64,000 bases of DNA from Sanghuangporus weigelae (taxonomy: Eukaryota; Basidiomycota; Agaricomycetes; Hymenochaetales; Hymenochaetaceae), in contig CP137326.1 of assembly GCA_033182465.1 (NCBI GenBank), positions 1,953,501 through 2,017,500 on the forward strand, given 5' to 3'. Shown here one piece after another: positions 1 to 64,000 of the stretch. The position numbers and the translations under genes are program-made. A model generated the notes under the pieces. The model made no database searches, was not told where the DNA came from, and saw only the letters and a list, made by a program, of their open reading frames with translations. Each line of letters starts with the position of its first letter. Position 1 is the stretch's first letter.

Positions 1-722
1 AGCAGACAGCTCTTCCAAAACAAGAACGGGAAACTTCGGCTCAAATGTGAACTCGGGAAGCGGTAAAGGGAGGCGATCGGCGAGACCAGGCCAGGAAGCA
101 AGGTTCGCGCACGAGAGCGGCGGCGAATCTAGGACGAGACCATAGAGGGGATGCGAGGAGACGTAAGTTTGCGCTATCAGACATCCGAGTCGCTCTGCAT
201 ATAGAATTGGTGGGAATGGAATGCCGGTTGACTGGACGAGTGACCGCAAGTCTAAAGGCAAAAGACATTAGTCTAGACAAAAGAACGACTTCTGATCGAA
301 ACATACGCGAAGACATTCGGTCTAGAATGGACTTTGCCGTGTCGTTTGTTTGTTTTTCGAACGGGAGGTCGAACTGGTAGCACTCAAAACCACGAAAAGT
401 GAGTTCTTGAGATAGCCTATCGCCGAGTCTACGGCAAATGAATGAATTATGAATCCCTTCGACAAAATATTAATTAAAAGATTGGATCTCACGTCCAAAA
501 TGTGCCTCTGTCGTTTTCGACAGCAGCAGATCCAACAAAAACGACGGGTATCGGAGCGAAACGAGGAGCCTCGGAGCCAGGTTCATGCTTGACCACAAGC
601 GCCTTATCCGGATGCAGTTCATTTGAGCTTCCCAATCCAAACGATCGTTTGAATATTGTGTTTCGAGTTTTTGGCAATGATTTGCATGAATTTCTTGCGA
701 ATATTTGGGTAAGAACGGTCAT
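1..722 (-). CDS. alpha/beta-hydrolase-like protein, N-terminal part (runs off left edge)
   Basis: Three exons read on the minus strand: 493-722, 307-428 and <1-251, with introns of 64 nt (429-492) and 55 nt (252-306, GTATGT donor, CTAAT branch, TTTAG acceptor). Phases agree at both junctions. The protein starts MTVLTQIFARNS and carries the alpha/beta-hydrolase pattern: a first beta strand IPVVFVG, FECYQFDLPF, then IPFPPILYAERLGCLIAQ and YVSSHPLYGLVLDSPP. The segment AERLG sits where the nucleophile elbow G-x-S-x-G is expected, so the usual catalytic serine seems to be replaced by arginine; it may be a non-catalytic member. An in-frame alternative start lies at 779, but that would overlap the neighbouring divergent gene. 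The C-terminal half, with the Asp/His part of any triad, is outside the window. The substrate is unknown. Confidence 0.72.
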
Positions 723-748
723 CGCAGATTGAGAACAACTCGTAAGCA

Positions 749-1603
749 ATGCCGCGTCTTGCTCTTGTACCACGACCATCCTCCGCTTCTCTCTCGGCGA
801 CTACACGTCTCTCTCAGATCCGCGGATTTATTTCGCCGTCGATCAGGATGGATGCTGTTCTGGAGCCATCGGAAGACAAAATACGTGTACTATCGCGTAG
901 ACAATATGATGCATCCGACACACTCACGCCCTCTACCGTCTTGCCTTCCCCTCTAGACCAGTTTCGACATTGGTTCATCGAAGCACAATCCCATGTTCGA
1001 GAGCCCGAAGCAATGTCTGTCTCAACCGCAACAGCATTGGGCATACCTTCTTCACGCTTCGTTCTTCTTAAAGAGGTTGATTCGCGCGGATTCGTTTTCT
1101 ACACCAACTACAACTCACGCAAGTCTCGCGAGTTGGATGAGAATCCTCATGCTGCCCTGGCATTATACTGGCCCGAGATGCATCGTCAAGTGCGTGTCGT
1201 TGGGCGTGTAGAACGTCTTACCAAGGAAGAGAGCGAAGATTACTACCGCACTCGTCCGCTTGGTAGTCGTATCGGCGCTTGGGCTAGTCCGCAAAGTAGT
1301 GTGGTCGAGGAAGGGGAACTCTCAAAGCGCTTCAACGAAGTAAAGGACGGTTTTGGCGTAAAGGAGGATCAGCTAGAGGCGGATATTCCTTTGCCTGATT
1401 TCTGGGGTGGATGGCGGGTAATACCATTGTATGTTCTGAATCTTATATGCGATATCCTTCTCTTCTCCATGTCTAATATCTACTATTTGAATAGCGAAGT
1501 CGAGTTCTGGGCAGGGAAGCCATCACGACTGCACGACCGTGTTCGATACACACGAGAATTAGATTCCGATGCAGAATGGGAAATCGAGCGCATAGCGCCG
1601 TAG
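749..1603 (+). CDS. PDX3: pyridoxamine/pyridoxine 5'-phosphate oxidase
   Basis: FMN-dependent oxidase of vitamin B6 metabolism, which turns pyridoxine or pyridoxamine 5'-phosphate into pyridoxal 5'-phosphate. Two exons, 749-1428 and 1495-1603, with a 66-nt intron (GTATGT, CTAAT branch, TAG) that is a multiple of three and would read through in frame. The protein is 262 aa. Family signatures seen: SSRFVLLKEVDSRGFVFYTN (FMN binding), SRKSRELDENPHAALALYW, the RVVGRVERL strand, RPLGSRIGAWAS and, across the splice, the C-terminal signature DFWGGWRVIPFEVEFWAG then SRLHDR. The first 33 residues before MDAVLEP (ATG at 848) are Arg/Ser rich and could be a mitochondrial presequence, or translation may start at 848, which would leave more room for the divergent promoter. 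AATAAA occurs at 1697-1702. Confidence 0.93.
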   Translation: MPRLALVPRPSSASLSATTRLSQIRGFISPSIRMDAVLEPSEDKIRVLSRRQYDASDTLTPSTVLPSPLDQFRHWFIEAQSHVREPEAMSVSTATALGIPSSRFVLLKEVDSRGFVFYTNYNSRKSRELDENPHAALALYWPEMHRQVRVVGRVERLTKEESEDYYRTRPLGSRIGAWASPQSSVVEEGELSKRFNEVKDGFGVKEDQLEADIPLPDFWGGWRVIPLYVLNLICDILLFSMSNIYYLNSEVEFWAGKPSRLHDRVRYTRELDSDAEWEIERIAP

Positions 1604-1696
1604 AGATGTCTGTTGCGGGATACCGTCTACAAAAATTTGTTGTGTGAACACTGTATCTGAAACGACCCCCAACTTCGTTATCTGCACCTATCGACC

Positions 1697-1702
1697 AATA
1701 AA
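1697..1702 (+). terminator. poly(A) signal of PDX3
   Basis: AATAAA 94 nt downstream of the PDX3 stop, in an otherwise non-coding stretch. Confidence 0.5.
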
Positions 1703-2823
1703 TTCAGGACTAGTCGGGCTCCCGTCGGTCAGTAATCGATATCTGAAGACTTTTGATCTTTTCTAAAGTGAGTTAGACGCTAGGACCTGTCGCATCCTCC
1801 GATTAATCCGAGCTTTGGGCAGAAATTGATCTTTAACTACCTTCAGTTCCCGAAGATTCTCGTAACAGCCTCCAGAGATTACGTGTAGGCAATTTTTAGA
1901 CTTCGAAAAGAGTTTCGACAATCTCTAGAACCTTCCTCGTTGCAGACTGTGACGTCTTCAGCAATGCAAAAATAGGAGACTTCCGTGTTTGCGATGGATC
2001 GATTGATACGAGATAGACTCAATGCAAGACGTAGACATTGAGGTCCGTTGACGTGAATTATCATTCCAATCGTACTTCCTATTCACACTTCTCACTTCAA
2101 ATGTCCAAGATAAGTCTCTAATTTGATTCCGCAAGCTTTCCGATCGGAAGATAGTGAGCATCAACATCCAATCCAATCCGCCATCCGAAGATCCTTCAGT
2201 CGTCAAGTCAGGTGGTCCCATATCTTATTATTATCGTACATCGGGAATCGCCGAAGACCTTCAAGTCCGTACAACTGTGCAGTGTATTTAAGTTCACATC
2301 ACCAATTCTATCTCTTGCTAAGTGTTCTTTGAATGAGGAAAACCGAACGGGCTATACTCTGCACTTTTGTAGTAACAGGATCCACAGCCATAGGACACTG
2401 AAAGCACTGCGTTCCATCTGATCTGCGCGGCTCTCTCTTGACTCGTCTCCTGGCGAGTAGCTAGTCAGCTTCCAAGTACCAAGTATATGCTCTCACCTTT
2501 GTGAAACAGTATTCAATCATGATGATTACGGCATGGGGGAAAATGGAGTGACATGTTGGCTTTTCTTGATATCGCCATTGTGGGACGGACCAATTGTGGC
2601 CGAAAATTGGCCTTTAAGTCAGCAATACACTAGAGCTACTCAAGCGCCCGCGAAAGTAAAGGGCGGACAATACTGAGCAAGTATAAAGCCTGAGGACTTC
2701 GGGTTTCTTTGCACAAATTTATACGCGATCACGTGCTCGGAATGCCATATGTCTTTGCTTGAACTTATTTTCGCGTCTTAGACATACAATAATGTTGCTT
2801 TTCTCCCGACAAGTATCTTAGTC
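1703..2823. other. intergenic, no gene recognised
   Basis: About 1.1 kb between PDX3 and the kinase relic. Only short ORFs without family motifs; no RNA gene or repeat seen. Confidence 0.5.
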
Positions 2824-4449
2824 ATGATAACTCTCAGGGAATACATCCGAAAGAAAGCAAAGGTTCTTTCATCTTCAGCGGAAATACAGGACCCGAGCCC
2901 ATGTTCAAAACAAAAGACTGAAATCAAGGTGGACCGGTCGGCTGAGAGGTGGAGGCCAAAGGGCGTACGATATGATAACAAAATGATCGATACATTACTC
3001 GCAGCGCTGGAAGAGTATCTCCAAGATACTTCTGTGGTATCCCAGGAAATATATGACTCCTTGTTTCAGCCCGTCCTTGATTGGAATGGCAGGAAACGAG
3101 CGTGGTCCATGAATAAAGATGAACATGACGTGAGTCTTATCTCACTGTATTGAAAGCTTCATCGATCTCAGCTTAGCAAGGCCAGGTATATGGTATACAG
3201 CGGTGCCATGGAAGCCTTAGCACGGTTAATGGAAGATCTCGACCTTCAAGTAGTAATAGACCATGATACGACTCCAGCAGATCAGTTCTTATCTTCGGTT
3301 GATTTTGCTATTCACCGAATCGGCGGTGAAGACGGTGCTTCTTGAAGTCGAATCTCCGGATGGATTCGACAGCATGCTTACCTTCTTGTCGCTAGCGATG
3401 CACTAAATCTCCTTTCATAGATGTGCCTATATATGGCTTCACATAGAGCCCGCTGGGGTGCGATGAAGTCTCATGAGAAGTGGGTATTTATTCTATCCAT
3501 TCTGAAGAGTAGCCCTACATCACTTTCTCGGCTAAATTGGATCTCGAAGTTGGATCACATGCCAGTATGCAAATTATCACTCGAGACGCTGAAAGATGTT
3601 GAACAAAATGATCCCACGGAGATTCTCCAAAAGATAGGCCAGCGCGAAGCTAAGAGCGAAACTTTCAGACGAAGCTGCACCTGACCTGGTGGTGAGTTGA
3701 ACACTTGTGCAATTACCCTCCCTGCTCTAATCACTGGTACTGTTTACAGAATGGCTGGTCGCGGCATGTAGTGGCGAAGCCTCGTTGGTATCCCTTTTAT
3801 AAAGCCGGCTGTGCGGATGCATTGCTGTAGCTGGGAACGGGTACGATGAGACTTACGCTGCTCCATCTGCTGGGCTTTGGCAGTACAGGCGTCGTGTACC
3901 AAGCAACACTTGACAGCGATGGGATCACCAAAAATGCTGATTCGCGCTTGTATGCTGTGAAGACCGTACAGAAGGACGCATACCACGAGAAGAGCAGTTG
4001 TATTGAACGCTTACAGAATGAGCTCGAAGTCTATTGCAAGATCGCACAATAGGGTCTCGACATAACTCCTAGATGTTATAGACTCTACGATCAGCTCATA
4101 TGCTTGCGCTAATTCTAGACTACGAGGGAGAGGCTGCGCACTTGTCATGGTCATCCTGTTCATGGTAGATAGGCAAATCTGTGCGTCTCGCACTGTAAAA
4201 TTTCATCTGACGATCGAGTTTGCAGATATCGGATATTCGAGTTGGTGTCTGCTCTCCACAAGATCGGAACTGTGCATTCTGATCTCGAGACGTGGAATAT
4301 AGTTGCCCGGGAATTGATAGGGTAAGCTTCCAAATAAATCTTGTAGTAGAATAACTGACTTCGCCTCAGGTGTCCTGGGGGAATAGATGCGGTCGTGAAT
4401 GCGCCGAGCTCAAGTACATATGGGAAGAATTGGTTAAACAGCACCAATA
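2824..4449 (+). pseudogene. decayed fungal protein-kinase-like gene
   Basis: Pieces of one gene follow in order. An N-terminal region has MITLREYIRKKAK and LEEYLQDTSVVSQEIYDSLF, then VYSGAMEALARLMEDLDLQ after a likely intron near 3129-3176. Next come RARWGAMKSHEKWVFI (about 3.45 kb) and KPRWYPFYKAGCADALL (about 3.78 kb). The kinase N-lobe shows a glycine-rich loop GFGSTGVVYQA and AVK (about 3.85-3.97 kb), followed by NELEVYCKIAQ, a catalytic-loop equivalent HSDLETWNIV (about 4.26 kb), and a C-terminus REC..LKYIWEELVKQHQ with a stop at 4447. In-frame stops interrupt it after the GGEDGAS block, before the N-lobe, and in the stretch between the N-lobe and the catalytic loop. The HxDLExxN form of the loop, with Glu in place of Lys, is seen in basidiomycete kinase-like families. 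It is probably a dead or dying copy. Confidence 0.6.
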
Positions 4450-5105
4450 GCGCATAACAAGGGGTGCGTTGTCTATCAAGGCTTGTTGATCACTTGAGAA
4501 GGCTATCAACATCATTGTTTACTTGCGGAATGAGGACGTATTATCTATTCCACATACATGCAATTGGTGTATACTATTACATAGCGCTAGATATGATGAC
4601 CACTGTACTGACACGCTTACGAAAACTAATGATTCAATTCACTGTCTTGTTGGCCAACAATAGAATCATCTCACATTGGCGTATTCATGCGCATCTGCCA
4701 TGTGCTGCCGCGATGAGTAAAGCAGAAATGATTTGGGATTGTGTTATTCGTAAGGCTTCGGTGACCACAGTGATTAGCTTTAGAATGTGTAATGTATTTT
4801 CACGTTTGACGTACGTCCTAAGAAAAGCCAAGGGATATCCATAAAAATCATCTCTGGGATATTGCTTCATAGGGTCATCGAAGACAAGTTCCTCGATAGT
4901 TTAGACAAGGATATACACATGTCTTGGTTGTTAGCACAATAAATGCACACAGGCTCAGGATACACGAAGGCACCGACGGTTTCCCAAAAAAATAAATAGA
5001 AACCATGAGAAACGAGGCTTCATATTTCCGCTATCCCTCTAGTCACTAACGCCATGGCTGATACAGTATCAGTACATATTATTTACTAGATGAAAAATGC
5101 GACAC
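4450..5105. other. intergenic, no gene recognised
   Basis: Holds an ORF at 4464-4844 (plus) rich in Leu/Ile with no recognisable motif, which I do not believe is a gene. No repeats noted. Confidence 0.45.
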
Positions 5106-7875
5106 TTACCATGCACGCGCATGTGCCGCCGATTGCTCCTTGTATAGGAATGTCTTGTATATGGACGCCATGCTGCACATATAGCACATCTGCTCTTCAT
5201 GCACACCGTCTACGGCTTCCTTTATATAAGTGAACGACTCCACCGAAGGTTCGACAAAATCCGCGTCGAGAATTACAAGCGGCGTGCCTGCTTCATCTAT
5301 CGCAACTCTGTGAGTCTCCAGCAAATCCGGTTTAGTCGGCCATATCTTATTTGTGAGGAGGGACTCTTGTGCTCGACGATACTCGTCAACTTCTCTATAC
5401 ACATGAAAGACCTAGAATGCATGGCACATTGAGTTCGTTAATCCATACGGAAAATGACGTGCACGCACTAGTTCCCGCCATGTCATGCGCTTCCGAAAGA
5501 CAGGATCGCATTGTTGACAGACGAATACCTGTCCCATTTCTTGCATTTGCTGCATCCTCGTCTCTTTTGGAAGAGACAAAGAGGACAAGAGCGCATTTGC
5601 AGCGCGGGTCGCTGTTATATTCGGTCTCCGATTCCAAGAAAACCGATTTGTTATAACTTTGGAAAACATATGCTCGCGCATAGACGAAAAAACATCCACG
5701 AGCGTTGTGATATCCCTGAAGCCGGACCAATCGCTGAAAAATACGTAGGCTCTCCATAAGATGCTCGGGTCTATGTTACCGCCTTCTGCTCCTATTTCGG
5801 AGTCAGAAAGTTCCGATTCGGTGCCTGTTGATGCACTAGTAATAAGAATGTCCAAACAGTCGCGCTCAACCTTCTTCGCGTGCTCGTCCCATAATTCCGG
5901 TAACTTTTCTTCGACGAGTCGCCAGCGTTCTCGGGTGATCTCGATTCCACACTCGTCCTCCTCTATCAGCCCCGTCACAAACGGAATCTTGCAAAGATCG
6001 ACAAAGCATAGCGGTGCGATGTCCTCCCTATCCAACTTCTCCCGGATGATGTATTCTTGGTACAGAGAGACCAGTTCGGATTTGCGCTCCTCGCGGTTTT
6101 CTTCCATTACCTGAATCTTATCGAATTGCCGCTTGGATCGAATAAGCTCTTCCAGCTTCGGTTGGATATTTTTCCAAACTACGAACATTGATTAGCATGG
6201 TATCACGGTGGTGAGAGTTGGAAGGACTTGCTCCGATGACTCAGCTCTCTGGGTTGATAAATGATATGCGTCCACTTTATTTTGGTATGGTTGGGATCGT
6301 AAGGCATGTGCCATATGGAGTCAATCTCCTCATACGAATATCCAAGATCGTGGAGTTTCTCTTCAATTCTGCAATATAGCCTTATTCGTCGGATCAGCAC
6401 CAAAGAATGAAGAAGACTTACTGCTCCTTTCGTTTCCTGCTAAGCTCGTGGTCCGCCCTAAAACGATCGGCATACCTCTGCTGTTGCCAGGAGGCGACCT
6501 CTCGTACGCTCTTGAAGAAAGGAGAGAACACATAACTGAACGAGAGAAAAGGCCGGTATTTAAGATTATTCACCTCCGCAATGTTCCTGACGACTTCGTG
6601 CCGTTTCTTAACGAATGACTTGCGCTCCTCTGAATTGGGTTCCGTTTGGAGATAAGCCTTAACGACTTCGAGGAAGTCATACTTCAAGAAGTAGCGGTTC
6701 TGAATCCTCGAGTTTATCGTTTTGAACGAGTTTTCATCATACACATCCACTATTCATTGCGTAAGCAAGCTAAATAATAGGTTATGGCGAGATCGCCGCG
6801 TACAATTATTCCACGGTAGCAAGGAGTAGATCTCGAACATCTGCGACAGATCTCCCTTGAATTGCTGTTCGACTAATAATTTCCCTTGCACGACACTCGA
6901 TTACATTCTATTCAGAATCGACCGAGAAATTGAGAGAGATATTGCTCACTTTAGCTTGCTGCACCCGTGGCACAAACGGATGCGAAGATGGAACGTAAGA
7001 CGATCCACCCTAGGATAGCCGCAAGCCTAGGGAGTACATGGTATCAACACGGTGAGTACGAATAGCTGCAGATAAACCCACATGACATTCTTTTTCAAAA
7101 TACAAATTTGCGTATTGCGGCTCCGACATATCAGGGGGGCACGCTGGTATACCCGTGGCAGACAAGCATGCGACCCATATCACCCTAGACGACTTCGATA
7201 AAATAAATTCGCGCAAGCTATGACTCGTTCGTGACAGCTGCAGAAGATCGACTGGCGTCAGGTAGTTTGCGATCTGCATTCCCAGTAGATTGTAATTAAC
7301 GAGGGCATGATAAAGAGGGACACTGCGTACTTCGCAAAATACTTCCACAGACAAGTCCAGAACCCGAGCTAGCTTTCCCAGGTCACTCTTCCGCAACTGA
7401 GGCTTTCGCTTAGGCTTCTTAATCATTCCGTTGGACTTCGCAAGTTCTCTCTTTGATTCTTGTCCGGTAATGAGGGAATTCATGCGGCTCTGCGCTATTG
7501 GGAACACAGTAAGCTCAAACGTTGCAGTATTATAAGCATTTCAAACAAACGTTCAGCATCCCCTCCATCATCGGAACGATCTGTCTGCTTCACGTCATCA
7601 TACAATGAGCTCCACTGTCCTCGTGAGCTTCGTGATGCATGCTCGTCGGACGTCTCACGGCCTTTCGAAGTCGCCTTGTTAGCTCGCTTCTTCGCAGGTT
7701 GTCTGACATTCTCTTCGGCAGAGGGAGCTTCATCTGAGTATTCTTCATTTTCGGAGAAGTCTATGTCCGCTACATTCTTGCGCTTCGGAGCAGGCAAACT
7801 TCCTCTAAAAAGACTGTTATTACGACGTCTAGGAAATAAGGTGATGACCTACGTTGCTTTTCTCGTGGTGACCAT
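5106..7875 (-). CDS. F-box domain protein, 9 exons
   Basis: Likely substrate receptor of an SCF ubiquitin ligase. Exons: 7853-7875, 7551-7804, 7082-7494, 6950-7026, 6804-6895, 6422-6749, 6241-6368, 5449-6178, 5106-5394; together 2334 nt or 777 aa, in frame throughout. The start MVTTRKATGSLPAPKRK is followed by an acidic/basic disordered region. The F-box-like segment is LLGMQIANYLTPVDLLQLSR with the continuation TSHSLREFILS. After it come the basidiomycete-family signature CPPDMSEPQYANLYFEKECH, paired cysteines (CHACGYPR, RLCHGCSK), FKGDLSQMFEIYSLLPW, WKNIQPKLEEL, and a C-terminal CYMCSMASIYKTF. The donor at 6240 (GTCATC) is weak and the extreme C-terminus is uncertain, since GTAAGT overlaps the stop at 5106. 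Family membership rests on motif memory; the target is unknown. Confidence 0.8.
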
Positions 7876-8567
7876 CGTTCTTTGGCGCTATCAAGACAGC
7901 CACAACGAGTTATATAGCTGAAAGGATCAAGATGCGAGACCGGAAACAGTCACTTCAAGTCAGAGCAAGAACAAAGAAGCAGGAGAAAACGAATGCCATC
8001 AATTTTGAATCTGATGTACTCCATTGATGAAACCGCATCACAACCACGTGCTCAATCACTCATTCCGTCACGACGCGTTATTCCCACGCACTTACCAGCC
8101 ACGACCGCGTTCGCCGTCAGAGAAACCACGGCTCAAGGATTACTCCCTTTCCAATACCCGCCCCTACGCTGCCTTAGCTATTCGGTTTCAGATACTCCGA
8201 CTTGAATCTTTCTGCACAAGTAGGGAAAGCAGATTTTCATTCGGATCTATCTGCAAGGTAAGGATTCATTCACATTGCTGCAGAAATTGACATGAAGTGC
8301 AGCGCCGTGTGTGCGTGCACAGGAAGATAATACAGAGTTCTGATAAACGGGAAATGATGCAAAACTGAAGGTAAGCGTGAAGTGTCCGTGTCAAACTGAG
8401 GATACAGGATATGTAACGAGAAGGAACAAGGACGCTAATTAGCAATAATGTATCCGAGTCATGAAGAAGAAGAGAGAAAGTATACGCATTTTTATTGGTG
8501 ATGAAGTCAACGTAGTTATATCGGTACGTGGCGGTCGTAACAGGCAAAGAATTGTTTCCTTCGGTCA
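7876..8567. other. intergenic, no gene recognised
   Basis: Lies between the start of the F-box gene and the stop of the zinc-finger gene, so it holds the F-box promoter and the zinc-finger 3' UTR. Short ORFs at 7993-8290 show no motif. Confidence 0.5.
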
Positions 8568-10171
8568 CTAGAACATATCCTGTTTGATATGTGAAAGAGC
8601 CGTCTTCACCATTCTGTTCTTCTCGATGGCAGGCAATGCCGCTCGCCATTCGTGGTTGAGGATTGTATCCTCGAAGCAGACCATCTTCTTGACATAGTCG
8701 TCCTCGTTCTCGCAGCGGTCCTTTTTAGGCGCCTTACGCAGGCAGCGGCCTGCAGTGAAGCGCTTCTTGAGGTGACGGTGGCAAGCATCGCGCCGGGAGA
8801 ATTTCTGGCCACAGCCTCTCCATACTGACCCATCCGAGTCTAGACAGGAAAAGTGATCAGAAATCGCTATTACGTGTCTAATCACATTCAGCCTGGAAAA
8901 GTTACTCACGAAGAACATCTTCACATACGAACTTGGCCTTTACGACGCAAGTTTTATAGTGACGATGCAAATCCGGTCGACGGCCCACAAGCTGCTCGCA
9001 AAATCGACACTTCCACTTCGCAATTCTACGGCCGCCTTCAGTGACCCAAACGCGCCAGCCGTACTCACATTCGTCGGCAGAGTAGTTCGGTGAGACTCCA
9101 CCCGCTTTCTCGGCTGGTGCAGTGCTCGAAGAACTGGCGGAGACGGTGTGATTCGCAGCGCGGCGCGGGCGGATCGTGTTACGTTCTTCGCGTGACTTGC
9201 TTTTTGCAGCTCCTGCGCGCTTTGGGCGAAACGTACTAATTCTTTCATTGAGGGCGACGTAATGTGGAAGTTGTAGCGAGGGCTTCTGCGGGGTCGGGGA
9301 TGGCGAAGGGTACAAGCTCTCTGGATTGATCACAGCGTTTGAAGGAGACGCCGGATCTCCTGGACCTTTCGACTCGTAACCTGCAACGCGGTCGACTTGC
9401 GGCACGAGCGAAACGGTAGCACCGAGTCCGGCGTGCTTCTCGAACGGCAACTGATGATCATTTCCATCTGCGAGTACCATATCCGCATCAGCGATCGGAG
9501 ACAAAATGTAATTGCCAGACGAATCAAGAATTGTTGAATGCTGCTCGAAGGCTTCGGTAGTCTGATCGAGACCGCCCGCCAGATACCCAAGAGAAGAGAT
9601 ATGCACGCTTTCATTCGATGCATGCGATTCCCCAAAGAGTCTGAGGGCGTTATTCTCGCCGCCATGTAATGGGGAGTCGCCTTTGTTTAGATTCATCGGG
9701 GATGAAATGATCGAACTTGAAAGCAAAGACAGGTCGAACGCAGGAAATGGCTCGATATAGGGCGAGAACGATTGCTTTGCCGCCGGTAGTGTCAGCTGTG
9801 AGTCACCTGGTGTCGAAGTTGGAGTATCGAGGTCACAGTTTGAAGACAATGGTGTCGAGATGAATGGAGAATAGCCTTCGTTCTGGCCGATTGCTTGTGT
9901 CGAGAAGCCAATGCTGCGAGAACTAAGTAAATGCGTAGATGTAATAAGGGCAAACTACATACAGGTTGGCGTCCTGCAACGTTTCGTTGCGCGCTACTTC
10001 ACCAGACTGCTCAGCTCGCAAGGTCGAAACAAAAGTATCGAAGTCAAGCGAAGAGATAGTGCCGAATTCTGGCCCATGTAGACCGTCGCGCATCATGTCA
10101 TATTCGGCCTGCTCTGAAGAGCTGAAAGAACCGTAGCGATCTGTGGAAGAGGGCAAGAAGGAAGGATCCAT
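8568..10171 (-). CDS. C2H2/C2HC-like zinc-finger protein, putative regulator
   Basis: Exons 9963-10171, 8910-9922 and 8568-8839 (introns 9923-9962, only 40 nt, and 8840-8909) give 1494 nt, 497 aa. The N-terminal two thirds (MDPSFLPSSTDRYGSF onward) is low-complexity Ser/Pro/Thr/Asn rich, as in fungal transcription factors, with a basic patch FRPKRAGAAKSKSREERN that could be a nuclear signal. The C-terminal part has two zinc-binding-like modules. The first is KWKCRFCEQLVGRRPDLHRH with a following Cys (C-x2-C-x11-H). The second spans the last splice: RGCGQKFSRRDACHRHL then a Cys about ten residues later. A DNA-binding regulator is the simplest reading; the target is unknown. The start was chosen as the first in-frame ATG after an open upstream region. 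Confidence 0.72.
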
Positions 10172-11436
10172 CGGAGCGACAAAGGCGGAGAACTGGGAGA
10201 CGGCCTGGGCAGGTAACTGTGCCGCGAGTGGATGAAAGGAAAAGAGGGGGTGAAGGAGGACAGTAGGATGGCCATTTTCCCTTCCTTTATATACGTCACA
10301 AAGGACAACGATGGGGGAGGGGATGCGGGCGACATGTGGGCAGAGTCAAAGGCCCTTTGTGGCATCTTTTGGGACGAGTGCAACCTGCAAATGCACGAGT
10401 TTCGCAAAAGTCGTAGCCTTTTGTGGTAAGCAATCACCGACGATCCCCTGGATCGTGCCGACGCGCCGTACAAAGGACATTGACCCTGCAAATATATGTA
10501 TTCCGTAACTGATCTCAGACTTCTGGATAGAACGATGTTGTTAAACTTCCTCGTTTTCCTATTTTCCTTGATTTCCTTATGAGCTCTAAACTGACCTCAT
10601 GTCCTTGATTAGTATCGCTTCAGCGGTCCTCTTGTTGACTCGTTTCCAAACCACTAGGGGACGGATTCCCATACCTTTCCCCGGTCTGGGCGCGATAGCG
10701 TACATCTTTTCACGTCTTTTGTGCATCACACATGGTTCCTTTGTCGCGACAAGGACCCTCCCCAGAGATCCTACATCATGTGCAAGAAGGGTCAGCGCAT
10801 GGCAATGATAACCGCGTGAGATCTTTTATTATCTATATTTCTTTGTGTCACTTTCCCGAAAGGTCCCTTTAGGAAACTGCTTCCATTGTCCCGCGCCTTT
10901 GTGACGCTATCAGCTCGCTCGTCCGCCCGTCTGCTCCGCCCGAGCCGTTCATCGATTCAACGCCGTGACCGACAAGATCCGTGTTGCATTGTATTGGCGC
11001 TCCTCCATTGTCGTCGTCTTATCAATGTTCTCCTTTGCGTGTCGTGATTTTCGAAACGCCGAGACTAATCCTTCTGACTGCAACAGGTATGCACGCATTC
11101 GATTATCCAACCCGCGGTCAACTGAGGCCAACCTCTCACAAGATAAAAGAGCGAACGGTGCTATCAAGGCAATCTTATTCATCAGAGGGCCGACCGAAGA
11201 CCACTCGCTGTTGTCCATGGAAGTCAAGGCAAGCCTTAGGGTAGATACTTACTCGAGATCATCTTAAGATGGTGTCCTAAGTAAATTGGTCGTCGTATCA
11301 GTCGAGCCAGCATATCACTTCATTGCGTTATATACATCAGAGAAGTATCACTTCAAAGAATACAATATTGTTGGTTATCGATTCGCTTGCCGGAAACAAA
11401 CACATGAAATCCCCTTCTGTACATGCAAGCTGTCTC
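10172..11436. other. intergenic; its right half is the edge of a segmental duplication
   Basis: 10172-10600 is the presumed promoter of the zinc-finger gene. From about 11030 the sequence aligns, diverged, with 14610-14990 (for example CGAAA.GCCGA.ACTAATCC and CTCACAAGATAAAAGA/CTCAAGATAAAAGA), so it marks the left end of duplicated unit 1. Short ORFs on both strands (10599-10808, 10949-11267) have no recognisable motif. Confidence 0.5.
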
Positions 11437-12231
11437 TCACATGTTGACTAGTGCGTCGATCACTTCAATGGATGGCTGGAATCTTGCACCGTCGCTCCAG
11501 CAAGTAGAAGGTGATGAATCTTTCAGTAGTTCGATTGATGTCCTTGCAGCTTCGCCAACGTGATCGACCCATGTTGATAAGTTTGCATGCTGCATCGAGA
11601 CTGATTGGAAAGTTGAGAAAAGCGAGGGAGACCTCACGTTGCCTATGGTCGAGTGCCACTCTGAAGCGAACGTATCTGAAACAAACCATACAATGAATAA
11701 CAAATAATGCCAAGACGGTATCATGAAACACCTTTGACAGGGCCAGATCCAGAGAAACCAATCAAACCAAGTCCTAAAGTCACTAGAGCTGGAACCAATA
11801 TATGGGTAGTTGCACCGATTGCAATAGCTTTCATAGTTTTTTCGACTTTCTCTTGCTCGGCTAGATGCAATGGCATGAAAAAAAAGCCTGTTTTTTTTTA
11901 TTATTATCTAGAAATTACCTCGATGAATTTGGTCTTGAGTCGACCAAGTTAATGAAGTAAATAATTTAGAAGATTATATTTCCTTACCCTCTAGTTGTAG
12001 CAAACACGCCTGCAGCCTCGGCCAGGTCCAGTCCCAAGGTTCCTCGGTGATGGTCTCGAGTAAGTCACTGCAACGACGTGTACAAGCCCTCACAGGAATG
12101 GAAAGTCGATTGAGAGCTCTCGCACCACGCCCTGCTTCTTCAATGTTGTTTTCTTCAAAGAAGGCATTGACCACAAAGATCCATTCCTCCACACTTTGTC
12201 CGTCTCCGCTGAAGATGAAGGGTTCAGCCAT
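11437..12231 (-). CDS. gag-like/ISG12-like fusion family, copy 1 (type I, looks whole)
   Basis: Exons 11988-12231, 11919-11933 (15-nt microexon), 11732-11860 and 11437-11675 give 627 nt, 208 aa, with the same phases as the other copies. Residues 1-82 (MAEPFIFSGDGQSVEEWI, FFEENNIEE, IPVRACTRRC, EPWDWTWPRLQACLLQLEG) form a helical domain recalling a capsid/gag fold. The second half has AIAIGATTHILVPALVTL and GLIGFSGSGPVKG, then FASEWHSTIGNVRSPSLFST, which aligns with the ISG12/IFI6-27 pattern better seen in copy 4. It ends in SPSTCWSDGARFQPSIEVID. A hydrophobic segment of about 20 residues suggests membrane insertion. The function in fungi is unknown; in animals ISG12 proteins act at mitochondria and other membranes in cell death and immunity. 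That link is an inference from similarity. Confidence 0.72.
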
Positions 12232-12654
12232 CGGGGCGTTTCAGGCAAGTGGAGTAAAAAAACACTTGAGTGTGTGAGGAGGGGTATGAAGCAACAATTG
12301 GCACAGCTATAATAAAGCCAGAATCAGGGACAATGTCAAAGTTAGCTCAAGCTCTAGAATGAGTAGGTTTGCAGTCTGAACCGCCGAAGTCACGGTCCAA
12401 AATGACTTCGAAGCATAGAATATAGGGGCTAAGTGGAGCAAGATGGTCAGTTCGGAGGCATGGCAAGTGGTGATTGTAGCATCCAAAGGGATTAGTCAAG
12501 AGATCAAGCAGTCATAATTCGGTTTCCGAATCAGAGTTGCCACATTGTAAACATGAGGAGCGCACATGATGAGTGCACATTAAGCAGTTGATACGTAGGA
12601 ATCAAATACGGAACCTGAACTCAAAGTATACGTGCTTGTTTCTAGATCGAGTTC

Positions 12655-13044
12655 CTAATTTTGCAATGGATGGCTACTCCGAAGCACCGTACGTGGAAGC
12701 GTAGAAGATAGCTTAAGAATGGAAGATGCCATAGGCATTTCGCGAGACCTGATAGAAGCTAAATCATCCCGCAAGGTGTCGATGATAGATAGACCAGCAA
12801 GGTGGCACCGGAGAATCTGGGTCAAGGTCAATGCGGCAGCTCGTCCAAAGTGTTCACAAAAACGGAGATCCCCCTTAACGAAACCGAGAAAAGAGTTCGA
12901 GGACATGTTCAGGCGGAATGCATGCAGTGGCGTAGAGTTATTTGGTAGCACCCGAAGGATCCAGCTTGGAAAATTCGCTGCGTAACTAAGATTGACAGGA
13001 TCTAGAAACGGAAAGGTTGTCGCAACGTCAAGCCTATCGTACAC
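12655..13044 (-). CDS. hypothetical ORF within duplicated unit 1
   Basis: 129 codons directly downstream of copy 2 on the same strand (YDRLDVATTFPFLDPVNLSYA...). A partial counterpart follows copy 4 at about 21270-21450 (YNRLEVEKTLLALDPVNISYA) but has a stop after about 45 codons. DPVN.SYA is the best-conserved part. It could be a small gene, a lost C-terminal extension of the copy 2/copy 4 genes, or chance ORF in a duplicated 3' region. No family recognised. Confidence 0.25.
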   Translation of the reverse strand: MYDRLDVATTFPFLDPVNLSYAANFPSWILRVLPNNSTPLHAFRLNMSSNSFLGFVKGDLRFCEHFGRAAALTLTQILRCHLAGLSIIDTLRDDLASIRSREMPMASSILKLSSTLPRTVLRSSHPLQN

Positions 13045-13049
13045 AAGCC

Positions 13050-13838
13050 TCTTACAGACGCTTTAGCGAGCAAGGCCTTGACCATCGTTACAGAAGGTTG
13101 AAAGTTGCCACTATCGTCCCGACACACCGAAGGTGGCTTTGAGTTCCTGAATTGCACTAACAACAAGGCCACCACTCCAATTAGGCCAGTAGCCATCGCC
13201 ATTACGCCAGCGCCACTCATCGCAGAAGATGGCAGAACATGAAGAGCTAAGTGGCAGTGTAGAAGGATTGAACCCCAGCAGCAATGGAACCTAAGTGATT
13301 TGTCAGAGAGTGGCTCAGAAAGACAGGATATATGAATGATGTCTGCAACAGGACTTACGGCGAAAAATGCGATTGCTCCAAGCCTGGTTTCCAAAAACGC
13401 AGGTCCAGCGATACAAGCTAATGCATACACGGAAGCTATTTCTTAGCCTTTAGAAATACATCGCTTGCGGCTGAATCGCAAAGCATTAGAACTTCTCCTT
13501 TCATGGAGTAATTGTTGGAGTTAGACGCACAGATTCCGCCTCGATGAACTTGTTCTTCATGGATCTTAATTTAGCAACGGAATGTCAGTGACATTACCTT
13601 CCATACATAATAAAGTTCAGCATATTCCAGTTGCTCCGCTGGGGCTTCTCCATTACCTCCTCAAAAACAGGCCGGTACACCCCGGATACAAGTCTGCACC
13701 TGCTCGGAAATCCAGCTGTGAGCATGCGAAGCTACCCTTCTTTTGGGATTCCATTCGCAGCGAAGATTTCTTCGCCTCCCTTATCCGTGTTTGTGCATCA
13801 GATTCATCGCCTCCGTCAAAGATACGGGTTTATCCGTC
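13050..13838 (-). pseudogene. gag-like/ISG12-like family, copy 2 (type II, decayed)
   Basis: Aligns base by base in many places with copy 4 (21454-22270) but is broken. The start ATG equivalent reads ATA (before CGTATCTTTGACGGAGGC at about 13.83 kb). The gag-like exon has lost frame after DAQTRIREAKK and holds stops near its end. The ISG12-like part has a stop after AKK at the exon 3 start and another after GSIAAGVQSFYTAT. Intron landmarks survive: the 24-nt microexon with EQVHRGGI, a GTGCGT donor, a GATTCAG acceptor and the final CACTTAG acceptor. The C-terminal SGNFQPSVTMVKALL motif is still readable. It is the unit 1 partner of intact copy 4. Confidence 0.7.
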
Positions 13839-13879
13839 TGTGTAATAAAAGTGGTTGCTTGAGAGATGCAAGTCTCGTC

Positions 13880-14609
13880 CGCTGAAGACATGTCATGTTA
13901 AGACCCACTCCCATGCGACGCGACCATAAGGAGCGAGATATGAGAATAGAGTGAGCACTGAGCTTTGACAGTGTCTGAAATTTTATCATAGGCCTCGAAA
14001 GCACATCTAGGTGGCTAACAGGCACTGCCCATGAGCGTCAAGTTGGGGGCCGAACCACACTCCGTGATTTGAAATGGGTTGAAAGCCGGCATTTATTGAT
14101 AGCAGAAGGAAATAACGACACCACGAGGTAAAACACGGCGCAAAACTGTACGGAGAACGAGCATCGCATTTGCCCGAACTTGATGAGGCGAGCCAGGACA
14201 AGTTTAAGTTAAAAGTCGGACGCTGTGGGAACAAATTAGAAATCACCAAACTCAAACTACGGAATTTAGGGCCGGGTCTGTCCAATGAAAACTCTTGTCC
14301 CGGTCGTGAATAGTATGAACTCAGGCGCGCATTCGGGATAAATAATTCCCAACGTGAAGTTGGAGAGATGTTAACTCGGTTCGTGTCTGGCAAGTTTCTT
14401 TCTTGTTAATGCCTCGTCTCCGTGAAGGCTCCAGTCCGTTTCGAGAAGTAAACGGCGAGCCTCTGCTGATCGTGCATTTCTTCATCTTCATTGCCTTCTT
14501 GATATCAAAAAGCAGTGCTCGTCGTGCTCATTGAATCATAGCATTTTGTTCAAGATGAGTCACGCATCACATCAAGTTCAATCCTTAGACGCATAGCTCT
14601 ATGTCACTG
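13880..14609. other. intergenic between duplicated units
   Basis: The first half aligns with sequence upstream of copy 4 (about 22300-22900), so it is the common upstream flank of the type II genes. No gene recognised; an ORF at 14007-14393 (minus) has no motif. Confidence 0.5.
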
Positions 14610-15294
14610 GACCTCCATCCACAGTTCTTCGAAATGCCGACACTAATCCCTCGACTATATTAGAAATACAACGGCAAATGCATACATTCATTTGTCCGAT
14701 ACGTGGTCCGCTGAGACCACACTACTATTTCTCAAGATAAAAGAACAGTTAAGGTTGCTCAAGCGGGCGTGTATTATTCATGCATGCAATTGCGATAATG
14801 CGTTCATTGTCTAATACGGAGCAAAAGATGGACTGGACTGATGAGAGACCTAACACTTTATTCAATTTAATCACTTTGTTGCATCATACACATAAAAGTA
14901 AACATTACTTCAATAGAATGCAAGACTGCCGGTTAACGATTCGCATATTGGAGGTGGCTAAATAAAATTCCCCTTATAAATGCAATCTTCCTTTCACAAG
15001 TTGACCAACGCCTCAAGTACATCGATAGACGGCCGAAAGCTTTCTCCATCGTCCCAGCTAGCAGAAGGTGATGAATTTACCACTGAACCAAGAGATTCTG
15101 CAGCAGTGGTGCCAACTCGTTCGACCCATGTTGATATGTTTGACGCACGCATAGAGAATGATTGGCATTCTGCAAAAAGTGAGCGAGAGTGCACATTGCC
15201 AATGCTAGACTGCATTTTTGAAGCAAACGATCCTGAATTAAGTAGTACGATCAATAGTAATCAGGCTAAGAAAAAACTATGAAGAATTACGTCT

Positions 15295-15299
15295 AACTG
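15295..15299. repeat. Copia target-site duplication, left copy
   Basis: AACTG next to the 5' LTR; the same five bases follow the 3' LTR at 20244-20248. Confidence 0.85.
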
Positions 15300-15501
15300 T
15301 GTTAAGAATATATCATCGTTATCGTTGTGATCGTCAGATTTGAGTTCGGACTGTTTTTCCTTTTCTATTTTCTTTATAAACGACCAGCCGCTTGTTATAA
15401 CACCTGAGTCTTCTACTATATTCATCAGACTGAGGTGAGGCGTCTTTTACCATTCCGGACAGTATTATATCCTTACATTCGTTTGTAGCACATTCTCAAT
15501 A
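15300..15501 (+). repeat. Copia 5' LTR
   Basis: 202 bp, starting TGTTAAGAATATATC and ending TTCTCAATA. It appears identical to the 3' LTR by eye. Confidence 0.93.
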
Positions 15502-15512
15502 GGTTATGAGCC
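15502..15512 (+). other. Copia primer binding site
   Basis: GGTTATGAGCC abuts the 5' LTR. Its reverse complement GGCTCATAACC matches the anticodon arm of initiator tRNA-Met, as expected for Copia elements that prime from a half-tRNA. Confidence 0.7.
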
Positions 15513-18500
15513 TTGGGCCGGCCGCTGAACGAACGCCATAGATAGAACACGTTTATGCCCATATACACTAGACATCAGAGGGAATCAAATAACGACCCAC
15601 TCCCCGCTTTAGACCTAGACCCGTGGTTATCCAATACAGATCGATTCCAACCTAGAGCATCGTACTCAGTAGGATCTTCGGTGGCACAGACTCCATCTTC
15701 TCTCAGCTCTCTTACAACACTTCCAAGCAACATGTCAGCCCGTCAATCCAGAACCCACTCTGCGTCTCCCCCCCCAGATACCAATCCAGAACAAGCACAT
15801 ATATCGCCGGTTCCTAGCCGTGAGTCTCTTGAGGATCTTGCTAGTCAGCCCATTCCCCAACCATCACAATCGCAAAACCGGCCCAACTCTGCCCGGTCTC
15901 CCGAACTTGACACGGAGACCCTCTTCCAAAGGTTTAATCAAGAATTCTCTCTAGTTCCCGTGGCTAAGACTCCTACCGTCGAGACTAAGATCAAGCAACC
16001 TTGGGAATACCGTGTCAAGGAGTTCTCCGATTCCAACCACCTGAAACCAGACGGCTCAAACTTCATCTCTTGGAAGAAAGTGCAACTAGTGATTCTCAGA
16101 ACTCACAAGTGGATTTCTCATGCCGAAGGCTCGTCTATCCCTCCCTCTGATGTCACCAGTAAAGCATATGATGTCTGGCAAACTGTGGACAACTTGACGA
16201 CTTCTCAGATTGCGATGAACATGGACTTCGATCTCTATGGTGAGCTTGGTGATGAATTGGACTCTGCTGCCGAACTCTGGAGAGCGATCAATTCCCGATT
16301 TTCAAAGAAGACCTCTGCTGCGCGTTCTACTTCAAAGCTGAATCTGGATAGTAAAAGGATTCAGCCAGGTGAGAAGATGAAGGACCATATAAAGACACTT
16401 CGAAATCTGAAAGCTCAGTACATCAACTGCGGTGGCAAGATGGACAATGACGATTGGCATACCACTATCATTAATTCGCTATCAGACCATGAACAGTGGA
16501 AATCCTTGGCTGTCTTCGGGCACTCTCTACCCCTCCCAGACCAGATGATTGCATTCCTTGAAGACCAGGATGCACGCGGTTATGCAAAACCGTCTAAATC
16601 TGAGGCTGCTCTTCAAACGAGACCCCAACCTCGTCCTCGCTTCCGTATCCGATGCCCTAATTGTAACCGTACCGGTCACTCTCTACAAGACTGCTGGGCT
16701 CCAGGGGGGGGGTGCAACTAGTAGGCGCCCGCAGAACTATCGGATGCTGCCTGACTTTGCTCAGCGAGAACACGCCAACATTAGCGCTCAAATAGCTGCT
16801 TTAGAAAGACAAAGGGCTAACCTTTACGTCCCGGCATCTCCTCGAGGTGACGACTTCGAAACGGCAAGAGTGACAATTCAACACCGCATAGGTGACGCTG
16901 CCATGATAGCCAACAACGTTGGTCTATCGCGCGAATCCTGGGTGTTCGACTCTGGAGCAACGTCGCACATGACGAACGATAGAAGCAATTTCACATCCTA
17001 TGAAGAGATTCAGCCAATACCAATCTCTACAGCCCATGACCGTGCGCAGCTCCTGTGGGGAGTTGGAAGAGGAACGGTATTGGGATCATTCGAGTACAAT
17101 GGAGAAATTACTGTCGTACCTGTAAAGGACGTCTTGTACGTCCCAAATGTCTCCATCAACCTTCTGTCACTTCTTCAATTGCACCGGAAAGGAATTCGCA
17201 TCTTCTCAGATGACGAGCACATCCACTTCATGGTCAGAGGAACACCCTACGCAAGGGCCTCTGTGGTAATGAATCAGTGGATTATGGACATGTCTGTTTC
17301 TCATGAACGTGCGCACCTCGTCACTGAGAAGAATAATGTCAAACAGCCTCTCCACGTCTGGCACGAGCGACTTTCACACATTGATGCAAGACGTGTTGAA
17401 GAGATAGCTCGTGACAATCTGGCAGAAGGAATCCAATTAGCTGAGTCGGAATCCAATAATTCCTGCGAAGCATGTGTGCTGTCGAAAATGCCAGCGTTGC
17501 GAGCCGACTCGAAGGAACTTCGTGCGGTCAAACCAGGGGACATTGTCCACTCTGATCTCGAGTTCATGGGTCACAAGTCTTTCTCTGGCGCCACCATTAG
17601 CCTAAAATTCGTTGATGAGTATTCCAATTACGTCTGGTGTCATTCTATTCAAGATAAAAGTGCACATACCATCCTATCATTCTGGAAAGCGCTATGTAAT
17701 TCCCTTAAAACCCAACATTCCGTCACTGTCAAAGCTCTTCACTCGGACAATGGAGCTGAATTCGTCAACCATGCTATGGATGAGTTCAATCAACAACACG
17801 GTATTACCCACCATCTTACCGTACCATTTCGACACGAGATGAATGGCAGAGCGGAACGAATGAACAGAACAGGATCAAATGCAGTACGAGCCATGCTCCA
17901 ATTTGCAGATCTCCCACCGATTTATTGGGCCGAAGCATACGATACCTTCATTTACATCCATAACCGATGTGGCAGATCACACCGAGGGAACGCCACCCCA
18001 TACGAAGTCCTACATGGAACTAAACCCACCATTGATCACATCAGAACCTTCGGATCTCCGGGTTATGTCCATGTTGTACCTGAAAAGCGGAGGAAGCTCG
18101 ACGCAAAGGCGACAAAGTTAATATTGGTGGGGTACCGAGACAATGCGGCTTACAGAATGATTGACCCCAACACGAAGAAAATTTCTTACTCTCGTGATGT
18201 CATTTTTGATGAATTCCGTTCTTTTCGAGTAAATGATCTTCAAGTCAATTCAAACTCAGCTACTTCGTCGATCTCTTCTGCCACTCCTCCTTTACCTCTT
18301 CGCTCCTCTTCTCGAGTCCCAAAAATGACTGGCAAAGCCATAGCGAGTGCAGAACAGCACAAGTCCTTGTCATTCCTTGATAGAGCTCCCCAAAAGGACG
18401 AACGCTTATATTCCACTACATCACTCGGAAACATCTCCATCCCCAGGTCTGCTCATGAAGCTCTCGTCTCCGATCAGTCCAATGAGTGGCATGCGGCCAT

Positions 18501-20031
18501 GTTGTACGAAATCGCAAAGCTTGATCAGATGGACGTGTGGGATGTTGTCGAGAAGCCAGATGATTTACATGTAATCAAAGGCATGTGGGTGTTCTCTCTC
18601 AAAGAACAAGCTGATGGGACTCTTGAGTTTCGAGCGCGTTGGGTTGCTCGTGGTGATTCACAAGTTCCTGGACTTGAGTTTGGCGAAACTTTTGCTGCCT
18701 CTGGGGACTTCATCTCAGCTCGGTTCGTGTGTGCCCTAAGCTGCCAAGAACACACTCAGCTTGTTACTTTGGACATAAGCTCCGCTTACCTTCACAGTCC
18801 TTTGATCAAATCTGATCTCGTTGTCGAATACCCGACCGGCTTCTCTGTCCCCAACCTGATCCACCCTTGTTGCCACCTGAAGAAAGCTCTGTATGGTCTC
18901 AGGCAAGGTGCTAGGGCCTGGGCTGATCACTTCACTGCCAAATTAAGTGACATTGGATTCGAAAGATGCATTTCCGCACCGACCGTTTACATTCGTTCAG
19001 ACAGCGAGGGGGGCAGGACAATTATGTCCACTCATGTCGATGACTGTACAGCTGCACCGATGTCTTTGACACTGTCTGGACCGAACTCTGCTGACTGTCT
19101 GAGAACCGACATCAGGAAACACTTCGACTTCAAAGAGAAGGACCCAAGAGCCGGTGCAAACACACTAGGACTCACACTCAAGTACGATGAAATCAATGGG
19201 GCAGTAAAGCTGACATTAGCACAGAAGATAGAATGAGCGGTGGAAAGATATGGAATGAAGAATGCGCATACGGCACGTACACCGATGGCTCAAGATGCGC
19301 TGAACACGTTCGCCACTGATGATCTGCCTGCCGAAGCCAATCCCCCATGGCCATATGCACAACTTGTTGGAGAACTACTTTGGTTCGCGACGGTCTTGCG
19401 CGTGGACATCTGTTTCTCGGTCAACATGCTAGCTAGGTACCTTCAAAAACCGACTAGAACTCACTGGGAAGCGGCGCTACGTGTACTGAGATATCTGAAG
19501 GGAACGAAAGACTTGGGGATTGTGTACGAAAGAAAGAAAGACAGGGAGCTACTGGCGTTTTCTGACTCTGACTGGGCTGGAGATGCCACTGATAGAAAAT
19601 CGATCAGTGGGTACGTCTTCATGTATGCTGGGGGTCCTATTGCTTGGAAATCGCGCAAACAAACTGTTGTCGCCAAGTCTACGGCTGAAGCAGAGTACAT
19701 ATCGGTGTCCGCTTGCGCGCAAGAAGCCATCTGGTTCCGCCATCTTATGAAAGAACTCGGAATGGATCTGACTGAAAGTCCGCTAGACATTCATGTCGAT
19801 AACCAAGCAGCAATCCTTATGACCAAGAATCCTATTTACCTGTCTAAGACGAAACATATAGACATCCCCGCACACCACATTCGAGACGAAGTTCACAAAA
19901 GGCGCATTCGTTTGGTACATGTCAACGGAAACGAAAACCCCGCCGATATCCTCACTAAACCTCTTGGTGCCACTCTACATGAACGGTGTCTGGCTTTACT
20001 TGGAATGAAATGAGTCCTACCAACGACACAA

Positions 20032-20041
20032 CGAGGGGGGG
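20032..20041 (+). other. Copia polypurine tract
   Basis: GAGGGGGGG run directly before the 3' LTR, the expected plus-strand primer. Confidence 0.75.
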
Positions 20042-20243
20042 TGTTAAGAATATATCATCGTTATCGTTGTGATCGTCAGATTTGAGTTCGGACTGTTTTT
20101 CCTTTTCTATTTTCTTTATAAACGACCAGCCGCTTGTTATAACACCTGAGTCTTCTACTATATTCATCAGACTGAGGTGAGGCGTCTTTTACCATTCCGG
20201 ACAGTATTATATCCTTACATTCGTTTGTAGCACATTCTCAATA
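20042..20243 (+). repeat. Copia 3' LTR
   Basis: 202 bp, no difference from the 5' LTR noticed in a base-by-base reading. Confidence 0.93.
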
Positions 20244-20248
20244 AACTG
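20244..20248. repeat. Copia target-site duplication, right copy
   Basis: AACTG, matching 15295-15299; host exon sequence continues at once with GTCCAGATCCAGAG. Confidence 0.85.
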
Positions 20249-21453
20249 GTCCAGATCCAGAGAAGCCTATTAATTCAAGACCTACTGCCAAGAGCGCTGG
20301 GAACAGTAAGTTTTCGGTGACACTTTTCGCGATGTCTGTAACGGTTTCCTTGATTTGATCCTTCTTGGCTAATTGCAATAACATAAAGGAGTTGTTTATC
20401 AAGTATCTTACAGAACCCACCTTGACGAATTTGATCTTTTAATAACCATATTAATATGTAAAATACATTATAATTGTTTATGCCTTCGTACCTTCAATTC
20501 TTAACAAAGCCACTTGTAGTCTCATCCAAGACCAGTCCCACGGCTTTCCGGTGATAGCTTCCAGTGGTCCACTGCAGCGCCTTATACACGCCCTTACAGG
20601 TAAGGAGAGTTGATTGAGAGCTATCGTTCGTCGCTCTGGTTCTTCGATATTGTTGTCTTCGATGAAGGTATTAATGGCCGTGATCCAAGCCTCCACAGTC
20701 TGACCGTCTTCTCCTCCAAAGATAAAAGGTTTAGTCATGAGTGTGAATCTGGCCAGTAGAGTATTTGGGGAGATTCTGTTTGAAAGGAAGTGGATGATGA
20801 GGGGGGTATGAGACGGCAACTAGGTTCAGATATAAGAAGGCACGGCCGAGAACAATGGCAAGTTTAGTTCAAGTTCTAAGCTGGGTAGGCTTGCAGTCTG
20901 GGTTCTCAAAATTGCGATGCGAAATGTCTTCGAAGCATAGAATATAGGGGCTAAGTGGATCAAGATCGGAGGCAAGGTGAGCGGACATTATAGCATCGGT
21001 AGATAAACTAAGCAGCCATAGTTCGTTTCACAGGTGCGAAGTCGCCATGCTACCGACATGAGGTATGTGACGTGGTGCGCACCAGGGTGTTATGCACAGG
21101 AATCGAGAAACAAATCCCAAGCCCAGTACGAAGGTGTCTACTTCCAGTTCCTGTTTCTGCAAAGGAATGAAGTTTCTAGAAGCAAAGTAACGAGCAGTGC
21201 TTCGATGACAGAGCGCAAAAGAATATCATCGAAGACTAGACGAAGGCCGCGATAAGGCGATTCCTCGAAAGTGTTCACATAGACGGAGATCTTTTGATAA
21301 TATTACGAAAAGAGTTCGAGGGCGTCTTCCGACGGAAGACATGCCGTAACGCACTGAAGGTTCGGGGTTGGAATAGTTTCTGCATAACTAATATTCACAG
21401 GATCTAGAGCAAGTAAGGTTTTCTCGACTTCGAGCCTATTGTACGCAAGCCTT

Positions 21454-22270
21454 CTACTGCAGCTTTAGCAAGGCCTTGATCACCGTTACAGAAGGCTGAA
21501 AGTTGGCACCATCGTCCCATAATTTCGAAGGCGGCTTCGACGTGATCGCGCCTGCAGCAAGACCGCCAGCTCCACTTACACCAGTGGCGATTGCCATTGC
21601 GCCAGCGCCACCCATAGTAAGTGATTGGCAGAACGCAAAGAGCGAGCCTGCGCCAACTGCACCTCCATAGACTGTGGATTGTATTCCAGCAGCAATAGAA
21701 CCTAGGTGATTAATTAGATCGCTAATGGGGAAGGCAAGGCACATGAACGATACCTGCGACAGGACCGATAGCAGAAAATCCGAGTGCTCCAAGCCCAGCG
21801 GTCATAAGCGCGGGTCCAGCGATACAAGCTAACGCGCCGACGGAAGCTACCTTCGCAACCTTTAAAGCTACATCTCCTGCAGCTGAATCACAAATCGTTA
21901 GAGATACCTCTCCATGAGAGTATCATTGAGCTTAGCCGCACAGATTCCGTCTCGGTGAACTTGTTCTTCAGTCGGAGAACCCAAATTAGCAGCAACGGTT
22001 CACTCAAATTTGCTCAGCCGTACCTTCCATGCGCAATAGAGCCTCTTTCAGCATACTCCAGTTCCACCCCCAAGGCTTCTCCGTTACATTCTCCATACAG
22101 GTGCCTACGCTCCGGATGCAAGCTTGCACCCGATGAGACAGGCGGCTTTGAGCATACAGAAGTCCAAATTCTTCAGAGAATTGCTTCGCGGTGAAGAAAG
22201 TCTCCACCTCCCTAATCCATGTTTGTGCGTCAGGCTCGTTGCCTCCGTCAAAGATACGCGGTTCTTTCAT
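21454..22270 (-). CDS. gag-like/ISG12-like fusion family, copy 4 (type II, looks whole)
   Basis: Exons 22024-22270, 21942-21965 (24-nt microexon), 21754-21882 and 21454-21701 sum to 648 nt, 215 aa. Residues 1-82: MKEPRIFDGGNEPDAQTWI, REVETFFTAKQFSEE, RVQACIRSVGTCMENVTEKP, WGWNWSMLKEALLRMEG, the gag-like domain. Then EQVHRDGI, and the clearest ISG12/IFI6-27-like half in the window: VGALACIAGPALMTAGLGAL, GFSAIGPVAGSIAAGIQST, VYGGAVGAGSLFAFCQS, MGGAGAMAIATGVSGAGGLA. Small residues at every third or fourth place form a glycine-zipper-like membrane segment. The tail PPSKLWDDGANFQPSVTVIK is shared with all other copies. I know of no described role for such a fusion in fungi. Family assignment of the second half is by pattern; the gag-like reading of the first half is weaker. 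Confidence 0.75.
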
Positions 22271-22904
22271 GCTTGTAGTCAGAGTGAGTGCTTGAGAGAT
22301 GAGACTCTTGTCTATCGAAGAGGGACATTATATGGAGCCGTAAGAGGTGCGGAGACTAAAGCAAGTTCTAGAAAGGTCCGAAACTTCATGCGAGGCACTG
22401 ACTGCACACCTACTAAGGCAGCCTCAAAGTACAGCCCATGGGCGTCAAGTGGATCTGAATGAAACTCTGTGTCCTAACATGGGTTGAATATGGGCGCTTA
22501 TTGATGCCAGAACGATGACACGAGTGCACGATGTAAACACGAGGCATAGTAGGCGCTGAAAGCTCTGATTGTGAGAATTAATAGACAACGAGAGTCATGC
22601 ATGCCAACCAGCTTATAATGATGAGTGACGCGAGTCGACTTGAAATTCTAAAACGCTAAAACCCCGTGAGAGTATATTGGTAATCACAGTAACTTGGACG
22701 ACGATAATCACGAATAATTAAGGCCGTGTCCAAGTCAAAAGACTTGTTCTGTGCTCGGAATGTACCATTCTCCACGCCCAGTGGACGAATTCTGGAAGAC
22801 TCGGACATTTCTTCTTCTTGGATGGTAAGTCGATATCGTTGAATCACTGCCCTCGCTTCGGAACAAAACATGCATCACACCAGATTCGATCCGAGTCCTT
22901 GGAT

Positions 22905-23575
22905 GCTATAGCTATCAACAGAAAGGAAAGAAGTTGAGTGAAGGGTAACAAATCTTTCCGCTGTCGACAAACAATTCAGTACCCATGACGACTATATTAT
23001 CAGCGACTATCGCCTTCCTCAAATGCTGACTTGACTACTCTCTTATGTACATGTAGTATGGCCTTTCCTTCTCAGTCGTACATGAATCCGAGCTTAGGTC
23101 TCTTGCTGGTGTCTCATCGGAACACCGCTTACTGTTTTCAACCGGCGACTGCGGCACTCCGATCCATAATTCCAATAAGTTCCTCGTGTACCAAGACTCC
23201 AAAGAATCTAACAACACCAAAGGTTATCACGATAGATTAAGAAGTGAGCATGTTGCTTGTGCCATTCCTATCGCTTCTCGATAGTCACCAGGATAAGTGA
23301 AATCCGTTTAGAAGAACAAAAACCAATTCAAAGGTCTGATATTCTTTTCTTTTCGTTGCTTGATTCTGAGCTCTGACCTAGAACTACAGCGAGAAAGAAG
23401 GGGTCAGAAGCAAAATAGAATGAGCCAATGTAGCTTCTAGTTCCCGAAGAGACCGGGAGCTAAACTGGAGTTCAAGTACAACATAGATTTCTGTACTGTA
23501 CAATACAAATACAATACAAGCGTCAAGAGAATAACGTACAACAGGACAGCACAACAGTAAGGAGTACATGAATTC
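22905..23575. other. intergenic, no gene recognised
   Basis: Between the end of duplicated unit 2 and the stop of the first P450. ORFs at 23031-23240 and 23384-23569 show no motif. Confidence 0.5.
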
Positions 23576-25544
23576 TTAAAATTTGAGGCTCAAGAGCGCC
23601 TTCGCATCACTTGTCATAAATGGGTGCTCTTCCTTGATCGAGCGGATGAGCGTTGCGGCTTTCTCGCTACGAGGTTTCACACTCAGTCTAAACTCCGTGG
23701 GATGACTAATAGCACCCGGTGTAAATTGGACTTTCGGTTCAAGGACCTGACCATCATCGCCGAGCGGTTTGGTTATATTGAATACAGCAAGAGTTTGTGC
23801 AATGGCGAGGAAGATTGTTGCGTCCGCGAGCTCTCGACCTGGGCAAACGCGACGCCCGAAACCGAAAGCGAGATTATGCGGGTCCATCTCGGGTGCGCGG
23901 CCATCGATGCCGAGAAAACGTTCAGGTTTGAAGGTCATTGGATCATGATGATGTTTTGGGTCATGAGTGAACCACCTGAGGAGTAATTATCAGCATACAA
24001 TTCTAGTTCGCGGAGGGACAAATCTCCGAACCATATGTTTGGAATGAGCAAGGCGCCTTTTGGGATAAAGTAACCTTCGTAGATTCCATCCTCTGTAGCC
24101 ATATGAGGAAAAGCCAATGGTCCGACCGGGTGCCATCTCAGAACTTCCTTGACAATCGCGTCTACATATGGGAGTTCTTCACGATCATCATAGTCAGGGA
24201 GACGATCGTTCCCAACGACGCGGTCAATCTCCTTTTGAGCCTTAACCTGCACCTCGGGATAGACCAGCATAGCGAGGAAGAAGCATTGCAATGCAGACAC
24301 CGTCTGTGGTTGCACCGTCATTATCATTGTTTTATGTAAATAAAGATACCATGACGACATACCGTATCGGCACCCCCAGAGTAGAGTGACTGTGCAGACC
24401 ACTTCACAATGTCCTCTTCTTCCGGATCAAGATTGCCTTTTTCGAGTATCGCAGAAGTATACGATGGTGTATGAACTCCGCCGGTCATTCGTTGCTTGAC
24501 GAACGCGTGGGGTTGTTCGACCAAACGCGTGAGAGCTCTGTTCCAGGTCGCCGCTATCCGCTTGAACGACATTCCGGGCAGCCAGCTCGGGAGATATTTC
24601 ACTAGTGACTTCATTCAGTATGCTTTGTTCAACCTGAGAACGTTCGAATGTATACTTGACGTACAGAAGGGAATCGCGTCAACAAGCCAGGCGCCGGCAA
24701 CTGCCGAGCGGGAGAAATGGTCAAGGACCTCATCTGCTAAATCGACAAGTGGATCTCGGCCACGAGATTCAATTGTGTATCCATGAGATATCTTCAGTAT
24801 AATCGCGCCCGCCGTACTGAGTCAACAAGAGCGCCGTTTCAGCTCATGTATCTGTGGCTAGAATATAGACAGGTGACATACGTTCGGATGTGCTGAAGGA
24901 GTTTATCCGGATCCTCGAGCGCACGAAGGAGAAACCGGCGTACTTCGACGTCTTGTAACTGGTTAAATTGCGAGACGGCTGCTTTGGAACCCAAGATAGC
25001 GTGGATATTCTTTCGATAGGCACGGAATCTGTCTGAGTATTGTTGGGCTACCAATGTCTTTCCCCATCCGACCCTAGGACGTTCGTGAGTAAATCACTCG
25101 GTTGTAAACAACGGGGAATATTGCCGACGCGTACATTTCGCCACCAAATATCATCCTTGGACGAGAGGAGTATTTCGAAGAGCGCTTCTCAAGCAAGTCA
25201 AAAGCGATCCGTTGGTCATTCAGGATGATCAGTGTCTGCCCAAAGGTCGTGATAGAACTGATAGGGCCTTGAAATACACGTGTATAGAAGCACTCGTTGG
25301 AAGTCATGAAGAAATGAATCACGGATAACACTTTACCGTATAAATCCTTATGTTTATACCAGTGAATCCATTCTTGCTCTCCAGGAGGGGGCAAGTCACC
25401 CAGGTTGCCGATGAACACTCTGCCTTTGGGACCTGGAGGCAGAGGTGCAGGGCTGTTTCTAGAGAGGAAGAGATACTTTACTGTATGGTAAAGCGCAAGT
25501 CCTGCCAGTGCGATATAAAGAACATTATGTACGTCGATAGTCAT
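23576..25544 (-). CDS. cytochrome P450 monooxygenase 1
   Basis: Heme-thiolate monooxygenase, probably anchored in the ER by its N-terminal segment MTIDVHNVLYIALAGLALYH. The proline-rich hinge [10 protein letters not shown] follows, then FIGNLGDLPPPGEQEWIHW. The I-helix region reads YSGGADT, the ExxR helix KEVLR, PERF motif FKPERFLG, and the heme signature [15 protein letters not shown] carries the axial Cys. Seven coding exons match the P450 at 48088-50081 intron for intron; every splice I checked, including a short-range CACTAG acceptor before KYLPSWLPG, stays in frame. It resembles O-methylsterigmatocystin-oxidoreductase-like P450s of basidiomycetes; the substrate cannot be told. No biosynthetic core gene lies nearby, so a gene cluster is not supported. 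Confidence 0.88.
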
Positions 25545-26247
25545 GGACAAGTGCGAGCTGTGTAGAGATGTGGTGGGGGTGGTAGTACAAGACAGAGGAG
25601 ATAGTGCCTTGCCAATCAACTTATGGCGGAAGCGGAAGTGAAGTCCGAGATGGCGAGTATTCCAAGTCCGGTGACAGCCAATTCGCCACTTTTTGATAAA
25701 CCTGAATTGGTCCCATGGAGAGGGACACGGAGATGCTGAATGTGGTTACTGAGTAAGATATTCTTCAAGTCTGCATTTGGCTGACATTCCTATCCTGTCG
25801 ATCGGATCGACGTTAGTAGTATAATGTAATCAATATTTACTTCCGTTTGCCAACTCGTGTACTTCGTTCCATCCGTCGTCTGCCGTGCCCGTCCGTTACA
25901 GGCGGGCTTATACACAACAAACTTTCGTGACGCAAGCAGCATTACATCTTCAGAAATCTCGGATAGCTTATGAAAGGACTTAGCATCAGATGCCTCACTA
26001 TTTCATTTCAGTTCTTCTGCCAGGTAGCAGACAAAATTGACTGGCTCGCACTATTAGTAACACGCGTCTTTCATTCAAGCTGTGGACGTCCTTTCTGAGG
26101 ATCACATCAGCAGCTGTATCCATATTGCTTACCGCGTTGTTTCTCTGTTGCACTGTCATTTATACCTGTACTTGCAAATGGCTTCATCTGGCAAGTACCA
26201 CTTCTCAACGCTGTTCAAGAGCCAGTTGGATTCTGCCATACATCCCA
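25545..26247. other. divergent promoter region between P450 1 and copy 5
   Basis: 703 bp between opposite start codons. TTTATAC at about 26158-26164 lies roughly 85 nt before the copy 5 start. No ORF with a motif. Confidence 0.45.
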
Positions 26248-27050
26248 ATGCCGACTTCCATCGCTAAGATCGAGACTTTTGCTGGGAGCAATGGACAAAG
26301 TGTAGAGAAATGGATAGACAGCATCGAAGTGTGCTCGCGGCTCGAGCAAGTCCGAGAGAACGACCGTTTTGAGTTCGCCCTTCAGTTCCTTTCGGATTCG
26401 GTGACCCAGTGCATCAGGAGCTTGACAGTTCCGCTGGAGAGGATCTCCGGAAGGACTTGGAGGTGGGATTGGATCAGGCTGAAAGTAGCTTTGCGAGGGA
26501 TAGACAGTGAGTTTACCACTCATGGTCTATTAATGGACGGCTTCACTGACTCCGCGTAATTTTCTACGAAGAGCAAATACAGAAGCACGGCCCGGGTAAT
26601 GATATCTTACCTCAGACTGGTTGGCTTATTGACTCCGTCTACAGAGCGAAGGGCAAGAAGATGGCTTAGAGTTGCTGCACTCGGCGCACTAGCAGGTGCT
26701 GCTGGTCCTTTCGCTCTGGGCCTAAGTCTCACAGCAACTGCAGTCTGCGCATTTGGAGGCGAGTCTCTCGCTTATTTTATCGTGTTCACGAAAATAATGG
26801 ACTTGCAGGATCAGTCGTGGCAGTGAATACTCCGTCTAGGCATGACATAGTGGCGGGCGCGAGAGCGGCCGCGATTGTTGAGGAGACAACTGGGAAAGCC
26901 TCCTCTTCATCTGAAGCCATCCGAACGATGTCGGACATTTTGGAGAGGACTCCATCAAATACTTGGGAGGATGCTTCGAAATTCAGGCCGTCCGTCGAGC
27001 TGGTCACGGAGCTGCTGGAAATGTTGGTCCCGAACAAGAATATCCACTGA
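26248..27050 (+). CDS. gag-like/TM fusion family, copy 5 (type III)
   Basis: Exons 26248-26506, 26572-26595 (24-nt microexon), 26645-26758 and 26809-27050 give 639 nt, 212 aa. N-terminal gag-like domain: IETFAGSNGQSVEKWIDSIE ... VTQCIRSLTVPLERISGRTW, WDWIRLKVALRGID. Then KQIQKHGPG, a single predicted membrane segment ALGALAGAAGPFALGLSLTA (ISG12-like in its small-residue pattern), and a soluble tail with ILERTPSNTWEDASKFRPS. The third intron begins GCGAGT, a GC-AG intron, supported because copies 6 and 7 have GT there at the same phase. The QS..SLFA block of copies 1-4 is absent, replaced by a charged helix. Function unknown. Confidence 0.7.
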
Positions 27051-27527
27051 CAGACTGTATTCGGAAGTGCGTGTGTGAAGTTCAAGAGAGCCCTGCTGTG
27101 TGCTTATCACCACTTGAGACTAGACGTGGTCAAGTGTTGGTAGCGGACTTCATGGAAGGGTTCTATTATGTGAACTTTCGTTCAGATGGTCTATATAACT
27201 CTCGTTACCCTCATAGTTCGAGTCCGACTCCTTGATTCGAGTAATATGCACTTTTTATTGGTTCGAACGTGATATGAAGAGAGGAAAGTGCTGGTACCCT
27301 ACCCATGCCTCGAGATCTGCAGGGTTCAAGAGGTTTTATGGTCCACGTTCTATCGATACCTTATCGCTATTCTTACAGCTCTTACGACTACAGAAGCAAT
27401 CCGACTTCTCTCCTCGTTGTCACCTCATGGAATCACTCTTCTTATACCCATCAGCTTGTTCACTTGGCGGTATCCCATTTCCTCTTCTCGCTGAGTTCTC
27501 ACAAGTAGCACTTCTTCTATTGCCAAA

Positions 27528-28312
27528 ATGTCTGTCCAGCCGATCACCTTCATCGAGACCTTCCGCGGGCGCGACGGAGAAAGCGTAGAAGAATGGATAG
27601 AGAACGTCGACACGGTCTTCTGGCTTTTGCAAATACCGGAAGAAAAAAGAGTACCGCTTCTGGCCAAACAATATCTATCGTGCGGGGTGCTGGAGTGCAT
27701 ACTTGGCGTAATTATTCCAGTCGAAAAGATATCTGGACGACGTTGGGAATGGGATTGGCCGAAAATGAAGGTTGCTTTGCGAGGGGTTGAGAGTACGTTC
27801 TTACTATTCCTTCGTTGAAAGTATTGGGCTCAACGGTATTTCAAGGACAAATAAAGACAAATAAACCAAGTAAAGCAAGAAATTTATTTCATGTCCAATA
27901 TTTCTGATTCTCTGATTTCGGATATAGATGGTAATGGCGGAAGTTGGATGAAGGCGGAGCAATCGTAGCTGTTGGGGGTCCTCTCGGACTGGGTTGGGCT
28001 CTGACGGAGACTGCGATCTGCACTCTTGCAGGTATTCTCTCCTTCAATTACTTCTTGTCTCCAACAGTGTCCTAACGAACGGATAAAATAGTCGTGGCAT
28101 GGAATAAAGCGGACACGACTGACGTGAAAGCAAAGGCGATCGCTTCAGAAGTAGGGAAAGGCAAGTTACCTCCGGGAGCTGACGAAACGATAAGGCAGGT
28201 TCGGTCGAAACCACCTTCAAAACGTTGGAAGGACGGCTACAAATTCAACCCGTCTATAGAACTGGTTATTGAGCTGCTCAAAATGATTTCTCCGGGGAAG
28301 AATACAAGGTAA
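27528..28312 (+). CDS. gag-like/TM fusion family, copy 6 (type III)
   Basis: Exons 27528-27792, 27846-27869 (24-nt microexon RQIKTNKP), about 27954-28031 and 28092-28312 give 588 nt, 195 aa. Gag-like domain: FIETFRGRDGESVEEWIENV ... GVLECILGVIIPVEKISGRR, WEWDWPKMKVALRGVE. Membrane segment: GAIVAVGGPLGLGWALTETA. Tail: PPSKRWKDGYKFNPSIELVI. Compared with copy 7, exon 3 has lost about ten bases near TGGATGAAGGC. The frame is kept only if splicing uses a distal acceptor (ATGAAG at 27953) instead of GATATAG at 27928; otherwise the copy is broken. Whether this isoform is made is unknown. Confidence 0.6.
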
Positions 28313-28735
28313 CAAAAAGAAGAGATATGTTTTGCTATGCAACGAGCTTCGCAGCATCCCATTTCCTGTGCTTCCTGGTCGCGACACGGATTTCCACTGT
28401 GTTATTATTATGCAACACCAAACCAGAACTGCCTTTGTGCATATCTACTATTATATTTCTTTACCGAGCACGACTCCTTGATTCAAGTAATATGCACAGA
28501 AGATGGTGCTGGTGCCCAAGCCATACCTCGAGATCTGCAGGCTTCAAGAGAGGAATGTGAACCACGTTTATCGATTTCTTATCACCGTCCTTACATCTCT
28601 TACGACTACAGAAGCAACTCGACTTCCTTCCTCATTGTCGCCTCATGGAATCGCTCTTCTTATACCCTTCAACTTGTTCACTTGACGGCATTGCGTTTCG
28701 TCTACTTCTTGCACACTCTGCACAAGGTCGACCAT

Positions 28736-29534
28736 ATGCCCAGACTTTCATCCGCATCCATCGAGACCTTCGAGGGATTCAGCTACCAAAGTGTAGACAA
28801 ATGGATAGACCATGTCGAAACCTATTTTTTGACCAGGTGCCCTCCGAAGGAGAAGCAGCTCTCGTTTGCATTTCAGCATCTTTCGAATTCCGTAAAAGGA
28901 TGCGTAATGAGTTTGTCGAGCCCACTTGAGAAGATTTCGGGGAGGGGTTGGGATTGGGATTGGCCTAGGCTGAAAGTTGCCTTGCGAGGGATTGAGAGTA
29001 CGTTCTGGTACCTTTGGTCCGTGCTTGAACTAATAGTATGAATAACTTTTTCAGAACAGATAAAATCAAATAATTCTGGTAATCCAAGAAGTTCGTTCTG
29101 CATCGAATTGATCTAATTCTGCGAATTTAGGCGCATATGGAGGTTGGCTGAGGGCTCTGGCAGTTGGTGCAATGGTAGCTTTGTGGGGCCCATTGGCACT
29201 GGGAATGGCCCTCACGGAAACGACAATTTGCACTATCGGAGGTACTTTTCCTTTAGAGTACTCGAGATGTCGATTCGTGGTTCTAACAGATCAAAACCTA
29301 ATAGCTGTTTTGTTGAGTATCGGAGTAGACAAGCCCGACTCCGACTCAAAGGCGAGGGCAATCGCGGCAGAAGTAGGGAAAAGCAGGCTACCTCCAGTTG
29401 CGCACGAAACGATAAGACAGATTTGGTGGAAGACTCCTTCGAAAAGCTGGGAAGATGGTCTCAAGTTTAATCCATCGATGGAATTGATAATCGAGCTGCT
29501 GAAGATGATAGCCCCGGAGAAGAATACAATATAG
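28736..29534 (+). CDS. gag-like/TM fusion family, copy 7 (type III)
   Basis: Exons 28736-28997, 29055-29078 (24-nt microexon KQIKSNNSG), 29131-29241 and 29305-29534 give 627 nt, 208 aa. Gag-like domain: SIETFEGFSYQSVDKWIDHV, SVKGCVMSLSSPLEKISGRG, WDWDWPRLKVALRGIE. Membrane segment: LAVGAMVALWGPLALGMALT. Tail helix SKARAIAAEVGKSRLPP and TPSKSWEDGLKFNPSMELII. All introns are GT-AG with the same phase 1 junctions as copies 1-6. This is the cleanest type III member and the best reference for the subgroup. Confidence 0.72.
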
Positions 29535-30950
29535 CATGAAGAGGCATGTATGATGTTCTCCTATGTAACAAGCTTCGTAATATCGCAATTTTTGTAAATC
29601 GTATTTGCGATTCCCATCGTAATCATTAGCCAGAAGAATCGGCATAGTATGTATTATTCCTTTAGCCTCATGTTCACGGAGTCGGAAATCGGATTCTGGG
29701 GGACTTCTAGAGAAATTACATTAAGTTAACCTTGTTCCAGACTTTGAAGGCATCTTCTGCTGTATTGGCAGAGATGCCAAGAATAGCCCTCACAGCGAAT
29801 CGAACTTCTGTACATTGCACGCGTGAGCAAACATGTGCAAATACCACAGTTACCGCCACAACATCGTTCCCTTTGCTATCCATCACTGTCCCGCCTTCCG
29901 TGAATCAATCCGAGCAAGTTTGGGAGTTCAATGCGTATTATGATGTCCTGGAGACCAATGCTAAGTCAGGAAAAGAACTGTAGCTCGTCTTGTCTTGAAC
30001 TCTGCTCCCTTCTTTCTGGTAAAAGGGACAAGGTGCTTCCATTTCGCAGCATCAACGAACATCAAAGAGCCGGAAGTAATGTCATCACTCTTGAAAATTA
30101 ATTTCTGCTCGATTTTTGGATTGGGTCGTAGCGCAAGGGGGCTTGATAGCGAAACAAGCATAGATAAGGGTAGAATTTGTTCATCAGCACCACTAGGCGT
30201 CGATGCTAATGAGTATGAACGGATATAATATTTCCTCATTCTTTTTACTCGACCTTGAAGGACCTTGGAGCATACGTAGCACACGTGCCTTAATGACGTT
30301 TCTCCTTGCTTCCCCTTGACATGACCATGATTCCAGAGCGGCACTGGAGTCTCAATTGACCGACTGCTCATTTCTAAGATAGCTCTGCTTTGATACGAAG
30401 CCTCCGATACGGAGAAGTTCTCTTGAAATTCGCAGATCACGAACGACGAAGGATTTTCCGTCTCAAAGCAGTTCGTTAAGTGCAATCTTTTTTCCTGACG
30501 ATCAAACCGCTTCGATCTATTCTTTTTGTGCTTCTATATACTTCCGCTTCTCCAAATCTTCACGACTGACGTGCGACTTGAACACTATACCTCTGATCAT
30601 GCAAAAGTAGAGTCAACTGCTTGCGGACACTCTTGCGGCGATATATTTCTGGTCATCCTCAGGCTTTCTGGTACTCTAATTTGGCATTTCTGAACTTCAG
30701 TGACTGACTAGACCGCAAATGAACCTCCGTCGGCTTGCACCTATTAGTATATCAAGTCACTCTATCACGCTCGCAGAGAAGTTCGATGTCAGACTTGACA
30801 GCCGAAGCTGTTTGGGTTGCGAACCCTGTGGATGATTCTGTACCTTCTTTAGTCACCTATCGCTTAGTTGAATCTTGTTCAACGTTCATGGATTGTGTGC
30901 AGCGACTTATAACCGCCAGAGAAAGGCGACGCATCACTTGATTTGCTGAC
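29535..30950. other. intergenic with one unexplained ORF
   Basis: Holds a minus-strand ORF of 174 codons (29961-30485, MHLTNCFETENPSSFVICEF...) with no family motif I recognise, and a shorter plus ORF at 29732-29983. The long ORF may be real, but coding signal is weak; not called as a gene. Confidence 0.35.
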
Positions 30951-31617
30951 ATGCCAAGGTCTACGACGCTTGCACACCGCACGATCCTTTCTGCCCGAAC
31001 AGATGTCGAGTACATTGATCCCAGTCTTGTTCCATTGTGGGCACTCGAGGACGATATTGCTCAATTCTTCCAAGTGGCAATTGTCACTGTCCTGGTTTAC
31101 GATGCTGGTAGGCATAGGGAGCTACAGCTCTTGATTCAGACTCTGGCAATTGCACCAGTCATCACCCTAGACGAAGAAGTCTGTACAACAACTGATTTAT
31201 GGATCAAGGCGAGGTACTTTTGGGTATGCTTTCGGGTTTCCTTGATCAGTGCTTTCTATTGAGATTGTGGCAGAAAGTCCCATTGAACATGGTCACTTTT
31301 GTCTATTTCATGGTAAGTCTTCGATAGCCTTGCCAGCGAGCGTACTGTTCGATAGTGGAAATTGGGAAGATCCGACACGTGGTGCTGTTGTTGCTCTCTT
31401 CTATGAGTTGACCGGGTCACCATGAGTCGTCACAGTCAAAGCGCAGTCATACAGGGCCGACCTTCCTTTGTAAGCTAGAAATATCCTTCCTTTTTGTACA
31501 ACTACTGATGTCCGAGATTCTAGATGTGAACGTGTACACCCAGAAAATAATACTCTTACCTCCAACGTCATTCAGGCAGCTTCTCTGGGTGGACGAAGAA
31601 TACTGCGAGTGAGCGTT
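30951..31617 (+). pseudogene. truncated DUF6533 membrane-protein gene
   Basis: Exons readable in order with the same splice sites as the full gene at 32263: MPRSTTLAHRTILSARTDVE then FFQVAIVTVLVYDA, VITLDEE, ARYFW, KVPLNMVTFVYFM. The next exon (NRY... in the other copies) is missing, and only a scrap resembling the GNFAEWT exon remains near 31590. The C-terminal half with the GSRMLFNLK motif is absent. It looks like the 5' remnant of a tandem duplicate of the gene that follows. Confidence 0.62.
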
Positions 31618-31649
31618 TGTCAGTTTGTTCTCAAGTTTTGATAGCATCG

Positions 31650-32200
31650 CCTACCGGTGACTGCACAGGCTTCATCGTTATCATATCCGTCAACTGTGAA
31701 TTATTGAGCAATTATCCGCAGCCACCTGCGCTAATGACGTTTGTAGATCAATGTCAACATCAGCTCTCAGACATCTTTCTGGATGATGCTTCATCACCGA
31801 GCACCCCCGGTGATGTATCATTGATAGTTCTCAGTGCTGATGGTATGCTCTGCCCACCTACTCACCTAATGATGCGCTGAAATACTAGATGAGTCCGAGA
31901 TGGCAGGTCCTGGTACATTTCGGTCTTCTTGACAGTATTTATATGCAAAAATCTTTGATATGCACTCCATTATATTGGAGTAATTTATCTTATGCTGATT
32001 GCGATCAAGTGGGCACTGCTAATGATACTGTACTTTCTTGCAGAGAAAGGCTGTATGACTCCCCTCTTGCATTCCATTCTATGCAACTCGAAACATAAGA
32101 TCTTTTGTGTTCATCTCGTGTTGTAAAGGATACATATGAGTCTACTATATTTCATCTATGTCTGATCTGAGTGTTGATTACATTCTGATTGATCACCTGT
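31650..32200. other. intergenic, no gene recognised
   Basis: Between the DUF6533 remnant and the full copy. No further DUF6533 exon seen; ORFs at 31617-32098 have no motif. Confidence 0.45.
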
Positions 32201-32209
32201 GGCGTTTTG

Positions 32210-32216
32210 TATAAAA
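32210..32216 (+). promoter_or_regulatory. TATA box of the DUF6533 gene
   Basis: TATAAAA 47 nt upstream of the ATG at 32263. Confidence 0.5.
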
Positions 32217-32262
32217 GATGGTGAATAATAAGTCTCAGTCGTCTCTTTGCTTGTTCTCAACC

Positions 32263-33936
32263 ATGTCGAACTTCACTAGTCTTGAGGACCGACCAACTGT
32301 TTCTGCTCGCTATGATGTCTTCCCTCTTGATGCTGATGTCATTCCACTTGTTATATCAGACTCACGGATGACTCAATATTTTCAAGTGGCTATTGTCACT
32401 GTCCTGGTCTATGATATTGGTAAGAATCAGGTCCGACTGTCCTTTCATGTAAGCTAACATCGAGAAAGTCATCACTTTCGATAAAGAAGTAGGATTCTAT
32501 ATCAATTAGTAATTATAAGTAATTGACCACCAATGAACACTCCAGGTCAAATATTTCTGGGTGGGACTTTTCCCTTCTTTTGACACTAGTTCGCTCACCA
32601 TTAAATATTTGCAGACCATTCCCAGCAAGACAGTCAATCTTGTTTATTTTACGGTAAGAACTCAAATAATCGGAGGTGCAACAGTGAGTTGATATTAACG
32701 CTACAGAATCGCTACACAGCAATTGTCGGAGCTGTTGCATTTCTGTTCTGTATGTTGAGAATAATACTGCATTACATTATGGATCTGATCCTCAGATTGC
32801 GTATTGAAGATCAGACATACAGCGCGACCATTACATTGTGCGTTCAAACTAATGTATGTTGCTTTCGCACAAACAATAATCTCAACTGTTTTAGGTGTAT
32901 GTACCTGAGCACTACAAGTAAGATGGGGTTAAATAGTGGAATCCAGGCAACTTCGCCGAGTGGACAATGAATGCCGCAAGTGAGCAATTGTCATACTTTT
33001 TCTTCAGCATTACGCATTACTGACTGTTGAGTAGACTGGATTACCATTGTATCGATAGATTGCAAGTCACGACATCCCGATTTGCACCAGTTCTCACTCA
33101 TGGGTTTTATGTAGATATTCTGATGATTCGAGTGCTTGCACTTTACTCTCAAGGTACGCAGTAGAGTAGGTAAAGAGCAGCACTCATCCTTACGCAGATA
33201 GGAGACTATCGATATTCCTCAAGATATTCCTTTTATCGGAAGCAGCTGTTAAGTTTGCGTTTTTCATCTATCTAAGTGTGGTGGAAGGCAGTGAGTTGTA
33301 TGACTGCATTTGCATCGGAATTAAGTACTCACACGATGCAGTGGCTCTTTATGGCATAGGTGGTGACGCTTATCTCTGTGGCATGGACTTTATTCCACCG
33401 TGGCAGTATGGAATGGCCGACTGGTGAGAGACAAGGGATGTCAGCGATCATTACTCAGACCGGAACAGGATAATACCAATGGGGTACGGAGTCATCCTGC
33501 TAGCCCTTGCGCTTTACAAGGGAGCCGAATACTGGAGAATATCTGCCGGCTTCAAGGGATTCACTCTTGTCAAGGTTCTTATTCAGGACCAAGTATTATA
33601 CTTTATGATGTGAGTGAGTTTGCATTGTCCCTGAGGACCAGCCAACCTGCTATCTTAAACAGCGTCATCGGCTGTTGTATGTTCAACATAATGCAATTCA
33701 GAATACAGCTTACAAGCGCTTTCCTGATGAATCTTTTTGATGCCCTCGGCACTCCTGCATTCCTCTCAATCATGGGCAGTCGAATGTTATTCAACCTGAA
33801 AGACACCGGAGAGCGAGGACTAAACGAAGGAACGAGCTACAGGAATCCATCTAGGACGGTGAGCCAGATAGACTTTGCCGAACAAGAGAACTCCCAAAGG
33901 TGCGCTTTCATACGATCGGAAAAGCAGCAGAATTGA
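32263..33936 (+). CDS. DUF6533-type multi-pass membrane protein, copy 2
   Basis: A gene of about a dozen short exons typical of this basidiomycete family. The N-terminus MSNFTSLEDRPTVSARYDVF leads to the DUF6533 block YFQVAIVTVLVYDI, VITFDKE, VKYFW, TIPSKTVNLVYFT, NRYTAIVGAVAFLF. Further exons: GNFAEWTMNAA, NWITIVSID, YILMIRVLALYSQ, RRLSIFLKIFLLSEAAVKFA, PPWQYGMADW, the long segment IIPMGYGVILLALALYKGAE to YFMI, and C-terminal LGTPAFLSIMGSRMLFNLKD with GERGLNEGTSYR. Several membrane helices are evident. One intron begins GCAAGT, a GC-AG type supported by GTGAGT in the copy at 61771. The last exon boundary (stop at 33934 by read-through) is uncertain. Function unknown; receptor-like seven-helix topology has been suggested for the family only from shape. 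Confidence 0.72.
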
Positions 33937-34671
33937 CCATAGAATAGGGAATGTGAAACTCACGAGGAAGCATGATCAAGCGTGTCCTATGCAATTTGTC
34001 GGCTTAGCTTACAATGCTCGAATGGGCTGCTAGCGTGCCTTTTCAGCAGACATGTACTCGATCCGCTACTTGTGCTTGTTAATTTGCCGGGCGAATTCTC
34101 GTTGGAGTTCAGCTTATCCTTCGCCCTCAACTTATAATTTATAATGTGGCATCGTCTATCCAAGAAATGTTGTTTTAAGAATAAAAATCGCTCACCAACG
34201 AGGGTTTCTGAGATGTTGCTCAGACGAGTTGGCCTTGAGAAGAGTGATGGCTAAAATTGCATGTAAAGCGAGTTCAAGAATCATTCAAGTCCGTAGTTTT
34301 CGTATTATCGGGTTGCCAACATTTCAGGGTGATCCATAGTCAAAAAGGCAGAATGAACAGCGGGACGGCATCCAAGACCGCAAACAAATTGGCAGAACGG
34401 ATTTTTGCAGATCCTGTGGCTCTTTCAAGGGGCAGTCCCGACTCTTGGCTGACCAACTAGAACAAATCGGCACTCACGAGGTGGGTAAATAACATGTTAC
34501 TTGGCAAAAATAAGCCTTCCGTCGAGGGCTCGATTGTATCCACGACTCACGAAGTAGTAGTCGAGTTGTTCAAGTTTAGCGTTACGATTGCCCATTGTGA
34601 CAAGACTGTGACATCGGTGTATCTCCCAAGTGAGCGAAAAACTGTGCAGCACTTCCGCAATTAATATCAAG
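33937..34671. other. intergenic, no gene recognised
   Basis: 3' region of the DUF6533 gene and promoter of the H15-domain gene; no motif-bearing ORF. Confidence 0.5.
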
Positions 34672-36645
34672 ATGGCCACAGAGCATACAAGTGACCCTCC
34701 AGCGAAACAGAACAACGGTCACATCGCAGACGGTCCGTCGTCGTCGTGCAAAATATTGTCAATTAAATTGTTTATTGTTCTTGCAGGGAGCATCGACCCA
34801 TCTCTTGTCGGACAGGCTGGGAGTACAGCTTCGAACGATGTGAACGCACAGAACATAAATGGGAGCCATGAACTACCCGACGACGAGAGGATACTCAAGC
34901 GAATATGGCTCACGCTCCTTCCGACGGAGCAGGTCATTGAAATATTGTTGAAGCTTGATGAGAGCCTTGCGAAGGAGGGGGCCGGTGAGGAGTATTGGAA
35001 GTCCGTGAGGGGACAGTTGTGGCCGACGGATCTGAAAGCTGCGGTGCTACATGCGGCTGTTGCGAGGATTGTCGAGTCGAGTGGGACGGCGACTGTGAAC
35101 AACAATGAGATCGCTGATGATAAGGGGAGTACGAAGGCCTTACAGACGACAAGTGCCTCGAAGAAAGACGGCGGAGCTGAGCAGAACGCTAACGGTCAGT
35201 CGACCAAAGATCCTCCATCATCGGCATCGACCTCGACGTCTGATCAAGCGACGACGACGACAAAGACACCGCACACGACTGCACCAGCGCCATCGACAAC
35301 GACGCTCGTCCCTCCTCTTATCCCCATCCGTCGCCCCTCACCTCCAACCTCGACAACGACCTACCAAGCAGCCGCCTCTGCATCAACTTCCCCCTCCTAC
35401 CCTTATCAGCCCTACTCAAGTGGGTCCATCTCCTACCAACAATCCTCTCACCACCAGCCATACTCCGCCTCCTATTCCCCCTCTCCTCCAACTGTACCCG
35501 CTCGAGTCCCTCCTCCACCTCCCACGCCAGCTCCAGTAGAAGATGAAGATGACCTACCTTCGTACGAAGAGATGCTCGTCCAAGCTTTGACGGTGCACAA
35601 TGATCCCGAGGGAACGGCGCCGAAACAGCTGTTCCAGTGGATGGCTGCTACGTACCCTCTCCAGGCGAATTTCCGCCCGAGCGCAAGCCAGGCACTTCAG
35701 AAGGCGTTTAAACGCGGTAGGTTTGAGAAGAATAGTGAGGGGAGGTATAGGTTGAATTCTCGATGGGAAGGCGGGAATGTAAGTCGTTTTATCCTCCTGT
35801 CATTTCGTTTTTTTATTGGATAAAAGACATTAATCTGATATGCTCCTTAGACCTCAAGACGAACGACCCGACGACCTCAGAGTTACTCCAAGTCAGTATT
35901 GAATCCAAGCCCCTCATCCCACCCGGCACCCAACAGCTCGCAATTCCCACCTCAGCACTACACATGGACGTACGGCGGTCGGGCCGCCACCAAAAGTCAA
36001 TCTCCTGCGCCTGTTCCTCTTTCGAGTCAGGCACCTTCTTCGACTACTGCTGCGCCTCAGATCTCGTCAACTTCTCCGATGATGCCATTTGCTGGTAAAC
36101 ACCCGCCTCCCGGGCCTGGGACTGGGGACGGTACGGACCAAGACCAGGACCGCGAGAGCCATCGCAGCTGCATGGAAGCCGCGTACAGCATCTTACAGGC
36201 GCTCAATATCACAGGTGCGAGTGGGGGTAGTAGCAATAGTACCTTCAACCTTACCACCGTTTCTGCTGAATCCACAAAAGACACGAATGCGACAGAACTC
36301 CCGGCATCAGCCTCTACAGGTACAGCTGCAGGTCCCTCGTCAGCTACTCAATTCGTCCCGATATCTACTGGAGCTCCCTCATTCCCGACAGCTATCCCCA
36401 CCTCGGTCCAAGCGAACCGGGCAGCGCTCCAGGGCTCGCTAGCACTCCTTGCCGCTCAGCTCGCAGAGCTCGCGGACACCAGCACCACCAATGCGAACGC
36501 GAACGGGCAGTTGGCCCACGCACAAGGTGCCCTTGCTGTTAGTGGCGCTATCGGCATGTCAGGCTTAGGATTCCTCGAAGGAATGGGTATCAACCTCAAC
36601 CTAGACCTGGCGCAGCTTGGGATAGAGGTTGAGCCCGCAAAGTGA
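34672..36645 (+). CDS. linker-histone (H15, H1/H5-like) domain protein
   Basis: Exons 34672-34732, 34787-35778 and 35851-36645 give 1848 nt, 615 aa. After MATEHTSDPPAKQNNG comes a helical segment PDDERILKRIWLTLLPTEQV, then a long Ser/Thr/Pro/Tyr-rich disordered stretch with a run of prolines. A winged-helix H15 domain follows: SYEEMLVQALTVHNDPEGTA, PKQLFQWMAATYPLQANFRP, SASQALQKAFKRGRFEKNSE, GRYRLN. The second half is again low complexity (SSTTAAPQ, PPGPGTGDG) with a helical ANRAALQGSLALLAAQLAEL segment. The fold binds linker DNA in histone H1, but the long disordered flanks without a Lys-rich tail make it more like a chromatin or transcription factor than a canonical H1. Nuclear location is inferred. 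Confidence 0.8.
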
Positions 36646-37315
36646 TGCTGTCAGTGTCTTATTCGAGGAGCCGTATTGGACTTCGTTTTGCGTCGTGCAT
36701 ATTAGCTACTACCTACCTTCGCTTTCTTCTTTCTAGGATTTTACGACGTTGTTGTGGATATTATCGTGGATCGCTGGATCGCTGACTATTCCCGTGTTGT
36801 CTTGTGCGCTGTCTTGTATGCTGTATCCATAGCTGCATTTCAATTTTGGAATTAATTTGTATTTCGTTCATTCGTACCTCTGTAGAGCTTCAGGGCATTT
36901 CGAATATTAATGATATGTAAGGCTTCATTTTCTCGGGAGACAAAATGAACTATACGAACAGGAAAGACTTATTTATCGAAAGCTTCCTTTCTTTTGATTG
37001 ATCATTGTCAAGCCATGTAATCATAGCCATACATTCTGAATCTTATTCTAATCGACTTTCGCTACATAACGAGCCTTTAAAGAGTCTTAGAGAATGGGAC
37101 ACCTTTGGTTATCAAAAAGCATGCAGAGTTGATAGAAGGAACAAATAAATAACGAAGAATGAAATTATTTGCCGAGATAACGACCATGGAACGATCTCAA
37201 AGGGATTGCGGAGGAGAAACGAAAGGTGTCACGATAAGAAGGTTACGAGAATTGAGACGAAAATTGGATCAGAACGAAAGAGTACGAGGTAAGAAGAGCA
37301 GAGTAGGGACCCTTT
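36646..37315. other. 3' regions of two convergent genes
   Basis: Between the stops of the H15-domain gene and rif1, both 3' ends. T-rich; no gene. Confidence 0.55.
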
Positions 37316-40300
37316 TCAATTTGGTAATGACCAAGTTAGATATCGAGAAGCAGGTGCTGGAGCGTTCGTCTTCCTGCCATACGTCTTCGAATTCGACGAG
37401 ATCCGCTCTACGTGAGCCATTCGGCGAATATTCCGTGTCGGGCTGCTGCTCGTAACCACATCGTCGCTCGCAGGATCTTGTGCTATAGCGACAGCATACT
37501 CTGCTCGCCGAGCTGCGCGAGGAGTAAATGGTCCGATAGGTGACGAAGAACTTGACGGTCCGTTATCTTCCTCCTCGGATTCCAGTTCCGAAGAGGACGG
37601 TAGGTACTCGCCGTCATCGGTATCATCGTCGTCTACCGCAGCTAACCGCCGTGCGGACCGGGTCGCTTTCACGTTATCCCGCGCCTTCTGAATTTTGTTC
37701 GCCCTAGTGCATTGAGATATGTCCATTATACCTAGCGAAGGCGCGATACTTGTACGCGTTCGCTTCGTTGGAGTCGGCATGAGATTTGCATTGGCGTTTA
37801 CCGATCCGAATGGTAAGCGTTCCGTGGCATGCAGAACCGCCTCAACCGCACGAGCATCTTCGCTATCGTCCGATCCGGAAGTCTGAGTGCGGAGCCTTTT
37901 TGCGCTTGAGGGACTGGAATCCGGATCAATAGATCCTCGCTTTGTTCCAGAATATACCATTCCGATTCCGGTCATTCGAACCTGGGGACTAATGTTTTCT
38001 TTATCCGTATCATCTGATCCAATAGCCGAATTCGATGCAGTACGTGATCGTTGTGAAAGGTTCCAAACCTTTCCGCGGGGAGGATTCTTTGGTGAAGAAA
38101 GCGAACTGAACAGCCCGGGAAGACGAGGTCCATCGGGGAATTCCGAATATTTTGCCGATTTTTTGGGTGTTGGTGGTAAGATAAATACGTCATGGGTGAT
38201 ATAAGAGATCGGAAGCGGTATCTGAGTGTTCTGATATCGGCGAGGGGTGGTCGTCCGCGGGAGAACGTCCAATTCATCTTCTTCATCAGACGCAATAGGT
38301 TCATCCGCAAGACCTTGCGCATCGAGATGACCCGACTCTATGGTCTCACTTTCGGTGAAGTCTTCTGAAAGGGTCGTCGGGAAGGCAAGGCCCAGAGCGT
38401 GCAGGATGCCATCAGACCACCTGCCGCATGGAGCTTCGAACGAAAGACAGTTGTTATTCCAGAAGTCCGTAAACGCGCTCAATGCTTCGGCACGGTCACT
38501 TGAAAGCTCCCCAGTATCTGGGTCTGTCTGAAGCGCGGAAGCAAAGAGAGCCGAGAAAGATTGCAAGATTTGCGGAGAAGGCGGGAACGGTTCCAGCGCG
38601 ATAAGCAGGGTTTGAAACAGCGGAATGATCTCGCGGGAGTATTCTTCCGACGAGAAAAGTGCGCATTCATCCGAAAACCAGGCGCATAGTCCATCATGGA
38701 GTCTTTCGAGAAGTTCGATGATGAGATTAGCTGGACAATTGCTGATGCATGATTGGACGGAACGAAGCAACCAGTTGGCATCGACTTTACTCCGCGGTTC
38801 GGGTGGATAGGATGTTAACAGAACTTCATGGACAAGATCGATTACGTCAAGAGGCAGTTCGCTGCAGTTCTCAATGTGCTTTTTCAACATCTCAAAGAGA
38901 TAATCAGCGACACGCAGAGCAGAGCTAAGCCTGAAAAACGTATTAATGTCACAGAATTGCGTAGAACCGCGAAAAGAAAAGACGAACGAAATGATCCGTT
39001 GCTGATCAATGTGGCTAACGACAATTTCCAAGACTTCAGGGGCGTCCACATGGTCCTTGGCCGCCATTTCAACGGCATATGCTAGAAGACTGCTCCACGC
39101 TGAAAGGTCGGCACCCGACATATCCCACGGAGAATCCACCCTGGAATGTGATAACTATCAACCGAATGGACTGATGATTAGGTGCAAAGTCCATACCTGA
39201 ACGGCAAACCAAGAATGTTGGTAGCCTCTCGCCACGAGCCCTTCGCACCATCGGCCCAGCCTCGTGTATAACCTCGCCATGCACGAGCGCGCATCTTCGT
39301 GTCCCATTCCCAGGTATGTTCCCAGATCAAGTTCGTGATCTCGGGTGAAGATGCAAGTGCAGCGACCTGCGCACAGAACTGAGACCACTCACTCAGCGCT
39401 TCATTCTCGTCGTCTGATTCTTCCTCGCTGGATGGCACAAGCACATCTTGATGCCGCACGAGGAATTTTATCATGGGCTTCCATGCACCCCCAGTCGAGG
39501 AAGCAGGCAAAATATCAACCATAGCAGTCCACAAGGCGCGTACAAGCCTAAGTTTTAACCGCAGATTTGCAGCGGAACTTGCGTCGCACTCTGCAAGCGT
39601 CCTAACAGAGGAGGTACTAGCGAATTTTGCATCATCGGGGCGCTCTCTCAAATCGATAGACTCGTTTGTAAATATCGAAATGAGAACTTCAACGCATTGA
39701 CTCGCGTACTCTGTAAGAAGAGGCGAATCATCTACAAACCACGACCTGTCAGTATTCACTCAAGCAATCAAGACAAGGAACACTTGCCTCCGGCGTTTAT
39801 CAGTCCCATGCGGATCAGACCTGTCCAAATGTCGAGTAGGGCGTCCTTCAAAAGAGTCAAAACTTGCATCAGACGAAAGTATTGGAAGCACCTACGGGAG
39901 CTGAGTCATTCTCCGACATCTCCAACTGCTCAATACACATTATCCATGCATCTTTGATACGCGTCCAGACACCAGGAGCGCATTTCTCCTCATCTGCAAG
40001 TGGGCGGACATCAACCGGCGAGGGTTGCGCAGCGACGATGCTTTCGACCACCGGAGATAGCGTTACGACGTTAATGTCAACTGTAAGAAGGCCAGGGGAT
40101 ACCGAAAGCAATGAAGAGGGCACAAGCTTCTCGACAAAGTTTTCTGTCCAATGCTCATAGAAGCTTTCATCCTCCCGCGAGTTGACCAGACGATCAAGCA
40201 ATTCCAAGGCTCTCTGCGTGGATTCCCCTCCCTGACGGGCGGACATGCCCAGCTGGAAGAACGCAAAGTGTAGGTCGTCTTGACGGCAGTTATCATGGTG

Positions 40301-42018
40301 TTCGCCGAGAAGAGCACCAATGAAAGAAATTCCAACCGGAAGATGCGCGGTCATACGAAGCATCGCTGAAAAGCATTTCTTAACCTTCTCTTGTTCCAAC
40401 ACTCCTTCGTTTTGATCATCGGCATCAACAGGTACATCGTTAAGCGACGTGCGCCATCTCTGCCAGACCCAAATAAGAGGACCCCATATCGTCGATATTA
40501 TTGCTCGAACTATCCTCTTCCTTGCCTTCAGACCGATATCGATTGTGGCGCGATACTCGACCAGAAGCTGCCTTTCCCTCAATAAAGCAGGTCCAAGCAG
40601 TACCGTGAGGCTGGCTAAGACAGACGTCGCCCAAAAGGGTCCCTGTGCATGATGAGAAGGTTCCACATTTCGCAGAGCCGTCCGAAGTGTGCGAAGGATG
40701 GTTGTTTGCGAGTTTTCTTGAGGGGTCTTCCGAAGGAAGAATTCGGAAACTACAGGCGAGATTTCGAGGAGGATGTCTTCGAAGTCATCCTTTGCTTGGA
40801 TGAGGCCGAGAACAAAACCTCCAAGGGCATGAGCCGCGAGAACTCGAAGAACGTTGGACGGAGTCAGGAGACTTTCGAGGAGAGTCGTCAGGTAAACGTG
40901 AAGTATAGGAACGAAAATGCCAGGTCGGTATATGGACAAGTCATGAACAGCCTAGACCAGAAATTTACTTCACCGGCTGCAAACAAGTATATCGACAATA
41001 TTACATACCCGAAAAGCTTCAGCAGTAGCGCCCTTCTTTCCTTCTCTACCAAGTTCGCCTTCAATGGCACGCTTAAGCGCGAAGGCTATTCGTGGCGCAG
41101 CGTTGGTTAAAATGTTATCCGGAAGCCGCTGAGTTTGCAGAGCTGTCATAGCGAAGCCACAAATTTTTCGCGCAGTTGGTGAGCGTATCGACTCGGCTAA
41201 TGGAATAGCTAATAGTGCTGTGAGAATCGAATTGAGTTGTTTTGCTAAAGTATGACGAGTTAGAAATATAACAGAAAGGTACTTCAAGGATGCGTACTCG
41301 TAAACACATTATAGATAGCTGGGACTTGGAAAGCTAACGTGAGGAATTTAATAGTTGCACTCGCGACGGTACTTAAGTCTCTCGCATATTTAACCTGTTC
41401 CTCGTTCATTCCGCCCTTCTTCGGAGCTGGGGAATCTTGGGGAGTAGGAAGAACAGACTTTTCATCTTTAGTCGGGGTTGAGGGTGGAGAGTTCGGTGGC
41501 ACGAATGGATCGACGAAAATACGACCAAGGTCCCGCGCGATACAGCTCGACAACAACTCTGCTTCGCGTCTGAGAGGATCGAATAATGCATGTCGAGTAG
41601 CTCGATTGGGTGAGGAGAAAAAGCTCAGCGGAACAGCCTGCCGAATTCGTGCTGTGAGAATCGAGTACGCCTCTGTGAGCCCACGAAGTGTCGATTCCTT
41701 CCCAATTATCATAGAAACAGGATATTCCAGATACTGAGCATTCTCCAACGCATCCTCCGGAAGTGGTGTTTCGTCGCGTTTCTTCTCTGGTGCACAGAGC
41801 AACGATGGACGTGAAGGTTTCAGAATAGATTTTCGCGGTTTGCGAGGCACGCTTGGCAATTCCAGCGGTCGTCGCGAGACCGGCGCATAGCTAATCACTT
41901 CTTTAGTCCGCGCCCACTCAATAGCTTTCCGTGGCGACGATCCAGATTCCGTCGTCGTCGGTGGTCGGTTCTCCTTGTCTTCCGACGAGAGAGGAGGACT
42001 CGGCAGTGTCGACGACAT
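37316..42018 (-). CDS. rif1: Rif1, telomere-length and replication-timing regulator
   Basis: Six exons, 41298-42018, 41009-41244, 39896-40951, 39788-39845, 39197-39731, 37316-39140, total 4431 nt, 1476 aa, with all phases consistent. The N-terminal third to half is an alpha-helical HEAT-like array (YLEYPVSMIIGKESTLRGLT, EAYSILTARIRQ, FQVPAIYNVF, ESIRSPTARKICGFAMTALQ, LLESLLTPSNVLRVLAAHAL), the Rif1 N-terminal domain. The C-terminal part is Ser/Asp/Glu-rich and disordered (GSDDTDKENISPQ, DDDDTDDGEYLPSSSELESE). The sequence KSILKPS at residues 63-69 is a SILK-type docking site for protein phosphatase 1, the partner through which Rif1 opposes origin firing. The intron at 39732-39787 starts GCAAGT (GC-AG). 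Nuclear. Assignment is by fold pattern and size. Confidence 0.82.
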
Positions 42019-44145
42019 GGACGAGAAGCAATAGCGTCGTCGAGGAGGCTCAGTGAGCGTTGCTTAAACTATGTTACGCAGCGATGAAGGATGTTAGATG
42101 ATGGATAGAAGGTAAGAGACAAGAGACGAGCCACGCCGTGACGAAGACACGAAGGAAAATACCTGTTATGGTCACGCGTAGCGTGACTTCAATAAATCTC
42201 TACAAGATCACATGATCGCATGCACGTCGCGTCGTGCCAATCACACAAAAATCTGTCTTCAATACTCATGATTTTCGACAGTCATCGAGCACAGCTCTCT
42301 TTCGCTGCGAATTTCTAGCGCGAATAACTTTGGCTATGACCTGCCCTGAGTTCGTCGAAAGTACAGATCCCAAGAAACAGCATCACTGTTGAATGTGATA
42401 ATTATTTGAACAGCTTGAAATTAATGCTTATAAGCATCAGATACCGCGGCTTGCGGAACCCGACAAGGAAAGCTTGACCTGTGATAAGGACCCAAGTCTC
42501 AGTCCAAGTAAAGACGTGTCGAGGGGCTAATATTACACGGCCGGCAAGACAGTCCAACTCAGCTTCGGCATTGAAGAAAAGTTATTTGTCCACTGGTAAG
42601 GTAGACACAAGATAAGTGACAAGATGATCTTCCCCGAGCTCAAGTGTAGACAGCAGCTACATGCGCTCGTAAACTAAGTAATTGGACAATCCCAATCTGT
42701 TTGGCTTTCTTGGCACCAAAGTGCGATTAGTGCATACAGTAAGGGCCGAACATGGAAGATCCCCTCAGAGTACGGGATAGATATATGTGCTAAACCAGAG
42801 CAGCTGATGGTTACGTGCGGTATATACGAAACAAGCCCGCAGTCCGTGCAGGACACTGGCTTACTTCAAGTCGCCAATGGACAAAAAACCCGCCTGGCAG
42901 ACGTCCAAGTCACGTCGACTGTATCTAGATGGCGAGAAGCAAGGTCTCTTCACATATGAGACTCGTGTGTAGTGAGCCTTGAGATATGTACCTCTGAAAT
43001 CAAGCTAGCTGACACTCTGAACAGTCCAAGGCTTAATGTCATTTCGACCAAAGAACAATCGAGCAGTTGAACAGAGTTCACGTCGGCGTTTTGCGGCACG
43101 TCCATATGTGTCAACTAGAAGACATACTTAGAGGATCAACTGTCGGCCAAAAAGGTGAATACGAGAGGAAGTCGATTACAACTAACAGCAAGTGGAACAA
43201 CCATCACAAGTATTTCAACAATTCCAAAGAATTTGGCCTGCGGCAGTAGATAGGTCTCTAAATAATTAAAGATACCCAAACCCCATTTATTTTGTGGACT
43301 AAAAGTAGCGTTGAGTAACACAAGTGAGGAAGTTAATAGCATCTCCATTAACGGACGAAGAGAAGACAGAATTCATGGAATTTTTTTTTTCGAATCGAAT
43401 GATTTTAATAGTGACCGTTGCTTTCATGAGAATTTTACGACCTTCTGCAATTTTGTTGCTAAGCGTAAGGCGATATGTGGGTAAAAGAGCGGCAAAAACA
43501 AAAATAAAGACATATCACCTCATGTTTGAAGAATGACGGAACATTGCATCGCACTGAGCACATATACCCTGCTCGATGATGCGAGTCCATCCGGACTTAC
43601 CTGAACGCAATTGATAGAACAATGCTTAGACTGGCTTTCTTGCGCAGATCGAACGATCTTATCGAACGAAAGAACAAAGGGATATAAGCAGTTTCAGAAG
43701 AAAGTGAAAACTTCCATTGCCGAGTCATACTGTAAACCCGTTCCGGCACTAAAGATAGAGTGCACATGAAGTAACGTAAAAATGCGAGCAAAAATCCAGA
43801 CAGGAAAAAACAGAGCACAAAATTCGAGAACGAATATTTAGGGCGTGGTAATCCAGGTGAGCAACGAACGTACAAGAAATGAGAGAGAATCGGGAGTCTG
43901 ATTCTATATGCGCTAGAACGCAGAGCGCCGATCGGCCCAAAAGACGCCGACGGTGGCGTATAAGAAGGGATAAAGAATGGAATAAGAAGACGAAAACGAA
44001 AACGAAACTGCTGGATAAAAGCACGCGCGGGTAAGGGAAAAGGCCGCCGAATCATAGATGGATAAATGATCCGATGCGGATGCAAGGAAATTTTTGAATG
44101 ACCGGAAGGGTAAGACACGGAATTCTTCTATCGCCACTCCGTCGA
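42019..44145. other. rif1 promoter and 3' region of the DUF6534 gene; nothing else recognised
   Basis: 2.1 kb. A palindrome TGCTTATAAGCA occurs near 42.43 kb. A minus-strand ORF of 173 codons at 43597-44118 lies in the 3' region of the next gene and is Phe/Leu/Arg/Ser rich without motifs; not called. Confidence 0.45.
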
Positions 44146-46186
44146 CTACAGGCCCATCTGGTGCATAGGGTACGCCTGTGGCTTCGAATCGCCATAATGG
44201 TACGGTACATCCGATAGGCTCTCCGATGGTGTTCCGTGCTAAATAGGGGCGAAGGAGCGGTAGTTCTAATCAGTCACAGGAAAGGGGAAACACGCGACAC
44301 ACTATGAATGCAACAACTGGCCGAACAGTGTGTTCAGACTTACCTTAATATTTCCTTCTTCCTGATCCCGCACTGTCTCCGTCTCAGTGTTGACCTTGAT
44401 TGACAATGTACGTGGATTGTTTCCCTGAACAAATTGAGAAGAGTAAGCGTACGACCGGACAAAACATCGGGAAGAGTTGCAAACAGACGGACCTTAAGTG
44501 TAGATGGAGCTTCGATTTCCACGGCCCGCGATCGGTAGCGGCCCTGTGACATTGAGACACTCCCCTCACCACTGTTCTCGTCAACACCGTTGAGACCCTT
44601 GCGGCTGTTAAGACTGCAAGCACCGAATATGCGTTAAATTCATGATGATATCCAGATCGTACAATCAATGTACTCACGTAGCCATTAGGGAGTTCGTGTA
44701 CACTAATCCCACAAAACGAATGTCAAACAAACAATCAAAAACAAAAACAAATGTGAGTTGTACATACATCTACTGATGTTCACGTAGAAGAGAATATAAA
44801 TGAACGTATCGCCCCAGACGACATTCTGAACGTAAATCCGTGAGCACTCAGCTCTAATTATGATTCAAGTAAAACTTACTCCTATGAGAGACCCAATCGC
44901 ATCAAGACTCGTAAGCAGACCAGTGTTCAACGAGAAGAGGATGAGTCGGTTGATGATACTGTCAGAACGCTTGAAGCCAGTACGAGATTGTTGAAGGAGG
45001 AAGATGAGAGAAGCCGCAATTGAGACGTCAGTTACCGCATTCGTGATGTTGATTGCACGACTCAGATCGAAAATCTCCACAAGACGAGCGAACGTCCTCA
45101 GCTCCAGACTGTGAGAACATGACAGTAAGCACATTGTTCAGCAAAACAAAGAAGGTCAGTCGTACGCTTTAGAAGTATAAACTATGCATCATCATTGAAT
45201 CAGTAGCCTTTCCTGAGTTTATGATACGTGAACTTACTCGCAGAGACGATGAAACTTGCGATGGCGAGACCACTCTGCACGAATCAAATTAGATAACGTA
45301 TACAAAGAGAACTTGGAATATGCCATACCAGAACAACGACAATCGGTATGCTTCTATGGCTCACTGAACATGCGGAGTCGTGAGGAACATATCTGGAAAA
45401 TAAAAATCAAGCATACGTACACTTCCAGACTCGAAAGATGAAGAAAGCTTGCACAATAAGGACGATGAGCGACTAAAAGGACATCAGCCTCTCAAACGCT
45501 ACAATCAGTCAATATTCCATTACTGACACTAAAGACGACTTCATACTGGAACGAACTCAGTCCTGTCGTCAATAAAAGATGCTGTTTAAACGCACCAATA
45601 AAGTATCAACAATATTTCCCAAGAAGGCAGCATTCCCGTATTCTGTTATGAGATACGTATATACAGTATGCAGAATAAGCCCTTGGTGGGTCGTATCCAG
45701 TGCCCATGTGACAGCAACCTATTGACCATCAGTACACCCGCGTAAGTCAGTGCCGCAAGTTTCAATAATCACCAAAATTTTCATCCACAACTCATCCTTC
45801 GTGTACCGCTGAGAGTCAAGAAGTGTGAAATATTGATCGCAGCAAGATTTTCAAGACGTAAATCTTACATTGTAGTAGTAATAAACTTGCACACTACTGG
45901 CCGACCAAAGTCTGTCAGATATGGATTTGTTAGCCTACGTCTTAAGTGACTACTACGAGTCGGATTTCGCGTTATAACAAGTCCACTCACCCCATAGCAA
46001 TTCTATAGACAGGCACACACGTTAATAAGAGGAGGCATTCTTAATCGAGCGGACTAAACTCACACAACACCGATGAAGAGGACACCCATCTGAGAAGCGC
46101 GCAGAGTTTAGGAACTCAAAGAGCAAGACGACTGCCTAGCTTACCGTGTCGTCCAAGGCTGGCAATGCTGCTGCTGCGTCAGACAT
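44146..46186 (-). CDS. DUF6534-type multi-pass membrane protein
   Basis: Many short exons. Start MSDAAAALPALDDT, then MGVLFIGVV, LWSASSVQVYYYYN, RYTKDELWMKIL, VAVTWALDTTHQGLILHTVY, SLIVLIVQAFFIFRVWK, and a segment ending LVWQSGLAIASFIVSA. The family signature block follows: VTDVSIAASLIFLLQQSRTG, FKRSDSIINRLILFSLNTGL, LTSLDAIGSLIG. Then NVVWGDTFIYILFYVNIS, RLYTNSLMATLNSRKGLNG, and a cytoplasmic tail ending SDVPYHYGDSKPQAYPMHQM. Seven or so hydrophobic helices are visible, as usual for DUF6534 proteins. No known ligand or function. Every junction I checked from 45134 to the stop is in frame; those nearer the N-terminus are less certain. Confidence 0.75.
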
Positions 46187-48087
46187 TTTTGCGGGTTGCT
46201 CGGTAGTAGATCAGGGAACGCGAGATAGCCTCGACAAAGGTAAGGTGTTGCCGAACAAAGAAGAGAGGTAAGAGCTGCCCTTGCGCGATGATAGGGGCGA
46301 CCGGAGCAGATGGCAAGAGTGCGGCGGTAGGGGGAAGGAAACGGATCGCTCGATTGGCCAACATTATGTATGCATCTGTTGTTGGCTGACGGCAACCTCA
46401 AAAAAATTAATTGCAATGGAGGTTTCCAAGTTTGAGTAAAATGACAAATCTTCTCCTTCCCGGCTAACTGTCTATGGAAGGAATCGAGATATTGACCCTC
46501 TTCCATCGAGAATCCCGTTTCTGGTTTCAGTCCATACAAGTCCCGTCCTCGCAACCGCGCGAAAAAATGGAATTTCGCGGGATGGGAATGTGCGAATCGC
46601 ATACGCCCCGTCAACGCTCGTCAGCCCCGACAAATCGATCAAGTCACACTTCACATACTTACATACAAGCGAGCCTGACGAGATGATGAGAAAATCTGAT
46701 GGCGTCTCGCCTGAAGTTTATCTCGAAGGGTCCCGTCATTTCGCTCGCTAACTATCTTTCTTCAAAGGACCCACCGGAAAGGGAAGGTGTAATGTGGTTC
46801 CAAGATGAATGAGACCCATCCCAGGAATCTAGGACCAGTAATTTGATATAAAACGCCATCAGTGCATATTCAGCAGGACAAATTCCGCAAAGTAAAAGAA
46901 GTCCAACGGTGATGGTGTTCCTGTGTCGGAAAGCTGCATGGAACGTCTCGTGCTCCACTCATGTGTTTTGATGGGTGCAGAGGGACCGACAAACAGAGAT
47001 AAACGTCGGCCGGAAAGTGGGAGTCCTTTTGCCGTTGTTTCTAGACCCCGACAAGACGGACGAGATGACGCTGGAAAAAAGGACCCAAAATAGGCGGAAT
47101 AAATTATCTTGACTAGCTTCGGAACACGCGAGGCGATCGAGAAGATATTGCACCAGCTCCCCCGTTTCGAATTCGAATTCAGCGGCAAAAGAAGGGCCGA
47201 ATCTCGCACGCAGTTTTCACCCTTACGAAAAGGACCGCAGTTGCGAAAGGAAAAAACATCACTACATAGTACTGGTGAGCAGATGTATGGCGAAGTGTGC
47301 ACTTTTCGTCCGTCAACTACCTCAAGCACCGTGAGTGGCAGCTCCTCGCCACAAAGCTACTGGAAAAAATTCGACGTCGACGAAAGAAGAGGCTTGTTAG
47401 GCTTGGCTTACAGACAGACAGACGGACTCACATGGCCTGATTTATCTGCTGAGGTAATCAGCTCAAGCCATCGCCCTTTTTTTTCACACCCTTTCCTTAA
47501 CTATTCAAACTTGTACCATCTGGGCTTACTTGCAAGTTCGAGGCTATCTGTATGGACTGGACAGACCTGTCTGCATATGTCTGCATTCCGGTCTCGAACG
47601 AGATGATTTAAAATAATTCAATGCTGCTCTGATGAGGATTTCCCTCAAATCATCGCAATTTCCTGTCTTGCGACCCTGGCCTGGAAATTGATACCCATTC
47701 GGTCAGTTTACACAGGTTTACACAGCATCAAACTTTAATTGGCGCGGCTTATCAGCAGTAGTCCAATCGCATCAAAAACGTTATACAATCTTGGCCCTTA
47801 TATTCCACGTTAGAAACAGTCCATGGAAACTTGCCTTCCCAAAGACGACGCATGTCAAGTTGCAGGTGTGCGCCGGGCTAAATATGTTTTAGCCTCGGAG
47901 TACAAGCAGTTCTTCCATTCAAAACGGAGCCATTTCGCTGTGCCAGATCATCAAAATCGTCCCCTCCCCGTTTTCCCCGTATCCCCGTCTACTTTATACA
48001 TCCCATCACCCATCAACAAGTTTCTCTCTGTCTTGTTCAGACACCTGTACTTAGTCTCTATCCACTAGCCCGAAGACATTCGTCACT
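46187..48087. other. divergent intergenic region, no gene recognised
   Basis: 1.9 kb between the DUF6534 and P450 2 starts. An ORF at 47109-47606 (plus) and several on the minus strand show no motif. TTTATAC at 47994-48000 is a TATA candidate 88 nt before the P450 ATG. Confidence 0.45.
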
Positions 48088-50081
48088 ATGGGCGCGTTCT
48101 TAATCGTCGACCTCGTCCTTGGAGGACTTGGTTTGTACATAGTCAAGACGCTTTTAACCTCTAAGAAGACTCCTGCACCGCTTCCTCCTGGTCCAAAGCC
48201 AAAGCCGATTGTCGGCAATGTCGCTGACTTGCCACCTGCAGGTGAGCAGGAATGGGTGCACTGGCTCAAGCACAAGGAACAATATGGTATGTTCAATGTC
48301 TTCGAATTGGTTCGAGTAATTGATTTGCTTCTGTCTGTAGGACCTATCAGTTCTATCACTGTTCTGGGACAGACTATAATTATCCTCAATGATTCCCGCC
48401 ATGCGTTTGAAATCATGGAAAAGCGCTCCGCTTTGCATTCGTCTCGTCCTAGAATGGTCTTCGGTGGTGAAATGTGAGTATCTCATGCTCGCGAAACTAT
48501 GTTACAAAGTTTTCTCACCGTGACGTACCGTTCGTAGGGTTGGCTGGGATATTTTCCTTTCGAGCCAACCGTATTCAGACCGCTTCCGTGCCTATCGAAA
48601 AAGTATACACGGCCTTCTTGGATCGAAATGGGCAGTTGCTCGCTTCTACCCTCTCCAAAACGTCGAGGTCCGCCGATTCCTGCTCCGCGTACTTAACAAG
48701 CCCGAGGATCTCCTACAGCACATCCGCACGTACGTAAAGCTACCTTTTTCTTTTTACTTATGTATAGTTATCGGATTTCTAGTGAGGCCGGCGCAATTAT
48801 TCTGAAGATTGCTTATGGTTATACGATTGAGCCTCACAAGTCGGACCCGCTGGTTGACCTCGCCGATGAGGCGCTCCTTCAATTCTCTCTTGCAGTCTCC
48901 ACGGGAGCTTGGCTCGTTGACGTTATGCCATTCCGTACGTAGTTTCTATGATAGTTTTATCGTTTACTGGATCCGTACTGATAGGGTTTATCTGAATTCA
49001 GTGAGGTATTTGCCGGATTGGGTACCGGGCACTGGATTCAAGCGGACTGCTGCCCGCTGGAGGAAGACGGCAACCGAGCTCATCGAGAAGCCATATGGAC
49101 TCGTCAGGCAGCAGATGGCGAAAGGTACGAATGAGGCTTCGTACCTGTCCAAGCTGCTCGAGAAGGGTAATCTGAGCACTGAGGAGGACTTTGTCGCTAA
49201 AATGACTGCCGCATCACTGTACTCCGGTGGAGCCGATACCGTACGTACCCGTTTCATTCCAACACTACCATTAATGTTCATCCCTAATTCTAACGATCTT
49301 CGCATGCCCCTTCTGCTTTACTGACTTCTGGCTTGTCCCTGACGTGTAGACCGTATCGACAATTGCATGCTTCTTCTTGGCTATGTCTCTCTTCCCTGAG
49401 GTTCAACGTAAGGCTCAGGAGGAAATCGACCGTGTGATTGGGTCGGACAGGTTGCCTACGTTCGAGGACCGCGAGAACTTGCCATACATTGATGCTATCG
49501 TCAAGGAGGCTCTCCGCTGGCACCCGGTTGCACCTATGGGTCTTCCGCACATGACGACTGAGGATGATATTTACGAGGGCTACTTCATCCCTAAGGGTGC
49601 TCTGGTAATGGCGAACATTTGGTTCGTTCTTATTTTTGGTCCTTCCATATGTCTGTTCTATCTAACTTAAAGGTCCTTCTCCAGGGGATTCACACATGAC
49701 CCGACCGTGTTCCACGACCCAATGACGTTCAAGCCTGAACGTTTCCTTGGCGTTGACGGCCGTGCGCCCGAGCCTGATACACACACCCTGTCCTTCGGTT
49801 TCGGCCGCCGCATTTGCCCGGGTCGCGAGCTCGCAGATGCTTCCGTTTATCTCAGCATTGCGCAGTCCCTTGCCGTGTTCAATATCGGCAAGATCGTTGA
49901 GAATGGCAAGGTCATCGAGCCGATTGTCCAGTTCCAGCCTGGTATCATCAGCCACCCTGTACCGTACAAGATCAGCGTTAAGCCTCGTAGTGCGAAGCAC
50001 GAGGCGCTCGTCCGCTCGATTGAGGAAGAGTACCCGTTCCAGGAAAGCGACGCGAAGGAGCTTGAGAGCATCAAGATTTAG
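48088..50081 (+). CDS. cytochrome P450 monooxygenase 2
   Basis: Exons 48088-48286, 48341-48473, 48538-48729, 48783-48934, 49002-49240, 49350-49621 and 49685-50081 sum to 1584 nt, 527 aa. N-terminal membrane anchor [20 protein letters not shown], hinge [15 protein letters not shown], then [13 protein letters not shown]. The I-helix is SLYSGGADT, ExxR is [16 protein letters not shown], and the heme-binding loop [15 protein letters not shown] contains the axial Cys. The close paralog at 23576-25544 has the same seven-exon plan, so the pair arose by gene duplication. It resembles O-methylsterigmatocystin-oxidoreductase-like fungal P450s; substrate unknown. ER membrane expected. AATAAA at 50357-50362 may be its poly(A) signal. 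Confidence 0.92.
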
Positions 50082-50356
50082 ATCTGTCCTTTCTCCTAAT
50101 TTCTCTACCGTATTCATTTCTGTCTTTTCCCTCTCTCCACCACCGTGTCTTCTTCCTGTATTTCGCTCACTGCTTGCTATCATCGCACAGTCGTCGCATA
50201 CTTGATTGAGATCCATTTCATGGACTCGTCCACTCTCTTAATTCTTTCTAGTCTTTCTCAGACGGAGTAACTTAAAGCTTTGGGATGCAACTAGCAGTCG
50301 TCTCATAGCGCATTTCGTATGATTCTTGTGTACATTCCTCCTATTGGATATCATGC

Positions 50357-50362
50357 AATAAA
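50357..50362 (+). terminator. poly(A) signal of P450 2
   Basis: AATAAA about 275 nt after the stop in AT-rich sequence; distance makes it tentative. Confidence 0.35.
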
Positions 50363-50394
50363 AATTAAGTGCAACCTCTATTCGCTAGCTCTTT

Positions 50395-51984
50395 ATGAGT
50401 CGCCTAACGGAAGTACAGAATGAGTCTGGGGAGGACACAGTTGAAGGGTGCATACGCCTGGTGATTGTACTTGATTTCTTTGCTCTTGCTAACACCATCA
50501 CCAAAGGTACACGTTGTGCTTTTCAAAATATCCGAGCAAATTTCCTGGCAAAACTCTTTTTCAAGGAAACATATTTGGGCACTAAAGGTCCCGGAGAAAA
50601 ATGCGCTTTATGGAGAACTGATTTTGCCGTTTCCTTACAACGAAGCAGAAGACCTTGACGACACCATACTTATAACTCTTTTCATATGTTTCGTTGGCCT
50701 TCTTCACAGTCGAATTTCGTTGCGACATTACGAAACTTTACGAGTGCTTAGATCTCATGGACTAGTCATAATACATTACTTACATTAAAAGGCCATTTGA
50801 CTTCCTTATTCAATTATAAGGTACCCGAGTGATTCTTTTCCATCTTTCATGAATATATTATTCTCAGATCAGATCATCCGATCGTCGGAGTCGAAGAGAG
50901 TGCTTCGACCCGCCAAGTGGTCTTGCCGTAAACCCAATTTCACAAACGTTGCCAGAAACGAATCAAACAGATGACTCGATCAGGACAAGCCGAAAACAGT
51001 CAGAATGTTTGAGAAGAAAGGCCATTCTATAGAAGTCATCGCAGGAGCTTCGATAGCAGATCGTCAGTTAAGAAGCTGGAACACTAGGGAGAAACGAGAA
51101 GACACCTTGAAATAAAGTCGTGTCGTTTTGAAAGCTTCTGTTCCAATTTCCGAATTCTGTTTGAAGAGCACTGTGTCATCCTTGAAGTTAGCCCACCCAG
51201 CACGCATGCAGAGTTCGAGCGAAGCGAGGACAGGTGCTACAGACTAGGCAGTCGACAGATGAAGCTTGTCATTCAGCTAAATGGTTCTCAGTGAGCGTGA
51301 TGTATCTGCTTGTTGAGAGTACTTTTTCGTGGTTACAGAGCGAACAAACGTCAGACAAGGGACTCGGAGACCTTTGATTATATCGTTAGTTTCAAAGTAA
51401 GTTATCCATCCGCTTCTGTATGTGCCCACCATTACAGATATAGAATAGAACACTGCATTATATGGCCAAGTACAGTGCAAGACATACACGGAGCGACGGA
51501 TGTTCCTTCAAAAGCCAATTGGGGCGATTCAACCGTAAGAAAATCATCCAACCTCCAGCACCAGATACAGAACGATCTCAAAAGAAAGACGCTGAGACTT
51601 GGTTTACGGCCAACCAGGGCAGAACATTAAAGGGAAGTTTTCGGCGGTGCAGCAGACTCGAGTTGGCTTGAAGAAAAATTGGCCAGATTAATCCTCGATA
51701 AGGTCACGTGTACCGATCGATGCTGATCATCGAGTGCTGTCAGAAGTGATCGGCGAGGTTCGACGGTTGCCCAACATCGCGTCGTTGTGGAATTTATAAT
51801 TCCCGATTCTCTGGTTCACCGTCACCGTGACTGTCGCCAACCATCAGTACGAGTACGAAAGCGACATGCGACGCTTTTCTCACGCAAACCTCTCCCATCG
51901 CCCTCCTCATCAGCGGCGGGCTAAGCAGTCGTTTGTCGACGGCCAGCGGAAAGCGATTCTAAAGACGCGAAGGTCGCTCTCAGA
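50395..51984. other. intergenic, no gene recognised
   Basis: 1.6 kb with only short ORFs (50395-50788, 51310-51671) lacking motifs. The last 300 bp are the likely promoter of the next gene. Confidence 0.5.
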
Positions 51985-54094
51985 ATGTCGAAGCAGCTGC
52001 TAGAGACTCCAGCGCGCCACCCATTCTCGGTTCTGGGACTTGTAGATAAGACGTGGCAGCTTCTAAGCGAGAGCGCTTTCAAAGTGGCGGCGTCGCCGAC
52101 AGCTAAGCTCGCCGAGGCAGCTGTAACAGGGTGAGTTTTCAACTTTCGTCTCAGAAGATTCCCAAACATAGAGCGGCGGCCGTATCGAACTCTTATTTCT
52201 TCTGAATTTTGTCCTTTTTTTTTCTGTTTTCTATTTTTAGATCACGTTTTTCTGACAAACACAAAGGGTTCTGCAACGAATCGCGGAAGGACAACTACGA
52301 ATCGTAACGGCGAATAAGACATATACCTTTCCGGAATCTGAACAGCACAATGAAGCTGAGCTGCAGTCCGAGATAAGGGTCAAAAGTGATGTCTTCTGGA
52401 TTCGACTCGTCACAATGGGGGACCTCGGGTTTGCTGAGGCATACATGTATGGCGAGATTGAATGTGAGGATTTGATTTCAACTTTCAAGGTTAGTATCCT
52501 GCCTTCATCATAGAACGTGTCCTTATCTATGGTCTTTCTCTCAGATTTTTCTTCGAAACAGAGAGAGACTCCAGAACCTAGACTCGCGGTTTTTCTACTT
52601 ATTCTCTCTCCCACAGAAGATCACCTCGATGCGGTTCATCAATACGCTTAGCAATTCACGCTCGAATATCTCAGCGCACTACGATATTTCGAACAAGATG
52701 TTCGGGGGATTCTTGTCAGAGGACATGACCTACTCATGCGCAATCTTTAAAGAACTTGATGCGGATCTCAAGTTACCGCTCCCATCAGAGATCCCTTCTC
52801 GCGGTCAGGTGAAGATAAAGTATGATCTACCGACACCAATTACTTCCACAACTGCTACGCCAAACAATGAATTAATCTCGGAATCTGGCCGAATCGACGA
52901 GTTGTGCGAGGCACAAATACGTAAAATCGATCACATTATTCGTTGTGCGCAAATTCAACCAGGACAACGCGTACTTGAAATTGGCTCTGGCTGGGGTTCG
53001 TTAGCTTTACGAATCACGACTCAATTTCCTGGAACGACCGTCGACACGTTAACTCTTTCGGTTCACCAACAACTTCTTGCCCGTCAGCGTATTGCTCGAG
53101 CCGGCAAAGAAGTTTCGGACCGAGTGAGAGTGCACTTGATGGACTACCGCGCAATGCCGGAGGAGTGGGCAGGCTTTTTCGATCGAGTTATTAGTGTTGA
53201 AATGGTTGAAGCTGTCGGACTGGAATACCTAGAGGAATATTTTCGGGTGATCGACTGGGTACTTAATCCACACACTGGAGTAGGGGTTATCCAAAGCATT
53301 ACGATCCCTGAAGCGAGTATGTACAACCGTACGAGTCTTTGAATCTCCGCGTTTATACTACTCATAGGATTCGAGCGCTATTCGAAAGAGATAGACTTTA
53401 TACGCAAATGGGTATGTACTACCTATTCTTTTATCAACGAGCGAGTCAACTGAATCTGCTGATTTCGTCAGAGTAACTATACCTTCTAGCCACGCTCAAG
53501 AGGCCGTTCTGATCCTGAGCTATCTCTAGTCTTCCCAGGAGGCATCCTTCCTACTCTTAGCCTGCTCATCCAGTCGCTGACATCAGGCTCGCGTGGCCGA
53601 TTTGTCGTTGACTCCGTATCCAATATAGGGCCTCACTATTCTCGTACGCTACGCGAATGGCGACGACGTTTCTTAGCGCATTTTGACGATGTAATCGAGC
53701 CAGCTCTGCGAGAAGAGTATCCGACAGTTATGGCGGGTGACAAGGGAAAAGAGGAGGTGCAAGTGTTCAAAAGAAAATGGATTTGTAGGTCTTCATCTTC
53801 TCATTTTCTCGAGTTGAACTGACATATCGTCTCACATTGTTCCCGTGTTACAGATTACTAGTGAGTGTCCAGCTCTCTCCGTGGCTTCAGCATTCTGAGC
53901 AGAAATAACTGCTCTGTCGATTTTTTCATAGTTGTTATTGCGAAATTGGATTTACAACACGTTCCCTAGGAGGTATGTAACGCTCTCATTGAATGAACAC
54001 GATCGTTTGTTCTAAATATCACATATACGCAGATCATATAATCACGTTCTCACGAGAAGGCAATGAATCATTCGGATGTTCTGTCTTCGAGTGA
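51985..54094 (+). CDS. cyclopropane-fatty-acyl-phospholipid synthase-like methyltransferase
   Basis: Exons 51985-52130, 52267-52489, 52545-53316, 53368-53411, 53490-53784, 53854-53860 (7 nt), 53932-53972 and 54033-54094 sum to 1590 nt, 529 aa. SAM-dependent enzyme that in bacteria adds a methylene bridge to unsaturated acyl chains of membrane phospholipids. Seen: the N-terminal CFA domain (VLQRIAEGQLRI, MGDLGFAEAYMYGEIECEDL), LQNLDSRFFYLF, SNISAHYDISNKMFGGFLSE, the Cys-containing MTYSCAIF, SAM motif I VLEIGSGWGSLALRI, and C-terminal RFERYSKEIDFIRKW, VFPGGILPTL, YCYCEIGFTTRSLGDHIITF. No membrane anchor precedes the domain, unlike fungal sphingolipid C9-methyltransferases. Complete. Confidence 0.88.
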
Positions 54095-55433
54095 CAATCA
54101 TCAAGTCCTCATTTCGGCTCTGCCCGTTTGTACGGGTATCGCCAAGCCTCACCCAGGATTTATCTGGTGATGAGTGTATGATAGTGGAGCGATAGAAACT
54201 AACGAAATACGGACATTTTTTCCTCGGTCTCTCTTACTGAATGCGTGGTGACCAATACTGAAATAATGGGATGACGTGCAGTGAATAGATTTCCCTGAGC
54301 CCCTCATGACATCGTTTGCTTGGGGAATGATGGTAGTAGCGCCCTGGATGTGAAGAAAAAATACGTATCTGAAAGAAACGACCCGTATTGTGGGAAACTT
54401 GAATAACGACGAGAAAGTCCTCAGCGACCCGCTGAGGATCAATGCCTCCGAGAAAGAGCTTTTGCTCCCGTTGATGTTGTACCCACATTAATATTGATGG
54501 CGCGTACGGGAACGTACTAAACTATGTTTTTCCGAGAGCTTTTTTATCGCGTTCGCCTCGGATTTGGACCTCGTCAATTCAAATTGTGCGGATGAAAAGA
54601 ATGATGGAAGATTTCGGATTATCTATCGGGTGAAAACTCAGCGCCGATAATTTTTGAACGGATGGTGTCCCTGTGTTTCGCCGGAGGCAAAAAAACTGTT
54701 CCTTTACGACTTGAGAAAGAGATGTATTTCAGAATAATCACTACAAAGCTAGTCGGCCGGATCACATAGAAGCAAGGGATAAAGGTACTGTATTTCTGCC
54801 CGAAACGCACAGTCTAAGGGTTTTTCCCTTCCTTCGTATTTTTCATTGCAAAAACTCGATTACAAGATAATTGTGCATATTAGAATTACATTTCAGTTAT
54901 TTTTAAAGCGAAAAATTGTGTTGTAAATATTTTATTGAATTTATGAGAGGAGGAGGTCAAAACAAAACGTGGGTGCTCGCTGCTCTGTGCCCGAAACGCA
55001 CACACCGTGGGAACAACCCCTGTCGCGTCTCCTCTCACTCACTCACTCTCATCTTTGCTGGTAAACAGCTGTCGCACTATGCCCTATTTCAGTGCCCAGA
55101 AGAAATTCCCGGATGGCCATGCATACATATAGGCTTCGATAATGGTTAATTTCACAGTGGGACATGCGTAGCTGTGCTGACTTGAACGAGACGGTGAAGA
55201 ATAAGATCCAGGACAAGGATTGGTGCGTAACAGCGTGCATCTTCAATACCTCACCTAAGTGACGTGTTCTTTAGATTCTGAATGAGTATATCTCTGTGCT
55301 TAAGACGTCCGTTCCATGTCAGACTACAACATTCAGAAGGAATCATCGAATATCTCTGCACTGGTCTATGGGTATAGTAATCCTACGATGAATGGGATTC
55401 TGTGATACGTCTTCAGTCTCTCTGCATGGTGGA
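54095..55433. other. intergenic, no gene recognised
   Basis: AT-rich. The string CCCGAAACGCACA occurs twice (about 54.80 and 54.99 kb), possibly part of an unrecognised repeat. No gene. Confidence 0.4.
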
Positions 55434-55475
55434 ATGCAGATCTTTGTGAAGACACTTACAGGAAAGACAACTTTC
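55434..55475 (+). pseudogene. ubiquitin N-terminal fragment
   Basis: ATGCAGATCTTTGTGAAGAC and the bases after it encode MQIFVKTLTGKTTF, matching the first 12 residues of ubiquitin (MQIFVKTLTGKT), then diverge and stop after MLD. No ubiquitin sequence follows. A tiny relic of a ubiquitin or ubiquitin-fusion gene. Confidence 0.6.
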
Positions 55476-55479
55476 ATGC

Positions 55480-56253
55480 TAGATTAGTTGCGATCCGACT
55501 CGAGGCTTGTTCGAGGGCGCTTCAGAATAAGAATTCCGATGTTTTTTAAGTATTACAATTGCAATTACAATAATAATTCACCACCATGGATTACCAGGCT
55601 CATATTTCATATTTTGCTTTCTCTGATATTGAAAAACCAAAGTATGTAAAAAGTTTGGTGATTGTGTCTCGGAAAGCCACGGAAAAAAATAATGAAGTCT
55701 GTTGATGCTGATTTCTTACATAGACATACTCTGAAAATGAGTGCATTGCCCCGGGAGCTCTAGAATTCCTCGGAACAACTTCCAGATCCTCAAACTTCAT
55801 ACATGGCTTACAGCAATCATGAGACACCTTCTCACCAAGTTTCATTTCGAACAGAGGCTAGACAAAATTAATAGCAAGGATATATAGCGTGGGAACGATT
55901 TTGGTTCACTCAATTTGCTCAATTTACTTACTGAAAAGATGAGATTGCGTGCACGATAACTCGACTTGTACTGGATATTTTACCGCCGTTTTAGGATATA
56001 TTGTAGATAAGATTCTACGCTATCCATGTACAAATGTTCATGAATTTTGAGTAAGAATTGAGTGAGAAACGACAAGAGTGTGCGTTAGGGGGTCAGTGTG
56101 CGGGCAGAAACACAGTATGGAATCGTGAGACTGTGCAGATTATGTATACATTAAATGAAACAACAAATACATTCCTGGAGTACCTGGGTCGCACTGATTG
56201 CACAAGGATCCGTTGATGTATAGAGATGCAGCATGGAGTGTTTCACCTCTATA
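55480..56253. other. intergenic, no gene recognised
   Basis: A minus ORF of 81 codons at 55600-55845 has no motif. No repeats noted. Confidence 0.45.
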
Positions 56254-57935
56254 TTAAATGTCGATCGTAACGAGCTCCCTGTGCACCAATAATAATAAGA
56301 GACAGGGACAGGAAAGAAGAAGATGGATCAAACCTTTGCGGGATTTCTGTCTCTGCGAAGTCCATCTGACTCACTGTCCTAGATGGGAATCTGAGACTAG
56401 TTCCTTGATTTTCTCCTCGCTCCGCAGTCTCCTTCAGATTGAATAGCATGCGACTTCCAAGGACACAAAGGAGTGCAGGGTTTCCAAGAAAAGTCAGAAG
56501 ATTAGACAGGAAATTATCTGATACCCGCAGCTTAAACTGCATGATGTTGAATATGGAACAAGCAATGACGCTGGAAAGATCTTCAGCGACTTTCTCAAAG
56601 GAAAAAAGTTTTGACTCACAACATAAAGTAGACAAATTGATCTCGTACAACTACCTTGACAAGGGGAAAACCTTTGAAACCAGCCGACATCCTCCAATAT
56701 TCTGTAGCCTTGTACAGAGCAAGCACAAAGAGGACGATCCCATACACCATTGGAATTAGCCTAATTTAATTTGTTGATTCTGTCATACTTGGAAGCTTCG
56801 AGTCACTCACCAGTCGACGACACCCAGCTGCCATGGTGGTGAGAAGTCATGACCACAGACCATCATATTCTTAGCAAGAGCTCCGACTGTGACTTGATCG
56901 TATGTCAGAACTTGTAAAAAATAAATCAAGTATTCAATCATACCATGTGATGTCCACGTTATATAAAAAGATAATCCGAACTTGAGCGCGATCTCTAGCG
57001 CAAGCAGAGTCTTGAGGCATATCGATAATCTCCTGTCTAAAGAAGGATGAGTTTGTATCTTTGAATGAGAAAACATGCTCACCTTGGGAGTAGAGTGCGA
57101 GAACTCGTATCATCAGAATATCTAGAATTATCGTCAAAGTGACTTGGAATGACCGCTAAGCTTTGCTTTTAGTAATGCTTACAATCGAGTAAGCCAATGG
57201 TAATACAATCTGAAAAGTATTCAATTATGTGTTCAAAATATGGGCGAAGAATGTTTACCAGCAACAATTCTCGTCCACGCAGAAAAGTTGCCTAAAATAC
57301 TTCATTGATGTCGCGACTATGTCGTGCAGGTATTCACATACAGCTGGTCTTCAGATCAGTACGGGGTGATCTTTATTTATGAAGCTTAAACTTACAGAGG
57401 AAAGTTTGCACTATGCGTGTTCTCTGGTAGGTCACCGCAAGTTAAGTTTAGTGCAGCCAACATCCTTCGCAAATATAACTCACCGAGCAGATAGACACAA
57501 GCGCCAAAAATCCCAATATACCGGTTCTGTAGTCCAGCCTGAATAATTATTCGGATGAAAAGACTTTAATGTGTACCGCAAAATACACAAAGTCGACCGT
57601 ATTGCGCGGAATTCTCTGGATCGTGTCAACCAAGATTCTTCAAGGAGGGTTCCGACCTCGTACCCAGAAGTGCTTGGCCTGACGAAGAACATAAATGTAA
57701 GAGTAAGGACTCGAGTTAGCCGATAGTAAAGCATTTACCTCTTTCTCCATCGTAAGCACTGAAACCACGATCAGTGATAAAAATGCTACAGTGAAATAGC
57801 ATGCTTACGGGCATCATAGACCAAGAGAGTGACAGTTGCGATTTGAAAATACTGGTAAGTAATAGTATCAGACATCCAGAGCGGGACTTCTTGAGGGTCT
57901 ATAGGTTCAACACTGGATCGAATAGAAAGGTTCAT
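56254..57935 (-). CDS. DUF6533-type multi-pass membrane protein, copy 3
   Basis: Same exon plan as the copies at 32263 and 61771. Exon products in order: MNLSIRSSVEPIDPQEVPLW, YFQIATVTLLVYDA, LLTMEKE, AKHFW, RIPRNTVDFVYFA, NRYIGIFGACVYLL, GNFSAWTRIVA, DCITIGLLD, YILMIRVLALYSQ, RRLSICLKTLLALEIALKFG, VTVGALAKNMMVCGHDFSPP, WQLGVVDW, LIPMVYGIVLFVLALYKATE, YFML, then FLGNPALLCVLGSRMLFNLK. The final intron (GTTTGA to TGCACAG) leads to RELVTIDI and a TAA at 56254. All splices I checked are in frame. Function unknown; several membrane helices. Confidence 0.72.
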
Positions 57936-57959
57936 GGTTACAGTAATACAACGATGGCT

Positions 57960-59040
57960 GAGTTGCTAAGAGGTGAGGGAGTGGTCGGCGCAAGATAACG
58001 CGTCTCAAACAGGGGACTGGTCGTAATAAACTATTCTGAAAGCAATGATCAAAGCTACTCCTCATGCCCCGCGCTCTACTTGATCATCAGCATAGAAGCA
58101 AATCTGAGTTTCGAGTATACCATTGACCTTACCATACGTGACAAAAGGCACCGGTCATTTAACCATTCTCTGAAACGACTAATAATAGCATGATCAGGTG
58201 TCTGTGATTTGGTATGATAGAACAGAAAGAAAATAACCGTTCTGGATTTGACAAACATAGCCAGATGCAAGACGCGTTTCAGAGTTCGATGACCGAACGC
58301 CTTATGTAATTTGGATGCAATTGAAAATCACATCGTGGTAGGTCAAGAACATGAGCAAGCGAAGGCAGCTCTGTGAACTGCAGACAAAGGGATCGACGAA
58401 ATAAAAGAAAGAATTCGAATTAAGAATAGTGGTATTCGAAAATAGGGTAAGAAAGAAACGGGGGAAGAGGACTTCCCAGGAGAATTCAGATAATAGGTAT
58501 AAGAAAAAAGGTCAAATCTATAGTCTACCGTCTATAAAGCAAGGAGCAGCAAGAAAGAAACCGAATATCAGTCAGAACTTCTGCGATGCTATAGACAGGT
58601 CAGGAATCAGATCATTATCCGTTGACGAATTATTGCAAGTTACTGGATCCATTCGTTATATGCAACAGACTGTTGCTCGATCAACGGGGTATTGATTTCA
58701 GAAATATCGCCAGCAGCCGATTGTGTTTGAAAATATCTGTAAATGTGAAAGTCAGTCGGAGGGAAGTGGGCAAAGTCAATGGACTCACTGTTGACATATT
58801 TAAGGTCTATGTTGTTATCATAAAAACCATTCGTCTATGTCAGAAGTTCCTTCAACGACCCTCGGTTGTACATCAATTCCAGAGACCTTCAAAAAGCTAA
58901 CGGATCGTGCAATAATCTTTGTAGAGCGAGTCGACACTACCGAAATGCCCTGGAGAGTCGGGAATGCATCTTTCGAGGCCAAATGACGGACTTGTTCACG
59001 CAGGAGATTGAACATTCAAATCCTATGCAGCTCGGAATAG
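57960..59040. other. intergenic, no gene recognised
   Basis: The upstream region of the minus-strand DUF6533 gene, then AT-rich sequence with a Lys/Arg-rich ORF at 58429-58695 that shows no motif. Confidence 0.45.
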
Positions 59041-59059
59041 CTAACGCCATCTACGCGAA

Positions 59060-59940
59060 CCACGATGTGGCGAAGCGAGACACTAGAGCACTGCCGCCAC
59101 TAGAGCACTGCCGCCACAGCGTCACGGAGTGCAGAGAGAATGACTGATACTCGAGCTCTTGGAGGTTCGGTGCGGCTGCCAGAAGATTGTCCAGTGGGAA
59201 GGTGACTCGGCGACTGATGGGGGGGAAAAAGCATGGAACTTGAAGGTGGTAAGGATAAGAGGAAGTTGATCGGCGTATCATCTCTGTTCAATGGAATATA
59301 CGACAGACTAAGATGTGTAAGTGATTCAAGCTGCCATGATCAAATGGAAGGATCTCCGTAGGCACTCGACATCATCTGCAAGTCCGGGGACGAGAAGCAT
59401 AACTCCAGACGAGTTATCCCAACAAGGACATTCGAACGACCGGAGAATAGATACAGATATCGCGAGGCCAGGAGTTTCAGGTTACGAAAGGACGGAGCTA
59501 GCCGACTCAACGCATCATAAGGTCCGTTTTCAAGGTGCAAAAGTTTGTGATCACGACGCGAGAATATGCTAATCGCGTCAAAGTCGAAATATACAAGACC
59601 AGGCGGGACGACGGAGAGTTTTTTCGGACGGATGCTTTCTGTCGAGGAAGGAATCGCTGGTCCGGAGCGTCGAGAATCTTGTACAGTGCTCAAGAATGCA
59701 CTTTATTGAACTCGTTTTCGATTCGTCCACCTCGAAATAGGACTTGATTTCCAGCTCCTCATCCAGCCCGGTGCCGGATTCCAGCACGTCGCGTGATGCG
59801 TTAGACCATGCGCGAGATTAACAGCCTGAGATGCTCTCGAGAGCGAAACAACGACATACAAGAACTCATTCGATATTATCCGAAATTCATGGCACACCAG
59901 AGCTACCGCTAGCTTATTCGAAAAACGTGGAGAAGACCGC
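59060..59940 (-). pseudogene. decayed F-box/LRR-type gene
   Basis: Pieces in different frames on the minus strand follow the order of basidiomycete F-box/LRR proteins: LAVALVCHEFRIISNEFLYV with VSLSRASQAVNLAHGL (F-box and linker), DESKTSSIKCILEHCTRFST, LAPSFRNLKLLASRYLYLF, ITRLELCFSSPDLQMM, LESLTHLSLSYIP and NLLAAAPNLQELEYQSF (leucine-rich repeats). Frame changes and stops separate several pieces, and not all can be explained by introns. A short direct repeat lies inside it at 59082-59117. Confidence 0.45.
59082..59117. repeat. direct tandem repeat, about 17-18 bp x 2
   Basis: CACTAGAGCACTGCCGC occurs twice in a row inside the F-box/LRR relic. Confidence 0.7.
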
Positions 59941-60826
59941 TCCGAGTTTTTGGCGACCGACCATTGTGTGCGGCCTGATAAATTGAAGGCTCAGTATTCA
60001 TCAACACATCTCGCGGGCACCCGCAAGCCTTCATTACGCAACACCGTATCCTTTTCAAGTGAATATCATAGCAGACCCGCGTCTAAAAGGAGGACCTCAT
60101 TATAGCGGGTAAACATCAAATAAACAAGAATTGTCGAGGAGAGGGCCAAGATACCTGCTTCAAGCACAGACAGTCAGTCACGATTGCTGCTCTGCGAAGA
60201 GCTTACACGTGCGCCAGCATATTACGTATTCAATGTGGTCGTTTCCCGCCCAAAGTCAAAATAATATTGTATTGACCGCATCCGTCTGTTTGTCAAATGC
60301 TCAGACCTCATCACAGCTCCACCTGAAATGTGTGCTGCTTCCGAGATACCAGAAACAGTTCATGATGCCCGTCACCTGAGTACCACAAATAGACTGGGCA
60401 AAATGATTCCCTATTCATAAGCCCGCGCAGTATAAGGACCGCGAAGGTGACTTGAAACAGACGTGAGAGGTAATGATAGCTGTAATAGGAAGAGGCCACT
60501 GCGGTGCATTGATATGAACAGGATATACCTAGAGATGTCATCAGTGCTAGTGTTGGTTCGAGAAGCCTGTCGTGAGATAAGTATGTGATTCCATCCGCTC
60601 GTTTCCATCTGTGTGGCGCTCTCGGAGCTCAATTGTTTTCAACTTCTTGCACAGGATCATTGCCCTGCCGTCACGCCGAACCAGATCCCCTTCAAATTGC
60701 TGGAAACACTGTAGGGCATTGCCGTGAAAACATACACCAGAAAGCTGCTTCTGAAGGGGAATCCTTCCATTGAGGATCCACCTAGCTTAACTGCTGGCAA
60801 CAAGGCGATGCGGAAATAGTTGGCCA
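59941..60826. other. intergenic, no gene recognised
   Basis: Minus-strand ORFs at 60311-60632 could be joined by an intron (LFQVTFAVLILRGLM), but no family is recognised. Confidence 0.4.
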
Positions 60827-60834
60827 TCCCTTTG
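60827..60834. repeat. hAT-like target-site duplication, left
   Basis: TCCCTTTG, repeated at 61461-61468. Confidence 0.85.
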
Positions 60835-61460
60835 TAGGGTTCCGCGCGTATCGTGCGAATATTTTTCAAGCTTATACGCATACGGTCGTATAAAATACGC
60901 GCGTATATTTGATTTTGAAGTGAGATACGGATACGCGCGTATATTATACGGCGTATACGGCGTATACGGGACCATACTAACAATATAAAATTTTGACTAT
61001 TGCATGTCATGTTTGGGCCTAGAAAATACTTTCATTTTGTTCCTTAAGTTGAGGACACCTAATACAAATGCTAATTTGTGCATAAACAACGAGATTCTGT
61101 CAGATAAAGTAGTATGATATTACATAATTTTTGCATTATAAGCGAGACAACCCTGAATATTATGCCGAAGCGGCACTCAGGTCATGACCATACATCCAAC
61201 AGTAAGATTTCGGTGAGTAACGTCTCATTTTGAAACAAAAGGGACAAATTTCTTATTCAACTCCGAGATTTCTTACTGTTTTCAGCCCCTAAAAATATAC
61301 GCCCGTATACGCCGTATACGCCAAACTTTCTAAAATGTTATACGCATACGAGCGTATAAATACGCGCGTATAATTCAGTTGCTTGAGATGATACGCATAC
61401 GGCCGTATCGCGTATACGCCCGTATCGTATACGGTATATACGATACGCTGCGGAACCCTA
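60835..61460. mobile_element. non-autonomous hAT-like DNA transposon (MITE), 626 bp
   Basis: Flanked by an exact 8-bp duplication TCCCTTTG, the target size of hAT elements. Left end TAGGGTTCCGCGCGTATCGT and the reverse complement of the right end TAGGGTTCCGCAGCGTATCG form a terminal inverted repeat of about 20 bp with a one-base indel. Both ends (about 60845-60970 and 61295-61455) are packed with TATACG/CGTATA palindromes such as TATACGCGCGTATA, likely transposase-binding sub-terminal repeats. The middle, about 320 bp, is AT-rich and has no transposase ORF, so movement would need an enzyme made elsewhere. Sharp ends and an exact target duplication suggest a fairly recent insertion. Confidence 0.88.
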
Positions 61461-61468
61461 TCCCTTTG
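61461..61468. repeat. hAT-like target-site duplication, right
   Basis: TCCCTTTG, matching 60827-60834. Confidence 0.85.
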
Positions 61469-61706
61469 TTTTGATGATCCTCGATGCTTCATCATTTCTT
61501 ATATCCGCACATTCACTATGAGACAGCATCTCAGCAGAACAAGATGGGACTGAACAGGATCTGTCGTCTTCCAGGTGATGAATGTTGGAAGTACTGATCT
61601 CTGCTTCGACAGTGTTCAGTTGCACCCGTATAATCAAACGAGGTGTGATAGGAGAACAAAAATATCAATGATTCTTTTCCGTGCATCGCTCGCACCTGGT
61701 TTAGCA

Positions 61707-61711
61707 TATAA
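61707..61711 (+). promoter_or_regulatory. TATA-like element of DUF6533 copy 4
   Basis: CATATAAGC 60 nt upstream of the ATG at 61771, similar in spacing to the TATAAAA of the copy at 32263. Confidence 0.35.
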
Positions 61712-61770
61712 GCGACAGAAGGACACGCAAGACATCTAGTTCCTCACCAGCTCTTCCTCCCTTTCAGCTC

Positions 61771-63470
61771 ATGTCTAATTCCACCAGTCAACATCTCGGA
61801 GTCCTTTCCGTTCGGTCAGAGGTTGAATCTATAGATCCTAGTGAAGTCCCTCTCTGGGTCTCTGAAATAGCCGTCGGACAGTATTTTCAAGCAGCAATTG
61901 TCACCGTCTTAATCCACGATGCTCGTAAGTCTACCGCTTGGTGTATCTCTACTAATACTGAACATACGTTGCAAGTCATTACGCTGGATAAGGAGGTGAG
62001 AGTTAAGTGTTCCTACACCAATGTGTCATCCTCAGTAACCGACGCAACCTTTAGGCTAAGTACTTTTGGGTGAGCCTGACATTTCTTTCTAGTCTGAATT
62101 TCAAATTGACTAATGTGCTTCCACAGAAGATCCCTCGAGCAGTGGTCGACTATGTCTATTTCGTGGTACGTACCACCCTATACGAGTGATATGTCCGTTG
62201 AGCGGTCGCCCCAGAACCGATATGTTGGTATCTTCGGATCAGTTACGCGTCTCTTTTGTGAAATCCAATTTACTCATATGCATTTCAACAAAACTGATCA
62301 TTTCTGATACTGAAGGGTTCGCATTGCACAGTCAGTTTCCTGATTCCCTCGTGCCTCTTATCTAATATTTTCTCCAATTCAGGTGTGAGTAGTAGAGTCT
62401 TAAGGATGATGTGCGAATCAACGGAATAATTTGGGCCAGGCAACTTCGCCGAGTGGACCAAAATATTGCCAGAGAGCATCCGAGGAGGTTTTTCAAAAGC
62501 ATCGCTGACGACCAATTAGACTGGGTGACAATCGTTTCGATCGACTGTGAGTCCTCAGATCTTGTCTCCAGTTTAATGAATCATCGTCTTCGCAGACATC
62601 CTTATGATCCGAGTACTTGCGCTGTATTCACAAGGTAGGTAGCTATGTTGGCGAGGAAGTATGCTCATTTCTGTTTAGATGCTCGATTGTCTATCTGCCT
62701 CACCACATTGTTAATGCTGGAGGCAGTCTTCAAGTTAGCATTGCTGATCTACGGAACAGTTATACAACATAGTGGGTTCAATGCCTTCCCGGTCGCAGAA
62801 TTGCTAACGTCGACTTCAGTCGCTGTCAGTGGTCTTGCCAAAAATGTGACGGTCTGTGGAGTGAACAACAATCCTGCTTGGCAATTGGGGATGGCCGACT
62901 AGTGAGTGAAGTGATGTAATGAAAACAAGCACTCAAACTGTGCCAGGATGATCCCAATGGCATACGGAGCAATCCTTATGATCCTTGCCCTTTACAGGGC
63001 TGCTGAATACTGGAAGATGCCCGCTGGCTTCAAGGGATTCATGCTTGTCAAGGTTCTCATTCGAGATCAAATTTTGTATTTTATGTTGTAAGCTCTAGGT
63101 CAATTCCGAGAACTAGGTTGATGATCGTCTTTTCCAGGGTAATCGCCTGTTGTTTATTTGCCACTCTTGCATTCAAAATGCATTTCTCGAATGACTTCCT
63201 TGCGGGCATCCTAAATGCCCTCGGAAGCCCAGCTTTGCTTACCATCCTGGGCAGTCGGATGCTATTCAACTTGAAGGAAGCTGGAAAACGAGGCCAGAAC
63301 GAAGGGACGAGCTACAGGACACCATCTAGGACGATAAGCGATATAAATTTTGCTGAGGCGGCGCCTCCTCAAAGGTGATTTTTTACATTATTTCCGTACC
63401 GCCTTATCCTAACTTTCATGAACGCAGGGAGAGCGAATCGGGAATTGATGGAGAAGACGGACAGGCATGA
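61771..63470 (+). CDS. DUF6533-type multi-pass membrane protein, copy 4
   Basis: Exon products: MSNSTSQHLGVLSVRSEVES then YFQAAIVTVLIHDA, LITLDKE, AKYFW, KIPRAVVDYVYFV, NRYVGIFGSVTRLF, GNFAEWTK, DWVTIVSID, YILMIRVLALYSQ, ARLSICLTTLLMLEAVFKLA, NNNPAWQLGMADW, MIPMAYGAILMILALYRAAE, YFML, VIACCLFATLAFKMHFSNDF, LGSPALLTILGSRMLFNLKE. The last intron leads to RESESGIDGEDGQA and TGA at 63468. The splice after GNFAEWTK is less clear than in the other copies. Function unknown. Confidence 0.7.
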
Positions 63471-64000
63471 CCTATGGACCGATCTTCCGACGACCCAGCA
63501 ACAATATATTAATTAGTTCTCATAAAGGGACCGAGACACGGACTATATTTATTTTGCTGAAGTTTCTTGTCCGAGATGATATGTTACGACTGCATATTTA
63601 TCCATGTTACAGTAATACACGATGCGGAGTATTTGCAGATGATTCGCCGAATGACTGTGTCATACTTCTTGACCGTGCAACCTTTTTGATTCCTAGAGGT
63701 AGCATAAAATTTGTGTAAAAGTCTTCGTTTCTTGAATTTCAAGTTGTTGGCGGTGGGGAAGATGCGATGGATCAAATTCCGATTTCAATTGCGCGAACTA
63801 TCTCTTACTTACCGAGTCCGACTCACCAATCCACCAGTGAACGTTGAACACCTTCATCTTCCTTCGCGCAAAAAAAGGATTCTTTTCTGATGCAACGACA
63901 CATGCATGGATACGACTTCATGTTTGCAACAATGACGCCATGATACAACTATCTATTCTCGTTCTGCCTCGAAGGAACATTCTCGTCCATATATCCACGC
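63471..64000. other. right edge, no gene recognised
   Basis: An ORF at 63467-63718 has no motif. The next gene may lie beyond the window. Confidence 0.4.

What the first reader, a model, noticed from the sequence alone, without database searches (positions are those of the whole stretch)
11437..29534. Seven-copy family joining a gag-like domain to an ISG12/IFI6-27-like membrane segment
Seven genes or relics in 18 kb share one plan: about 80 residues of a capsid-like pattern (F.G...SVE.WI, then W.W.W..L..ALL.IEG), a 15- or 24-nt microexon, a small-residue-rich membrane segment, and a tail PS..W.DG..F.PS....I..LL. In copy 4 the membrane half (GFSAIGPVAGSIAAGIQST, VYGGAVGAGSLFAFCQS) looks like the interferon-induced ISG12 family. 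The similarity to ISG12 is established-family pattern matching; the gag-like reading is weaker; the idea that a captured capsid-type oligomeriser was fused to a membrane-active segment, perhaps for cell-death or defence signalling, is inference. I know of no described fungal system of this kind.
Basis: partly seen in the sequence, partly recalled or inferred. Interest (0 to 1): 0.85.

Follow-up and report, generated by a model that had tools for sequence, protein, structure and literature searches.

The report
Capsid-fold and ISG12 fused fungal genes
In one small stretch of a fungal genome, seven related genes or gene remains join a domain predicted to fold like a retrovirus-type capsid to a membrane segment related to the animal interferon-induced ISG12 proteins, a combination I found no earlier description of and whose function is still unproven.

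Summary
Seven copies between 11437 and 29534 share one gene plan: a capsid-like exon, a 15- or 24-nt microexon with splice sites (7 of 7 copies), two membrane exons and a PS..W.D...F.PS tail, all introns phase 1. Four copies read through intact (c1, c4, c5, c7); c2 is split by a recent copia element, c6 is frameshifted, c3 is a relic. The ISG12 reading is confirmed for c4 (PF06140, E 6.4e-7, just over Pfam's cut-off) and c1 (E 1.2e-6, just under), not for c5 and c7. The capsid reading rests on structure only: an AlphaFold model of exon 1 (pLDDT 91.8) is a four-helix domain whose 20 best Foldseek PDB matches are all retroviral or Ty3-type capsids (dArc, Arc N-lobe, PNMA2, PEG10), though single E-values are 0.3 or worse and no decoy control was run. 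No sequence method linked it to gag. In searches of the 33.9-Mb genome every reproducible match lies in this cluster. Most likely it is a tandem family of membrane proteins whose single-lobe capsid-fold domain self-associates or binds partners. A cell-death or defence role is inference.

The parts
11437..12231 (-). copy c1, intact 208-aa gene; exons 12231-11988, 11933-11919, 11860-11732, 11675-11437
   Evidence: PF06140 E 1.2e-6, 28.8 bits against cut-off 29.1, profile 4-66 of 84
13042..13845 (-). copy c3, decayed relic; exon 1 remains near 13826, microexon 13554-13531, membrane and tail piece to about 13068
   Evidence: tblastn with c4, E 2e-24 across frameshifts and stops; microexon
14994..15230 (-). 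copy c2, 3' part: fourth exon (second half of the ISG12 motif and tail)
   Evidence: tblastn with c1 at 53% identity; weak PF06140 E 0.0079, under the cut-off
15300..20243 (+). copia-type LTR element inserted in c2; 202-bp LTRs identical to each other; 5-bp target duplication AACTG
   Evidence: one search gives 203 bp because both copies happen to be preceded by G; integrase core and GAG-pre-integrase domains in 17182-18081; copia type by domain order, by eye
20244..20738 (-). copy c2, 5' part: exon 1, microexon 20435-20421, third exon up to the insertion
21454..22270 (-). copy c4, intact 215-aa gene; exons 22270-22024, 21965-21942, 21882-21754, 21701-21454
   Evidence: PF06140 E 6.4e-7, 29.6 bits against cut-off 29.1, profile 5-81 of 84
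22025..22270 (-). c4 exon 1, 82-aa single-lobe capsid-fold domain (predicted)
   Evidence: AlphaFold2 pLDDT 91.8, pTM 0.78; Foldseek PDB ranks 1-20 all capsids
26248..27050 (+). copy c5, 212-aa gene; exons 26248-26506, 26572-26595, 26645-26758, 26809-27050 (GC-AG last intron)
27528..28312 (+). copy c6, frameshifted in its third exon; exons 27528-27792, 27846-27869, 27928-28031, 28092-28312
28736..29534 (+). copy c7, 208-aa gene; exons 28736-28997, 29055-29078, 29131-29241, 29305-29534
   Evidence: exon 1 AlphaFold2 pLDDT 74.1, best PDB match Arc N-lobe at E 1.6

Best explanation
This is a tandemly expanded family of small membrane proteins, made by joining a single-lobe capsid-fold (CA-fold) domain to an ISG12-type membrane segment through phase-1 introns. 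Shown or well supported: the shared exon plan, the ISG12 motif in c4 and c1, the hydrophobic segment, purifying selection between the closest copies, and a predicted four-helix fold like Ty3/Arc capsid lobes. Inferred: the capsid-fold domain sits in the cytosol at the N-terminus and self-associates or binds a partner peptide; clustering then controls the ISG12 segment in a mitochondrial or other inner membrane, most likely changing membrane permeability in a stress, non-self or defence response.
For: Phase-1 exon plan and a conserved microexon in 7 of 7 copies. PF06140 in c4 and c1 and alignment of c4 to IFI27L1 2LOQ. Capsid fold: model 1 has pLDDT 91.8, and ranks 1-20 are all capsids, 46 of the 50 rows shown out of 67 matches. 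A second model from the three diverged copies alone again ranks the Arc N-lobe first, with 16 of 30 rows capsids. 19-residue windows of mean hydropathy above 1.3 begin at residues 95-110 in c1, 92-123 in c4, 101-122 in c5 and 100-123 in c7. NG86 dN/dS 0.18 (YN00 0.32) for c1/c2 exon 1, 0.46 for c1/c2 exon 4, 0.26 for c5/c7 exon 1 and 0.08 for c6/c7 exon 4. Porcine ISG12A is mitochondrial, with four glycine zippers and three predicted transmembrane helices (PMC5578005, passages). Half-CA genes that keep only the N-lobe exist in mammals (PMC11011659, passages).
Against: No sequence link to any gag. Every Foldseek E-value is 0.3 or worse, no unrelated four-helix domain was run as a decoy, and capsid chains are common in the PDB. 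The viral structure library gave no strong match. c5 and c7 lack a recognisable ISG12 motif, so the membrane half is not uniformly conserved; c4/c7 exon 4 dN/dS is 1.0 (NG86) or 1.35 (YN00), and c5/c6 and c2/c6 exon 4 are 0.70 and 0.75 by NG86. Glycine-zipper-like patterns are many in c4, none in c1 by the pattern used. Of eight neighbouring ORFs scanned, four had a Pfam hit and none is a known defence gene; the rest of the window was not scanned. No transcript, localisation or oligomer evidence.
Confidence: 0.4

Rival explanations
1. Anti-retrotransposon decoy: the capsid-fold domain poisons or captures assembling Gag of resident LTR elements at a membrane, like yeast p22 or Drt2.
For: The genome carries at least 134 PF03732 gag matches at E 0.01 or better, many of them from one repeated family. 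One copy of the family was itself hit by a recent copia element. Domesticated or self-encoded Gag pieces act as restriction factors in yeast (PMC10951436, PMC8458377, PMC4599808; search listing with start of abstract). A Drt2 structure appears at rank 44.
Against: [quoted passage not shown] The membrane half has no obvious place in this model.
Confidence: 0.15
2. The exon-1 domain is an unrelated four-helix domain that only resembles the CA fold; the genes are ordinary fungal ISG12 relatives with a private N-terminal domain.
For: All sequence tests against gag are negative. Foldseek E-values are not significant on their own, and no decoy control was run.
Against: Ranks 1-20 of the PDB search are CA folds of several different proteins, and a separate model of diverged copies agrees. 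Ty3 and Arc CA-NTD share only 10% identity (PMC6525542, passage), so failure of sequence methods is expected. In the intact copies exon 1 starts just before an F.G motif.
Confidence: 0.25
3. Adaptor rather than oligomeriser: as in the Arc N-lobe, the domain binds short peptides of a partner and the ISG12 segment only anchors it to a membrane.
For: Structures titled human Arc N-lobe bound to GKAP and stargazin peptides are among the ten best matches. The family has diversified in sequence (30-62% identity in exon 1).
Against: Nothing here shows a groove or a partner.
Confidence: 0.2

Closest known systems
ISG12 / Ifi-6-16 (FAM14) family, PF06140; IFI27, IFI6, IFI27L1
   Same: c4 matches profile positions 5-81 of 84 and c1 4-66; c4 aligns to 2LOQ through the motif.
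   Different: The animal proteins have no capsid-fold domain or PS..W.D tail (recalled; not tested beyond the 2LOQ alignment). c5 and c7 have no recognisable similarity.
Domesticated Ty3/metaviral capsids: Arc, dArc, PNMA (including MOAP1), PEG10, RTL half-CA genes
   Same: Predicted four-helix single CA lobe; best structural matches. RTL half-CA genes keep only the N-lobe (PMC11011659, passages).
   Different: Joined to a membrane segment; no room for a second lobe in exon 1; no sequence similarity to gag.
Drt2 and p22 of yeast (Ty1 Gag-derived restriction factors)
   Same: Fungal, capsid-derived (search listing; structure title).
   Different: p22 is identical to part of its target Gag (listing); this domain is unlike the resident gag domains tested.
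Fungal proteins already annotated with PF06140
   Same: A Thielaviopsis punctulata protein carries Ifi-6-16 (PMC10051545, one table row).
   Different: That one is paired with Ferritin_2 in a secretome list, not with a capsid-like domain.

Membership tests
ISG12 / Ifi-6-16 (PF06140) | Profile match over the curated cut-off | tested here: met
   Met for c4 only (29.6 against 29.1 bits); c1 just misses (28.8); c5 and c7 no hit
ISG12 / Ifi-6-16 (PF06140) | Small-residue-rich hydrophobic membrane segment with glycine zippers | tested here: inconclusive
   Hydrophobic windows in the four intact copies; zipper-like patterns many in c4, none in c1
ISG12 / Ifi-6-16 (PF06140) | Mitochondrial or ER localisation and effect on cell death | not testable with these tools
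   needs cell work
Domesticated Ty3/metaviral capsid | Four-helix CA fold | tested here: met
   Predicted only; E-values individually weak, no decoy control
Domesticated Ty3/metaviral capsid | Sequence similarity to gag families | tested here: not met
Domesticated Ty3/metaviral capsid | Two lobes (CA-NTD plus CA-CTD) | tested here: not met
   The model of exon 1 is one four-helix lobe; exons 3 and 4 are membrane segment and tail. Half-CA genes of mammals also have one lobe (PMC11011659, passages)
Domesticated Ty3/metaviral capsid | Assembly into capsid-like particles | not testable with these tools
   no oligomer prediction or experiment available

The most novel reading that the evidence does not exclude
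A fungus has captured a retrotransposon capsid lobe and fused it by exon shuffling to an ISG12-type membrane effector. The result is a tandem, diversifying system in which capsid-style assembly gates membrane permeabilisation in cell death, non-self recognition or anti-element defence.
Probability: 0.22. Interest if true: 0.88.

Novelty: new variant of a known kind. Interest (0 to 1): 0.62.

Why it matters
To my knowledge (recalled) ISG12 proteins are known mainly as interferon-induced mitochondrial proteins of animals, and domesticated single capsid lobes mainly from animals. A fungal gene family joining the two would show a new use of the capsid fold, on a membrane effector outside animals. 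It would also offer a genetic model, in a fungus, for what the ISG12 membrane segment does without interferon signalling.

Tried and rejected
PF06140 against the own genome rang nowhere, controls included, so it is uninformative. A weak extra match on contig C10 (E 0.03, three stops) did not reproduce with tblastn on the fetched locus at E 0.05 and was dropped. Viral contigs and genome contigs gave 52, 24 and 39 pattern matches, 0 confirmed. Those collections hold viral contigs and bacterial and archaeal genomes, so absence there says little about other fungi; no fungal collection was available. BFVD gave 59 matches (50 shown), none strong; the highest probability shown (0.28) was a coat protein of Rose yellow vein virus, a caulimovirid by recall. 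hhalign tests of exon 1 against resident gag domains were negative, 100 column-shuffled alignments included several scoring as high. In one search, with 1000 shuffles of each sequence, none of the 6 exon-1 peptides stood out (lowest count 92 of 1000, c5) and none of the 11 gag domains did (lowest 119 of 1000). Only 20 of the 134 gag matches were fetched. In some searches some gag readings were antisense, because loci of minus-strand hits were not turned; searches used the corrected set (11 of 20 loci kept after removing near-duplicates and short ones; L022 left out of the profile). Many dN/dS pairs were saturated or undefined. Two pieces of the LTR element were scanned: 17182-18081 gave integrase and GAG-pre-integrase, 19237-20010 gave nothing.

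Paper searches that bear on a fungal ISG12 or capsid-ISG12 system showed none in their listings. They cover open-licence PMC papers only, and three listings were cut (15 of 57; 10 of 23; 20 of 87,462, only the best ranked). Searches were on MOAP1 and Ty1 restriction factors.
Full report
What is there. The window is G000:C9:1953501-2017500 of an unnamed 33.87-Mb, 13-contig genome whose gene structure looks like that of an agaricomycete fungus (inference). Between 11437 and 29534 lie seven copies of one gene plan: c1, c3, c2 and c4 on the minus strand, c5, c6 and c7 on the plus strand, with a P450 gene between the two arrays (PF00067 in 23579-23986). c1 pairs with c2 and c3 with c4, both at about 8.4-8.5 kb spacing, which suggests a duplicated two-gene block (inference).

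Gene models. c1, c4, c5 and c7 can be spliced into proteins of 208, 215, 212 and 208 aa with every intron in phase 1; splice sites were chosen partly by homology. Exon 1 has 244-265 nt (five modelled copies). Exon 2 is a microexon of 15 or 24 nt. Exon 3 is 129, 129, 114 and 111 nt in the four intact copies. Exon 4 carries the rest of the membrane segment and the tail PS..W.D...F.PS. The microexon with its AG and GT flanks encodes [DEKR]Q[IV] in 7 of 7 copies, including relic c3. Without splicing, exon 1 would run into short tails that differ between copies. These points make a single spliced gene the simplest reading, but no RNA evidence was available. All-phase-1, symmetric exons are what exon shuffling would leave, and they would also allow exon skipping in frame (inference).

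State of the copies. c2 is cut by an LTR element whose 202-bp LTRs are identical, with a 5-bp duplication AACTG, so the insertion is recent. One piece of the element carries integrase and GAG-pre-integrase domains, another piece gave no hit; the copia type is read by eye from the ORF order. c6 has a frameshift in its third exon. c3 is decayed. Between close copies selection looks purifying: NG86 dN/dS 0.18 (YN00 0.32) for c1/c2 exon 1, 0.46 for c1/c2 exon 4, 0.26 for c5/c7 exon 1, 0.08 for c6/c7 exon 4 at near-saturated dS. Against this, c4/c7 exon 4 is 1.0-1.35 and c5/c6 and c2/c6 exon 4 are 0.70 and 0.75 by NG86; many pairs are undefined.

The ISG12 half. Pfam's Ifi-6-16 profile matches c4 at E 6.4e-7 (29.6 bits, cut-off 29.1) and c1 at E 1.2e-6 (28.8 bits, just under). 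The c2 tail piece matches weakly (E 0.0079) and the c2 third-exon piece not at all. phmmer against PDB sequences puts IFI27L1 (2LOQ) first for c4 at E 5e-4, with the motif aligned through. c5 and c7 gave no Pfam hit and lack about 20 columns of the motif, so in that branch only the first hydrophobic part and the tail remain. Hydrophobic 19-residue windows begin at residues 95-110 (c1), 92-123 (c4), 101-122 (c5) and 100-123 (c7), with three further windows in c4.

The capsid-like half. No sequence method ties exon 1 to gag: Pfam on whole proteins and on all six exon-1 peptides, hmmsearch of PDB sequences, hhalign, and HMM scores against 1000 shuffles of each sequence were negative. Structure tells more. 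AlphaFold2 on the six-sequence alignment gave pLDDT 91.8, pTM 0.78 and four helices. Of 67 PDB matches 50 rows are shown; 46 of these are retroviral or Ty3-type capsid domains and ranks 1-20 all are, led by dArc1 (probability 0.96, TM 0.67), Arc N-lobe, dArc2, PNMA2 and PEG10. A separate model from c7, c5 and c6 alone (pLDDT 74.1) again has the Arc N-lobe at rank 1 and 16 capsids in 30 rows. Single E-values are 0.3 or worse, and I ran no decoy domain, so the case rests on consistency across many different entries. The viral library gave no strong match. Ty3 and Arc themselves share 10% identity in this domain, and each CA lobe has a four-helix core (PMC6525542, passages).

Extent. Searches of the whole genome with c4, c7 and c1 gave 13, 12 and 14 matches; 38 of these 39 lie in this cluster, and the other, weak, did not reproduce. 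That tool scores only its best candidates, so the counts are lower bounds. No fungal collection was available, so the spread of the fusion among other fungi is unknown.

How it may work. Porcine ISG12A is mitochondrial, with three predicted transmembrane helices and glycine zippers, and that paper links ISG12A to apoptosis (PMC5578005, passages). MOAP1, a PNMA capsid relative, is linked to apoptosis too (PMC11011659, passages). By analogy only, I think the N-terminal lobe clusters or recruits these proteins and the ISG12 segment acts on a membrane. Rivals are a Gag decoy against retrotransposons, a peptide-binding adaptor, and a chance fold resemblance; their evidence is set out in the Rival explanations section.

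Verdict. The fusion of a capsid-like fold with ISG12 is likely for c1 and c4 and reduced in c5 and c7; the function is open. I found no description of such a system in eight searches of the open-licence library, seen as listings, three of them cut.

Noticed in passing
15300-20243: Recent copia-type LTR element with identical 202-bp LTRs and 5-bp target duplication, inserted in the third exon of c2 near its splice donor.
   Followed up: partly
28313-29041 and 26041-26559, + strand: Long open frames extend upstream of exon 1 of c7 and c5 and include hydrophobic stretches; the conserved starts just before the F.G motif argue against their being coding.
   Followed up: no
29242-29304: The last intron of c7 is 63 nt and open in frame, so retaining it would add 21 residues to the membrane region.
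   Followed up: no
26759-26808: The last intron of c5 needs a GC-AG splice pair.
   Followed up: no
746-1603; 52476-53342; 34612-35823: Other window genes by Pfam: pyridoxamine phosphate oxidase, cyclopropane synthetase (CMAS), a linker-histone-domain protein.
   Followed up: no
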